Of a stretch of 64,000 nt of DNA, positions 1 through 64,000 are shown in pieces. The notes beneath the pieces are model-generated. The model did no database searches. It saw only the letters and a list, made by a program, of their open reading frames with translations, and was not told where the DNA came from. This stretch comes from Seiridium cupressi (Eukaryota > Ascomycota > Sordariomycetes > Amphisphaeriales > Sporocadaceae). Within the stretch, counting starts at the first letter, position 1. Each line of letters starts with the position of its first letter. The stretch lies in the NCBI GenBank assembly GCA_036674765.1, contig JARVKI010000024.1:62001-126000 (forward strand). Reading direction: 5' to 3'. The translations under genes were made by a program, and so were the position numbers.

Positions 1-227
1 ATGTGGGGCGGAATGGGACAATTAATTAGGGAAGCTTCGACCGCGACCGTGACCGCGACACGCTACATTAGCGAGCCCGGCCGCAGCAGCTGTTGAAGTG
101 GCAGTGAGCCCAAGTGCACATTCACTACCAAATTCCACAGTCTTTCAGTTCCCCCTCTCCTAATGCCTTTAATCAATTGATTGTCTGTCGAGGAGTATGG
201 CTTCCCTCAACATACAGAACTCTCACA

Positions 228-1991
228 ATGGCGGCCTATAGGCGTTCACCTGAGGCAGGCGCGAACGCTTTCGTCGAGGAGCTAGGCCGAGGCCTTCCCA
301 AGGGCATCAAGTTCACAGCCCACCATCTATCGACACCACCCACGATCACAGAGCCATTATGCTACCCGCCAGCCTATCCTGCTGCCCAAACAAACAACTC
401 GGATCCCCAGAGTGATACGAGAGCAAGGAAACCGCTCAAGACGTACTGCGAAAAGCACTTCCTCACTGTTTCGATCGATGCGCCCGAGTCCAAAGATCAA
501 GTGCTAGCCCTGGCGCTAGAGATATACATATATACTACAGCTCATTCGAGCATCATATTTGTCTCCAAAGCAGACTCGACCGGGTATCTAGAGCTGTTGA
601 AGCTGCCGAAAGGGACACCCTCACCAATCCGAGAGGTCACTACGACATTCATCTCTTACCTAGTCGCAAACCGCAGGCGCAGAGGCATACAGTTCGTGGT
701 CAACCTCTTTGCACGATCCCAATCGCAATATCTCTTCCCCGGAAGCGTCAAGAACAGTGGAAAACACATTCTTGACGACAGGGGTTTGATCAAATGGTGG
801 TGCCGGGTCCTGAACCCACTACTCCAAGATGGCGGTACGGACAAGAAGAAGTGGGACAAGATCCATGGGTACCTGATAATACCTGGTTTGGACGACTACG
901 AGACCCGCGCATTTCTGCCGCGAACTGCTGCGGCTTCAAAGCAATGGACTCTTGGCCATCCGTTGGAGCGCATATCGCCCTACATATCTGATCCTGTTAC
1001 ATATGGAAGTAACGTCCCAGCCCGATGTATCATACCAACATATCCGGACGATCCTAAAGCTAGATTTGTGCAAGAGCTGGAGGAGTCGACGTCAGAGAGG
1101 GCGAAACTTTTTGGAGGCTGGAAAAGCCCTAAGACTTTGGATCAATTCTGGGAGATGATGTCTTTCCGACAAGAATGTTCCAGTGGAAGGTTGACCGGCT
1201 TCATATGGCTTGTATTTGATCCGCCTACGTCAACCCAGCGGTCCACCGCGGCATCAGGAACAGAGCGCAGTGAGGCGGCGTTTATCCAAAGTCCCCATGC
1301 GTCTTTTAGCGCTCCATCAGCAACACCACCGACGACTCGACCTCTCACTCCCGAATCTAGCCAGGGAAGGCTCGAGTCCATGGTAACTCCATCTTCAGCG
1401 CCGATCACGCCAATCAAGCCCAGAGCAAAGAAACCCAAGAGGAAAGCTCTCAAGGGACGTATTATTCCCCGCCAACCGAAGGTCAAGACGCAGCAACGTG
1501 CTCATTTCCCCAGGGAATCAGAAACTGCGTACTACTACTGGCCCGAGGAGGGAAGAGGCCAGGTGGTTCTAGACGAGTCTGGATATACTCGTGCAGTAGA
1601 GCTCTTGTTGCATCTAGAATTCGGCACTCTAGAGCAGGGGATTACGAGCTCTACCCGATGGACCACGGAGGTCAACTTTGGGAAATCTTGGAGCCTCGAA
1701 ATCATCGGACAATGTGAACCTCCGATTCGGCCTACTGTGAGCAGCACTGGCAAAGCTGTCAATGATCTCTCTAGCATGATCAAAAAGAAACGACCGGCCC
1801 CTGATGCGATTCCAGATCGCCCAGAGGTACCTACCGCGGAAGGAGCTGCGGTCAACACGCTTGGGGGTGGCCTAATCAGGAAGAAGGCCAAGACCACAAC
1901 TGATACGTCGGCGCCCCCGGCAATTTCGGAAGCACCAAAAATCAACACGTTGGGTACTGGATTGGTCAGGAAAAAGCCCAAAGCAGCTTGA
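228..1991 (+). CDS. rtt109: Histone acetyltransferase Rtt109 (H3K56-type, KAT11)
   Basis: Single-exon gene for 587 residues. Rtt109 acetylates newly made histone H3 (Lys56 and N-terminal lysines) with histone chaperones in the nucleus and supports replication-coupled nucleosome assembly and genome stability. The family signature is clear: LFPGS around residues 169-173 leads into LDDRGLIKWWCRVL at 182-195, and PDDPKARF at 273-280 matches the yeast segment with the paired Asp and the auto-acetylated Lys. Residues from about 350 to 480 are low-complexity and Ser/Thr/Pro rich with a basic KPRAKKPKRKALKGR stretch, probably a nuclear localisation signal. The tail has three related basic repeats ending the protein. 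I chose the ATG at 228 because it is the first in-frame ATG and has a good context (CACAATGG); the frame is open further upstream only from a GTG. The gene start lies close to the left window edge, so most of the promoter is missing. Confidence 0.92.
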   Translation: MAAYRRSPEAGANAFVEELGRGLPKGIKFTAHHLSTPPTITEPLCYPPAYPAAQTNNSDPQSDTRARKPLKTYCEKHFLTVSIDAPESKDQVLALALEIYIYTTAHSSIIFVSKADSTGYLELLKLPKGTPSPIREVTTTFISYLVANRRRRGIQFVVNLFARSQSQYLFPGSVKNSGKHILDDRGLIKWWCRVLNPLLQDGGTDKKKWDKIHGYLIIPGLDDYETRAFLPRTAAASKQWTLGHPLERISPYISDPVTYGSNVPARCIIPTYPDDPKARFVQELEESTSERAKLFGGWKSPKTLDQFWEMMSFRQECSSGRLTGFIWLVFDPPTSTQRSTAASGTERSEAAFIQSPHASFSAPSATPPTTRPLTPESSQGRLESMVTPSSAPITPIKPRAKKPKRKALKGRIIPRQPKVKTQQRAHFPRESETAYYYWPEEGRGQVVLDESGYTRAVELLLHLEFGTLEQGITSSTRWTTEVNFGKSWSLEIIGQCEPPIRPTVSSTGKAVNDLSSMIKKKRPAPDAIPDRPEVPTAEGAAVNTLGGGLIRKKAKTTTDTSAPPAISEAPKINTLGTGLVRKKPKAA

Positions 1992-3100
1992 TCTGAGGCT
2001 CATATGGCGCGGCGGAAGGTAGAGTGTTGGATATGATTATTTGTTTTTATAGCAAGGCGCTTGGAATTGTTGGACTATCATCAAAGTCCCTTGAAAGGTA
2101 CGGGAAGCGCATTGAATTGTCTAGAGGGATGTTCCGCGCCAATTTTTAGCAACTGCTTCAATATTTCCATCGTAACGGCGTTGACACGGTTTGAATAACT
2201 CGTCAACTGACTTGCTGTGCAACTTGACCCTTCGAGTTTCCCGTCTACTGCACCCTGCCGAGTTTAATGACTGTGTTGATTCTGTAAAGCCCTTGGGATT
2301 GAGCCAGATTGTGCCTTTCTTACTTGAAGCTACATGAGCTCCTCTTTAAATACCACTGATCGAGATTCCCGGGAAGCTGCAGCTTGTCAGCCTTACCTCT
2401 CGTGTATTGAGTCATATTCAACGAGGCAGGCTACAATGGTACGCCATTGCGTGTCGCAAGGGTGTGGCTGCGCAGGGTAGTCTCCTCGAGGCTGCCGTGG
2501 TGTAACTACATTGTATGGTAAGGTGTTCATACAGCCTGCTTCACGAAGAGTGAGTTTCACTTTAAATCTCCAATTTTATCTTCATATTGAATACAAAGAT
2601 CGTACCATACGTCGTTTCTGTAGGACGGTGGCGACAGAACGGAATACCATGGGGATATCCATTGCGTTTAATGGTATAATCCAGGCAACTGATCTCCCTA
2701 GGCCGTTCCATGTTATGTTCTTCTAGAAAGGTATCAAAAGATTTACTGGTAGTGCTAGTAGTGAGTTATGTTCCCACTTGGTCAGGCATATTGACACTCA
2801 ATACGAAGGGCGCACCGCCTACGCCGACTTCCGCAAGCGCCGCGTCGAGATGCTTGATACTATCTTACAAGTGTCTAAAACAATGCGCAGTGAACAACTC
2901 AGCCTCGACGAGGCCCTTCTTGTCCTTCTCACCCGCGGCCTTGAGCACCACAGGCATGCGACTTTGCTTACTACCACAGCAGTCTCCAGTTCTGTTCCGA
3001 TTCCCCCTCGGACTGTCCAGTTCACGCTTCCCTTGATAGCAAAAGTCGTTGCCTAGTCTTGCAGAAATGAAACTACCCAACTACTTCGGAGGTGCTGAAT
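1992..3100. other. Intergenic region, no supported gene
   Basis: About 1.1 kb after rtt109. It holds the rtt109 3' region and the leading side of the decayed gene that follows. A frame open over about 2778-3056 gives a charged, helical-looking peptide with no family I recognise. It may be the remnant of a 5' exon or of another gene, but nothing supports it as functional. Confidence 0.5.
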
Positions 3101-5585
3101 TTACAGGCTCGCGTAGGACAGCACTCATCAACAAGTTCTCTTGTTCATAACATCTCTAATACTTTACTTGTTTCTCATCGCATCGGTCGCCTCGGTCGGC
3201 TCTCTCAATCAACCAAATATGTTCTTTTATGGCGGTTGCAAATGCGGCAGCGCGACACGCATGGCCGTCGGCTTATACCTGGCCATCAACATCTTCTCCA
3301 CGCTCATACGTGGATCGTCTAATTACTTCATGCAGGTGCTGAATGCTCCGTCTCGCGCCGAGATTGATGCCGCACATGCGAATTTCAGGCATTATGAAAC
3401 AGGACTGTCATCTTGGGCGAATGTGTATCGTCTTCCGTGGCGCAAGAATATTTGCTGGTTGATTTTGCTCTTAACCTCACCGCCTATGCACTCGTTATTC
3501 AACAGCACCGTATTTGAAATTGATCACCGGAACAGTGATTTTACCCTTATAATTGCGACTTCTGGGTTTGTGGAAGGAGCGGCCTATCATCTTCCAGGTG
3601 GTAGTTGGCTTTGGCGGGCTGGCCAGAGACTATCCCCTATGTGCCGTACGAATACAAGGTTAGTGGCTACGGAGGCAGTCAAGGCAGCACTGCGAATGCT
3701 ACCGTATCATATATGCAGCTGAACGGCACCAGGTGGATCATGCTGGAGAGAGCGGAATGCGCTGCGAACTAGCTTGACGCACATGGCTTACAATACTATG
3801 GAAACTTGATCCTAGTGGCTTCCGGTCCGAACTCCAACGATTGGTTGGATACGAAATCAGACGTGGGACCTTTCAGCAAATAGTTCAAGTATATGGGACG
3901 AGCGATCAGTCCCTCAGACCCGGCCGTATTCGCTCTGGTACAGTGCAAATTGCGCTATACACTCTGACGTAGTGAATGGTGCTATGGCTGGCAAAAATAA
4001 CTGTTGGAAAGCATTGGGAGCCAGGAGTTCACTGGTTGGCGACCATGATCCTTCGATGACGATTGGAGCTACGATTTCTTTAACGAGACCAACTCCGGAA
4101 CACTCCCTTGCGAGTTCAATGTTTTTAGTTTGCCCCTCGATAATATTTGGCCGTATGCATCCCGATGGAACACTAGCCATTTCGGACTGAGATGCGGACA
4201 AGGACGGTTGTCCATAGATCATTGCCTTGCACAGCCTGGGGAGAACTAGTGTGCAGTCAGATTCTCGAACGTACTATTCCTTGTCATCACGGTGTGTGTC
4301 GTCGTGGAGGCCGTGATTTGTATTATTGCATTGATTCTACTCAGGAATCAACAGTCTCTGGTGACCATAGGGGACGCGGTGGAATCCTTTATCGTTGAGC
4401 CCGATGAGCATACTCGGCACCTGGGCTTGGGACTCATAGAGTAGTCAGATACACCGATCTGGGGGCCCACTCATTGTCGTGGAGGGTTTGCTGGCCGCAT
4501 TACACCATTATGTATATTCTTCTTGGTACAGGTACAACTGTTGCGCTGGGCCTATACAAAGTGACGTCCCAAAGAATGTAAGTAAGCTACTTATATAATC
4601 TACCTTTGATCTGTAACTTTTGAAACTCCTTCTGCTAGGGGTGCGGTAGGCTAACATAACGCTTGGGTAGTGCGTTTTCACTCGGCGGATTCGACGCAAG
4701 TAATCACGATACCGATTTGGCCCTCACTGACCTTTCGGGCTCCCTTACGATGACGATAGTAACCAACTCGCCACACATTTTGCTTTCGCTGTGGTATCCT
4801 TCGTACAACACTGGACTGACACGGTGGCACATGGCTACGGAATGGAATGAGTTCTGGACTTCATCCCGACCGCTTCGATTTACTACTCCTGGGCATGGCT
4901 TGAGATTAGCAGTGGCATGGAGTTGATTAACTACCTTGACATTCTTCTAACTCGAATATTGCGGAGGTAAGCAATTATCGACATACTGGCTTTAATTACC
5001 CCTCAAATACGGTATTCCGATGATAGTAGCCAACGCTATTATTCACTGGAGTCTATCTAATGCATTTTACATCTTCGTGGGACAAGGCGGTGAGTGATAA
5101 CCGAACTCCATCATCTTTCCATGGGAAAGCTAAAAGAAAAACAATGATCTCAAGGTTATTATGTAAATGACTCAAGTGAAGGCTCATACGGCGGCAGCAG
5201 TCCTCGTGCGCCGGACCCATTCCTGCCTCCTGGCTCAATTCTCGGCGTCCGGTATTCCCCCGGCTCCATGGTCATCGTCGCCTCCTTGTGCACATTTATG
5301 ATCATAGCCCTGATCCGACTGGTATGCCGCCTTTTTAAAGGACGGATGCTCCTTGTTTGGAGTCACTCGGCCGCTATATCGGCCGCTTGTCACGTATCAG
5401 ATCTCTCGAAGGTGAAGGGAAAGGGTAGTGGAGCTTGTGAGTGCGATGACAATAATGCCATGGAGATGATTAGCTTGACGAATGATATGCCATCAAGACG
5501 ACAGCTTGTAGCGCATAGCTCCCTGAGATGGGGCATTGTGCGCATGCCACCGGATTGGTATGACTTAAAAGAGATGGAGGGCTGA
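3101..5585 (+). pseudogene. Decayed DUF6536 membrane-protein gene
   Basis: The pieces translate, in order but in several frames, to a fungal DUF6536 protein, a large membrane protein of unknown function. Recognisable segments are the first TM region (3141-3230), FFYGGCKCGSATR with SNYFMQVLNAPSRAEID (about 3220-3370), HSLFNSTVFEIDHRNSDF (about 3480-3540), LVTIGDAVESF (about 4360-4390), a helix with NSPHILLSLWYPSYN (about 4770-4810), KYGIPMIVANAIIHW (about 5000-5050) and a hydrophilic tail ending at 5585. The reading frame is broken: there is a frameshift near 3140, a TAG at 3770-3772, further stops near 3880-4050, and a TAA at 4993-4995 where the family has Gln (LQLP). Some gaps may be introns, but the stops inside conserved segments cannot be. 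Several stops are one transition away from a Gln codon. I treat it as a pseudogene. Confidence 0.72.
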
Positions 5586-6128
5586 GACGAAGAACTGGTA
5601 CACATGTCTTTCGGAACTAAATTAGACAAAGTGAAGAGGCCAGAGGCTGGGAGACGTTATTTGTTTAGATGATTTGAACATCTGTTAGTTGTCACTCAGT
5701 GGAGAGGGAAACACCCGCAAGAAGGATCCAGACGAGTGTGAGTGTTCCGGTTCTGCAATAACTTCTGATTTGACCAATTTTTGAGATTGGATTAGTATAG
5801 ACCTCGTAACTTGGAACGGACCCAGTTGAACTTATCAAACACATAGTGACATTATCCAGGTACCTACAATGAAGAAAGCAGATAGGCAGTCATACCCCTG
5901 TCAGATCTACAAGCATTACTAACTCGGGCGACCAGTACCAAAGGTGGGGCAGAACCTTGATGGCTATGGAGGACCCTCACCTTCAATGATAAGCTACACA
6001 TGAGGCACCGTACGGTCCGTTCCCGAGGGATCCTTCGCAGTCAATCTGATTCCGCGCGCGAAAGACTGTCAATTGTGTCGGACGAAGGTATCTGTGATAG
6101 CTTGTAGTGTCGTTAGACTGGCCCGGAC
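5586..6128. other. Intergenic region
   Basis: About 540 bases between the DUF6536 remnant and the tRNA-like element. No open frame with family features was seen. It presumably contains the promoter of the 2EXR gene. Confidence 0.4.
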
Positions 6129-6205
6129 GCGCCATCAAAGCTGACGTCATTCGAAGATCAGCACATTCAGCTGAACCACTGCTCTACCGGCTATCACGAA
6201 GGCGC
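6129..6205 (-). other. tRNA-like relic (77 bases)
   Basis: Read on the minus strand, the element starts GCGCC and ends GGCGC, which pair as an acceptor-like stem. It contains GGTAGAGCA like a tRNA D-arm and TTCGAAT like a T-loop. The spacing is wrong for a functional tRNA: about four bases seem to be missing from the A-box, and the five-base stem around the T-loop would enclose 13 bases. It therefore looks like a degenerate tRNA or tRNA-derived repeat, sitting directly upstream of the 2EXR start codon. A covariance-model tRNA search with a pseudogene score would settle it. Confidence 0.25.
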
Positions 6206-6207
6206 GT

Positions 6208-6942
6208 ATGAACTTAGAGTTTCGCCCGAACATGGCTCCGAAATCAAACACCGCGGCGGGATTGCATGAATTTACCCTCTTCCCGTCACTTCCAGCCGAG
6301 CTCCGGGTTAAGATTTGGCAGCACACCTTCGCGCCCCGGGTCCTAGAGCTGCATTCAGAACGTGGGCACTATGTCCTCCCGGAACACGCCCTATGGTGCT
6401 CAAGCTGCGGGAATCCGGTCACGTTGTCGGTTTGTCATGAGTCGCGAGAGGAGGCTCTCGCATTTTACACCGTCGCCCTGCCCTTGGGCGACAAGAATGG
6501 CGACCCGATAGATCGGTTCCTGTACATGAATCCCGCGGTCGACACAGCTGCTCTGCTGGGCGATATGGGATACTCGAGGCTCCGGTACTTATTCGATATG
6601 GTGAAGGCCCTGGATCCCGCTGGTAGGGGGCTGCAGCGGATCGGACTGAGTATCAGCAGCTGGGCCCATGGATACGCGGCATCGATGCTGCAGGCGTGGT
6701 CAAAGGCCGTTTTCAAGGATCTGGAGCAATTTCTGCTCTTGATGTACACCGAAAGCCGCCCGCCCGCTAACTTCCGCGGCGGCGAGTGCGTGATGGAGGA
6801 CTGTGCCGGCATGGAGGGCTTTCTGGGCTTGACGACTGGACAGGGATCTAGGCTCAAGACCGGTGACTCGTGGATGGTGGTCGGCAAGACGGAGATGCGT
6901 GTGATGTACTTGAACTTTGTCTCGGATCATTGGACGCAATGA
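6208..6942 (+). CDS. 2EXR domain protein, unknown function
   Basis: Single-exon gene, 244 residues from ATG 6208, or 236 residues from ATG 6232, which has the better context (AACATGG). Near the N-terminus FTLFPSLPAELRVKIWQ followed by LSVCHESREEAL is the signature of the fungal 2EXR family, an F-box-like fold at the start of many expanded fungal proteins. The rest, with RFLYMNPAVD and a C-terminal WMVVGKTEMRVMYL strand, is typical of these proteins, whose biochemical role is mostly unknown. Some may be substrate adaptors in ubiquitination by analogy with F-box proteins; this is inference. It is convergent with the Zn2Cys6 regulator gene, 69 bases away. Confidence 0.75.
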   Translation: MNLEFRPNMAPKSNTAAGLHEFTLFPSLPAELRVKIWQHTFAPRVLELHSERGHYVLPEHALWCSSCGNPVTLSVCHESREEALAFYTVALPLGDKNGDPIDRFLYMNPAVDTAALLGDMGYSRLRYLFDMVKALDPAGRGLQRIGLSISSWAHGYAASMLQAWSKAVFKDLEQFLLLMYTESRPPANFRGGECVMEDCAGMEGFLGLTTGQGSRLKTGDSWMVVGKTEMRVMYLNFVSDHWTQ

Positions 6943-7011
6943 AGCTGAGTTGGGTTCATTGATATTACATTATGTACAATGAAGGGTGCGAGATCTGAGG
7001 CCAGCGTGCGC

Positions 7012-8778
7012 TCAATAGTCTACTGCCACTTCACGCATCAGCAGAAAACCCCCCAGACCTGCAGCGGCATCTTTTTCCACTGGGTCAAACTGTACCCAGA
7101 TTCTGCGCCGCTCATAGTCCCAACGCGACATGGTCCACGAATACCCAACTGCTTCGCCTATGGTACCATTCTCGTTTGCCCACTGATCGTCAATGCTGAC
7201 TACGGCACGAAGGGCTTTGACGAGACCTAGATTTCCCCAGCCACCCTGGCGAAAGACAAGGCGTACGAAGGTCCTGAGGGCGTGTTTCCGAACGGTGCGG
7301 TTTCTGCACCTCGCTATGGTGAAGCTGAGCCAGGGAAATAGGTTGAAGTCCACGGTAAACCTCATACGACCCGCCAGCTCACTATCGGTGAACTTGTCAG
7401 ATAACCGGACAATCTCTTCAAAGTCATTGATGTGAGCATCATAAGCCGAGGCCGTCTTGTATTCGCAGTACGTAAGGTGGATCTTCGTGATCAATAGCTG
7501 CACTTCAGTTAGTAGGAGGCTTCGTCGTACTTTAGCATCTCTGGTCCTTCTGATGTGACTTCCTATCAAAGTTTGCCATTCCCTCAAATCGCTTGCTCGA
7601 AGGGCCACTTTGGCTTCGAAGTCACGAAGACCCTCATCAGTGATATGATGGCCGAACGCGCTTCTCATCATGAACGGTTGAAGGGGTCGAAAAGTCTGGT
7701 TCCATTGGTTGAGCAATGTTTCCACAGATGCCGCGACAGATGGTGCTGTGATGGCATCTATCTTCGGTATGCTTATTCCAACCTCATTACCGTCAGATGA
7801 GCAGGGATTGAGCCCGCCAATGATCGAAAAGCGGCTGAATATCAGTTTAGTCATTACCAATTCTTCATCGACTTGTTCAGAGTCGCCGTCAAGAGCTGCA
7901 GATTGTATGAGTTGTAGTCCATTATTGACCAAATTGACAGCCGAATTGATATTACCCTGCATCATCTCCATGATGATGAAGACAATGGTGGAAATCAGAA
8001 GCCGCTTCAAGCAGTAACTCTTTTCATGCGAAGACGCGTTCGACAACTTCTCACGGCAGGAAGAGATTGCCGCTGCGTAATGTGATAGTGCTGCTTGGTG
8101 ATGTTCGCTCGTTGACTCAACGCCCTCGCTATAGTCCAGAGCCTTGTCTGGGTTCTTGACAGCATCGTCTGACTGTTTTTGAGTAAATCGGCCTACTTGC
8201 GCCATGGCTGCGAGGCCCAAGATAGAGTGTCGAATGGTTTCATCTTCCATAGACACTCTCATCACGATGCTGTCCCAAAACCCAGGGGTCAGCCATGAGT
8301 TGAAGTCATTGACCACATGGTAGCGGAATGCATCGAGGTATGACGCATCTCGTCCCGACAGAACGATCGGCGACAGGGATGCGCTCGACCATGGAGAGGT
8401 TGCAGCAGAGTTTGATGCGCATATGATTCTCCTTTGCAGCTGTTTTGGTCGAAGATGCACAGATGCAGTCACACGTGGAGCACTGCATGCCCGAGCGCTG
8501 GAAGAGGGTGCCCTGGCTCTATCTACTGGGTCAGAATACCCCTCGCAATCGATGCCAGCCCTCTCACAGCGATGGCAAAGGGGCTTCTGCTCGTCGCATT
8601 TGACGCGCCGTGCTGTAGAGTTCTTACACACAATCCGTATGAAGCAAGGGAGATTGGTTCAGCGTTACTTACCTTTACATGTGATGCAGCCAGTCCGAGC
8701 CTTGTTATGTGATGTTCGTTTCTGTTTTGTCTCTGGTTGCCGGTCAAGGAGTTTCCAGTGTTCTCTCGCGGGTGTCAT
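7012..8778 (-). CDS. Zn2Cys6 transcription factor
   Basis: Two exons, 8673-8778 and 7012-8612, with a 60-base intron 8613-8672 (GTAAGT to CTACAG), give 568 residues. The intron falls inside the zinc cluster: exon 1 ends GCITCK and exon 2 continues ARRVKC. The cysteines are at 31, 34, 41, 48, 51 and 58 (C-x2-C-x6-C-x6-C-x2-C-x6-C), preceded by basic residues. The rest resembles the helical Fungal_trans_2 type of regulatory region: a helical segment follows SYLDAFRYHVVNDF and there is GLAAMAQVG near residue 160. It should bind CGG-type DNA half sites as a nuclear regulator. Its targets are not evident. It is about 33 kb from the PKS cluster, so I do not assign it to that. The start at 8778 is the first ATG in exon 1. 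Confidence 0.85.
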
Positions 8779-10727
8779 TCTGGGGTTTAGCGGGCGCCGC
8801 AAAGTTACAGCAGGTCCTTCAGCAGCCAAAACAGAACCTTATAGATGAGTGGACTTTCGTTTACGACCATTCGCATACATGCTGATGTACGCTGCGTTTT
8901 CTTACTAGAGCGCTTTTGCGGAAAGATGCGGTCAGTGAGTGATCTTACCCTAGCAAAGAAGTGACTGTGTCGGCCAAAGCCGGCGTGCCCTGGAGCTTAG
9001 CCCGTACCTCGTACTTGAGTTACCAATCAGGGCGCGGACTATGAGTGAGTTGACATTTTCAGGTCAGCAACAACAATGCCGTGCTCATATTCCTCGATGC
9101 TTAATATTATTCGCAAAGGAAAAGTTTCAAGTGTAGGCAAATATAAATCTATCATAGTGTCGAACCTTGAGCTTATTTTTAAAATTCTCGCTGCTTGTCC
9201 TGATTGTATGGTCAGACTGCATTACGTGAAACATCGAACACTCAAATCGGTAGTTGTTTCCTCCCTGGATCAGCAGGACCGGGCCTGCGCTGACGTCTCC
9301 GCCTTGGATTCCGGGATTCATCCGCAGTCACAACAGTGGAAGCCCATGAGAATCATTCCTTATATGTAGTTGATAGTGTCTGCACGAAACGGCTATGCTA
9401 CATTGATGTTTTGCGGTGCCCTCATAGCCTTGCATGGAGATAAGTTCACTTCTGCACACGCCCTTAGCTCACCGTAGCTTTTTGCTCGCTTAAGCGCCCT
9501 CTCGCTCAAAAAACTAGACTTAAACTAAGACCTGTACCATTTTGCCGTCGCCTCACCTCTTGTGTGGTCTCTAATAAACGGTAGCAGTGATCCGCTTTTG
9601 CGTGTTGGTGTTTTGTGACCACGAAGCTGCCGTTACATATCAAGGGAGTATAGTCATTTTGCCGGCCTAGACAATAGCCCTGCTGCAAGGCGTAAGCAGT
9701 GTAAGTCTGGCTGAAAATGGAACTTGAGGTCTGACGGGCGAACCCGTTGTAGTTACACCATGACGACGCCAAAAGAACACGGCAATCCGTGTGCACAGCT
9801 GGTGGGAGGACGACAATGACGCTTTGCAAAGATCGCGATCGCTTCGAAGGATAGTCTCATGTCTCATGATCCCGGCATTAGGTTCCCTCATATACGGGTT
9901 CGGTCGAAGTCTGCCTACAGGACTGAGGTTAATGCTACGACCAGTTGCGCGGGAAGACAAGTATGACTGACTATACTAATCGTTCCCAAGCGCCACTTAG
10001 TCCCCCAATGACCACATTGATGATAATGAGGGCACTGTGTTTCCAGAGCGAAAGATCTAAGCTAATTTGGGTTGATACATATAACAGTTTATGTAAGTGA
10101 AGGGTGAATCACCTAGAGCAATTCGGCTTATTAAAAAAATATACATCCATTATGACAAAAGGATGGAATTTCTGTATATTAGAGGAACTCAATTATACAC
10201 ACGACTGCTGAGTTGAACAAGCCTGTTGAGTATCGAGTACTCGAGAGAGGCTCGAAACTCAAGGTATTGAGTACCGACCTGAAGTATTCAGCGTGGAAGC
10301 CCAATCATATGCATCAGCACAGAAGGACCCCACTGAGATTCCGTTGAGTACCAATCAGATGCACCGCTCGGTGATTGAACCCCACTGAGATTTCGCGAAC
10401 TACCAATTGCATTAATGTCCTGCAGTGATGGTGGCGGCCTACATTAGTACACGGCCTATATATGCGACTTAGAGCACAGGACATTTGGAGTACGCCCGAC
10501 AGGGCTGCAGGTTGGGTCATGCAGGTTGAATATATATTCTGCCTGACCCCCACGTTTAAATGCATATGAATTCTCTTCCGTGACAAGTCCAATTTCCTAC
10601 AATGCGAGACTGTTAGATTTCATCTACAGACGAGAAACTTGTGTATTGTCCCTTTCCACACCACCAAGCTCTTAGCAAGCGCCCTGAATTGATTACCCAG
10701 GCCGTCGCCCTAGGGAGAGCTTTCCCA
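8779..10727. other. Long intergenic region
   Basis: About 1.95 kb holding the promoter of the divergent Zn2Cys6 gene and, at the right, that of the Clr5-ankyrin gene. Open frames here (for example 9076-9369 and 9506-9829) have no family features, biased composition or plausible splice context. Apart from a short degenerate direct repeat at 10325-10415 and short palindromes around GAGTACTC near 10235, I see nothing. Confidence 0.5.
10325..10415. repeat. Degenerate direct repeat, two copies
   Basis: ACCCCACTGAGATT at about 10326 recurs as ACCCCACTGAGATT at about 10380, each followed by a similar half (CCGTTGAGTACCAATCA versus TCGCGAACTACCAATTG). Two copies are offset by about 54 bases. It is short and imperfect, probably a local duplication. 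Confidence 0.45.
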
Positions 10728-13700
10728 ATGACTCGTGTTCCGATGAGTCCCCATGACTGGGACGACTATCGAGATCGAATCTGGTGCTGGTATATGGTTG
10801 AAGATAAGGAATTGCTTGAGGTCCTCGAGATACTCCGAGAAGATGGATTTGACGTCAAGTAAGCCTCACATCTTCAACTCCAAAGAAAGCAAACTGACAC
10901 CCCTTACAGGAAAGGCCAACTCGAGTATCGTCTGAAGGGCTGGAAAATGTCCAAGAACATTACACTTCCTGAAGCAAAGTGGATGTCAAGTCAAATCGCC
11001 ATCAGAAATAAAGACAACAAGCCAACAGCATTTGTCCGTTCAGGCAAGCTTTTATCAGAAAGCCAGGTCAAGAAAGCCGTCGATCGCCATCTTTTGCCCA
11101 CACTCAAGACAAAGTTTATCACTGGTAAGTGCCATCCAGGTTCCATAAAGATATGATAATTCAACTGACGGGTGACCTTCCAGACACGTCTTCTCCTCCC
11201 AATCCATTACCAATGGATTTGCTAGCCTGCAGTCCAGGCCCCGCCAAATTTGGCGAAGACTTTTGGCAGGCTTCGAACAGTGGTTCATATCTGCCATGGA
11301 TTCGTTTCCAGGTTGCGCTACTGGATCGTTCGATTAGAATCAACATCATGCCTGGTTCCCGAGCCCAATCTTTCCAGGCAGAGCTCCTTTCTGGAATTAT
11401 CGGTGCTACTCTGTTTGTTACCGGGCTATGGACCATACATTCATGTCCTCTGGGGATGCTGAAGAGGCAACAATAATGTCTTATTTATCCCTCACTCAGA
11501 GGATCCCTGCTATGAAGAACGCACCGGTGTGGCTGAGAGATGCAGCCGATATAACCAAACCGGTACCGATTGATATCATTATCCTCGCAGCTATGTACGG
11601 CTATGACAAATTACTTCAAAAGCTTATACACAACAAAGACGAATTGAACCAGAGTAATCAGCAAAGCATGTGGCCTCTGTGCGCAGCAGCGATGGGGAAC
11701 AAATTGAGTACTTGCCGCTATTTACTGGAGAAGGGAGCAGATCCAAATTTCAAACCTCCCAGATGCAATACTTGGTCGGGGCCGCTACATCAAGCTGTGT
11801 ACAACAATTCTGAGGATCTCGTCAGACTGTTTATTGAGTTTGGAATAGACATCGAAGATCCGTGCGCCTTGAAGGATGAGCAAATATTTATTGGGGACTT
11901 GACGTACATGAGGGGTACCACGAGCGCACTAACAGCAGCCACTGCTCTCCGAAAGGAAAACATCTCACTCCTTCTTGTTCTCCACAACGCGGACATCAGC
12001 CCATTGGCGTTCTATATGGCAGTTAGAAATGGACATCATGATCTTGTGGATATGATGCTAAGAACTGTCTTACCAGTTGAGGTCATTGATTGCCGTATTG
12101 CAACGACCTTTCAGAGCGAGTCCGATTTGGAAGAGATTGGGAGAATGTCACCATTTCAAGCCGCTCTGGAGAACCACGATTTAAAAATGTGCGACATTTT
12201 ACTGAGAAAGAGTGGTGTCGTGCTTAGCCATGACATGTTACCGGCAGCAGTGTCAGCTGGAAACCTCAAACTAGTGCTGCGGATCCTGGAAACACAGAGA
12301 TTGACGGAGGACGATCAATACATTTCTGAGGCTTTAGATCGAGCTCTCGAAGACGGCCATAGCGAAGCTGCTCACATACTTATTCGCGCTGGCGCAGAGA
12401 TGGATCATAGCGCATTGATTAAGGCGATCGGATCCTGCCCAGTCCGAAGCCTTCAAGCGTTCATCGAGACATGGGAAATGTCTTCATTTGAGAAACGCGA
12501 AGAACCACTAGACATATCCTCAATCCTCCATAAAGCTTTCGCAAACACAAACAATGATGTCGTCGAGTTTGCGCTACGAAAATATCCCGACGCCTACAGC
12601 TCGGGAGCTTTATGCTTGGCTGTGATACGGGCTGTGCGGTTGTCAGATTTTGGAGAAAAGACACCTCTATACGACTTGCTACGAAGACGCAGAGAAGTGG
12701 ATTCTCTATACATCGATCCGGTTCTCGAAAATACGGCCCTGGCTCTAGCTGCGTATTGGAATGTGCCCGAAGAACTGCTCACATCGCTTCTTGAACGACC
12801 TTGCCCCGAAGCGCTTAGTTTCATTCCAGGGGACCTATTGTGGACAAATAGGTATGTTGCGCTGTGCAACGCGGCTCCTATTGACCGACTTTCTATGGAT
12901 ATGTCTCAGGAGTTAGAAAAGGACGAAACTTGCCTTTGGCCAGTATGGCGGGAGTGTGTCGATTGGACGGTGTCGCCCTTGTTCCTAGCAGTCAAAGGAA
13001 GGAATTACAAAGCAATTTCCAAAATGATAGCTCAAGGTTACAGCCCCGACGAAAACACAGTCAAAGCAGCCATTACGCATATCACCGATTCAGACATGCT
13101 CGAACTTATCATTTGCAGCTGCAAATATATACACCACGGGCAAGAGCAGCAGGGTCTTAGAGAAGGTCTTACTGCATTGCGGGTCGCTTTCATCAAGAAA
13201 AATTAGGTATGCTGTCACAGTTCTCCTCCGTAAAAACGTCGATGTGAATGCTTTGAGTTATTCAGGGCGTTTTTACCCGAATAAAACCGTTCTGCAAGCT
13301 GCCGTGGAAGCTTTGAGGTTTCAGGATGACCAACGCTTGATCCAGCAGCTGCTAGAAGCGGGTGCCGACCCTATTGCTCCTGAATGTTTTGATGAAGGCT
13401 ATACGGCGCTACAACTAGCGGCAGGTGCAGGGAAAATTGCCGTCGCACAGCAATTGATTGATTTTGGTGCAGACGTCAACGCACCTCGAGCTATGGAATT
13501 TGGTCGGACGTGCCTTGAATACGCGGCTGGCATGGGACGGCTCGACATGGTCCAATACCTCCTGAATGCTGGTGCAGCCACGGATGGGAAAGGAAAGATA
13601 CAATACATAAGGTCTTTGAGATTTGCACTGAAAAATGGTCACACAGCCATCTCGCAGGTGCTTCGGCAACATCGAGCGTGGGATGACGTAGACCATTCCC

Positions 13701-14131
13701 TCTTTGTGGATGACGGACTTATTGACCGCCTCAACACCATCTTGCAACCACTTGAGTATACACCTGAGGAAATACGAGAATTGCGGAGCTTTTGTATATC
13801 AAACTTTAGGTCTTCGAAACTTTCAAACTATTCGATATTTCCGAGCTTTTGGCCAGAAGACCCGTTCGCAGAACAGGATCGTGGCAACGAAAGTGTACCG
13901 GATGTGACTGAAGTCGGTTGAATCAGTGTAGCCGGTTCAGTCCCCGATTGCCAGCCGGACTACGGCATGTTCGAAAATGAGCAATATAGTCTGGGACATG
14001 GAGAACACCATTCTTCGAACATACAGACTCCGTCTTTGGATTCAAGCATGGGGCCTAGAATGCCATTGCATCCCCTGTTTCTCGAAAGCAACTCTGTGGA
14101 CTTTCATGAGCGTATTCACGAGATTGAATAG
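10728..14131 (+). CDS. Clr5-domain ankyrin-repeat protein, frame broken once
   Basis: The first ATG (10728) opens a Clr5 domain: DWDDYRDRIWCWYMVEDKEL, then after the intron KKGQLEYRLKGWKMSKNI. Introns 10859-10909 (GTAAGC) and 11125-11183 (GTAAGT) are clear. The next frame change, between 11338 and 11476, fits a possible intron 11417-11499 with a weak GTTACC donor. Ankyrin repeats then run to 13203. There a stop follows an A5 run (13198-13202), but the repeats continue in the +1 frame (IRYAVTVLLRKNVDVNAL, then two strong repeats). The frame ends at TGA 13919. Seventy further in-frame codons reach TAG 14131, and a 48-base intron 13893-13940 would skip the TGA. The Clr5-ankyrin architecture is common in filamentous fungi and is thought to mediate protein interaction; no specific role is known. 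Without the frameshift the product would be about 1,050 residues. It may be a recent pseudogene or carry a sequencing error. Confidence 0.7.
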
Positions 14132-14580
14132 CGACCTGCGTCAGTATCAAGTATGACTACCAGCGCTGCTCTGGTATGGGAGGAGAGAGGGACTGGACTG
14201 AAAAGTTTGGTGAAATTTCTGTATATATGTATTAGTTAAGGAGTTTCTCGCGATGTCTCATATCTCATTGATATCAACGTTAAATAGCTTTTCAGTGACT
14301 ACCTGCGATTCTAAAATGACGTAATATTATATCCGTCGAGGTGTTGATCTACTATGATCGAAGTATCATCAACGGGATTTTTGAAAAAGGCCCGAAGATT
14401 CCATGTTTGCGGAGTTGAAAACTCATCTACACCCCGAATCTAACATATTGTCTTTTGTACATGAGGCCATCTTAGTCGCAGACTCATCCACATTAAGGTT
14501 CTCGTTACTCGCTGTGCTCAAGAAGATGTTCTATTACAGACCCTAGACAACACCTGAACTACCTATCTGCTTGGCTAAGA
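14132..14580. other. Intergenic region between convergent genes
   Basis: About 450 AT-rich bases with the 3' ends of the ankyrin gene and the aldolase gene. Nothing else seen. Confidence 0.4.
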
Positions 14581-15665
14581 TTATTTCTTCATACACTCAG
14601 CGACCTCGGCTCTCGCGTCCACCAAGCTCTTCCCCATGGAACCGAGTTTCATGACGTCTGCATCGTAAGTGATCAAGGCAAATCCCTTCTCCATATTCGT
14701 CTTGATCATGGGACCGAAGCCAAAGCCTCCGCGCGGCTTGTTGTGCTTCTTTATCGTCTCCTCGAACTTCTTCTCCGCCTCGATCCACTCAGGCTCTGTG
14801 CCAGCCATTCCCTGGTTGGCAATCAGATTCATGGAAACCCGAGCATCCAGCGCGCCCAGCCACACCATGTCGACCTCGGGGCACTCCGTCAGAATGGCGT
14901 CGAGATTATTGATGCCCTCGAGCGTCTCGGTTTGGATCATGATGGCTGCCTGGTCATTCAACGACTTATGAAGGTCGTTGCCCATCATAGGCATATCTGT
15001 CACGCCTGGGATCAGGCGGAATGGCGGTGCTGACCGCGATCCATTCTGCTTGGTGCCGTACTTGGCTGCCGAGACCACATGTTTGCACTGCTCGACGGTG
15101 TCGACTTGTGGAATGACGACGCTGGCACCACAGTCTAGTGCGAAGCCAATAGATGCGTGGTCATGGCCGGGGACGCTAAAAGAAGAATCAGCATGTGTAA
15201 ACACACGTGTGAAGTTTAGGGATCAGTTCAAGGAAAGCTTACCGGACGAACGGAATAGTCCTACCGCCACTCATGAACATTGTCTCGTGGACGATCTAGG
15301 GCTGGGCATCAGCGGCGTACTTTCAGCAACGTTCATGCGGGATGACATACCGTGGTCATGGTCTCGACATTACACGAGCTGTGTTCCCAGTCGATCCAAA
15401 CAGCATCAAAACCAAATGGTGCCAGCAGTCTCGCTACTGGAACTGAGCTGATACCGTAAAAGACGCACATTAGTGGAGCAATCTTCCTCTCGTGTGCATC
15501 GCGGATCGCTTGCCGAGCATTATGAGGTTGGAAGAGAGAGGGCGCGGCATAGGCCAGCATGCGCCGGTCCTCAGCTGAACCGCTGGCTGGGTCATTGGTG
15601 ATTCCCTGGGATCCCATCTTGTTGTCTTTTTCGAGAAGAGGTAAAGCTTTGTTGGTCTGGCTCAT
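14581..15665 (-). CDS. HpcH/HpaI family aldolase, macrophomate-synthase-like
   Basis: Three exons, 15351-15665, 15243-15295 and 14581-15175, with introns 15296-15350 (GTATGT) and 15176-15242 (GTAAGC). They join in frame to 320 residues. The family catalyses Mg-dependent retro-aldol cleavage of, or C-C bond formation with, 2-oxo acids; the fungal macrophomate synthase belongs here. Supporting motifs are SLFQPHNARQAIRDAHE (about 43-59), FDAVWIDWEH with catalytic-type Glu94 and His95, VRV with Arg123, ALDCGASVVIPQVDTVEQ, and QTETLEGINNLDAIL, whose Glu and later Asp residues are usual metal ligands. It is probably cytosolic. The start at 15665 is the first ATG of the exon; a second ATG at residue 17 is possible. 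Neighbours do not form an evident pathway, so the true substrate is unknown. Confidence 0.85.
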
Positions 15666-17492
15666 TTCTTGGGTGGGTAGCAGAAGTAGTAGTACAGAAG
15701 GGGAAAAGAAGAAGAGAAGCAACAGAAGCACATTGCCTTTTATAGAGCCATTGATTCTAGGTAAAATCCAGCAAATCAGGGGTCCTTGCGTCGAAGTGTG
15801 TCCATATTACCTGAAGATAATAGTCAGTCCATGCCTGCTATGCATCTGCAACGTGACCGTTGGGTCCATTAGCATGTCAAGTTCATATTAGGTCCCTAGT
15901 TCATGCAGCCATTCCGGAAGTGTCAACGGGTCCGATATCACCGTGCTGGCCAGCAGTGTTAAGCCGGGACTAAACATAGCGAGAGCGAGCTAGGTGCGTC
16001 GACTGCCCCGGACTGCATTAACTCCATACATTGTGTCCTAATCAAGTAGTGAACATGCCTGTTTTGGTAAGACTCGATAGAAAACCAACTCTTAGAGACT
16101 CCCTAAGCTACCATACTTGGCGTAAAGGCATGTTTTTGTGATTTACTGATAAACAACGCCTTTCTTCGTAACTTTGACCTTGTGAAGCACTAATATGCCA
16201 AGTTAGCACTGAGTTGCTAGGTTCTCTTCATCCCGCCGTGTGCTTTTCCTTGGGCTCTTTTGTTGTGAGCATCCTTAGCTCAACGTCTGTGCATCCGCAT
16301 CAAGGAGGCAAAGAGCAAAATCATCAAGTATCCAGGAAACTTGCCAGGCACCCGATCACCATCGGAAAATGATCATTCATGCCACTTGAATCTGGAGGGA
16401 AACTCTAGTGTCAACCCTAATAGGTGGAGACTATGAGAGTCGCTACCTATTTGTTGGTAACTAGGCACCTTTGCAGGCTAGTCGATCGGGCCAAGAGCCT
16501 CTACTGCACGCAGACCCTGGCAGGGCGGGATGTAGCCTTTAATTCCGGGGGCAGTTAGTCTTGTACAGACAGGCAGTGTGCTCTGGGAACTGCGCGCAAA
16601 GCAAGCATATGAGTCGTGAAGCCTTAGTTCCGGAACGTGCCTAAAATCCGCCAGCGAAAAAACCAGACGACCATGTTTAGCAAGGAGCAAAAATGGGACC
16701 TTGATAAGCTACGCGGTGAGACAACGACAACTGCGACAATACGTCTGTTCCCATTCGCTGGTGGTCGCGCATGCTTACGGACAAGTCTGCAAAGCCGAGA
16801 ACCCGACAGCTCCGGAGCCGATACGAGAATGCGATATATGCCAGGAACCATTAGGTTATAATCAAGAACTCCTCCACTACTGATAAACAGCCGGCAGACA
16901 GCCACGCAACAGCTGACCATCAGCGACCCACTGGCGAAGTAGTGGCTGACCTCGAACAAAAACGGTGTAGTTGATCTATTCACGAGATTACAAAGTGATT
17001 ACATATGTACCGTATCCGGGGCCGCCATCTTTCCGTCCACCCTCTGTATCAAACCATCAAAACCTTTTCCTCTTCCCCGCCCGGCTTCAACAGCACCGGG
17101 TTTAGTGGTATGTCTCTCCATAACCCAGTTTTCCAGGGCCTCCCACTTGATACACTTCCGGTCTTGGCTCGACTTTGGCTCTGGCCGCCATGAATATGTA
17201 TCTACAGTATGTCTCTTGTTTACCATCTCCTCTTACGGCACACATTAATTGTGCTTGGGTTTAGTCGCTGCTTCTCGCGATGACGAATGTGGTTGACTAC
17301 CCGGCTTGCATTGGCGGTCTAGCAACTAACGTGCTCGCTGAAGATGGGCTTCCTGTCTGGAAAGTTACTCAGCCACCGCAAAAATGCTTTTGGACTCTCC
17401 CAGACTGCACCCAGATCTGCTCTATACTCAAAGTATATAATGAATCAACCAGAAAGGTCGTTCTACTAGCGGAGGTGGCATGCGCTACTTGG
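15666..17492. other. Long intergenic region
   Basis: About 1.8 kb upstream of the aldolase gene and downstream of the hydrolase gene. A frame over 16701-16883 ends with ECDICQEPLGYNQ, which faintly recalls a zinc-binding CxxC segment, but it is too short to call. A minus-strand frame over 16999-17226 is also unrecognised. I support no gene here. Confidence 0.45.
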
Positions 17493-18542
17493 CTACGTAG
17501 CAGCCTTCTCATTTGCCTTGTGCTGCGCCAGGAATTCACCAACCACCTTTAATACCCGATCTCTGAGCCCGCCACCGTCAACATGGCACATGTGACTCCC
17601 GCCTGGGAACGTGATCCAGCGCACACGTGGAATCAACTCAAAAAATGGCTCCTGTCCGATGTCGTGAGACGTGTCGTACTCACCATTGTAAACTAGGGTG
17701 GGGGCCATTATTTGCAGGAGGCGTGAAATGCTGGTCCAGTCACGCAACGAGCCGTTGCGTTTAAAGACCGAGGGGCCGTACCTGATAATGGGAGGTAAGT
17801 CGATGGATGGAGAGCCGAGTCAGTGCAACGGCTGTCAGCTTACATGGTGCCATAGACCGTCTTGTCCTCGCCGAGGTGCTGGAGGGATATTAGCAGATCG
17901 GCTGGCAGCGGATCTGCCCGACAGACGAATGTCTTTTGAAAGATCTTCGAAGCTTCTCGGTAGGCTGGGCTCTCGTAATCATCCTCCTCGATGCACCGGT
18001 CCAGGACTGTCCGAACATCGACGGGAAGCTCGTCCCTGCGCAGCCGAATGCTCTGCGCGGAAAGTGGTCCGCTGGCCAGAGCACTGGCGAGCACCAGCCT
18101 CTGCAGACCTCGGGGCCGGCTAGCAGCAAAGGCAGCACCGAGCATGCCTCCCCAGCTCTGTCCCAGCAAGTGAAAACCAGGACCGTCGCGCAGCTCAAGG
18201 TGGTCGAGAAGGTTGTTTAGCTCGGCGACAAACAGGGATTCCTGCCAAAAGCCTGTATCCCCTGCTAGTTGGGGAAGATGTGTCGAGGCGCCACAGCCGA
18301 TCTGATCATAAAAGACCACGGGGATGCCATACCGGGGCCAGAGTTCGGTAAACGAGAGCAGGTACTCATGGCCGCCCCCAGCGCCGCCGTGAAGCGCTAC
18401 AACAGGCGGGACGCCGCTGGAGAGATGGCCAAAAACTTTGTAGTAAGTCGAGGCCGAGACATCACTTTTGCCGGGAATCTGGAAAGGAATGTGGCCTTGG
18501 AGGGTAGGGACTTTGTCCACTGCCGTTATTTTAAGGGGGGCT
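17493..18542 (-). CDS. Alpha/beta hydrolase, proline-iminopeptidase-like (5' end unresolved)
   Basis: The two clear exons are 17844-18542 and 17493-17781, split by a 62-base intron (17782-17843, GTAAGC to TATCAG). The protein has VVALHGGAGGGHEYL (oxyanion HGG), FYDQIGCGAST, the nucleophile elbow GQSWGGMLG, a catalytic Asp in VYNGEYDT and a His in GGSHMCHV. This is the proline iminopeptidase / amino-acid amidase branch, which removes N-terminal residues or hydrolyses small amides; the exact substrate is unknown. The first mapped exon starts after a TTACAG acceptor with KITAVDKVPTLQGHIPFQIPG, typical of the family N-terminus, but no in-frame ATG precedes it. A small upstream first exon, ending in phase 2, is needed. 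That region is shared head-to-head with a broken ankyrin fragment, so the 5' end may have been disrupted. Total visible length is about 329 residues, close to the usual size. Confidence 0.75.
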
Positions 18543-18701
18543 CTGTAATAACGAGACCTGTTGGAGCAATGCAAATCCAAACGTCGGGTTGTGCACCGAT
18601 GCTGTTCTATAGAAGGAGATGAGGGTGCAAGGCAAGAGAGTATGGTATCTGAATGGGCACCAGGTGTCAAGGCCGAGCCAGTTGCAGAAGAACGCGATTA
18701 T

Positions 18702-19728
18702 ATGCCACTGGGGCCATTGCACGTAGCTGCGGCGCGAGGGCCCCGAGACTGTGTCAACATATTCATTGAGAAGGCTGGACTGGAACCGAATATCCTAGAT
18801 CACCAGGAAGGAACCGCGCTCATGGGTGCTTGTTTCGGGAGGCGTATAGAGATTGTACAGTACCTCTTCGGGAAAGGAGGAGACGTCACAAGCAGACAGT
18901 GGCTGGTTCCCCAGGGAGACGATGGTACGAACGTTTTTGAGGTCGCTGTTGGTGGTGGCAGTGTCGAACGCGCGAAGCAATTGCTCAATACTCACGAGAA
19001 TTGTATGGTGATCTGTCCGCCCTGGCGACTCCCGTGGCGCTTTCAGATGCCGCCCAGAGCAACGAGCTCGATATGCTAGATTTCATCTTAAAGCTGGGGA
19101 AATATCCTCGCGCCCGTCCCGATGGAAGTTGGGACGATGCCATTGCTAGGATCGAACTCACAGTACTGGACGTCTGTGGACCCAGAGACGAAACGCCCGT
19201 TTCTTGACGACGTCTTCTTTTGGGCATGTCGGCACGGTTCCTCGAAAATGGTGAAATTAATATGTGAGAGACACGATGAGATTGATGTCAACTGTCTATC
19301 ACGCAGTGGGCAAGCATCCCTCACGTCAGCCCTCTTCATGGCTGCTGCAGGGGGCCACGATCACATCGTCGACTACATGTTCATTGAGCACCCGGGACAG
19401 CCTGATACACACATGGCTGGTGGCAAATTTGCGAACGTTCCAGCACCCTTGTGGACAGCTGGACGACGAGCCCGCGATCACAGGCGAGGCTACGGATGAG
19501 ATGGGAACGAGATGCGGTACATGTTCCTGGCACCCGAAGAAGGCAATTTGCGACTATGGGATAACGTACAGTTGCGCAAAAGCGATGATGAATTACGATC
19601 AATGGAGACAAGAGGACGGGAACTCAGAGAGCGCCCCAAACCAACCACACAATGAACGACGTCGGAGCCACACAGGCATAGAAATGCTAGAAATACTAAG
19701 GCCAATGCATATATTAAGCAACGGTTGA
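18702..19728 (+). pseudogene. Ankyrin-repeat gene fragment
   Basis: From 18702 the + strand reads ankyrin repeats: MPLGPLHVAAARGPRD, then GTALMGACFGRRIEIVQYLF and a FEVAVGGGSVERAKQLL segment. A plausible 44-base intron (GTATGG near 19002 to TTTCAG near 19045) leads to AAQSNELDMLDFILKLG. The frame then shifts near 19120-19150 to PFLDDVFFWACRHGSSKMVKLI and ALFMAAAGGHDHIVDYMF, and shifts again before a hydrophilic tail that ends at 19728. No N-terminal domain precedes it and the frame shifts are not all explained by introns. It is therefore most likely a truncated or decayed relative of the ankyrin gene 5 kb upstream, which is on the same strand. Confidence 0.6.
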
Positions 19729-20032
19729 ATGCCATTGGCGAGGAACTGCGGCAACTGTCACTCTCGAAATGTTTCGTTGTACTACGAAAGGCAATCACAT
19801 TTATGAGTGTTTGTTGGGATAGGTTTCGTCATGTTCACGATAATTGGGCACCCGGACTCTGGTCCCGCCATTGACAAGGAATGAGAGCAAGAGACATTGG
19901 GCGGTGAGCGACTCGAACCATTGGCCGCAAATGAACCGGCAGCCCGCTGGCCTGCGTCATATGGGGCCCAAGATCTCCCGAGCTGGATCGTAGCTTTTGT
20001 TTTGGGTAGGATCTGACGCGCGGGAGCCACTC

Positions 20033-20059
20033 TTTTTTTTTTTTTTTTTTTTTTTTTTT
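20033..20059. repeat. Poly-T tract (27 T)
   Basis: An uninterrupted run of 27 T about 100 bases before the dehydrogenase start codon. It may act as a nucleosome-excluding promoter element for that gene (inference). Confidence 0.8.
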
Positions 20060-20155
20060 GTAAGGATATCGAAAAAAAAGGAAGTTAAAGACGCTGAAAC
20101 GCCCCCAAAGAAGTAAAATCAACACAGGCCAAAGCGTAGAGTTTGAGAAAATAAC

Positions 20156-21334
20156 ATGGCAGAGCCTGTCAACACCCCAATGCCGCCGGGCACCCCAATA
20201 AGTGCGACCCCGCGCTCCACCTCCCCCGCACCGCCGCCGCCTCCCTTGCCCGCCATCTTCCCCCCGATCCTCCCTCGCTCCCCGTCGGCGCCCAAGCCAG
20301 TCGTGCTGCACATCGGCGACCCCATCAAGTACAACGCCAACACGTACAGCGCCTTCTCTGCGCTCTACACCGTCGTCCGGCCCTCGACATCCGAACGCCA
20401 GCGGCCCGAGTTCATCCGCGCTCTCAAGGACCGACGATGGGGCGACTTCGCCGCCATCTTCCGCCCCTTCTGGAGCACGGGTGGCGAGATGGGCGCGTGG
20501 GATGACGGGCTCATCGCCCTCCTGCCGCTGAGCGTCAAGGTCTTCGCCAGCGCCGGCGCCGGCTTCGACTGGGCTGACACGAAGCTCCTCGCCGAGCGCG
20601 GCATCGTGTACTGCAACGGCGGGCTCGCGGCCGCCGAGGCCGTCGCCGATTTCGCCGTCGCCCTGATCATCTCGACATTCCGGGTGCTGCCGTACTGCAT
20701 CGCGGCCGCGGCGTCGGGGGAGGAGAAGCGGTTTCAAGAGTGCCACGGCACGGCGACGGCGCGGAGTCGCAATCTGCGCTCGCAGAAGCTGGGCCTCGTG
20801 GGCCTCGGGAATATCGGACAGCAGATCGCGCGCAAGATGGACCTCGCGTTCGGCATGGAGGTGCTATACTACGATGTCGTGCGCAAGACGCCAGAGGTGG
20901 AACAACAGCTCAATGTGCGGTTCTGCAAGAGCTTGGAAGAGCTGTGTCGGGCGAGCGACTGTCTCGTCCTCTGCACGCCGTCGAGCGGCGGGACGCTGAT
21001 CAACGAGGAGAGCCTGAGATGGTTCAAGCTGGGTTCAAGATTCGTCAGCATCGCAAGAGGATCGCTCGTGGACGAGGAGGCCCTGGCGGACGCGCTGGAG
21101 CAGGGAAGGCTCAGCAGTGTTGCTCTGGATGTGCATGCGGATGAGCCGAGGGTCCACGAGAGGCTCAGGGCGTTGGCGGGAGATAGGGCGCTCTTGACTT
21201 GCCACAATGCCGGCGGGACGGTCGAGACGCATGTTGGCTTCGAGGAGTTGGCGATGCGGAACATCATCGCCGTGCTCAGTGGAAAGCAGCCTATCACGCC
21301 AGTCAACTTGCAGTGGCTGCGGAGCGACTCGTGA
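20156..21334 (+). CDS. D-isomer 2-hydroxyacid dehydrogenase
   Basis: Single-exon gene, 392 residues, ATG in a good context (ATAACATGGC). The family reduces 2-oxo acids or oxidises D-2-hydroxy acids with NAD(P)H; fungal members include D-mandelate dehydrogenase and glyoxylate/hydroxypyruvate reductase types. Residues about 10-45 are an unusual Pro/Ser-rich leader (a PPPPP run), followed by the substrate-binding half (AGAGFDWAD, then CNGGLAAAEAVADFA). The NAD fold has GLGNIG at 216-221. The catalytic triad is visible as Arg301 in IARGSLVDE, Glu330 in DVHADEP and His350 in LTCHNAGG. The local sequence is strikingly GC-rich at third positions compared with its flanks. The product is likely cytosolic; the leader has no clear targeting signal. 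Its substrate cannot be read from context. Confidence 0.9.
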   Translation: MAEPVNTPMPPGTPISATPRSTSPAPPPPPLPAIFPPILPRSPSAPKPVVLHIGDPIKYNANTYSAFSALYTVVRPSTSERQRPEFIRALKDRRWGDFAAIFRPFWSTGGEMGAWDDGLIALLPLSVKVFASAGAGFDWADTKLLAERGIVYCNGGLAAAEAVADFAVALIISTFRVLPYCIAAAASGEEKRFQECHGTATARSRNLRSQKLGLVGLGNIGQQIARKMDLAFGMEVLYYDVVRKTPEVEQQLNVRFCKSLEELCRASDCLVLCTPSSGGTLINEESLRWFKLGSRFVSIARGSLVDEEALADALEQGRLSSVALDVHADEPRVHERLRALAGDRALLTCHNAGGTVETHVGFEELAMRNIIAVLSGKQPITPVNLQWLRSDS

Positions 21335-22593
21335 AATCTTGGATAGCGACTATGGCTTACGAATTATGATGATGAAGACGGCTGTCAGCGTAAATTGTCT
21401 TTCTGGGGGTGGGGGGTTCTCGGGAGTTGGGGTTTGACGAGACTTTTTGGTAGGATTAAGATGGATTTCAGGGCAACAATGTTTATGACATGGATTATTT
21501 ACAGAACGGCAATTTGAGTGTTGCCAGGGTGTATTGATAGGCAAGTTAGAAATCGTGAAATTGCACATAGCATGCTTGTTGGACCGAATCTTAGACCAGC
21601 GTTCAGTCTACATGTCCACACCACATATGAGGCAGATAGATATTGCCAAATACCAGAGCTTGCCCTGATTGGTTGGAATAAGCGTTTATGAATCATTCGT
21701 CTTAGTGGTCTGTGTCTATCTGCTCATCGTGGTATCAAGAATCGTCCAAACCAGATTGCCTCCCGAAGCCAAATGCAATCCTTTTCCTTTTTCCAAGTCC
21801 CGGTCCGATCATTAAATACCCTTCCTCGGTTCGTTTTGAAGTTTGGGGTATCAACCATAGGCAATATGCCATCCTCCCGATCTCATAATTCCTGCTCCGT
21901 CTTTGGATTATAGTGTTCATGGTATGCGAGTTCCTGAACTATAATTCACCTCATCTCGTGGTGACGTGATTGCTTTCAATACCCGAATTTGGACTCCTCT
22001 ATCGGCTAGGTCAAAATTCGGTCCTGTCTGCTTCAATCAGGAATTAGCTAATGAGTCTAAACCCTGATCCTTACGCCATTGATTGGTCAGAAGCTCGGTT
22101 GCATCGTCTGCGTCGTGCACAAATATATATATATATATGGCCAAGTCGCGGACTACATAGCCGCGCTCTTAACGGCTTGATGATCCTGAGACTGCGCTGA
22201 ATGAGTATTGGAGTCGATTTTTGAGATCTCCAGAATGACGAGAGGCATTGCAGCCCAACAGAGCTTAGATTCGAGGTCCGGCATGCGTTGTCCGTCATTG
22301 TCTCAGGTGGAGAAGTCCGTCGATATTCCGACGCCAACATGTTCTTTGCCTGGGTCACCAATCGATGGTAGTCATATGTATCAAAGTCGTCTTGGCGTAC
22401 TATACTGGCCAAAATGTACCGAAACTTGTCGATCCGCCTTGCCTAATACACGCGGATCATACGAAATGCGGAGGGACTAAGTGAGACTTTCTCGTATAGC
22501 ACGTCATGTTGGATACTGTGGTGGGCGTTGATCGATGTATGGGCGGCCCGGCTAGTTGAAGTGTCAATTATTGTTTCAAGTTCGGGACGAGAA
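21335..22593. other. Intergenic region between convergent genes
   Basis: About 1.26 kb between the dehydrogenase and the tandem Zn2Cys6 gene, which converge. It includes a short (AT)n microsatellite near 22122-22138. No gene supported. Confidence 0.5.
22122..22138. repeat. (AT)n microsatellite
   Basis: About eight AT units in the intergenic region. No functional context visible. Confidence 0.7.
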
Positions 22594-25055
22594 TCATACT
22601 GTCTGCGATAGGTCTTGGTTGAGCCACTCCTGAGAGAACCAAGAAACCGACTCGAGGCCAGTATTGCCGAACGACTCGAAATTGAAATCGAACCCATCCA
22701 TTGCACCTTCGAAGGCATTGTTGTTGTCCAGTCCCTCGGGTGGATCCACGGGCGGGAGGTTCGGTTTTGGCATATTCATGTCGTTAATGTAGTTGGGTAC
22801 CTCTCCAAAGTTCACTGGCCTGGAAGCAGGAGTTGGCTGTGATACTGGCGTGTGGTGTTCCGAGCCACCGCTCATGTTGCTGTGGTTGAGAGGTGACAGT
22901 ATTGGCACAGATGGGGATTGTGTCGACGGAATCTCGCTATGGTCCACGATATTCATCTGATGGACTGGATTATGCCGTGAAAGGACTTGTCGAGGTGGGA
23001 TTCGAGAGGCGTCTGGGCTGCCTGGATAGCTGGGTGTTGTGCTAGCTGATAGACCGCGAGACACAAGTTTCTCAAGATCGGAATGCTGTTTACTGTTACT
23101 AAAACTGTCTACTAGACACGAAATTGAGAGGGACCTACTATAGCGAGACCTGCCGGGATGTGCATCATGTGCCTTGTAATCTGCAAACACTTTTGCGCAT
23201 GATCGTGCATTTGATCGGCTGTCAATTGGAACTCACTGCTCGAGTTCATATGATGAACGAAGTAAATCATCCGCGCGCATTGATAGGCACATGCGGAAAG
23301 GTCCAAATCGGTTACGGGAAGACCCCCGTCAAGTGAAAGGGTCAGCCTGAAAATGTCCACCATGGCTACAGCATGCTCATAGCATTGCCTTTCACACAAG
23401 GCCACGAATTGAGGTGGAAGTCTGTCCAGAGAAGAGCGGGGGAGGGCTTCCTTCAGGCCGGTCATAACAATCCGATAGAGATCACAATAACATTGCCGGA
23501 ACCAAATGTGGATCATGATAAACACACAAAGTCGAGGGGAATATGCGCGCAGTCGTAGATTGCTCTCGGAGAAGCGAAATGATGCTGGGAGATGTTCGTT
23601 AAATAGTTTCAGCTCCTGGGCAAGCACTTCAACGAGCCGTGGTAATTCGGCCAGCTCGGTTTCTGGCATGGCAATAACATTCTTGGTGCAGTAGAGGATC
23701 CTGCTCCGGATCCAGAGCAATCGTACATGGAGCGCCAATGACCCTACATCATCCGGGAACGGGGTAGTTGGGATCGGCTTCAAGTGTCCTGTGACCTGAG
23801 GAAGATCAAACTCAAAGTTTCGCTCATTGCATGGCAGTTGTACGTGGAGAGCTTCAGATGGAAGCAACGTAAAATCAGGGTAGCCCCCATTAATTCCAGA
23901 GTCGATTGTCAGAAACGCCCACATCAGTCTCCTCCGCGATTCCCTAGCCAGAAAGCACAAGTTCGGGTTTTCGTAGTTGAGCCGCAGCGCGTAGGCGAAC
24001 CGTCCAGCTAGCGATGCCAACATGAATGCAGATGTGAAGCGACGGTTCAGCATTCGGTGCTTCATGATGAAGACTAATGCTTGAATCTTGATTGTCGACG
24101 GGTTCTCCAAGTCGGCCAAGATCATCCTTTGGCACTCGTCGATGCACTTGGTTCCATACTCTCTCATACCCGGTCCCAGATCCGTAAGCAGTGATGTAAT
24201 GCCGACGAGCGCCAACAGCAGCGGCTTGTCCATCATCCCTGCATGATACCTCTGCATGAGAGAAGCGCGATGCATGAAAGAAAAGACCGGAACATGATGT
24301 ATGTGGCGGAAGAAGTTGTTAAATGTCCGTGTGATGATGGTCTCATCGGGGAATGTGATGTTTCTGCATGTCTGCGTTAGCAACAGCTCACTTGCTGAGA
24401 TGGGGTCAGCTGACGATTCGTGATTTGGAGGCCATGAGCTATATCCTCCGTTGAGATTTCCATGATCGTTCGGTCCCCTGACAGTTCTGGCACAGGCGTC
24501 TTCGGTGGTCATCCTCCTCTTCTCTGGGGGTTCCGACGAGACTGATTCATGATCCGAGTTACCTGGCTGTCCGGTTAGGGCGCCTCCCGACCTCTTCGTG
24601 GGACGATAGACACAATCGATTCCTTGGGCCTGACATCTTGCACAAGTCGGGGTCTCTCCACTGCATCGTGCTTTCCTTGAGTGGCAGTTGATGCAGGCGA
24701 GTCTCACCCGTCTTCGCGGCAGAGAGACTTGCGCATTGCTGTCGCCATCTCCCTGTGGGGATGTATCGGCAAACGAGCAAGTAAAGCCCAGGCGCTCACA
24801 GTTGGCGCACGAGGTGCCGTCACCAATTAGACATTTGACCTTTCTGAGACGACACGGTTGACATGTCTTCATTAGACAATAGTAAGCACGCCATTCGTTG
24901 GGAGCGGAGTGGTAAGTGGTGACGGTGAGACATACCCGTGTGTTGGACGAGCGCTTTGTTGTTCGGTTTGCCGGGTCGGCCACGGCCGCCTCAGCTGCGA
25001 TTTCCGCTGCGGTATCCTTCTCGGCCACCTCCAGGCTCATGTCTTCCATCTCCAT
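22594..25055 (-). CDS. Transcription factor with two tandem Zn2Cys6 clusters
   Basis: Three exons, 24936-25055, 23150-24866 and 22594-23111, give 784 residues. Intron 1 (24867-24935) begins GTATGT and would otherwise read through in frame. Intron 2 (23112-23149) is only 38 bases, so its borders are less sure. Two complete zinc clusters follow each other: Cys 42, 45, 52, 60, 63, 70 and Cys 98, 101, 108, 114, 117, 124, with the basic loops RLRKVK and HSRKAR. They are joined by an acidic/Gln linker and PRRRVR. A Fungal_trans-type regulatory domain follows (about 200-500, with NNFFRHIHHVPVFSFMHR and SRRRLMWAFLTIDSG). The C-terminal exon is rich in Ser, Pro and Asn with acidic-aromatic patches (MDGFDFNFESFG), a likely activation region. 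It is a nuclear regulator with unknown targets. The start at 25055 is the first ATG in exon 1. Confidence 0.85.
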
Positions 25056-27206
25056 GGCTGCGACGACAGCCTTCGTCAAGGGCAGGGCGGCATCAAATGT
25101 CTGCGACCGGGCATCCCACTAATGCAACGACTAAAGACCACAGAAATTGTCATCAGATGTAAGGATGAGTTCGGTTCGGGAGGAAACGCGGGGAGAGTGC
25201 AAGCCCCAAAAGTCGGTTTATCCTCGTCAAAAGCCTGAGCGAGCGTCTGGCGGGTGTGAGCAAGGCTTGGGCGTGCCGAGTCAGCGCTGTGATTCGGCAC
25301 CTTTCAGTGGCCGGACGCTGCGGTTTATCCACTAAAAAGCCAAGCGGTGACCCTGGGAGGATGAAGACCTACTGGATTGGGATCCATCGCATCATTCTGC
25401 GATCAAATTTGCATCGCACTTTCGGGAATGGCTCAGAGCACCTTGGCGCCCGTTTACGGAGTTCCTGCACTTCTTCCGATAAACCTGGAGTTAGCACAAC
25501 CCGCTACTAATGGTTTGCTTCCATTCCCTGACTAACCTAGTCCATCCCGTCTCCACGACCGATCCCGGACATGGAGATTTTGTTTACTTACAGGCCAGAA
25601 TTGGTAGAATCATGCTGCCAATGCTATTGCTTACCTCAATTATAGGGCTGACTGGGCCCGTGTGTACACATGTTCAGCAGTCAGATCGCTCTCACAAATT
25701 TGAAGGGACTGCGCAGCCACGTGCGCGGAAATGCATCTGGATGTACTCACTGGCATGAGGGGAGTGTCGCATGTCCGAGGGGTCGTCGCCACACTACCGA
25801 GCCTACTGACTGACCTTACCGAGAGCGACCTCGTTCGACTCTAGCATATCCCTGTGCCTGGGCCGAGCAATAGTAGGTATTAGTTAGACCAGGGAAATAT
25901 CCCATTTATCTCATTGGGGTGCGCTCGATAGATCTCTGGGAAGCACTTCTTGGATCATCGAGTTACCAGCAATACACTTGTGCCCGGCGTCGCTCGCCAG
26001 TTATGACCAACCCCAAGTCGTGGCCGGCACTACTTTCACTGCCAGTCATTACCGTAACAAGATTTCAGTGTTTTGCCATGCGCATTGGCGCGGCTTGTAA
26101 TACACACCGACATTACACAGACCTGTCAAACGTGTCCAAAATGGGATGCTGCCATTATAAGCAGCAATGTCGTGATGCCAGGGATTAAAATAAGCGGCGC
26201 ATAAACTCAGCCCAAGTCTTCGGGGAGCCTCATCTTTGGTACCTGCCACAAGCCGTCTGAATGGCTTCACGAGTTCGAACAAGCCGATGTCGTCATATGC
26301 CAGCCCAAGACGCTCTTTGACCGCGCTGCCTTCGCTGCCTTCTGATTTGGATCAGTCGGCAACACACTGGATGTCGGCAACGCGCGACACGGCAATGCAC
26401 TCTTACATAACCTGACGCACCCCCCTTGGCCAAAACTACACCCAATATCCAGGGTTGCTTTCATGATCTGCAGGTGTATTGCGTGATGGTGGAGTCTCAG
26501 TCGCAGGAGCTGTGGGTCAGTTTCTGCACGACGTCGGTTCTCGGTGAGCTCATCGGCACCCGGCGGCAGTCGGTGCGGGAGTCGGACGCACCCCGAACAA
26601 AACGACAAACATGATGCTCCATTGTCTGTCCACACTTTCGGCCACAGCACCGATCTTGATAGTTCCCGGACGGACTCAAGAGGGGAATAGCTATATCGAC
26701 GGACCATCAATTCTGGCAACGATTGCCATGCGCCGCCCGCGAAACCCTCCAGCTGCCCCACAAGGCGACCCTTAGCTGAGCGCACGACCGACGACAGCCA
26801 CAGTAGGATATATCCGCTCTGCTTTGACGAGCTTTGAAAGGTAGGGAACAAATGCGAATCACTCAACCTCTACTTGGCGACACCCAATGGAGACGTTGCC
26901 AATCCGACAAAGCGAAGAAAGAATCATATAAACAGCACACTTCTCCTCGCAAATTACAAGATACTCGTCTATCTCGATATCTTACCGATCCAGCCACTGG
27001 GAATGAAAGCCTGCTCAATCTGATGTTGACCTTGAAAGGCAATATCAGAAGATACTTGTGTTCAAAGGCTCAGCAATTTCACATGCCCGCCATCTCTATT
27101 TCGAACACCACTATCGGAATTCGCGATCGGCTGCATTATCTACACCTGCTCAACACTTGTACTGCAAATTCGCTTGTCGTGCCTCTACAACGATACCAGA
27201 ACCCAT
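25056..27206. other. Long intergenic region
   Basis: About 2.15 kb between the tandem zinc-cluster gene promoter and the 3' end of the AAA+ gene. Frames at 25510-25758, 25919-26188, 26267-26866 and 26834-27349 lack family features. The longest minus-strand frame starts only with TTG, and the longest plus-strand frame runs into the antisense of the AAA+ gene. I see no supported gene. Confidence 0.5.
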
Positions 27207-30200
27207 TTAGCTGCCATCAAGCAGTCTCGAAGCCTCTGCATCTGACAGATAATGGCTCCCACCCTGGCAACGCCATCCTGCGTCCACTTTGTCCCACTGG
27301 AATCCAGCCACGCATGGCTGCAGTTGTTGTAGTTTCTTTTGTTGTTTAGCCAGCTCCTTCTGCTTTGTTTCTTCCTGAGACTCCTGCTGCACCTTGTTGT
27401 TTGGCTGTGGCTCTGGCTCTGGTGCTTTCTTCCTATCCGCCTGAACCCGCTTCTTTTTCTCATACATGATCCTGGCCACGGCTCTAGCTGAGTGATTCGT
27501 ACGCTTCTCGTTGATCCGCTGCGGCGCCGCCTGTGGGACAAACGACTGATTGAAATGATACTTCTGTTTCTTTGATACTCGTTCGTATCCTACCTTGGTA
27601 GCAATGCTACGCTTCTTGTCACGACTTACTATGCTGTTCTTTCCATTTGCCTCTCGTGTACGTTTCGTAGGAGCTGAAGCTGTCTTCGTCTCGAATGGGA
27701 TCATATCGAGGTCCTGCTCGCGTGCCCCCTCTTGCATGTAGCTTTTTACAGCCTGGCTTATGCTAATTGGTCTTACTTTTTTCATACTATCGATCTGTTC
27801 CAGCACCGTTTTCAACGCGACTTTCAAGGGCAGCACGGAAGTGTCACTCTTTAGGATCGTCTGGGTACGAATGCTGGCGCACAATGTCTCGACGTCACGG
27901 GCATTGCCCCACCCCGACCGAGGTACAAGCTCCCTCATATGCTCGAGGAGTTGTATCCAATTTGGCACATTCTCCCGCCAGGGTTTGATCTCAGAGGCGT
28001 CATATGATGAAGAGGCCAACAACTTATGCAGAAGCTCTGCGCTGGTAGCTGGGCTGAGGTCGGCGAAGTTAAATACTTCGGTGAATCTACTCTGCATACC
28101 AGGTTGCAGACTCATCAAACGATCGATGCCGTCATCATAGCCAGCGAGAATGACAATCATCTTGGACTTGAACTGAGGCAGCGTCAGGCAAGTGTTGATC
28201 TCGTCGAGAACTTCCTTGCCGAAACTGGATTCCCCAAGGAGATACGCCTCGTCGATGAATAACACTTTCCCCAAAGCGGATTCGATGACCTTTCGCGTCT
28301 TCTTGACTGTGTGGCCTATATAGGAGCCAATTAGATCCTTTGCTGACACTTCAACCACGTCGGCTGACGCTAATACGCCTAGACTCTCATAAACCACACC
28401 CATTTTTCGAGCTGTGCTCGTTTTGCCCGTCCCTGTCTCAGTGGTCAGCAAAGTTATCATTTCTACGACATCGCATGATCGTACCTGGAGGACCCTTGAA
28501 CAATATGGCATATGGCACCGAGTCTCGTACACCCATGAAGCCGTCTGGCATGGATTTCTTGAGTTCGTTGAGCTTCAAAGCAAGCTCTTGCCAGTCTTCA
28601 AGCTTCTTGATGATACTCTCAAGTCCAACAACGCCCGAGAAGAGTTTTCTGACGTTGACCTTGGGATTTTTGACCCGATCGAAGAAGGGATCGATATCAG
28701 TAGGTTCGAGATTGACCGGGGCATTTTTCTCAGCACTGCTAGAAAACTCCATCCTAGCAGTGTACCGCTTTTGTGCGTAGTTGATGAGATTATCCACGGC
28801 ACCAGCATTTGCGAAGTCGAGCTTTTGACGTTGACGATCGATTACATCCATAGCTATCTCTTCGGCTTTGTCACTACACGACATGCCATTCTTCCTGAGT
28901 TTCATGCGCCAGATCTGTTGGATTTCGTCCCGAGTGTAATCTCCGAACACGAAAGCGGACTCTAGTGGAAAACGCCGGGCGAGTCCCTCGTTTCCATCTC
29001 GGATCATATCCTCCATCTTCTTCTTGTAGCCCAGGAGAATCACGCAGCGGTCTTCTATCACGTCTCCTCGGACTTCAGCGACAAGCGTGTCAACGATAGA
29101 TGACTTGTACGGGTCTCTACGTTCTGGGCTGTCCGAGGCAGCAAATTGGTAAGCCTCATCAATGATCAGTACCTTGCCCTTGGCACTTTCAAGGATGCTC
29201 TTCGTCTTTGTCTCCGAGACGCCGACTGCATCGCCAATGAAATCGGTGGGCCGTTTCTCAATCACCTCGCCGTTACTCAGTAAGCCTAGATGCGCCAGAA
29301 TCTTTCCGTACAAAGTTGCTACAGTGGTTTTACCAGTTCCAGGCGGTCCCAAGAACATCGTGTTGAGATTACACCGCAGTGTGGGCCTGTCCTGGAGCTC
29401 TAGCCGGAAGTTGTCCTGTATGAGATTCACCAGGGTCTCTATCGACTTTTTGACCTTGGTGAGACCGATCATGCTAGATAATTCCCTCCAGGCCGGAATG
29501 TCGTCCAATTTGATGGTATCGGCCGGGCCAAGGATATCGTACTGTGTCAGCGTGGGAGGGCCAGGCTTTTGAGTATAAAGGTGTGGGTTCTGGGCATAGT
29601 CTTGCTCGAAGAGAGCATATCTCTGAGCTCGTCTCTCGCAAATTTTATCAAGCGTATTCTTGACCTCCCTTGCATTCGCAAATCCATCTCGACCGCGGCC
29701 CTGGCCGATGCGTTGGGCAACAAGCCGGCAGAAGAAATTAGGCTCGTCCAATTTCCCTGCGTACTGCTCAATGCCCATCCCATTCTTGAATTTTTCCCTG
29801 ATCTTTGCTTCCAGTATCTGTTGGAGCTCCTTATCCGTGTAGTCCTCGAACTTGAAGGTCCAAGGCAGACGACTAGGCAAGCCGGGGTTATGGCTGTACA
29901 CTTTTTCCATCTGAGATTTGTAGCCCGCGAAGATGAAGACAATCTTTCCCCTGAGCTGCTCCATCTCGCCCAAGAGATAGTCGAGCACTGCAGTTCCGCC
30001 ACTATTATTCCCGTTGACTAGCTGATAGGTCTCGTCGATGAACAAGGCGCCTCCTCCATTCTGCAGCATCTCCTCAAGCATTTCCTTGACCTTGGTTACA
30101 CCTTCACTGGCCAGCAACGAGCCGCTAGTTTCCTTGTACACCCAATTCCGGCCAAGGCCAAAGACGTTAAGCTCCTGCAGCAATTCCGAGTACAACTTTG

Positions 30201-30670
30201 CGACTGTTGTTTTGCCTACATATCGTTAGTTTTATATATGATGATCGAGTTTCTTGGTCGAATTCCCACCTGTCCCGGGATTCCCGAGGAAGACAGCATT
30301 AAAGCGCTCCATCTTGATATCGACGCCTTCATAGCTCAAGATTCTGACCTTGTTCTTGACGTCAAGGAACTTTTGTTTCACTTCCTCCAGGCCGATCATG
30401 TACATGAGTTTGTCCAAAGTCGGGCTCCAATCGCCCGTAGACAATCGCCACTTCCATTGCTCGGCGGCAGATTTTGAGACCGACACTGAGTTATAGGCGT
30501 AGGAAAAATTAGCATGTGGTGTTCGATAGTAGATGGGTCATCTGCGGGCTTTATATGTAGAGTATCTCATGTACCTTTGATCCCTGTCGAAACTGGATCA
30601 AAGCCGTGGAACCGTAGACACGTTCTGCCGCCTTCGACGGGATGGGTTCGAGTTGACTCGGAGTTTCCAT
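27207..30670 (-). CDS. CbbX/CfxQ-type AAA+ ATPase with three AAA modules
   Basis: Exons 30270-30485, 28485-30215 and 27207-28432 join in frame across introns 30216-30269 and 28433-28484. Both introns interrupt a Walker A motif, between GNPGTG and KTT and within GPPGTGKTS. A first exon from ATG 30670 (METPSQLEPIPSKAAERVY) is likely. The simple GTACAT donor gives the wrong phase, so that junction is unresolved. Three AAA modules follow, with Walker A GNPGTGKTT, GPPGTGKTTVA and GPPGTGKTSTA and Walker B LFIDETYQL, VLIIDEAYQF and VLFIDEAYLL. They are followed by a long Lys/Gln-rich helical, probably coiled-coil region and a terminal CVAGFQWDK..WRCQGGSHYLSD motif seen in fungal members of this family. 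Homologues in bacteria and plastids are Rubisco activases, but fungi lack Rubisco. The fungal proteins have no settled role; remodelling of a protein partner by ATP hydrolysis is inferred. The product is about 1,077 residues. Confidence 0.85.
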
Positions 30671-31008
30671 GATTGTGAGCTGGAAATATCAGACATGCTT
30701 TCCAATACTAGGGGCGGTGCATGCTAGACACTTCTACCAAGACCAAACGCAGGACAATATTCCAAGACTTGGCAGAAAAGGAGAGATAAACCAAAGAATC
30801 GGTTACCATGAATATCTAATAGACTCGCACATCAAATGACCCGTATACAACATTGAGGCTCCATGTAAAAAGATGCTCGGTTCCCAGTACCAACATTGCG
30901 TACATGTATGTTTCTTATATTACGTAGTCGTAAAAATAAACCCAATTTTTACTGCTTTATCTTCTTTTCTTCTTTTGTGTATAATGCCGGCTCCAAACTC
31001 CGACAATT
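30671..31008. other. Intergenic region
   Basis: About 340 AT-rich bases: the 5' region of the AAA+ gene and the 3' end of the following permease gene, both on the minus strand. Nothing else seen. Confidence 0.4.
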
Positions 31009-32712
31009 TCAGTCAAGCTTTCTTACGTACTCAACTGGTCCGACGTATCGATGTCTGCCACTGAAGAAGTAGTATACCAGTGAGAATACCACCACGACTC
31101 CGTAAATTAGTATATTCCAATTCATCCCGGCAGCGCTAGGGCCAGGCGTGACCGGGAAGAATGATAGAACGAAGAAGACAACAAGGAATACCTCAGACGC
31201 AATGTTGATGGCCAACCCCCATTTCCCAAGTTCAAGCTTTGAAGGCAAGAGGGGATTCTTTGTCCAACGTCGCCAGACCATGCACCCGATGGAGCACATG
31301 TAGCTCGAAAGTAATGATGTGGTTGCCAATGATGTGATCGAGTTCAACGCGACGGGTGAGCCGATGTTGATGAGCGAAAGCAAGCTGGAAGCCACGAAGG
31401 TCGTAAAGACAGCGTTCAGAGGAAGATCCCATCCGGGTCTGACGTTGGCGAACCAGGAGCTGAAAGGAAGACCTTCGTCGCGGGCGAAGGCGTAAAGCTG
31501 CCGTGAAGCTGTCGCAACTATGGTGAGGTTCGAAAAAATAGCTATGAAGATGATTATGACAGCCATCACACTCGCACCGCCAATCGACTGGGTCGTGTTG
31601 TAGAAGACTTGCATGTACGGGTATCCAGTAGGAGAACCAAGGATATCGTTCAAGTCACCAAGACAGAAGCAGTAGGTGATGACCATGACCCAGCCCAAGG
31701 CTCCGTTGAAAATTGTGGTCGCAATCATCGATCGGGGTATAACCTTCGCCGCGTCGCGCACCTCCTCAGCCATATGCACTGCGGCATCCGCTCCCAAAAG
31801 AGGTAGAACGCCAGCAGTAATTCCCACAAGAGTGCTTCCTCCTAAACTGCCCCAGCCTCCACCATCGCTGAACTCAGTGAAAACGGCTTTCGCATCGGCT
31901 CTTGGAGAGAGGACCCAAAGCGTTACTAGAACCCCGATGAACCCAAACAGGTGGACGATGAGAACAGCCGCCTGGATAATCGGCAGCCTTCGAGCCAGGG
32001 CAGTATTGAAGAAAACGGCGAAAGCAGCCACCGCAATTGTGATAAGTGTCCCGTGCCACTGTTTAGGGGCATACTCGGGATAGTTCAAAACCACCAGGCC
32101 CTGGATCTGTGTGCCGGCCAGGTATGCCGTTGCGGCACAGGAGGTTTGCCACCCGAGAACACACAGCCATCCCATTAGATAACTGAGGAATTTTTGATGC
32201 TTCCTCGGGGCGAATTCTGAGACCCAATGGTATTGTCCACTCGTCGTGGGAGCCCTATCGCCGATGAGTCGGATATCGCCCACACGGCTCTGAGCCACCT
32301 ACATTGAACCCATCTCGGCCATTGAAACGTTGATCAGAATGAAGCCAATCCAGCTCAGAAGCGAAATCCAGATGAGACCAGCAGTACCGCCATTGATCAG
32401 ACCAATCGTGGAAAGGCTATGCAAGGTCAGGTAAGGCTGTCTCTCGTCGGAGCCGCTTCTCAATCACTCACCTTAGACAAGCCTCCCACGAGGACATCAA
32501 AATCATAGAAAAGCCGAATATGGAAAAGAAGCGAAAGTTTCTCTGAGCTGTTTCAGCATCCCTAGGTAAGATTGAGGTGTCAAACATACTCGCAATTCCT
32601 GGACCTTGCCCATTCGCAACATGTCTACGCGGTCCTCCGTGTTGCCCTGCTTCTCATCATCACCACTCTCCAGCACCTGGTGCTCTGCTTGCGACTTCGG
32701 CTCGTTCCCCAT
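31009..32712 (-). CDS. APC-superfamily amino-acid/GABA/choline permease
   Basis: Four exons, 32590-32712, 32472-32542, 32303-32416 and 31009-32254, with introns 32543-32589, 32417-32471 and 32255-32302, join to 517 residues. The N-terminus is hydrophilic and acidic (ESGDDEKQGN). It is followed by GKVQELRRNFRFFSIFGFSMILMSSWEA and TIGLINGGTAGLIWISLLSWIGF. This matches the fungal branch of the APC family that contains the GABA permease Uga4 and choline/amino-acid transporters (BAT type). About twelve hydrophobic helices can be counted. Conserved stretches include APTTSGQYHWVSEFAP and DAAVHMAEEVRDAAKVIPRSM, the loop after helix 5. The product is likely a proton-coupled plasma- or vacuolar-membrane importer. 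The substrate cannot be fixed. The start ATG at 32712 is the first in frame. Confidence 0.88.
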
Positions 32713-33373
32713 TTCTGGATTAGACACGGTAAATCAAAATGCAATTCGATTGCAGCGAGGCGCAAGCAGCAGGTAGTCGTCCGGAAAGGGGGCAGAGCTG
32801 ACCGAGATTGTGGTATCGCTATATAAGAGGCAGGGGCAGCGAATTAAGTAGCGGGAGATGCCCAGCACCAATCGACTTTGCCATCCAAGTCCCGAGATTG
32901 TGCGACCTGCTAGCGTGGCTGCCGCTCATGTTAACTTCGTGTGCCTAGGTCGCATTCGTGGGTGAAACCACATGCCGGGCGGCATACCAACTGGAGACAC
33001 ACCGTGCTTTTTTCCAGCCATATCAGACCGAGCACTAATCTGCACGCTCAGCGCTGCAGCTGCAGCTGCAGCCGGGATAACCTAAGGAACAAATGATTCA
33101 ACTAGATCTGGTGGTGTGTTTAACTCGCAACACAACCAACTGCCGCGGCCCCGGTCGGAGATATCATGATCACTCATTGCAGTAGTCTGGGCCGATCTTC
33201 TGCAATGGTGCATTGGAGGGTATCATTGTCGATGATGGACCGCATCAATATGCAATGCAGACTTCGTATGGGGGGCGTAGTCTATTGCTAGTTCCCCCCC
33301 CTCTGCTGCCTGACCATTTGCGCGCCCTGACCATTGAGCGCCGTAGACACGGCAAGCGAGCGTGAGTTAGGCC
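32713..33373. promoter_or_regulatory. Divergent promoter region, permease and GNAT genes
   Basis: 660 bases between two divergent genes, so it carries both promoters. It contains a GCTGCA repeat at 33053-33072 and a C7 run near 33295. No other structure recognised. Confidence 0.45.
33053..33072. repeat. GCTGCA hexanucleotide repeat
   Basis: Three and a third tandem GCTGCA units inside the divergent promoter region. The unit contains overlapping CAGCTG E-box-like palindromes that could bind bHLH-type regulators; this is inference. Confidence 0.6.
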
Positions 33374-34294
33374 ATGGTTATTTCAAATTCGGAAGTCAAG
33401 TTGTCGGCGCCATTTCGTATTGAAAGGGGTCGGATTCGCTCTACTCGCGACCTGCAGTGTCCCGTTGACAGCCAATGCACTATGCCTCCAGGAGGCTCAG
33501 CAATCAAACAGCGCGAAGCGCGCTACTCCGACATACTAGCGATTGCCCGGGCGAACGCTTCATCCTTCTTTGACGACAGTTTATTCGGCGATCTCATACA
33601 CCCACGCCGGAAAGAATATCCTGATGACGTATATTTGTTCTACCTCCGAAGCCTTCGCATTGGATTCTGGGACTACAGAACAAAATGGTTGGTCGCAGTT
33701 GCGGAGGATGCGAATGGCAAAGAGACAATCGTCGGGTTTGCGAAGTGGCTACGTGTGGGGTCTGGCGGGCAATCGATGGATTGCCCATGGTATGATCCTC
33801 GTAGGTCGCCATTCTAGTCCGGACTCTCTATCTTCATCAGGTCGCGATTCAAGAGACTGCTGCCTACACTGACACACAGTGTCCTAGGGAGTCTGCTGAA
33901 GCCATTATCGTCACAGGCGATGCGGATTCACGCCTTGATATGGCCCAACCGTGCCGTTGACCCCGAAAAGGAAGATGTCTTCACAAGCTTGGCACCATTT
34001 ACGGCGAGCCTGTGGAGCGGTGAGCGTGCTGAGTCCTGGTTGCTGGATTTGCTGGCCGTAGTTCCATACTACCAAGGGAAAGGTGTTGGCCGGTTGCTCG
34101 TAAAATGGGGACTTGATCGCGCCCAAGAGGACGGAATTTGCGCATCAGTCATGAGTGCATGGAACAAGGACGAGTTTTACCGTAAAGCTGGATTTGAGAT
34201 TCAGGACGGATCGGGTACCACGGGCGAAGGCAATCCGCTGGCTGATGTCCCTGGAGGGAATGTATGGTGGAAGATGCCGAGGGTAAGGGCCTAG
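33374..34294 (+). CDS. GNAT-family N-acetyltransferase
   Basis: Two exons, 33374-33800 and 33888-34294. The GTAGGT donor and the CCTAG acceptor at 33887 keep the frame (277 residues). An earlier AG at 33879 would give a stop. GNAT enzymes transfer acetyl from acetyl-CoA to an amine. The acetyl-CoA loop is LLAVVPYYQGKGVGRLLVKWGL (Q/R-x-x-G-x-G/A type), preceded by ESW and followed by a second motif SVMSAWNKDEFYRKAGFE. The N-terminal half reads REARYSDILAIARANASSFFDDSLF, the usual first strand and helix of fungal small GNATs. An alternative start at 33482 (MPPGGSAIKQ) fits the family better and would remove 36 unusual residues. Substrate unknown; probably a small amine or amino acid. Confidence 0.8.
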
Positions 34295-35041
34295 CTAGGT
34301 ACGATCTCACCTTAATATACTCATTTGCTGTTGATGTTTATCGTGAAAGGAAATATATAGGTCGTAAGCTATGCTGAAATATTATTTATCAAACCTAGGG
34401 AGGGATAGAGCCAGTCAATAGATCAGCGCCCAGCTCTCTACCGGCAAACCTGTTCCGAATATGGCATCTATCAAGTCTCAATCGTTGATCATCGGATGCT
34501 CAATACGACTCATTGGTTCATCCCTTCTTTTCCCCATCTTGCCGTGACAAGTGACCGGTTCCCCAGAGCGGCTCAATGTTAGTTTGAGGGGAACAGCTGG
34601 GGTAGTGGACCCTGAGATGCAGCACACGCCAATCGGCACTCTTCACCATAGGCGAAACTTGCCTGTTCTGCTAGCGTATTACTTCTTGGAGCAGACCGGG
34701 CAGGTCGGCCCCGCCACCTTCTGGTATCTCTACGTTCATAATAGTGGAGGGGAGGAGATGGAACGCATTAGCTCTTTGCTGCAAGTTGCTCAACAGACAG
34801 AAGAGACTCGTAACCTTCCAAGAAAGCCAGAAATGGAAATGTTTTAACTCGGTGTGGTCAACCACGCCGAGCCGAGACTCGACCGAAGCTCGTGACCGTG
34901 ATTGATATGTTTCTTTATAAAGGGTCGTCATCCTCACTGGTGATTGAGTAGTTGGTATCATCGTAGAGTTGGACTCAATTGGCAGTGTGCAGAGTTGGAT
35001 ACCCGACCTGAAAATCCTTAATTCCTCCTTGAAACTCCACA
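34295..35041. other. Intergenic region
   Basis: About 750 bases holding the GNAT 3' end and the promoter of the oxidoreductase gene. The frame over 34551-34847 has no recognisable features. Confidence 0.4.
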
Positions 35042-36165
35042 ATGGCACCAGTTCGCAAGCTGAAAGTAGGCATTGCTGGCCTCGGCCGCATGGGAGCTCG
35101 CCATGCCCTCAACTTTCAGAACCGCACACCACGAGCTGAGCTTGTGGCCGCCTTCACACCAGACCCCAAGGAGGCGCAATGGGCGGCGACAGAGCTGCCA
35201 GGTGTCAAGGTCTACAACGACTACGACGAGATGCTCAAGCACGAGGGGCTCGAGGCCGTTGTCGTGGCCTCAGTCACAACCGTCCACGCCGAGCAGGCCA
35301 TCAAGGCCATCAACGCAGACAAGCACGTCCTGTGCGAGAAGCCGCTAAGTACTAGTGTGGAAGTTGTAAGTCACACTACGACACAACATGATCGTGTAAC
35401 AGAGCCTAACATGCTTTCCCTTAGTCACAATCAGTAGTCGATGCTGCACAACAGAAGCCACACCTCAAGGTCATGTGCGGCTTCTCGCGGCGCTTCGACG
35501 CCTCTTACAGAAATGCGTTCGAGCGCATGGATGCCGGCGGCATTGGTCGGCCCTCGGTGTTCCGCTCGCAGACTTGCGACAAGCTAGACCCCTCAGGGTT
35601 CTTCGTCACCTACGCTGAGTTCAGCGGCGGCATCTTCGTCGACTGCAACATCCACGACATTGATCTGGCCCTGTGGTACTTTGGCCAGGAGTCTGTGGTG
35701 AAGAGCGTCGTGGCCATGGGCATCACAGCCGTGCAGCCCGACCTGCGGAAACACAAGGACGTCGACAATGGTGTGGGCGTCATCGAGTTCTGGGGCGGCA
35801 AGATTGCGCACCTCTACAGCAGTCGGATGATGGCTGCTGGACAGCACGACATGACCGAGATCATCGGCACCGAGGGCAAGCTCACCGTGAACGCCAACCC
35901 CATTGGCACGCTGGTGGAGATGCACGAGCCCAAGGGTGTGCGACGCGAGATTCCGGGCGACTACTACGGCAGGTTCGAGTCGGCTTTTGTTACGGAAGCC
36001 AACGAGTACACTGCCGCCTGTCTGGATAACAACAAGCTGCCTTTCAAGCTGTCCGGGGCGGTCCAGGCTGTGAAGATTGGTTGTGCGCTACAAGAGAGCT
36101 TAAACTCGGGGCAGAAGATCAACTTTGACGAGACGGGCCGGCGCATCGAGAACGCTAAATTATAG
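35042..36165 (+). CDS. Gfo/Idh/MocA oxidoreductase, inositol 2-dehydrogenase-like
   Basis: Two exons, 35042-35365 and 35425-36165, with a 59-base intron (GTAAGT to CTTAG), give 354 residues. The NAD(P) fold begins KLKVGIAGLGRMGARHA (GxGxxG at 13-18). The family Lys is in CEKP at 98-101. The C-terminal half has CGFSRRFDASYRNA and DCNIHDIDLALWYFG, with the catalytic-type Asp and His, then VIGTE-like IIGTEGKLTVNANP. This is the layout of myo-inositol 2-dehydrogenases, which oxidise myo-inositol (or D-chiro-inositol, or related sugars) at C2. The true substrate may be another sugar. The gene is unusually GC-rich, with strong codon bias suggesting good expression. It lies between two permease genes, so a sugar- or amine-uptake context is possible but not shown. 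The start ATG (CACAATGGC) has an excellent context. Confidence 0.9.
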
Positions 36166-36693
36166 AATTAGAACCTAGACAGGATTAATATGGAGCGTAA
36201 TAGATTTGGACAAAAGCCAGCGATTCTCGAGACTGAGTGAATTGGGACTTGGTGAGCGCGATACCTCTGTAGGCTGCCTGTCAGGTTAGCGGCTCAGTGC
36301 TGCGCGTTGCGCTATTAATCAGTCTTGGCCAAATCAGCCAAGCGAACCGATCAAAACATGCACGAGTCATGGTGTAACAGGTCAAAGCCAGCATCGAATG
36401 TTTTCAAGGTGAAACTATGGCTTCCAATGGGTATTAAAAAATAGTCGATAATAGTGAAAGCGCAATTGGAACAAATGCGTTACAAAACGTCGCATTCATA
36501 AAGTGCTGTACAACGAGCTTAAATAAAATCTTCTTTGTTCAGATGTTTTCAGATAGGCTCTATCCGCAGGATCATAAAGGTTTATCATGGGTATCTCTCT
36601 AGCCTCCAAAACTTAGCATTAATCCAAATAAGACTTTTTTAATCGTCCATCAAACCGTGTCTATCATTAGTATATACCTCCAAGCAGGTGTAT
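36166..36693. other. Intergenic region between convergent genes
   Basis: About 530 AT-rich bases at the 3' ends of the oxidoreductase and the permease. Nothing else seen. Confidence 0.4.
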
Positions 36694-38744
36694 TTACCAC
36701 ATGCGTTCCCAGCAGCGTTTGGCGAAGCTCATCTGTGCCAATCTCTCCTTCTCAACCTCCTCAATGCCACCCTCTTCCCAGTGTCGGCACTCCTTGTCGA
36801 CCTCCTCCTTGCCGCTGATGAGATCAGCCTCGGCCGGCTTGACAATGCTGGTGCGCTTGACCACCTTCCAGGCAAAGTACATGAAGATACCGAAAGCCAG
36901 TCCAAAGTACGCGGTGACGAAGCTGCGGCTGTCGAAGGGCACGAAAGTGTTGTAGCCTACAAAGATGAGAGCGAGAATACCAATCATTAGAGCAAAGTAT
37001 GCCGTGTAGGGAGCCCAAGGAGCGCGATACGGAAGCGACTTGGGGTCGAGGCCCTGTGCAACTCGGGCACGGTAGAAGCCAATAAAGGCGATCAACATCA
37101 TGGTGTAGGTCATGATGAGAGCGGTTGTGGTAAGGTCGACGAACCAGTAGAAAACTTCGACGGCCGAGTTGGAGGACACCAGGAATGTGATACAGGCGAT
37201 CAGAGAGACGGCGATCACAGAGTAGATGGGGACACCAGATTTGGTGCACTTCATCAAAAACCTGGGGGCCTGTCCATCCTTGGCGAGACCGTAGAGTGTT
37301 CTAGATGAGGAGTATAGATAGGCGTTACCACAGGACAACCCGGAGATCATGATCAGAGCATTGACAAGGTCGGGCAAAAAGCCAATTCCGAGGTTTTTGA
37401 TACCGACAACCCAAGGTGAAGCGGCAGCACCGGGCTCGCTGTTCTCAATGGCTCCCAGAAGCATGGGGTCGCGCGATGAGCAAATGATACCGACGCAGAG
37501 AACTCCGACAACGTAGAAGCCGACGAGACGGTAGAAGATGAGCTTGGCGACGCGGGGAATGGTTCGGCGGGGGTTCTGGATCTCACCGGCGGCAAGTGCG
37601 ATCATATCGGGACCAGCAATGGTGAATGCTGCATAGATTACGACCTTGAACCAACCGAGAAATCGTCCAGTGTCTCCCGTAGTGTAATATTCGTGCATGG
37701 CGTTGCCACTGCCCCAGTTGCGGAAGCCATAGGCGTCGTGATTCGGGTTACCACCAGACATGGTAATCAACGTGACCAAGCACAGTCCGAAAAGAAGTAG
37801 TACTTTGGTAGAGGCCATGACGAACTCGGACTCGCCGTACCACTTGACAGCGACAACGTTCAGCAGGAAACACACAACCATAGCCATGGCAATCCAGGCG
37901 GCCGGGTTGATGTCGGCATTCCAATATTGCATAACCGTCGCGACAGCAGAGTATTCCGTGCATACCAGCATAACACCGGCGAAGAAGTAGGTCCATCCCA
38001 TAGCAAATCCGAGAGCCGGGTCAACAAATCGGGAGGCAAGCTCGAAGATGGAGCCGCGAATTGGCAAGTAGGCGCACATCTCAGCCACGCTCAAGTTGAG
38101 GGGCCAGATGTAGAGCAATCCCCAGAATGTGTACCCCAGAATGAGGGATAGTGGACCGGCTTTGCTTAGTACACCACCAATACCAACCCTGTTGTGGATT
38201 ATACAGTCAGCCGAAGTTCATTCTATGTGTCATCGCTCCGGGGTAGATTGTGGGAATGGGGCAAGAGAATGGGGGAAGAATATGGAGGAACTAGGGACAA
38301 CACACCAAAGACCAGTCCCGATCGAACCACCTGCGAGATATTAGCATTGATACTTTAGAATAGCTGAAAAAGACAGTTTCGAGTGGTTTTGTAAGGGTAG
38401 TGAAGAATATGATGTGTTGTTTCGCTGGTATAGCGTGTATTCCAATTGGGCGCAGGGGCCAACGGCTACAGGGCCATGACAAGCCTCTCGCAACAGAGGA
38501 AATGGCCCAAAGGGGTAATTGGATATTCTGGGGGTCGCATACCGATTGCCATGAGCTGAACATGTCGGGGGCTCAGTCCGCGTACTGTCGTTCCATATTC
38601 CGCGGTAGTGCCAGTGATGATCTCTCCCGAGGCGTTGTCACTGCTGGTGACGGCAGCAAGGCCTCCGGTCTTTTCGGTGTCCATAGCTGCGAGATATGGT
38701 AGGCTCCGTCGTTGAGAAATGGGATGCAGATCCTCGGGAACCAT
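36694..38744 (-). CDS. Amino-acid permease, YAT/GAP type (APC superfamily)
   Basis: Three exons, 38543-38744, 38306-38330 (a 25-base micro-exon) and 36694-38188, with introns of 212 and 117 bases. They join in frame to 573 residues. The micro-exon completes the signature LMAIGGSIGTGLWVGIG in the first helix, a substrate backbone-binding loop in this family. Later come FAGVMLVCTEYSAVA, AFTIAGPDMIALAAGEIQNPRRTIPR, the conserved loop of yeast amino-acid transporters, and about twelve helices. The C-terminus is a charged cytosolic tail, suited to ubiquitin-based sorting. It should be a proton-coupled plasma-membrane amino-acid importer. Specificity is unknown; in these fungi it could be general, or proline or another neutral amino acid. 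The first ATG is 38744, and a second in-frame ATG at 38684 gives a protein 20 residues shorter. Confidence 0.9.
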
Positions 38745-39831
38745 TGCCAGGAAGCTTCGCAGTGTCGTTATATAGAAGCATGGTCGTGTGATACCCCCTC
38801 ACGACCCGGCGCCGTGGTTATCAATTCGTACAGGTCAAGAATGCAACCTGGAGAGATAAGAAGACGCTGCCAAGCGAGCCCGTTCAAAACTCCAACCACG
38901 GGGCGCGAACATGGCTATCAAGCTTGGCAGACGTTCGCACAGCTTCGAGTGCATGTCGATGCCGGCCGATGCTGGTCGACTGGCCATTGCCAAGCCGGTA
39001 GCGCCGCTGATAACGGCATTTCGCTGGGGCTCCTTCCAAGGGTCTGGATTTGACTAACGAGTCAGGCCACTATTAGCTGATCAATTGAGGCGTCCCCGAC
39101 CGAGTGCCCGGAATCATCTGTCAAGGAGTCAGCTCGCGTGAGATAGGGAAGCCGTAAGGCTTTACTAACGCCTGCCACCGAACTGGCTGAAGGCTTGGCT
39201 CTCGCATGGACATGCCCGTTCCTGTCGATAGATTGATTTCCGCGCATGTACTTTCCGCATGCGTTGCTAGAAGCTGAGCGTCGCGAACCGCGGTCGCCCA
39301 GCCAAGACGTCTGGAACTCTACCTAAAACGCGTTCTGATAAAGATTCCTTACCTAATTCATGTCGACGACAGGATGCCACGCCTATTCCCCCGGATTCCA
39401 CCATGTGTCGCACAACACGAGTGGGGTCTGCCACAAGCTCGTGCCAGAGATATCACCGTGACCAGATATCACTATCTCGGTGCCGACAGCTATCTTTATC
39501 GTCAATGAGACTACTGACGTCGGTTATCTGATACCCTAAATTTCTCCTGTCTAACACCAAGGCTTGTATGCAGCCTGCCCCTCGACATGTCGACCCGCTT
39601 TGATAACGACATGTCTTGGACTACGTATGCCTCAATAGTGATTTTAATACGGCGATTCTCGAGATGCTTATGGACGTGTCTTTTAGACATCATTTCTTAC
39701 AAGTCACCATATAAAATAGAAACTTTTGTTTAACTTATTATTATTAAATTTCTTTTTTCAACTAACCCCCTTCACCCCCTCTCCAACTATTCTCTATTAC
39801 CAAGCAAAAATCGGATACAAATTAATTCCAC
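38745..39831. other. Intergenic region
   Basis: About 1.1 kb upstream of the permease and downstream of the secreted-protein gene. Becomes AT-rich beyond 39600 with T- and C-rich runs (39720-39790). No gene supported. Confidence 0.45.
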
Positions 39832-40440
39832 TCATTTCCCACTAATTTGCTCAGTCTGTTCACACGTAAAAAATACATTCCCGCACACCTTGCCATCTCT
39901 ACAATGGCTCCTCTCGTAACTCTTGGCCCAGTCCGGCTCATACCAATACCCAGCGACTGGCCAACCGCCTTTTTTTGGACATTTGTCGTCGACGTATGTC
40001 CAGGCATCAGCAATCTCTTTTCCGGAACATGGGTTACTGAAACCATAATTACACGTCGAGATACGGACGTCGGCATAATTAGCGTAGTAACCATGGTAGG
40101 CAGGAATTTTGTTGCCTGCATCACACCAATCTGCCCAAAACTTCTGGATTACCTCCAGATCTGTCGGATGGAGGGCCACCGATGGGTCGTCGCAGCCTAC
40201 ATATGAACGCTTAGCAATGGGTGAAGACAATGTAGAAGTGGCTCTGTCACCCATAACGGCAGTGACGTTGACTGGCACTATCTCACGTCGCAGACGCTCG
40301 CTAATCATCTCCGCCTTAATTCTCTCCATATCTTCGGGCGTACCGATTCTGGAGATAGTCAGGACTGGAGTGCTGTTGGTCGTAAGTGCCATAATTGTGC
40401 CGAAGGAGGCTGAAAGAGCAATGAAGTGGGAAGTTCTCAT
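39832..40440 (-). CDS. Small secreted cysteine-rich protein with Kex2-type propeptide
   Basis: Single exon, 202 residues. A signal peptide is likely at the N-terminus (MRTSHFIALSASFGTIMA, cleavage near residue 18-20). A polar pro-segment follows and ends in Lys-Arg at 77-78 (SSPIAKR), a Kex2 cleavage site. All eight cysteines (83, 106, 130, 138, 154, 180, 186, 193) lie after that site, so the mature domain of about 124 residues is likely held by four disulfides. It is rich in Trp, Tyr and Gly. The layout of signal, propeptide ending KR and Cys-rich core is shared by many fungal secreted effectors and antimicrobial proteins. I do not recognise the family and assign no activity. Its 3' side and the region upstream are AT-rich and gene-poor, a setting often seen for such genes. 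Confidence 0.75.
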   Translation of the reverse strand: MRTSHFIALSASFGTIMALTTNSTPVLTISRIGTPEDMERIKAEMISERLRREIVPVNVTAVMGDRATSTLSSPIAKRSYVGCDDPSVALHPTDLEVIQKFWADWCDAGNKIPAYHGYYANYADVRISTCNYGFSNPCSGKEIADAWTYVDDKCPKKGGWPVAGYWYEPDWAKSYERSHCRDGKVCGNVFFTCEQTEQISGK

Positions 40441-42083
40441 TGTGTAGAAGGTGATTTATGTAGTTGTGCGGTTGTGTAGTTTATCGATGTTGAAGTCGAG
40501 GATGATGTGGAATAATTTGGTGCTGAGAGGGTGGTAACACTCTTGCTTAAATAGTGGCCGTGTCGTGATGAAGTAGTAAGATGAGAAAGGCAACGTTCTT
40601 GCATATAGAAAGCTGTTGTAATCACCGTGATCACGACCAGTAAAGGTTATTCACGAACAACTGCCCAGAATACAATCACGGTGTTCCACTTGTGACCAGA
40701 AACAATGTGTTTATTCTTCTTATTTGACAAAAGCTTTGTCTTTCTGTTTTATTGTTATGTGACTTGTGCTCTTTGTAAGATACAAATCGCTTGTTCAAGA
40801 TACTCTTGTATTTTAGATCCTGAGTAACCCTTCTAGCCTCTATAGAATAGACGAAGCCATTCAACTAAGAGCCCGATCTATGACTTGAGCAACATAGATG
40901 ACTTGGCATTTAGAGTGTCAACGAAGGATGGCACTCATTTGACATGGAACGTCGTCAACGTTCCCATGCCACTAGTATCCCAACCTGCCACCACTTCACG
41001 GTTGCCATTTCTTTTTGTCTCACTCCAAGAGCATTCCCCCAATGAATGAGTAGGTCGGATCATCTTCGAGAAGTTCTTCATTCACATAACCTCAGCCACA
41101 TCTACTATCGAACTCGAAATCGAAATTAAGATCAGCGCAATCAACTGTTGACATGGACTTATCTAGATTATAGTATGCCATAGACTCTCCAGCTTCCCGT
41201 GATACTAACCGTCGTTGACATTGCCTAAAACCCTAATATCGTCATCGAAGCTAGCAGCAATTTCATATAAAGTAATAGGCCGATATATACCCGGAAGATC
41301 TTTATCTGCCCTAAATAATACGCAGTAACTTCAATACTAGAGGCGTGAGCGTCTTTTTATTCCACCGCTTATATCCGATATCACCGTTATAAACTCATTA
41401 GGGGCACCGATCCGGCCACGTCTTTATTACAATCGTTGGACCTTTACCCACGGAGGCTGTCTACATGTACATTCATTCGAGCGGGAAGCTATACTAAAAA
41501 CGTCCTTGGTAATCTAACTCTGTAGATATTTTCACCCAAGTATTGAACAAGAAGAGTTGAATCATTGCAGCGCGTTCTCAGTCGGTAGCACGCTTGCAGA
41601 CAAAATTGTCCGTTTCAGATCGGAGTCCTGACCGCCCAGCCCTCGTAGCCCAGCCGCTATTTTTGGTCGTTTAAGTTATTATGATATACATTCCCATCAA
41701 AGTTCCGGTCTATTTGCATGCGAATGAGTACGATCAACTACATCACCGACAACCAGATCGATGAGCAGCTTGGATGTTCCAGTTCTGAATTGTGTTATTT
41801 AACGACTTGGCCCAGCACCTGTTACGACTACAGCCAGCGAAACATCCTTCCTAAAACTCGTCATGCCCAGAAATTTGTTCCAGTTCGAGGAAATAATCCA
41901 CACTTTCGCGACGGGACAATCCGACGAAATTCTTCGCCGATTTAGTCATTTTGTTATTTTCAAGACTTTTGAATTAAATATCAACCGTTTCCCCCGTTAT
42001 ACCTAATCTAACATTGTAATTTAACATAACGAAAACATGGATTTGCTGTATAATCTACTCGATCATCACAAGTTAATATCACA
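40441..42083. other. AT-rich gene-poor region bordering the PKS cluster
   Basis: 1.64 kb between the secreted-protein gene and the HR-PKS stop codon. It is clearly more AT-rich than the flanking PKS gene and has no long frame. It may be an old, mutated repeat. It contains a tRNA-like segment near 41571-41631. The frame over 41718-41945 shows no features. Confidence 0.45.
41571..41631 (+). other. tRNA-like fragment
   Basis: CTCAGTCGGTAGCACGC resembles a tRNA D-arm (A-box), followed about 35 bases later by GATCGGAGTCC, close to a T-arm B-box with one extra base. The arms do not fold properly. It may be a tRNA relic or the head of a SINE. Confidence 0.2.
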
Positions 42084-45000
42084 TCATGTACGGCTACGAA
42101 TAATGCCGCGCATGATCTTCGCGGCGCGGTGTAGGTCCTTCACGAAACCCGCCGTCCGTTCTTGTGAGCCTCCAGTAAGGGAGATCAAGATGCTGTATTC
42201 AAAGGTCAGTAAACTTGAGCACGATTCCGTAGTAATAGACGACAATCGCCACGCGGTTAAACTCACCTGTTCTTTTCCGGACTTATGAATGACCAAAAAC
42301 CCTCAGGATCCGGCATCAGGTGAACGTAATCTTCGACGGTTATCTCGCCTTCAAGCGAGTTAGTCTGTGCAAATATGGGCGGACTTGGGCGGCCGAAGAA
42401 GACCATGTCGCTCAAGAAACGTGGCTTGGGTGCGCTGTCGTCGGTCGTTGGCCACAGGTAGGCCAATACCTCAAAGACTCGTTGGCAGCTGCGGCCGGTG
42501 TGCAAGATCTGGAGGCCAGCGTTCATCGACTTGGTCGCTTCCAGCAAAAGGGGCCTCAGCTGAGCGGGTATGTCACGGTCTGAGTGGCCGTTTTGGACTT
42601 GGTAGACCCCAGCGGCTGCATCGCAGAATGCGTTGACCGCAGGCGTGGCTCTCTGCATGGCATCAGCGCGGCCACCGTGGAACAGAGCCCCGCTCGTGGG
42701 CTCCCACGAAGGCATGTTCTGGTCGAAGAACAACCGCAAGGCAAGTTGGAAGGTCAAGTCAATAACTCCCTTTGCAGGTACCCGGGATTGCAGGAGGAAG
42801 TCAGTTCCGAACTCGTCGAGTTGTTCTCGGACGTATGTCGACCTGGAGGTAGCCTGTTGGTACTGTTTTCGGAGACCGACAAGGTGGTTTTCGATCTCGG
42901 AAGTTGTCTTCAATACCATCTCCTGTAGCTTTATTTCAGAATGTCCACCATTCAGCTGGCTCGTACGGCCAGCCGACTCAGCCGGGTGGGCCATCATGAC
43001 GTCGGCTATCCATTCTCGAAGGCGGTTGGTAACGGTACCGTCAAGGATTCCGTGCTCGGTAATCAGGCCGGAGCGGCCATTTGCGCTCACGTAGAACTGT
43101 AGTACCTTGTCAAACCATCGATTCAAGCCATCACCGATATATCCCTGACGCGCGATCTGCTCTGGGGTTTCTGGGCTTCCGGCATCCAAGCATAGAACAA
43201 ACATGGCAGTGTCAAGGACGTGCAAATACTCGACATTGCTGGGATCCAGCGCCAATAGGGTCTCTCTTATCTTGAAACAGACATGTTAGCTTCAAGTGAT
43301 TGCATAGGCGTGAGATCAAATGCAGGGTTTCGTTCAGTCACGTCGGGTATTCGCTTGCTTACCTTGGCCCAAGAGTCTCTTTCATCAGTCGTCAGCAGAC
43401 CTGACAATACATCATCGCCCTCCACTCGCGCTACGATGGCTTCAAAAGTCGCCTGAAGCTGTTGGAATGACACGTCCTTGCCGTCCTCGTCCTGGAGCAT
43501 CACCTTGAAAAGGCGACCTTTCCTCAAAACAGCAACATGACCTCGGATATTGTGATCATCTGGGGATGGAGCATAGCTCACCACCTTGTCGCATTTGAGC
43601 TGCGGCACACGTGTAGAGTTGAAGAGCCATTCCCATCCCCAGGTGCACTCAAGCCTGCCGGCGATCTCTTGGGGTTCGACCTCGCCTGCGCTCATGGCCT
43701 GCCTGTAGGAGATAGCCGCGGAAGTTATAATGGCAGCACGCTCGGCCTGAGAGTGCCGTTTGCCGGAGTTGTCACGCTGCGCTCCCATGATGCTGGTCCA
43801 TGGAGCCACTGGCGCCCTTCTGCACAGGAATCGGGCATCTGTGACGATGTCGGTAAACCAGCTGGTGGACTTGTCATCCTTGTGCGTGTCATACAAATCC
43901 TGGAGGATCTTGCGGGCAAGGCTGTCTGGTGCACGCATCTCTTCAATGTCTCGATGGACGGACTCAAGTTGCTGCGGGCTAAGGAGATGTTCGTTCGCCT
44001 CAAGCCAGTAGTTAAGTGCATCATCCAGATCCGTCAAGGGCTGAGCGGATAGTTTGCAACAGCCTTGGCCATGCCCGACAGCTTCACCAGCAATGCTACT
44101 CCCATTGACAGCTGTGATTGCAGCATCCTGAGAGCCAGCCCGGCTTTCGGAGGTAGTGCCATTTTGTTCATTATGGTGGCTGGCGGGGCTCACACCATTG
44201 ACGCTGTTGGATTTGAGATTCATCCTCGAAACTACCACTTTGGCCAATGCGATCATGCTTTGCGCGCCACTGAGTTCGGACAGCTGCAATGGCGTCCGGA
44301 ATGTGTGCTTGATCCAATTCTTGAGCTCGATCGAGACGAGAGAATCCAGCCCGAGCGCTGCAATAGGTCCCTCTGGAACATCATCGCCAATAAAGGCGGT
44401 AAACCTGTCGAGCAGCGTTTTCTTCATGATGTCCTCGGCCTCGGCGATGGTCTTTGCTTGCTCTACAATCTGAAGCACGCTTTGCTTCTTGCTATTAGGG
44501 CCAGTACTGTTGGTCGCCTTGCCGCCCTGCCTTCTCTTGCTGGGAATATGGTCGTACATAGGATCACTCAGCGCCGAGGGACCGAAAGCATCCTCCATAG
44601 TGTCGCGGCTGAAATGCATGAGATGCTGCACGACTTCTTTGTTGGCTCGAGCTTGTGGGTTTATGGCGTACTCGAGAGTGGTAAGAACTTCGTCAAACGA
44701 AACAGAGCCGAAAGTCTGGGCAACATCGCTCCCTTGCTCCCGTGCGCCAGCGACCAGATTGGATCCCTCAACAGCTCCAACATTAATGGTGGCATAACTA
44801 GTGACTGCTCCTGGGGATTGTTTACCTGAACGAGCAAAAGCGTCCAGGAAAGCATTTCCTGCTACGTAGTTACTCTGCGAAGCTGAACCGACAATGCTCG
44901 CCACAGATGAGAGCATAATGAAGAATTCAGTTGTTTCCGGCGAGCAGAAGCCTGCATGAAGGTTGAGCGTACCTTGCACCTTGGGCGATAACGAGTCCTT

Positions 45001-48000
45001 CCAATCGTCGAAACCTATAAACTCAAAGGGATGGTCACGGAGGATCGTTGCGCTTTGGATGACGCCCCTAATTGGTGGTAGACCAAGGCGGGCTATTTTG
45101 TCGGCGGCACGGCGCGTATTTTCCTCGTCGCTGATGTCGCACTGGACAACGTGAAGAGCGCTGCCTAGATCGGCGATGGACTTTTGGACCTCGATGACGG
45201 CCGGCTGTTGAGCTACAGCATCGACATCTCGGCGAGTGAGCGCTACGATGTGGCCAGCCCCCTTTTCAGCGAGGAAGTATGCTATTCTTTTGCCGAGATC
45301 GCCAAGACCGCCGCCGATGACATACGTTCCCTCCGGTTGTAGTCGTAATGCCGGTGCTGTTGCCCTGGTAGCTTGCACAAGTGTCTGTTCATCGGCAACT
45401 AACACCAGCTTTCCTGTGTGTTTCCTCTCAGCGATAAGAGAGAACGCCTGCTCAACATTTGACATATCCATGGTTTTCACGGGATACACAGGCTTTACCA
45501 AGCCTTGATCAAGCATGGCAAAAATGTCTTTGACGCCCCGGGTCACTATTCCTGGGCGACTCCGATACATGTAGGGAGTATCTATGGCGGCGAATGTGGC
45601 CTGTTTGTCGAAATTGGCCATGTTGAGGTGGCCGCGGTCGAGGATATCTGTTTTGCCGATTTCGCAAAAGGTGCCGAATGGGGCAAGGCAGTCCCAGCTA
45701 TCCCTGAGAAGCTGCCCTGAGAGCGAATTGAGAACGACATCGACGCCACTGCCCTGTGTCGCGTCGAGAATTTGCTTCTTGAACTTCCCAGAATGCGAAG
45801 AGAATATGTGGCTGGCGGGTATGTTATATTGTTCCTGGATTAGCTCCTTCTTTGCAACACTACCAACCGTGGCATACACCTTTGCTCCTATAAGTTGTGC
45901 AATCTGGATCGCGGCCTGGCCTACACCACCTGAAGCTGAATGGATTAAGACGTTCTGGCCCTTCTCTAGCCGAGCAACATGGTTAAGGCAATACCAGGCG
46001 GTAAAGTATACTAGTGGGATCGACGCTGCATCAACAAATGTGACTGAGTCGGGGATGGCGACCACATTCTTGCTATCAACGCGAATCTGATTGCTGAACT
46101 GTGCGGCAAAAAGAGCTGTGACCCTGTCACCGGCCTTCCAGGATTGAACATTGGATCCGACGGCCGTAATGACACCAGCCACCTCGCCGCTCATTGGCGT
46201 CCCGGGCGCCATCTGGCCCAACGCGATGAGGACGTCTCTGAAGCTGAGGCCGTGCGCTCGGGCCTGGATCTGAATCTCTTCTGGACCGAGCGGGCTCAGC
46301 ATGTCGTCGTTGTCCACGAACCGAACGGACTTGAGCAAGCCTGGTACCTGAACGTCGAATTTCAGGGGTCTGTTCTCGTCGAAATATGGACAGTCCACCA
46401 GAGTTGTGTCGCCAGTCATGTTCTGCTCCAGGCTATGACGGCTCTCAATGTGGGCGGCCAGGTGATCGTCTGGAATGACTCTCGGGATTATCAGCTTGTT
46501 GTCACGGATGGCGTACTCGTGGTCTAGCTTGGACTCATCTGCGCTGACATCTTCCGACGACCAAAATGACCGCAAGGCAATCTCCGTCAGCGTTTGAATG
46601 ACATGCTGCAGCTCATCGTTGCTGTCGCAAGGCTGGATCGAATCTTGAACGTCAACAGTGATTAGGCGTAGACCGGGATTTTCACGTCGGAGAACCCTGG
46701 ACATGCCACTGATCATGCTCTTGAGGGCCTCCTTGCCGTCAGAAGGCGGCGAGGATTGGAAGCTGACCCAAACTATATTTCCGCCCTGGAGCAACAACTT
46801 CTTGACTTGCTCAAATGTCTCGGGGCTAGGATTCAGCAGTAGCGGGTGTTCGGCCGAGTCAATGACTATCGTAAGATTGTCGGATTCAGGGTCCTGTGTG
46901 GCCGCAGACCTCACACCCCAAGTCTCTCGGCGACATTCCATGCCTTTGTTGCCCAACGAGCGACACATAGCATCTCCAAGGGAGGCTTGAGATGTATCAT
47001 CTGAGCGCCCGAGATGGACTATCGCTGTCGGCTTCCTTCCTTCGACCCTCCGAAGCTGGGTGTCTGTTGTTTTCGCAGTGACAGGTACAGCCCGGGTCAC
47101 AATCACGCTACTGACATCACTCAAACGACCCTTGTGTGCTGGGATAGCAATATCTGCGCCGCTAAAGCCGTGACGCTTCAGATGCATGTCCAACTCAGAC
47201 ACGCTCATCGGGACTGCCCTCTGGTGTCCGTCCTCGGATATCCACCAGCCGTCCAGCATGCCAAAAACGGCGCTATCCGCCGCTGTAGCTGCCGTCAGCT
47301 CCATGAGGACGAGCCGGCCGTCCGGCTTCAGCAGCGATCGCAAGTACCCCAAGGTTGCGTCAATCTGGGGGGCGGTGTTTGACACCATCGAAGTCACTAT
47401 CAGATCAAAGCTGTGAGAGGTGTACCCCTGTGCGAGCGGGTCACGCGACATGTCCAGTGTCTTGAAGTCAACCTTAGCGGCCCATTCACCGAACCGGCTG
47501 CGCGCACGCTCGAGGTGATCAGAGGAAGCGTCGGTGTAGGTGTATGTCTCTACAGGTATCTGGCACTTCCGCTCCATTAGCTCCATGAGCGGCATAGCGG
47601 CGCCCCCAGTTCCTGCGCCGGCAACGAGTATGTTGATGTTAGGGCTTTTGTGGACGAGAGCCTGCACATATGCTCCAATCTGTGCGTAGTGGCCGCGCAG
47701 CATAGGGTGTTCGGAGTAGAGCCGTCCGAGGACGTCGTCACGAGCCAATAACTCCGAACCACCAGCCTCTCCGGTCAGAATATCGACGTAGTGTGGTCCA
47801 AGGCGGCCTAGAGCTAATCCAACAATGTTCGATTTACTGCTCTGCTCGATAAGGCTGGCCTCATCACGAGAAGTGACTCTCTCCAACAAATGTTGGGATT
47901 CTGTTGCGTCCCACTCCTTCATCCAGCTCAGTAGTGTGGAGAGTCGGATATTGCATGCTGCAGAAATGCCTTGCTCCTTCATATGCTGGACTGCTCGACG

Positions 48001-51000
48001 GATGAAAATTGCTGCGACCGTGTCATTCAGGTGCGCCTGTGCTTCTATTGCCTGGTCGCTCGTCTTTTCTTTGTCGATATTCATGAGGGCGGGGCTTGAA
48101 GCTTGAGCTATTATGTCATCCTTTGTGATGTAATCGACATCTGGCTTCCACTCCACGCGGTAGGTCATCTTCTTCTGGATGCTGTTATCCGCTTCCGCCG
48201 ACCCGACAACCTGTATCCGAATGTTGTTGCCGGTGAGCACTGGACGGAAGGTTCCATCGGTCCGCTTCTGGTAAGCACAATAAGAGAAGGCACCATCTCG
48301 CTCGGTCTGCTCGAGATTTTGCAAGGCCACTTCGATCTCCGTACCCGGGGCGCTCTCCATGTCGACTGCCATGGATATCTCTCCCAACATGGTGGGCATG
48401 ATTGGCGCGACAATACCTCCTTGCCGGAAGCATACGAGTCCCAGCTGGAACATTGAGTCGAAAGTACTAGGGTGGATGGTATGCGGTTGCATATCGTGTC
48501 CGGGTATGTGTTGTTCGATGTCTGGGACGACAATCTTGGCAGTGGCGTGTCCTTTGCCAACATGAATATCTTTCATACACTGGAAGGTATCGCCATATTC
48601 GTTGCCAGATGCTTTCAAATTACGATACGCCTCCATTGCTTCGACAGAGGTAGGGCAGATAACCTGCACGCCCTGCAGCCACTTATCGGCAGCTGCCTTG
48701 GTCAGATGGCCAAGGCCGTCGTCTCGGGCTTCGGTGAAATCATCGGCCGGGGACTGAGCAGAATTGACGATAGTATCGACGGAATCCCATGAGACAAGGC
48801 CGCTACAGTTATCAATCCAAGAGTCGTTCTGAGAATCGTAGGAAACCACACGGAAGTATTCCCAGCGGCTGCCCACGTGCTGTCTGGAGGGAGTGATGAT
48901 AAGCTGCAATTCCACCTCCTGGCTCGCTTTCAAATTGTCGTCATGTATTACTACGGGTTTGGCAAAGGTCGTGTCGCGGATGTTGATGTTTGTGATGCGG
49001 CCTGGAGTCTTGCGCAGCTGAAACAGCTGCTTCATGGCTTCGATGACCATGATCAGGTAGCCGGCACCCGGGAAAATGACGAAACCCTCGATGACGTGGT
49101 CTCGGAGCCATGGAATCTTTGCCAGGCTCACGTTATACTTCCACCGTGGTTCGTATGGCGAACAGCCCACCTCATAGAGTCCGAGAAGATCATGGTCCGG
49201 GAAAGGGCGCAAGCGACTTCCTTTGCTGAGTCGCGTTTCGCGCCAATACTTATTGCTGTGATCCCATGGATATGAAGGAAGGTCGCCAACAACTTGACGT
49301 CGGGAGCTCAAACTCTTGATTGTGTCTTCGCTGTTCAACTGGACAGGAACGCCGGATTCGAACACATTGCCTACCAGGGCCAGAACGGTGCCTACCGCGC
49401 TCGTATTTCGAACCAGGCATGGAACGTAGTTGTACTTGAAGGAAGTGCCAGACAGCGACTGTCTGAGTGGTCCCGAAAGTGCGGCATGAGGGCCAACTTC
49501 GATTAACACTTTGGCAGCTGTGGAATTTGCGTCCAACAAATGTTGAGCAACCAGTTGAGAAGCAGCGCTGAACTTGACCTGAGATACCAGATTGGACACC
49601 CAGTACGATGGCCCAAAACCAGATCGCTTTCGGGTACCAGTAACCGACGAGTAGAATGCCACGTCGTTTCGTGGCGTACCGAATTCTAACCCCTCCAGCG
49701 AGGAGAGATAAGACGGCGCGATTACCTCCATATGGTGAGAATGGTAGGCGGAGTCCACCTTTAGTCGCCTATTGAAGACTGATGCATCCTCCAACGTAGC
49801 CTGGAGTTCCACCAAAGCCGCTACGTCTCCAGAGACAGTTGTGCTCTCCGGGCTATTGACACACGCCACTGCCACCTTGCCCTTGCCGGTACCAAGCTGC
49901 TTGATTCTCTTGTTGACTGCATCTTCTCCTTCTCCTACGGCCAACATGCCCCCAGCTGTCGCATTCAGAGTCTTGGCCTTGGCGGAACATATTCCCCTCG
50001 TGTAGGCAACTCGCATCGCGGCCTCCTTCGTCAGAGCTCCCACCGCGTAAGCAGCTGCGACTTCCCCTGAACTGTGACCGCATACAGCCTGTGGGCGGAT
50101 GCCGTAGGTGGTGGCGAGTAGGTCGACGAGGGCAATCTGAACCGCCGTGGTGATGGGTTGGGCGAACCTGGCTTCCCCGAGCCGCGACGACTCCTCGTCC
50201 CGGGAGAGCTCCTCGACAAGATCCCACTCGCACCCCAGAGCCTTGAGCGTCTGGTTGCAACGTGCAATGGAAGATGCAAACCCACGCGACCCGAAGCTCG
50301 TTAGGAGCTCCCGCCCCATGGCGAACCACTGAGCTCCCTGCCCCGTGAAGACAAAGGCCAGGCCGACGTCCCGCGTCGATCTCACCATGCGGAGTTTGGT
50401 GTCTCCGAGCGCCTCTTCGAGCTCTTGTAAATTGCTCGAAACGACGCTGCAGCGCCATGTAAGCTTTGACCGGCGCGTGTTTAGGGTGTAGGCAAGGTCG
50501 GCAAAGGAGACCGACTGGCCTTGGCCCGATGATAGCCATTGTCGCAGGTTGGAAACCGTTTTGCTAAGAGATGTTTCCGAATTTGCCGACAAGACTATAA
50601 GCTTCGATTCGGCGCTGTCGTCAAGGTTTTCTTTGTTGCCGTTGACTAGATGCTCATTGCCGTTCACAAGACTGTTTCCGTCGACATGCCCATTGGTGGG
50701 AAGGGGCTCAGGTTCGTATCCCTCGAGAATGGCGTGAGCATTCGTTCCACCATAACCAAAGCTGTTCACAGACACGCGCCTAGGTCCCGTATGTCCTTGT
50801 GGGGTGAGTGGGGTAAGTTCCAGTGGTACCTTCAGTCCCTTCTCCTGGAGACGAAGCGATGGCTTTGGGGCGATGAAGTTGAGCTGCGGTGGGATCTGGT
50901 TCTTCTTGAGTACCATGATCGCCTTGATCGTGCCTGCTAAACCACTGGCTGCCTCTAGGTGTCCAATGTTGGACTTGACGCTACCAATAGGCAGGTCGGA

Positions 51001-52159
51001 AGTTCGTCCTGCTTCACGACCAAACACCCTAGCGATAGACCCAACCTCGGCACTGTCCCCCGCCACGGTTCCCGTTCCATGGCTCTCCACGAACAAGGTC
51101 TCGCGGGGGTCCAGGCCGGCTCTAGCGTAGACAGCACGAGCCAAAGCCTCCTGTGCGTCGCCGTTGGGCAGTAAAATGCCGGAGGTCTTGCCGTCATGGC
51201 CTACCCCCGATTCTACAATGACTGCATGGATCTGATCACTGTCTAACACGGCTCTGTCAAGGCGCTTCAGCACGAGGACACCAATGCCTTCGCCTCGCCC
51301 GTAGCCAGTACCACGGTCATCAAAAGCATAAGATCTTCCGTCTTTGTTGGTGAGCTCCCTGAGAATACTTGTCAGTGCAGCCCCAGCTGATGATGGGGTG
51401 ATCTCGTAGAAATCTTCAAGATGGCTTACCACATGGCAACGGACTGATCAGGGCTCAGCAGCAGTTGACTGGCCCCAGCCAGAGCGACTGTAGCCTCGCC
51501 GGCCCTCAGTGTTTGGCACGCTTGATGCAATGCCACAAGGCCACCGGACTGTAAGATATTGCACTCGGTCAGCAAAGCAATCGAAGAACGAGTCTGGCAA
51601 GAGTGGTGAGTGAGTAAGAGCTTACACATCCGGTATCCAAGGTATTGGAGCTCCCTTTCAAATCCAAGACATACGAAACCCTGTTGGATAAAATGGCCTC
51701 GCCAGCCCCGGTGATGTGTGCCAAATCCGCATGGGACATGTCTTTATACCCCATCCTGTCATAATCTCTCGCAAACATTCCTATATGCACAGAGGTGTCG
51801 GAGCCGCGCAGGCTCTCGATAGGCAGACCGGCATTCTCAAGTGCCTCGTAAGTCACCTCAAGCAGAAACCTCTGTTGGGGGTCAATGGCTGCCGCATCGA
51901 CGCCAGAGATATTGAAGAAGCGTGCATCAAATGCTGATACATCCTGATCCAAGAAATATCCGTGGCTAAAATTGGTGGCATCTTTGGTGGCTGGGTTCTT
52001 CTTGTGGAATGATTTCCAGTTCCACCGGTCCTCGGGCACTTCTTTGTGGCCATCTCGACCCTCGGCTAACATGGACCACAAACTCTCTGGACTGTCGGCA
52101 CCACCGGGAAGGCGACATGCCATGCCAACAATGGCGATTCGGCCATCCCCCTTGTCCAT
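42084..52159 (-). CDS. Highly reducing polyketide synthase with C-terminal carnitine acyltransferase domain
   Basis: Five exons, 51626-52159, 51430-51548, 43363-51358, 42267-43270 and 42084-42192, join in frame to 3,253 residues. KS begins IAIVGMACRLPGG. Its nucleophile Cys178 in DTGCSGG is the last codon of exon 1, with His311 (SHGTGT) and His351 (SNIGHLEA). AT: FVFTGQGAQ near 554, Ser647 in GHSSGE. DH: His972 and Asp1185. C-MT: VAGAGTGGA near 1462. ER: SASGGVGQAAIQ near 2028. KR: GGGLGDLG near 2233, Tyr2382. ACP: Ser2557 in LGLDSL. Then about 550 residues of choline/carnitine-acyltransferase fold, with FVLCLDAGSP, GLNRWFDK and catalytic-type His2956 in NGRSGLITEHGILDG. All core domains keep key residues. 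It makes a reduced, possibly methylated chain in the cytosol. In the characterised relative Tv6-931 of Trichoderma virens, this terminal domain releases the chain by transesterification onto a polyol. Here the acceptor is unknown and may include the partner pathway's product. The start ATG is 52159. Confidence 0.93.
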
Positions 52160-53749
52160 CTTGAAAACGGATGCTCAATTGGTAAGAACTGATCCGACCA
52201 TGACTGTGCAACTGGTAGTGGTGTACAAGGAGCAAAGACAAGGAAGCTGACGAGATTAGCACGACCAATTCGAACGACAGCAAATGGCCAAAGTCTCAGT
52301 GAATATTGCACATAGAGACACTTCGTTTCTAAAGTCACAATCCCGGAACGGTCGATCGCTAGGTCGATTTCTTTAGCCAAGCTTGACGATTGCATATCAA
52401 GAATTTCCCTTATAAACCCAATATTCCCATTGACAATGGTAAGATTGCACGGAGACGTACCAATACGCTTGCAAGGCTGCGTCTAGGGTAACATTTCCCG
52501 CTACCAAGTTCCCAGAATCGTACTACGGATGATCGAGCCATTTTGGGCAAGTAGGGCGACCGGATATCTAAGTTCGTGACAGCATGTAAGTGGCTAGGAG
52601 GCATGTGTCAGCAGAGAAGTCCTGAAGCCGTGGGGAGTTGCGTGGCAGTGTGGATGCGCACAATCTTTCGATACTGGTGGCAACGGGAGGTCTCACGAAG
52701 CGGCAGGGTCCAATGTACCGTGGGGGGGGGGGGTTCACTACATGGTACTTCTGCACCCTTGTCAGGCACCTGAAGAGGATTGGAAATGGGTCAAATGGAG
52801 TGTATGCATCTAACATCATCGACACCCCCGCTTAACTCGGGAAGATACTTGACAAGGGTACAAGGGGTGTGCCACTTATTATGTGTACCTCGATGGATGT
52901 ACTATGTACTGTAGGCGCGAAGGATTCTTGTCTCATTCCGGGCCACACCTGAAAGCATGCAGTGGGGCACATCGGCGCACTAGTATATTTGCTGCTGTCC
53001 TACGTATGTAGTGAATATAACGCAGAGAACGCTCACATGTCCATGTGCCAATCCTATTCGGGATCGGCCGCCGGACGCTTAGTACCAGGCCCACAGCGGT
53101 GGGCCACCGGCCGTATCCATGAGGCTGTGAGGATATGTTGAGGCTAGTTTTTTTTTTTTAGTACGCTAAAATATATGACAACAGAACAGGAATAAAGTAT
53201 GGATACCTATGAATAGTATCAAACGAGAGCTTACTAGTACATCAGGTCCAGGCAGCTAGCGTTATAATTACGAATGGTACGTACCGTACAGGTACTACGT
53301 ACAGGTCTCAGGGATGTTTTTACCTACTACGGTCCACATGTGGATAAAGCGCTGGTCTGCATATATACATACACTTTTGGCTGTTACATACATGTGTGTA
53401 AAAAAGTTTAGGTTATTGAACGCTCTTTTTTTGCTGCTACGGTACGTCTCCATAACACCCTAGTTAGCGCATATACTTTGTAAAAATATCCTGGTGACCT
53501 GTAGTAGGTTTCTCATTTTCTGGTTCACACCTGAACCGAGGTCGCGTAAGAAGCATACCCCCGTACGTATGCAATCGACTCTCACGCACCGATCCGGTAT
53601 TTTTGGCCAGATACACACGTGCTGGACTGGTCCATACACTACTGCGATAACATGAACATGGTTGACGAGTCTTCGATACGTGGACGAGTTCATGTTTCAG
53701 TGAACGACTCGGACTCGAAGTCACTTCGTGCGCCTACCCGATCACGACT
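52160..53749. promoter_or_regulatory. Bidirectional promoter of the two PKS genes
   Basis: 1.59 kb between the divergent start codons of the HR-PKS (52159) and NR-PKS (53750), the natural place for shared control. It contains a G12 run (52722-52733), a T12 run (53148-53159), a GC-rich palindromic CGGCCGCCGG near 53066 and a cluster of GTAC/TACGTA palindromes (about 53275-53310). CGG-containing sites suit a Zn2Cys6 regulator. No regulator gene is visible inside the cluster part of the window. No transcribed frame recognised. Confidence 0.6.
52722..52733. repeat. G12 homopolymer
   Basis: Twelve consecutive G within the inter-PKS promoter region. Prone to length errors and could form a G-rich structure. 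Confidence 0.7.
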
Positions 53750-56700
53750 ATGACCATGGGGCACATCTCGAGAGAGCATCGTGTGGTGCTTTTTGGGGGC
53801 CAGGGATCGTCGTCCATATTCTCGCCCACTGTTGCCAGCATCGCAGAACAAGATGCGCGATCCGTCAGCGCCGGGAACATTCTTCTATCAAAGTGCCATG
53901 CGGCGTTCTTGGAAGAAATCGAGAGCTTAGACGCCAAGTCAAAACATCTTCTGGCCCTTGATCCGTGTGTGTTCAGTTCACCCACTAATCTGCTCAAGCC
54001 TGCGGTGAAATTTCACACACATCCTGTGCTTCAGGCGACCACCATTTACCTCTGCCAGCTGCTGCGATACGTTGCCGAGTCACTACGCCAGGATGAGGCA
54101 TACGAACACTCGTTTGATACACTTCAAGCGACGGCTGGCTTCTCTTCAGGTATCCTCCCAGCTGCAGTGATAGCAAGATCTCACAGCTTGGATGACTTTG
54201 TGGCATCTGGAGTCCAGGGGTTCCGCCTCGCTTTTTGGATCGCATGCCGCAGTCTAGTCTGGACTCTGGAAACATCCGAGGATTGTGGCAACGAAGGCGG
54301 CGTGCATGGCGACTCGGCAGCGACACTGTCCCTTGTGACTCGTGGCCTCTCCCGAGCGCAGATCGAGCAGAGATTATCACAGCACTATGCTCAGGAGCAT
54401 GGTCCAGGGGGGCAACTGCCCGAATCTCAGCAAGCACCTCGGCGAATGGTGCCATCCGCAATATCGAGCTCTGGAGCCGTATCCATCTCAGGTCCCAAGG
54501 CTGAACTGTGTGCTTTTCAGGCCAAGCTGCACACCGCGGCAGACATAACAACCTTCGCTTTTGTGCACGGATGGTATCATGGAGGGGTTCAGCTCGAACC
54601 TGTCGTAGAGCAAGTACTAGAGGACTTGAGCCGCCGGGCCATCTCCTTTCCTCCTTGCTCTACACCTGCGAAGCCTATTTATTCGACGCTAGATGGCACG
54701 TTGTTCAAAGAGTCAACAACGTCTTCTCCCGACATGTTCCTAAGGTGGCTGACCCGACACTTATTGGTCCACTGCGTGGATTGGTATGCTACTACTCATG
54801 AAATCACAGCGAACGTGCGGAGCTTGGTGAAACAGGAGCCAGCCGCGGCTGTCAAGGTCGTTTCATTCGGACCGAGCTCCGGCTCTCTTTTCCCGGAGTT
54901 CGAACCCTTGGATCCCAGGATTACACTACTAGACTTATCCCCATTCAAACCAGACGGGAGGCCAGCAGTGCTGCTCCCCAATCACCAGGACGACATCGCA
55001 ATTGTGGGGATGAGCGTAAAGCTTCCCAAGGGTGGAAGCACCGCAGAGCTGTGGGAAACGATTTCTCAAGGGCTGAACGCCGTGCAGGAGATACCAGATA
55101 ATAGATTCAAAATATCCAACTTCCACACAGAAGATCCGGACAAACCGCGATCAATGCCTATCAAACACGGCGCATTCCTGGACGATCCTTTCTCGTAAGT
55201 CCCCGTCTCCTTCATAAATATATTGGCAGTTTGGTGGCTTGCGTGCTCATCTAGATGTTACAGCTTTGACAATTCATTCTTCAACATTTCTCCACGGGAA
55301 GCAAAGTCCATGGATCCGCAGCAGCGAGTCCTCCTGCATGCTGCCCAGGAAGCATTTGAGGATGCAGGCTATGTGGAAGACTCGTCCCCGTCTTTCCAAA
55401 GGGTCACCATGGGATGCTACATTGGCCTTGCGACTGGAGACTACACCGACAATCTCCGCAGTGACATTGATACTTTTTATTCGTCCGGCACACTTCGGGC
55501 GTTTCATAGTGGGAGATTATCGTACTTCTTTCGACTTAGTGGTCCATCCATCGTGACCGATACTGCATGCTCGTCCTCGACAGTTTCGATCCATCAGGCC
55601 TATCGAGCGCTGCAGAATGGGGACTGCACTGCAGCTATTGCTGGTGGCGTCAATGTCATTACTAGCCCCGATGTCAGTATATCATTTCACCGTGGCCCAA
55701 GAGGTGCAGATTTCGTAGATGAACAGTTGTTTGCTAACACGTATCTAATTTGCCAGATGTACCTTGGACTAGCTCGGGGCCATTTCTTGAGTCGGACGGG
55801 AGGCTGCAAACCCTTTGATGCAGCTGCCGATGGATACTGTCGGGCTGAAGGCTGCGTCCTGTTCGTGCTCAAGCGACTTTCAGATGCCGTTGCTGAAGGA
55901 GATCACATCCATGGTGTCATTAGGAACGTCTTGATCAACCAAAGCGGCAACTCCCACTCCATTACACATCCGCATAGCAAGACGCAAACAGACCTGTTGA
56001 GGCGACTGCTCCAGCAGAGGGACGTTGACCCTGGATCTGTTGGTGTGGTAGAAGCACACGGGACCGGAACGCAGGCTGGAGATGCACGAGAAATCGAAAC
56101 CTTGAGAGCTATCTTTGGACCGCACCATTCGGCGGCGAACCCCTTGATGGTGAGCTCGATCAAGGGCAACATCGGTCATTGTGAGGCTGCTTCGGGAGCA
56201 GCTGGCCTGGCCAAGCTGTTGCTCATGCTTCGCGAAAGGAAAATCCCGATCCAAGCCGGGCTGAATGACATCAACCCGGCTTTCGGCGACTTGCAAAGCT
56301 CCGGTTTGGCCATACCAAGACGCACCGTGTCGTGGAGTCACTCCAAGAGAACGCCTAGGCGAGCTGTGCTCAACAACTTCGGCGCCGCCGGATCCAATGC
56401 ATCACTTCTCTTGGAGGATTGGGTTGAATCTTCGAGAGCCCACATGCGGCGCGGCAAACAGGATGAAATCCAGGGGCGGTCCACATACCTCTTTGCACTT
56501 TCAGCGAGATCGGAGAAAGCTTTACAGTCAGCTATCAGTCGACACGTCGAGTTCCTGGGAGAAAAAAAGAGTCAACCGTCGTTGGAGGATATCTGCTACA
56601 CTGCGACCGCCCGGCGCCACCACCATGATCACCGTGTTTCGCTGACATGCACCTCTGTGGCGGATCTGCTGACCAGACTGCAGCACTATAAACTTGCTGC

Positions 56701-59700
56701 CTCTAAGCCCTCTCAAGTTGTCACAGCCACTGTCTTCGTCTTCACAGGGCAGGGTGCCATTTATCGCGGTATGGGTCGAGAACTGATAGATACGTTCCCT
56801 CCGTTCAAAGACATCATTATGAATTGCGACCGCATCATCGAAGCACTCGGGCTGACGTGCCCGAGCATACTTGACTTCATGCGATACAAAGACAAAGGCG
56901 GCACCGATGAACTAAGCGATACAGACATGATGATCGCTTCGCAATGCGCCTGCGTGGCTTTGGAATATGCGCTCGCCCAAATATTCATGTCTTGGGGGAT
57001 TATGCCGGACTACGTCATGGGCCACAGGTACGTCATAACTCAGCACTGGAAATTAGGAAGTAATGACCTTCGAGAACTGACTAGAACCTCTCTATCAGCC
57101 TTGGCGAGTACGCAGCACTTTGCGTGTCGGGGGCGCTGACTCTAGAGGATACATTTCGTGTCGTGGCATCCCGTGCAAAGATGATGGGCGACTACTGCCT
57201 CGCTAACACAACAGGAATGCTTGCGTGTGGTATGGCCCCTGAAAAGGTCGAAGCATTGATATCAGAGCACCCAGCTCTTGCCCAACTGACCATTGCGTGC
57301 TTGAACGGCCCCAGCGATTGTGTCGTCGGCGGCCCGCTGGCGCAGTTGGACACGTTCCAGAAGGAGTGCACGACCCGCAAGGTCAGAGCCAAGTTACTTA
57401 ATGCCCCTTGCGCTTTTCATACCTCAGCCATGGATCCTATCCTGGAACCTCTGCGAGTACTTGGGCAGTCGGTCAGGTTCGAACAACCCACCATACCCGT
57501 CATGTCCAACGTACACGGGCGTCTGTTCCGCAACGACTTTTCCAGTGACTATTTCGCAGATCACGCAAGACAACCAGTACGTTTTGCGGACAGCCTTCTC
57601 AGTCTACAAGCCTTGATGGGCGAGCCCGTTGTCAACGGAGCTCTCTTCCTCGAGATCGGTCCACAGCCCGCATTGCTACCAATGCTGCGAACGTCAATCC
57701 CTTCCAGCTCGTGTACCTATATCGGTACATTGCGAAAGGATCGAGATGCATGGACGTCCATCAGTGAGACGCTAGCCGCGATTTTCCTGCGCAAGATCGC
57801 CGTCAAGTGGCGCGAGGTTTTCGTCGGGACGTCAGCTAGGGTTACAAGCTTGCCTGGTCACCTTCTGGAGGGTTCAAAATTCCTAATCCCATACCAGGAA
57901 TCCTGCCCGATTGTACAGAATCCCAATGACTCGCCCACGCCAGGGCCTGACGCCCAGGGGCGCGTCAGAACTGGGCACCGTTTGTTGCCCTGGCTGAACA
58001 CAAGGGAATCTTCGAGTGAGGAACTCGTCTTGGAGACCGACATGTCAATCCTTGCATCGTTAATCTCGGGGCACGACGTCGGTGGGACTCCGATTTGCCC
58101 GGCCTCAGTCTTCCACGAGCTTGCTCTCGAAGCGATGCAAACTCTAGTCCAACCTCCCGACAGCCAAGTGTTAGTTGTCAACGGAATGCACTTTTCCAGC
58201 CCGCTGGTGCATGTGCCTTCGTCACGAGGAACTACTCTTGTGATGGTCGGTGTGCGTATTAAGAAGCAGGACAGCCCATCTTCTGGCGCAGCTGTCTTTA
58301 GGATTACGTCGCGCAGCTCGGCTAGAGACTCGGCCGAGACCTTACACTGCTCCGGCAATGTTTCAGTGCAGAACATCAATACCAGCTCGTCCCACTGGGT
58401 AAGAGACCAAGCAATTATGACCAGACAAAGAGGGTTTTTCTCTGGCGTTGGGAAACCTCACACGAGTACTTTCCGAACCAAGGTTTTGTACGAATCCATT
58501 TTCACGCGGGTCGTGAAGTACTCGGCAGATTACCAGAGTCTGGCGTTCCTGGACGTGGCCGATTCAAATCTCGAAGGAATCGGCTCGTTCAAGATGCCAC
58601 CTGATTCTAGTTCAGGTTGCGGTTCCCAATCAGGCTATCTCGCGCACCCTGTATTTACCGATACATTGCTGCACGCGGCAGGCTTCATCGCCAACCTCGC
58701 CATCGGCTCAGAGGAGATTGGCATCTGTGCCGGCGTGGAGTCGATAGAGATCGCCTATCGTGGCATCGACTACTCGGATTCCTTCGAGATCTATTGCAGC
58801 CTGCTGGAGGTCAAGGGAGCCATTATTGCTGACGCAATCGCAATGTCCGGATCAGGCATGGTCGTCGCAGTCGTTCGGGGCATGGAATTCAAAAGACTAA
58901 AGCTCTCGACTTTCCGCCAGTCCTTGTCTCGTCTATCGTCAACTGATGTTGTCGCATCTCAAAGTCGGAAAACCGTACAACATTCGGCGGCGACGACAGC
59001 GAAACTGCAAGTGAAAACCGCATGGGACACATCTCGGGCGAGTGTCGGCGTCGAGGGCTCCTCTCCTATCGAGCAAGGCAATGATAGCCCGATTCAAGCA
59101 GGAATCAGCCAAGTACTCAAGAACATCGTTGTGGAAGTTGGTGGTTTCACTGAACAGGATATCGACTATACAAAACCGCTGGGCGACCTCGGCATCGATT
59201 CACTCATGCAGATCGAGATGGCCTCGAAGCTGGCACGCTTGTTACCTGGCCAGACAGGCCTCAGCCACCACGCATTGTCCCAGTGCGCGACCCTCGAGGA
59301 AATGGACGACATGCTGTCCTCTGTTTTGCAGCCGCCTGCCATGCAAAAACTGCACAGGACGCTTGTCGACGTTTCCGAACCCGAGGTAACCACTCCGCGA
59401 GGATCGTCCTCCCAGTCTACCAACACTGCAGCCTCTGATTCCTCGGATGACTCAAGTCTATCTGACGTTGTGTGTGATTCCAACGCCCTGCCTGCAACAT
59501 TGTATGTTTCCGAAAAGAACCAAGTTCCACTGTGTCTATTCCACGACGGCAGCGGCCAGGTCGGTATGTATGCGCGGCTTCATGGCCACGATCGCACAAC
59601 ATACGCCTTCTTTGACCCGTATTTCGGGAATAGCAGAGACAAGCGAGTTTTTCATGGCAGCGTCAACCACATGGCTGAGCACTACGTCTCCACACTCCTT

Positions 59701-60446
59701 TCCAATCCCAAACTCCGATCGTCTCCCTTGATACTAGGCGGTAAGTTTCAACCATTTTCTCAAACTTCAAACCCTTCGTGGGCTTGCTTGATTTACATGG
59801 CTAACAATCAGGTTATTAAGGATGGTCATTCGGCGGGGTAGTAGCCTTTGAGGCAGCTCAACAGCTCATGGCCCGCGGGTTTGAGGTCAAAGGCCTCGTG
59901 CTAATTGACTCGCCCAGTCCTGTCGACCATGAACCTCTCCCAGCCGCGGTCATTTCTAGCCTCACCAAACCGGGTGCTCAGTCAAGAAACCTCGCCTCTA
60001 GTAGCAGTGTTGCACTAGAAGAAGAGTTTATATCCAATGCATCTCTCCTGGGAAGCTACGAGCCAGAGCCTTTTCCCAAGGCCGCTAGTAGGAGCATGAA
60101 GACCGTTATGCTGAGAAGCCAGGATGTCATGGACACGGAAGCTCTCTGGGCCGTGCGCTACGACTGGCTCAGTCGACAGGATACAAGGACTGCCTCTGTC
60201 GTCGCCTGGGAGGGACTGATTGGCGGTCGTATCGAGGTTCTTCCTATCCCAGGAAATCATTTCGAGCCATTCTTGGAAGAAAATGTAGGTGTTACTGCCG
60301 CTCCCTTTGCAATAATCTTTCCTCCCATCTCTGCACACACCAAATGAAGACACACACTGACCAAGGTTGCATAGATTGGTGAAACTGCAGCTCAGATATG
60401 GGAGGCGTGTCGATTTATTGAGGAGTTTTGCGCGGTCGAGTTTTAA
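53750..60446 (+). CDS. Non-reducing polyketide synthase (SAT-KS-AT-PT-ACP-TE)
   Basis: Six exons, 53750-55194, 55255-55672, 55757-57027, 57099-59740, 59821-60284 and 60375-60446, join in frame to 2,103 residues. SAT (about 1-370) has FGGQGS, GFSSG at 130-134 with Ser132 where many SATs have Cys, and HGWYHGG with His277. KS: IAIVGMSVKLP near 417, Cys587 in DTACSSS, then EAHGTGT and GNIGHCEA. AT: FTGQGAIYRGMG, Ser1045 in GHSLGEY, split by an intron. PT: His1370 (SGHDVGGTPICPAS) and Asp1566 (FTDTLLHAAGF). One ACP: Ser1746 in LGIDSL. TE: Ser1928 in GGWSFGGVV, Asp in LIDSPSP, His in PGNHFEPF. No methyltransferase or reductive release domain. It takes a starter through SAT, extends with malonyl-CoA, fixes cyclisation in PT and releases by TE. 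With an HR-PKS next door the starter is likely its product, as in resorcylic or dihydroxyphenylacetic lactone and azaphilone pathways. The final exon was found by homology (GETAAQIWEACRFIEEFC). Confidence 0.93.
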
Positions 60447-60642
60447 TAATGGTGTAACACTTCAGCCGGAAAGGTTCAACGATGGTCATTATGAGGGACA
60501 ACTAAACCCCGGTAGACAAATATTTCAGCATAATTTCTTATTAGATGTCCTTCGCGGCGGCTTCAGGCTGCACATATACACGAAAGTCGTTGCAATAGCA
60601 CTGGTTGATATTGGAAGCGGACGCCCGCCCCTTGTAGTGTAA
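60447..60642. other. Short gap between convergent NR-PKS and P450 genes
   Basis: 196 bases containing both 3' ends. The genes converge, so terminators or overlapping 3' UTRs are expected here. Confidence 0.4.
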
Positions 60643-62555
60643 CTAGTCTTCATACTTCTCCCATAATGATTTGATAGAATCGTACTCATTCTCGATGACA
60701 TTCTTGTGTCTGTCAGATCGCGGTGTGATAAGTATGGGGAATTTCTTGGGTGCAATCAGAAATCCATCGTGGTAAGCCGTAACAATATCATCATCAACAG
60801 CCTCAGACCCTGGCGAGAGATTAAAGGCCCAAGCTATTTTGGCCATATTCAACATCTTTTTCGAGAACGTCGTCAGCAGTGAATAATTATCAAATCAAGA
60901 GGGTGAAAGTAAGGAAATATACCAAGGAGTTCTTCGCCAGACGATGGCCTGGGCATGTCCGTCTCCCTGCACCGAACGCGTACGATGTTCGCCGGTGATC
61001 ATCCGTGGTTGTATCAACGGGTACCCGAGTTCCATATTCGTTGTTGAGAAAACGGTCGGGCAAGAACTCTCCAGGTCTTTCATATTGAGCCTCGTCGTTA
61101 TGAATCGCCCAAGTATTAGCAATTACCACAGTACCTTTGGGTAAAAAGTATCCTTCATAGGTATCATCTTGGGTCAATGCGTGAGGGACCCCACCAGGTG
61201 CTACTGGACGCCATCTAAGGGTCTTTGAGGTCTAGTCAGAACATAGAGATATGAAGAAGGCAGCGCAAGTTGGAGCATGATTAACGCACCTCGTCCATGC
61301 ATGCCTTGATGAAAGGTAGATTACCAATATCTTGTGACGTCGGAGACCTCGATGATCCGCACACTGCATCAACCTCGCTTTGCGCCTTCTTGAACTCGGC
61401 CGGGTATTTGATCATAGCCAGAAGGAACGAGAGTAAGGTCGAGGCAGTGGTGTCTGAGCCAGCTTCCATCTGTCATAATCAGAAAAGAAACTCGAGAATC
61501 TGGCAACAAAGGCGAAAAGTGGCTACTTACTAGGTTTCCAGCCAAGTACGCAATATGCTCATCGTCCATGTCGTTCTTCTCTTGGTCTTGTAGCATCGAG
61601 CGTAGGAAGCAGTCGCCGCCCTTCCCAGCCTCCAGTCGCTTCCTGGTTTCCCGCAAGAGCCTGAGATAGAGGCTGCTCTGCTCCTCGCGCACAGCCTTGG
61701 CCCATCTTTTCCAGGGCGCCAGGAAATCGGGCAGCATCTTCAGAAATGGGTACTCATCGACTGGTGGAGTCGCCCCCTGCTCGAGGAGCGCGGTAAACTG
61801 GTCCTGGGCATGGTATAGCGCCTGAACATTGGGGGAATCGAAGCGCGCCCCACGCTGGCCATAGACCGAGGCGAGAATTACGGCAGTGGTATAACGGCGG
61901 ATGTGGTCGTAGTACCCTTGGGGGTCCTGGACAAGCTGTAACATGGTTTGTGTGGCTTCGGCTTCCTGGAGGGGAAGCAACCTGTCCACTACGTTCACAT
62001 TGAGAAGTGATTGCAGGATCTTGCGTTGTTTTCGCCACTCCGCGCCGTATTGTAGAAGGAGGATATGTATCTCATTTGGGCACACGACCTCATTGGCAAT
62101 ATAGCCGTTGGCACGACTGGAATAGATCGAGCCCCTCTGATCGAATAGACTGCACCATGTTCAGTTCTGTACTATACCATTGGTGATTTTACTGGATTCC
62201 CAACTCACGCCTTGACATGCTTGTAACTATTCAAGACGACAACATTTTGAGAGCCAATCTTCAAACCAATGATTGAGCCATAGTCGGCTTGCATGCGTTG
62301 AAACCTAGATAACGATGGTCATTATGGAAACAATGAGATTGTGTATTGCATGTTGTTTGCGTACTTGAGGAAGGCCTTGACGCGAGGCACCTGGGTGATA
62401 TTTCCGATGAAAGGTACTGTCGGAGGGCCGGGAGGGAAATCTGCAGGCCGGCGGCTTGCAAGAAAGTACTTGAACAAGACGGCTACGACAAGAAGAATTA
62501 CTGGCAGGCATAATTGGCTGACGCCCGGGACACCCATGATGCCCATCAGCGACAT
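60643..62555 (-). CDS. Cytochrome P450 monooxygenase of the PKS cluster
   Basis: Six exons, 62365-62555, 62209-62304, 61531-62149, 61290-61469, 60923-61222 and 60643-60855, join to 532 residues. An N-terminal anchor (LCLPVILLVVAVLFKYFLA) is followed by the PPGPPTVPFIGN proline hinge of ER-bound microsomal P450s. The I-helix oxygen-binding motif is AGSDTT at 305-310. The ExxR pair Glu362/Arg365 is split by intron 4. The heme loop FGAGRRTCPG spans 445-454 with the ligand Cys452. All signatures are intact. Six small exons set it apart from its neighbours. It lies tail to tail with the NR-PKS and probably oxidises the polyketide after release: hydroxylation, epoxidation or ring formation, not predictable here. 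It needs a cytochrome P450 reductase encoded elsewhere. The start ATG is 62555. Confidence 0.93.
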
Positions 62556-63825
62556 GGTAGTGAGAGGACAGGACTATCACTCCTGGGTAAGGTAGTCAAT
62601 GGAAAGTGTTTGCAAATGTCGCGTGTTGAAGTTAAGAAGCGTTGAGAACCCTGGCGGCCAAGAAGCTCGGTAACAACCTGCTCAATGAAGTCACATGCAG
62701 TGCTTCAGAAGCCATCAACAATTAAGCTCAGCTCGTACTACGGTACGACCAAAGCAAGCGCTGCAAGCTCTGGACTTCACTCGTTCTGCAAAGAGTGATA
62801 TTCATATAAGCCATCTTATGCTCCGTATCGGAGCGTAGATACATATTCAACAATCCGATACAAATATTGGGGGCTAGAGGATTCACATCCCTGATCATTC
62901 GATGTTACCCTCGGCGCCAAACCTGGCAACCTCTAGGACCCGGCCGTCTGGAACCAATGCCGAAACCCACAATGCTCCAATTGGTAATTCTGCCAAATCC
63001 ATCAATGTGTACGTGCTTACGTGGTCGGCAGGGAATAATAAGACCATGGTCTGACGCAAAGTAGCGCTTAGCGTCCGGCCAGGCTCGAAGTACCGGTACA
63101 TTACTGAATTGAGCTAGGTATAGCCCGCTATAGCCCACACTAATGGAACGTCTACGGGGCAGGGCTGCACCGCTCGCCCTAACGACGGGCTGGCACCTTC
63201 CTTTCACATGCTCAACATCCGAAAACTCCACAAGGAAAGCGGATGATGCGTTAGAAGCTTCTTACTCAGCTCAGCTTGTTGCCAATGCGAGGTCCAAGGG
63301 AGAGCTGCGGGGCGGTGATCCTGCCCTGAGTACATGTAGCAACCAGGGAGCCCCGGTAATATTCAACAGCAACCGCTCCCGGCTCCGTACTATGGCTGCG
63401 TGGAGAACCTCGAAGGATTCAAGCTTCCCAGGACGCATTCTACCCTGCAGCCTGTTGATACGTACGTTGCATTTGCAGACCAGGCCTGCTGCTCTGTGCA
63501 TCTCCGGCACGCTGGATCCATCTCCACCGTGGAGATCGCCCGGGTTGGAAGAGAAGAGCACCAGGACGGTAGGACGAGTCTGAGGAGCCATTGCCAACTT
63601 AGCCAGCCCCCGAACAGCTATGCATCTCTCCAGTCCTGCTTTGCCATCTTCTCCAGGCATGTGGCTAGGTAGTGATTAACATCGCAGCCACAAGAGGCTG
63701 GTGCAGCGAAGCGGCTTGTCCAAGTTACCGACTCTTGAAGTGGCCAAGCAGTGCTGGCCACGACTGGGCAGACAGGCGTACATTTCGCTGCGTGCTATGA
63801 GCAGTACGATATTGGAGACTACGTC
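62556..63825. promoter_or_regulatory. Divergent promoter region, P450 and transporter genes
   Basis: 1.27 kb between the P450 start and the presumed transporter start, which diverge. Frames at 63143-63583, 63271-63660 and 63400-63672 overlap one another on both strands and show no family features. I read it as promoter sequence for both genes. Confidence 0.4.
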
Positions 63826-64000
63826 ATGTCGCTCTTCGACAATTACTCCAATCTTTGTCGGGACGGTACATTCGGTCCTACCGTGCCGCAAATAGCTGAA
63901 TGCCGTGGTGGCTTCGATTTTACAGGTATTCACGTGTTCGTTGGTGGCCTGAAGTCCAAGACCTAATAAATTTTGTGACCAGTAACTTTCGAAGAAAGCA
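63826..64000 (+). CDS. ABC-C (MRP-type) multidrug transporter, 5' end only
   Basis: A first exon from ATG 63826 to 63925 reads MSLFDNYSNLCRDG, then FGPTVPQIAECRGGFDFT. The join across a 57-base intron (63926-63982, GTATTC to ACCAG) continues VTFEES to the window edge. The pattern of an early Cys, then FGP, then CRGGFDFT followed by a hydrophobic residue and FEES/FEQS is what I know as the start of fungal full-length ABC-C transporters, just before the first TM helix. The frame-keeping splice supports it. Such pumps in secondary-metabolite clusters export the product or give self-protection. Only about 39 residues are visible, so the assignment rests on this short motif. The rest lies outside the window. 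Confidence 0.55.

What the first reader, a model, noticed from the sequence alone, without database searches (positions are those of the whole stretch)
42084..60446. HR-PKS with its own acyltransferase release domain paired head-to-head with a starter-accepting NR-PKS
Seen: the HR-PKS keeps intact KS, AT, DH, MT, ER, KR and ACP motifs and ends in a carnitine-acyltransferase-type domain with His2956. It diverges from an NR-PKS whose SAT domain should take a ready-made starter. Known: in collaborating HR/NR pairs the HR chain normally has no release domain and passes directly to SAT, while in Tv6-931 the acyltransferase domain esterifies the chain to a polyol. Having both creates a choice: hand-over to SAT, or esterification onto an acceptor, perhaps a hydroxyl of the aromatic product itself. 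I know of no described pathway that uses this combination with certainty, so the product may be new.
Basis: partly seen in the sequence, partly recalled or inferred. Interest (0 to 1): 0.85.

Follow-up and report, generated by a model that had tools for sequence, protein, structure and literature searches.

The report
Candidate papulacandin-type antifungal gene cluster
Two neighbouring fungal enzyme genes, with two sugar-transfer genes just outside the window, look like an assembly line that joins an aromatic ring, sugars and a fatty chain into a papulacandin-like antifungal, a drug-lead class whose genes I could not find described.

Summary
In detail: a complete HR-PKS with a C-terminal carnitine-acyltransferase (cAT) domain (42084-52159, minus) lies head-to-head with a complete SAT-KS-AT-PT-ACP-TE NR-PKS (53750-60446, plus) in Seiridium cupressi. 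One detail is wrong: the C-methyltransferase has lost its conserved His. Just beyond it lie a transporter, two UDP-glycosyltransferases, a membrane acyltransferase and a decarboxylase-type amidohydrolase; a P450 lies inside. The pair is a conserved module: of 43 NR-PKS clade members, at least 13 share a contig with a HR-cAT relative, 30 with a glycosyltransferase relative, 7 with HR and both glycosyltransferases. Fungi carrying it include genera of known papulacandin and fusacandin producers. Best reading: no hand-over to SAT. The NR-PKS makes orsellinate, which is decarboxylated, glycosylated twice and oxidised; the cAT esterifies the HR chain onto the sugar. That is the papulacandin architecture, here probably with an unbranched chain. 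My searches of an open-licence library listed no papulacandin gene cluster. The product is inferred, not shown; confidence about 0.6 for the papulacandin class, 0.8 for an acylated aryl glycoside.

The parts
42084..52159 (-). HR-PKS gene, KS-AT-DH-(MT)-ER-KR-ACP-cAT, 3253 aa; exons 52159-51626, 51548-51430, 51358-43363, 43270-42267, 42192-42084
   Evidence: spliced model without internal stops, canonical introns; Pfam domains on exons
42084..44040 (-). C-terminal carnitine/choline-acyltransferase-type release domain (cAT), His2956 in EHGILDG
   Evidence: PF00755 E 6.8e-40 and 2.2e-46 in two exons; aligns to choline acetyltransferase with the His matched; H..DG in 35 of 35 of P0121-P0155
47311..47631 (-). 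C-methyltransferase domain with conserved His replaced by Asn1545 and altered motif I: probably inactive
   Evidence: that the His is catalytic is recalled
52160..53749 (.). shared upstream region between the divergent PKS genes (candidate bidirectional promoter)
   Evidence: gene model ends; no promoter test made
53750..60446 (+). NR-PKS gene, SAT-KS-AT-PT-ACP-TE, 2100 aa; exons 53750-55194, 55264-55672, 55757-57027, 57099-59740, 59821-60284, 60375-60446; predicted orsellinate synthase
   Evidence: Pfam; 98% to a Seiridium cupressi protein on a 475,315-base contig
53786..54541 (+). SAT domain, nucleophile motif GFSSG (residue 130 on)
   Evidence: PF16073 E 3.6e-20; GFSSG in 39 of 43 clade members
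60643..62555 (-). cytochrome P450 gene next to the NR-PKS (several introns; FGAGRRTCPG); ends read by eye, not spliced
   Evidence: PF00067 on one open frame, 33.8 bits; sequence read

Best explanation
The two PKS genes belong to one cluster that makes a papulacandin-class acylated aryl glycoside, by a convergent route. Step 1 (inferred from clade): the NR-PKS alone makes orsellinic acid from acetate/malonate units and its TE releases it. Step 2 (inferred): the decarboxylase-type amidohydrolase removes the carboxyl group, or the first glycosyltransferase (UGT1) replaces it. The ring carbon that bears the carboxyl in orsellinate, between OH and CH3, is the one that bears glucose in papulacandin (structure recalled). 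Step 3 (inferred): the second glycosyltransferase (UGT2) adds a second sugar and P450 oxidation of the methyl and the anomeric carbon closes the spiroketal. Step 4 (cAT present with its motif: shown; acceptor: inferred): the HR-PKS builds a reduced chain and its own cAT domain releases it straight onto a hydroxyl of the glycoside. There is no hand-over of the HR chain to the SAT domain. The membrane acyltransferase could add the second, short acyl group. In Seiridium the MT domain is probably dead, so the long chain should be unbranched.
For: Complete gene pair. Outside the window on the same contig: ABC transporter piece, two EryCIII/UDPGT-type glycosyltransferases, Acyl_transf_3, Amidohydro_2; the amidohydrolase matches 5-carboxyvanillate, gamma-resorcylate and ACMSD decarboxylases, after an uncharacterised metal-dependent hydrolase as best match. 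The window's NR-PKS and P0001-P0043 form one clade without other tips (44 tips, support 1.0). Of these 43 (P0001 is the window's own), 13 share a contig with a HR-cAT relative, 30 with a UGT relative, 7 with HR plus both UGTs, against 0 of the next 27. Adjacent locus tags, e.g. F66182_7762 UGT2, 7767 NR, 7768 HR, 7769 UGT1; OQA88_7921 UGT1, 7922 HR, 7925 NR, 7928 UGT2. A Stylonectria entry reads HR-cAT and UGT1 (81%) as one protein. NR and HR distances co-vary over 14 pairs, Mantel r 0.924, 0 of 5000 permutations. Carriers include genera of known producers: Apiospora and Fusarium, with a UGT1 orthologue (77.5% over 432 aa) in F. sambucinum; the chaetiacandin producer Monochaetia shares the family Sporocadaceae with Seiridium. 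The papulacandin guess stood in the notebook before these homologue searches. Papulacandins carry acyl groups on glucose C-3 and galactose C-6'. Precedent for a cAT releasing a chain onto a glycoside: LtbA, from domain truncation and feeding.
Against: No metabolite or expression data. Papulacandin G has a C-14 methine in its long chain (methyls at C-8 and C-14 recalled), but the Seiridium MT lacks the His, so this enzyme should not make that exact chain. Other cAT domains do other things: MaPKS17a's hydrolyses its product, and LtbA's cAT activity could not be shown in vitro. Only one glucan synthase gene was found and not in the cluster. The module is separable: NR plus UGT1 linked with no HR relative named from that genus (Pestalotiopsis, Xylographa), HR plus UGT linked with no NR clade member named (Stachybotrys, Podospora australis). 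30 of 43 clade members showed no HR relative on a contig of the same length, partly or wholly a limit of the method. P450, amidohydrolase, Acyl_transf_3 and ABC genes were not tested for conservation. Overlap with producers is at genus level except the single F. sambucinum UGT1; producing strains were not examined. C- versus O-glycosylation cannot be read from the sequence.
Confidence: 0.62

Rival explanations
1. Some other acylated glycoside of an orsellinate- or orcinol-derived aromatic: same logic (cAT onto sugar), but O-glycosidic or non-spiro and not a papulacandin.
For: Same gene content as the best explanation; the MT is probably dead, so the chain differs from papulacandins A-D; the glycosyl linkage type cannot be read from sequence.
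Against: Carrier genera overlap with known papulacandin producers; P450 plus decarboxylase is more than a simple O-glycoside needs.
Confidence: 0.2
2. Classical collaborating pair: the HR-PKS chain is handed to the NR-PKS SAT domain and becomes the side chain of a resorcylate, as in zearalenone or hypothemycin.
For: Head-to-head HR/NR genes; SAT motif GFSSG is of a competent type; NR and HR distances co-vary.
Against: Known partners lack a release domain (passage); here the cAT H..DG is kept in 35 of 35 closest relatives. The clade member P0023 of F. graminearum (59%, GFSSG) is by elimination PKS14, listed as making orsellinic acid/orcinol; only distant HR-cAT relatives (36%) are named from F. 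graminearum. Hand-over would leave the cAT and two glycosyltransferases without a clear role.
Confidence: 0.08
3. The cAT does something other than sugar esterification: it esterifies the HR chain onto a phenol of the aromatic product, or merely hydrolyses it, or the NR-PKS makes a glycosylated depside as in aquastatin.
For: MaPKS17a's cAT hydrolyses its product. Aquastatin uses a SAT-KS-AT-PT-ACP-TE NR-PKS plus a family-28 glycosyltransferase and long acyl-CoA starters. The cAT acceptor is not fixed by sequence.
Against: Esterifying cATs described so far use polyols or a glycoside. Aquastatin needs only an NR-PKS and one glycosyltransferase; here HR-cAT and two UGT types recur.
Confidence: 0.07
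4. Two adjacent but independent pathways.
For: Each PKS appears without the other in some genera.
Against: 13 of 43 clade members linked with HR-cAT on one contig, in seven named genera and an unnamed Xylariaceae, with near-equal divergence of the two genes.
Confidence: 0.03

Closest known systems
LtbA, luteodienoside A synthase (Aspergillus luteorubrus; PMC10901484)
   Same: HR-PKS KS-AT-DH-MT-ER-KR-ACP-cAT; cAT releases the chain onto a glycoside; glycosyltransferase in the cluster
   Different: LtbA works with a family-2 glycosyltransferase and glucinol; the terms NR-PKS, non-reducing and aromatic do not occur in the text; its MT is active (gem-dimethylation), here the MT is probably dead
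Tv6-931 (Trichoderma virens)
   Same: HR-PKS with C-terminal cAT
   Different: cAT shown with small polyols in vitro and with release-and-recapture for dimethylation, which a dead MT cannot use; no NR-PKS mentioned in the passages seen
Fusarium graminearum PKS14 (orsellinic acid/orcinol synthase)
   Same: NR-PKS of the same clade if P0023 is PKS14: 59% identity, same GFSSG SAT and similar PT/TE motifs
   Different: No HR-cAT or UGT relative was matched to P0023's contig; identity of P0023 with PKS14 is by elimination
Papulacandins, fusacandins, chaetiacandin (antifungal glycolipids)
   Same: Predicted product parts match: orcinol-type ring, two sugars, polyketide acyl ester; producer genera overlap
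   Different: No gene cluster in my literature listings; the Seiridium version should carry an unbranched chain
HR/NR collaborating pairs (zearalenone, hypothemycin, asperfuranone)
   Same: Paired HR- and NR-PKS genes with a SAT domain
   Different: There the HR-PKS has no release domain (passage); here a conserved cAT
Aquastatin AquA/AquC (PMC11514314)
   Same: SAT-KS-AT-PT-ACP-TE NR-PKS with a glycosyltransferase; orsellinate unit
   Different: Depside with fatty acyl-CoA starters; needs only NR-PKS and glycosyltransferase

Membership tests
HR-PKS with cAT release domain | KS-AT-DH-MT-ER-KR-ACP followed by Carn_acyltransf in one protein | tested here: met
   ACP hit is below its family cut-off but GLDSL is present
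HR-PKS with cAT release domain | catalytic His and DG motif of the acyltransferase | tested here: met
   EHGILDG, His2956; 35 of 35 of P0121-P0155
HR-PKS with cAT release domain | release by esterification onto a polyol or glycoside | not testable with these tools
   needs enzyme assay
Orsellinic acid synthase (NR-PKS) | SAT-KS-AT-PT-ACP-TE with intact catalytic motifs | tested here: met
Orsellinic acid synthase (NR-PKS) | same clade as a characterised orsellinate synthase | tested here: inconclusive
   P0023 of F. graminearum is in the clade but its identity with PKS14 is by elimination; a clade member in Apiospora hydei is named orsellinic acid synthase by its source
Orsellinic acid synthase (NR-PKS) | product orsellinic acid | not testable with these tools
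   needs expression
Collaborating HR/NR pair with SAT hand-over | HR-PKS lacks a release domain | tested here: not met
   cAT present and conserved; rule from a PMC10401856 passage
Collaborating HR/NR pair with SAT hand-over | competent SAT motif GxCxG or GxSxG | tested here: met
   GFSSG
Papulacandin-class pathway | linked NR-PKS, acyl-making HR-PKS with a possible sugar-ester route, two glycosyltransferases, oxidase | tested here: met
   the list of needed enzymes is my retrosynthesis, not a published definition
Papulacandin-class pathway | active C-methyltransferase for a methyl-branched long chain (papulacandins A-D type) | tested here: not met
   His lost in the window's HR-PKS; none of 21 nearest relatives P0121-P0141 has it (one has a gap there), 12 of 14 of P0142-P0155 do
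Papulacandin-class pathway | the cluster is present in proven producer strains and needed for production | not testable with these tools
   only genus-level overlap and one F. sambucinum UGT1 orthologue

The most novel reading that the evidence does not exclude
This is the gene cluster family for the papulacandin-class glucan synthase inhibitors, known as compounds since 1977. It would use a pathway logic that I have not seen described: an NR-PKS aromatic is C-glycosylated at (or after loss of) its carboxyl carbon, extended by a second sugar and oxidised to a spiroketal, and serves as the release acceptor for the cAT domain of a partner HR-PKS. Loss of the MT in the branch with Seiridium and the close Fusarium members then marks natural congeners with unbranched chains.
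Probability: 0.55. Interest if true: 0.85.

Novelty: new variant of a known kind. Interest (0 to 1): 0.75.

Why it matters
Papulacandins inhibit 1,3-beta-glucan synthase, the target of the echinocandin drugs (recalled), yet my searches listed no biosynthetic genes for them. A clear candidate cluster conserved over several genera makes the question directly testable and gives a genome-mining handle (NR-PKS of this clade + HR-cAT + UGT1 + UGT2). It predicts chain branching from the MT state. It offers a fungal C-glycosyltransferase candidate, a type called not yet described for fungal metabolites in a 2021 paper (passage). It would add a new role for cAT domains: joining two polyketides through sugar.

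Tried and rejected
Rejected: the Ser in the SAT motif as proof of inactivity. I first read GFSSG as a loss; PMC10401856 (passages) counts GxSxG as competent, so this argument was dropped. Rejected: self-resistance through a second glucan synthase; one PF02364 match, on another contig. Considered and not pursued: an inositol ester, suggested by a Gfo/Idh/MocA oxidoreductase at 35033-36162; an amino-acid permease lies between it and the HR-PKS and nothing links it. My regular-expression look at other SAT motifs in this genome gave too few clear hits to use.

Limits of the counts. Co-location used the longest-contig length in the search tables as a stand-in for contig identity, checked by locus tags only where names showed them. 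Each entry stands for a cluster at 90% identity, so linked pairs can be missed; the window's own pair is not among the 13. I gave the first 70 of 120 listed NR-PKS hits (of 3125 found), all 79 HR hits and the 120 listed of 170 UGT hits, so the 0 of 27 control is tested against the closest HR and UGT relatives only. In the HR tree the branch without the MT His is not perfectly clean: its common ancestor holds 26 tips, four of them extras (P0156, P0158, P0159, P0177), support 0.876, and the next wider grouping that I tested has support 0.098. Of the 44 HR relatives beyond P0155, 14 have a gap at the cAT motif and one is partial; the other 29 keep the His, many with DL, DI or DA in place of DG.

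Full report
What is there. The window is C24:62001-126000 of a 45.4 Mb genome in 228 contigs. Contig C24 is 475,315 bases long, and the best match to the NR-PKS (98%) is a Seiridium cupressi protein on a contig of exactly 475,315 bases, so the window is S. cupressi (Sporocadaceae). Splicing with canonical introns gives a 3253-aa HR-PKS on the minus strand (42084-52159) and a 2100-aa NR-PKS on the plus strand (53750-60446), both without internal stops, and His2956 as reported. Pfam confirms KS, AT, DH, MT fold, ER, KR and Carn_acyltransf in the first, and SAT, KS, AT, DH-like PT and one PP-binding domain in the second. The TE exon was not submitted; it has GWSFGG, and P0001, 98% identical, lists thioesterase PF00975. 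The HR ACP has GLDSL at residue 2554 and matches PF23297 at 24.8 bits, below that family's cut-off of 27. The Carn_acyltransf matches elsewhere in the genome, on C11 and C37, lie in open frames of 560, 673 and 170 aa.

The MT domain keeps its fold (Methyltransf_12, 48.5 bits; LovB and citrinin synthase among nine PDB matches), but the His of the conserved LHATP stretch is Asn1545, and the acidic residue before GAGTGG is lost. LovB has NVLHATP at this place. That this His is catalytic in PKS C-methyltransferases is recalled. None of the 21 nearest relatives (P0121-P0141) has the His (one has a gap there); 12 of the next 14 (P0142-P0155) do. So the MT is probably dead in the branch with Seiridium, Dactylonectria, Monosporascus, Coniochaeta and the close Fusarium members, and alive in Cercophora and Colletotrichum relatives. 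More distant Fusarium HR-cATs (such as P0161, P0166) keep the His.

What lies past the window edge. Inside the window the NR-PKS is followed by a P450 (60643-62555). Beyond 64000, in C24 coordinates and with ends mostly read from open frames: an ABC transporter (about 126759-130848; one frame tested), UGT1 (131259-132725), UGT2 (134376-135906), an Acyl_transf_3 membrane acyltransferase (about 136786-138150), an Amidohydro_2 protein (about 138391-139722) and a further P450 (from about 143926). The two UGTs are 46% identical and match glycosyltransferases in the PDB, among them oleandomycin and YjiC types. The amidohydrolase matches 5-carboxyvanillate, gamma-resorcylate, 2,3-dihydroxybenzoate and ACMSD decarboxylases, though its best match is an uncharacterised metal-dependent hydrolase. 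On the other side of the HR-PKS lie a small protein without a Pfam family, an amino-acid permease and a Gfo/Idh/MocA oxidoreductase, so the left border is probably the HR-PKS.

A conserved module. Protein searches gave 3125 relatives of the NR-PKS (120 listed), 79 of the cAT region and 170 of the UGT pair (120 listed). The window's NR-PKS and P0001-P0043 form one clade without other tips among the 121 sequences aligned (support 1.0); P0001 is the window's own protein. The 13 come from seven named genera and an unnamed Xylariaceae. Locus tags confirm neighbourhood where names show them: Fusarium sp. NRRL 66182 7762/7767/7768/7769, Cercophora LCS_1 7921/7922/7925/7928, F. lateritium ACHAPO_009550/009551, F. 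coffeatum 03436/03437. One Stylonectria entry fuses HR-cAT and UGT1 (81% to our UGT1), probably an annotation fusion that shows adjacency. Over 14 linked pairs, the window's included, the NR and HR distance matrices correlate at 0.924 (0 of 5000 permutations). The module is separable: NR linked with UGT1 and no HR relative named from that genus (Pestalotiopsis, Xylographa), HR linked with a UGT and no NR clade member named (Stachybotrys, Podospora australis).

Why not hand-over to SAT. In known pairs the HR-PKS has no release domain (passage of PMC10401856). Here the cAT H..DG is kept in 35 of 35 closest relatives. The SAT motif is GFSSG in 39 of 43 clade members (2 GLCSG, 1 GFSFG, 1 without residues there); GxSxG counts as competent, so the motif itself does not decide. 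The F. graminearum clade member P0023 (59%, GFSSG) is, by elimination among that species' NR-PKSs as I recall them, PKS14, which is listed as making orsellinic acid/orcinol (Table 1 and reference list of PMC4198257, passages; Jorgensen 2014 itself not read). Only HR-cAT relatives of about 36% are named from F. graminearum, and none was matched to P0023's contig. A clade member in Apiospora hydei carries the name orsellinic acid synthase. So the NR-PKS most likely primes with acetate and works alone.

What the cluster makes. An orsellinate-type ring, a decarboxylase, two sugar transferases, an oxidase and a reduced chain released by an acyltransferase are the parts needed for a papulacandin: an aryl spiroketal on glucose, a beta-1,4-linked galactose, and polyketide acyl esters at glucose C-3 and galactose C-6' (passages of PMC12824588; of PMC3388860). 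From recalled structures, the sugar-bearing ring carbon lies between a hydroxyl and the CH2O carbon, which is where orsellinate carries its carboxyl; this fits decarboxylation before, or with, C-glycosylation. A cAT that releases onto a glycoside has a precedent in LtbA (PMC10901484, parts 1-3 of 4 read), shown by truncation and feeding, not in vitro. Known producers are Apiospora sphaerosperma, Monochaetia dimorphospora, Tainosphaeria simplex and Garciamycella (Sordariales), and Fusarium sambucinum (reference title). Module genes are found in Apiospora, many Fusarium and Sordariales genomes (placement of Cercophora, Apodospora and Rhypophila in that order is recalled), and a UGT1 orthologue (77.5% over 432 aa) in F. 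sambucinum; Monochaetia is in the same family as Seiridium. The papulacandin idea stood in the notebook, from gene content, before the homologue searches, which gives the overlap some weight. No producing strain was examined.

What speaks against it. The probably dead MT means that Seiridium should not make the methyl-branched chain of papulacandins A-D, so the product would be an unbranched congener. A cAT can also merely hydrolyse its product, as reported for MaPKS17a. One glucan synthase gene was found, elsewhere. Roles of UGTs, P450s, amidohydrolase and Acyl_transf_3 are inferred from family and position. Other acylated orcinol glycosides remain possible, and aquastatin (passages) shows that the same NR-PKS layout with one glycosyltransferase can make glycosylated depsides.

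Literature. I searched for papulacandin with gene cluster and polyketide synthase (6 of 6 papers listed), papulacandin with biosynthe (25 of 48 listed), fusacandin (6 of 6), at least three of six terms with papulacandin among them (20 of 2,940 listed, one holding papulacandin), and carnitine acyltransferase with HR/NR-PKS or glycosyltransferase terms (3 of 3, 11 of 11 and 3 of 3). From titles and abstract starts, none is about a papulacandin cluster or a HR-cAT/NR-PKS pathway. Of the papers in these listings I opened PMC10901484 (most of the text) and passages of PMC12824588, PMC10142451, PMC3388860, PMC11514314, PMC11088548 and PMC10512364; the others only as listings. The library holds open-licence PMC papers only, so a subscription paper could have been missed.

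Verdict. A real, complete, conserved gene pair, misread at one domain and cut off from its glycosyltransferases by the window edge. Most likely a papulacandin-type acyl glycoside cluster; a new variant of a known kind, with a testable claim on an old antifungal class.

Noticed in passing
HR-PKS relatives P0121-P0155: The C-methyltransferase His is absent in all 21 of P0121-P0141 (one a gap; close Fusarium members, Seiridium unicorne, Dactylonectria and others) and also in Apodospora P0148 and Rhypophila P0151, while the cAT motif stays intact in all 35.
   Followed up: partly
P0127/P0222 Stachybotrys; P0147/P0252 Podospora australis: HR-cAT relatives linked to UGT1 relatives with no NR-PKS clade member named from these fungi: the chain may be put on another glycosylated acceptor.
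   Followed up: no
P0032/P0230 Pestalotiopsis; P0016/P0249 Xylographa bjoerkii: NR-PKS and UGT1 relatives linked with no HR-cAT relative named from these genera, hinting that UGT1 acts on the NR-PKS product.
   Followed up: no
P0023, Fusarium graminearum: If P0023 is PKS14, the orcinol synthase of F. graminearum may be a remnant of this module.
   Followed up: no
P0145, Colletotrichum siamense: A HR-cAT relative (59% over the cAT region, 50 member sequences) is named AFT9-1 after the AF-toxin PKS; no Colletotrichum is named among the 120 NR-PKS hits listed.
   Followed up: no
window 27210-30225 (-): AAA ATPase domains in two overlapping reading frames, possibly one gene with an intron.
   Followed up: no
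window 35033-36162 (+): Gfo/Idh/MocA oxidoreductase with an amino-acid permease between it and the HR-PKS; not linked to the cluster by any test.
   Followed up: no
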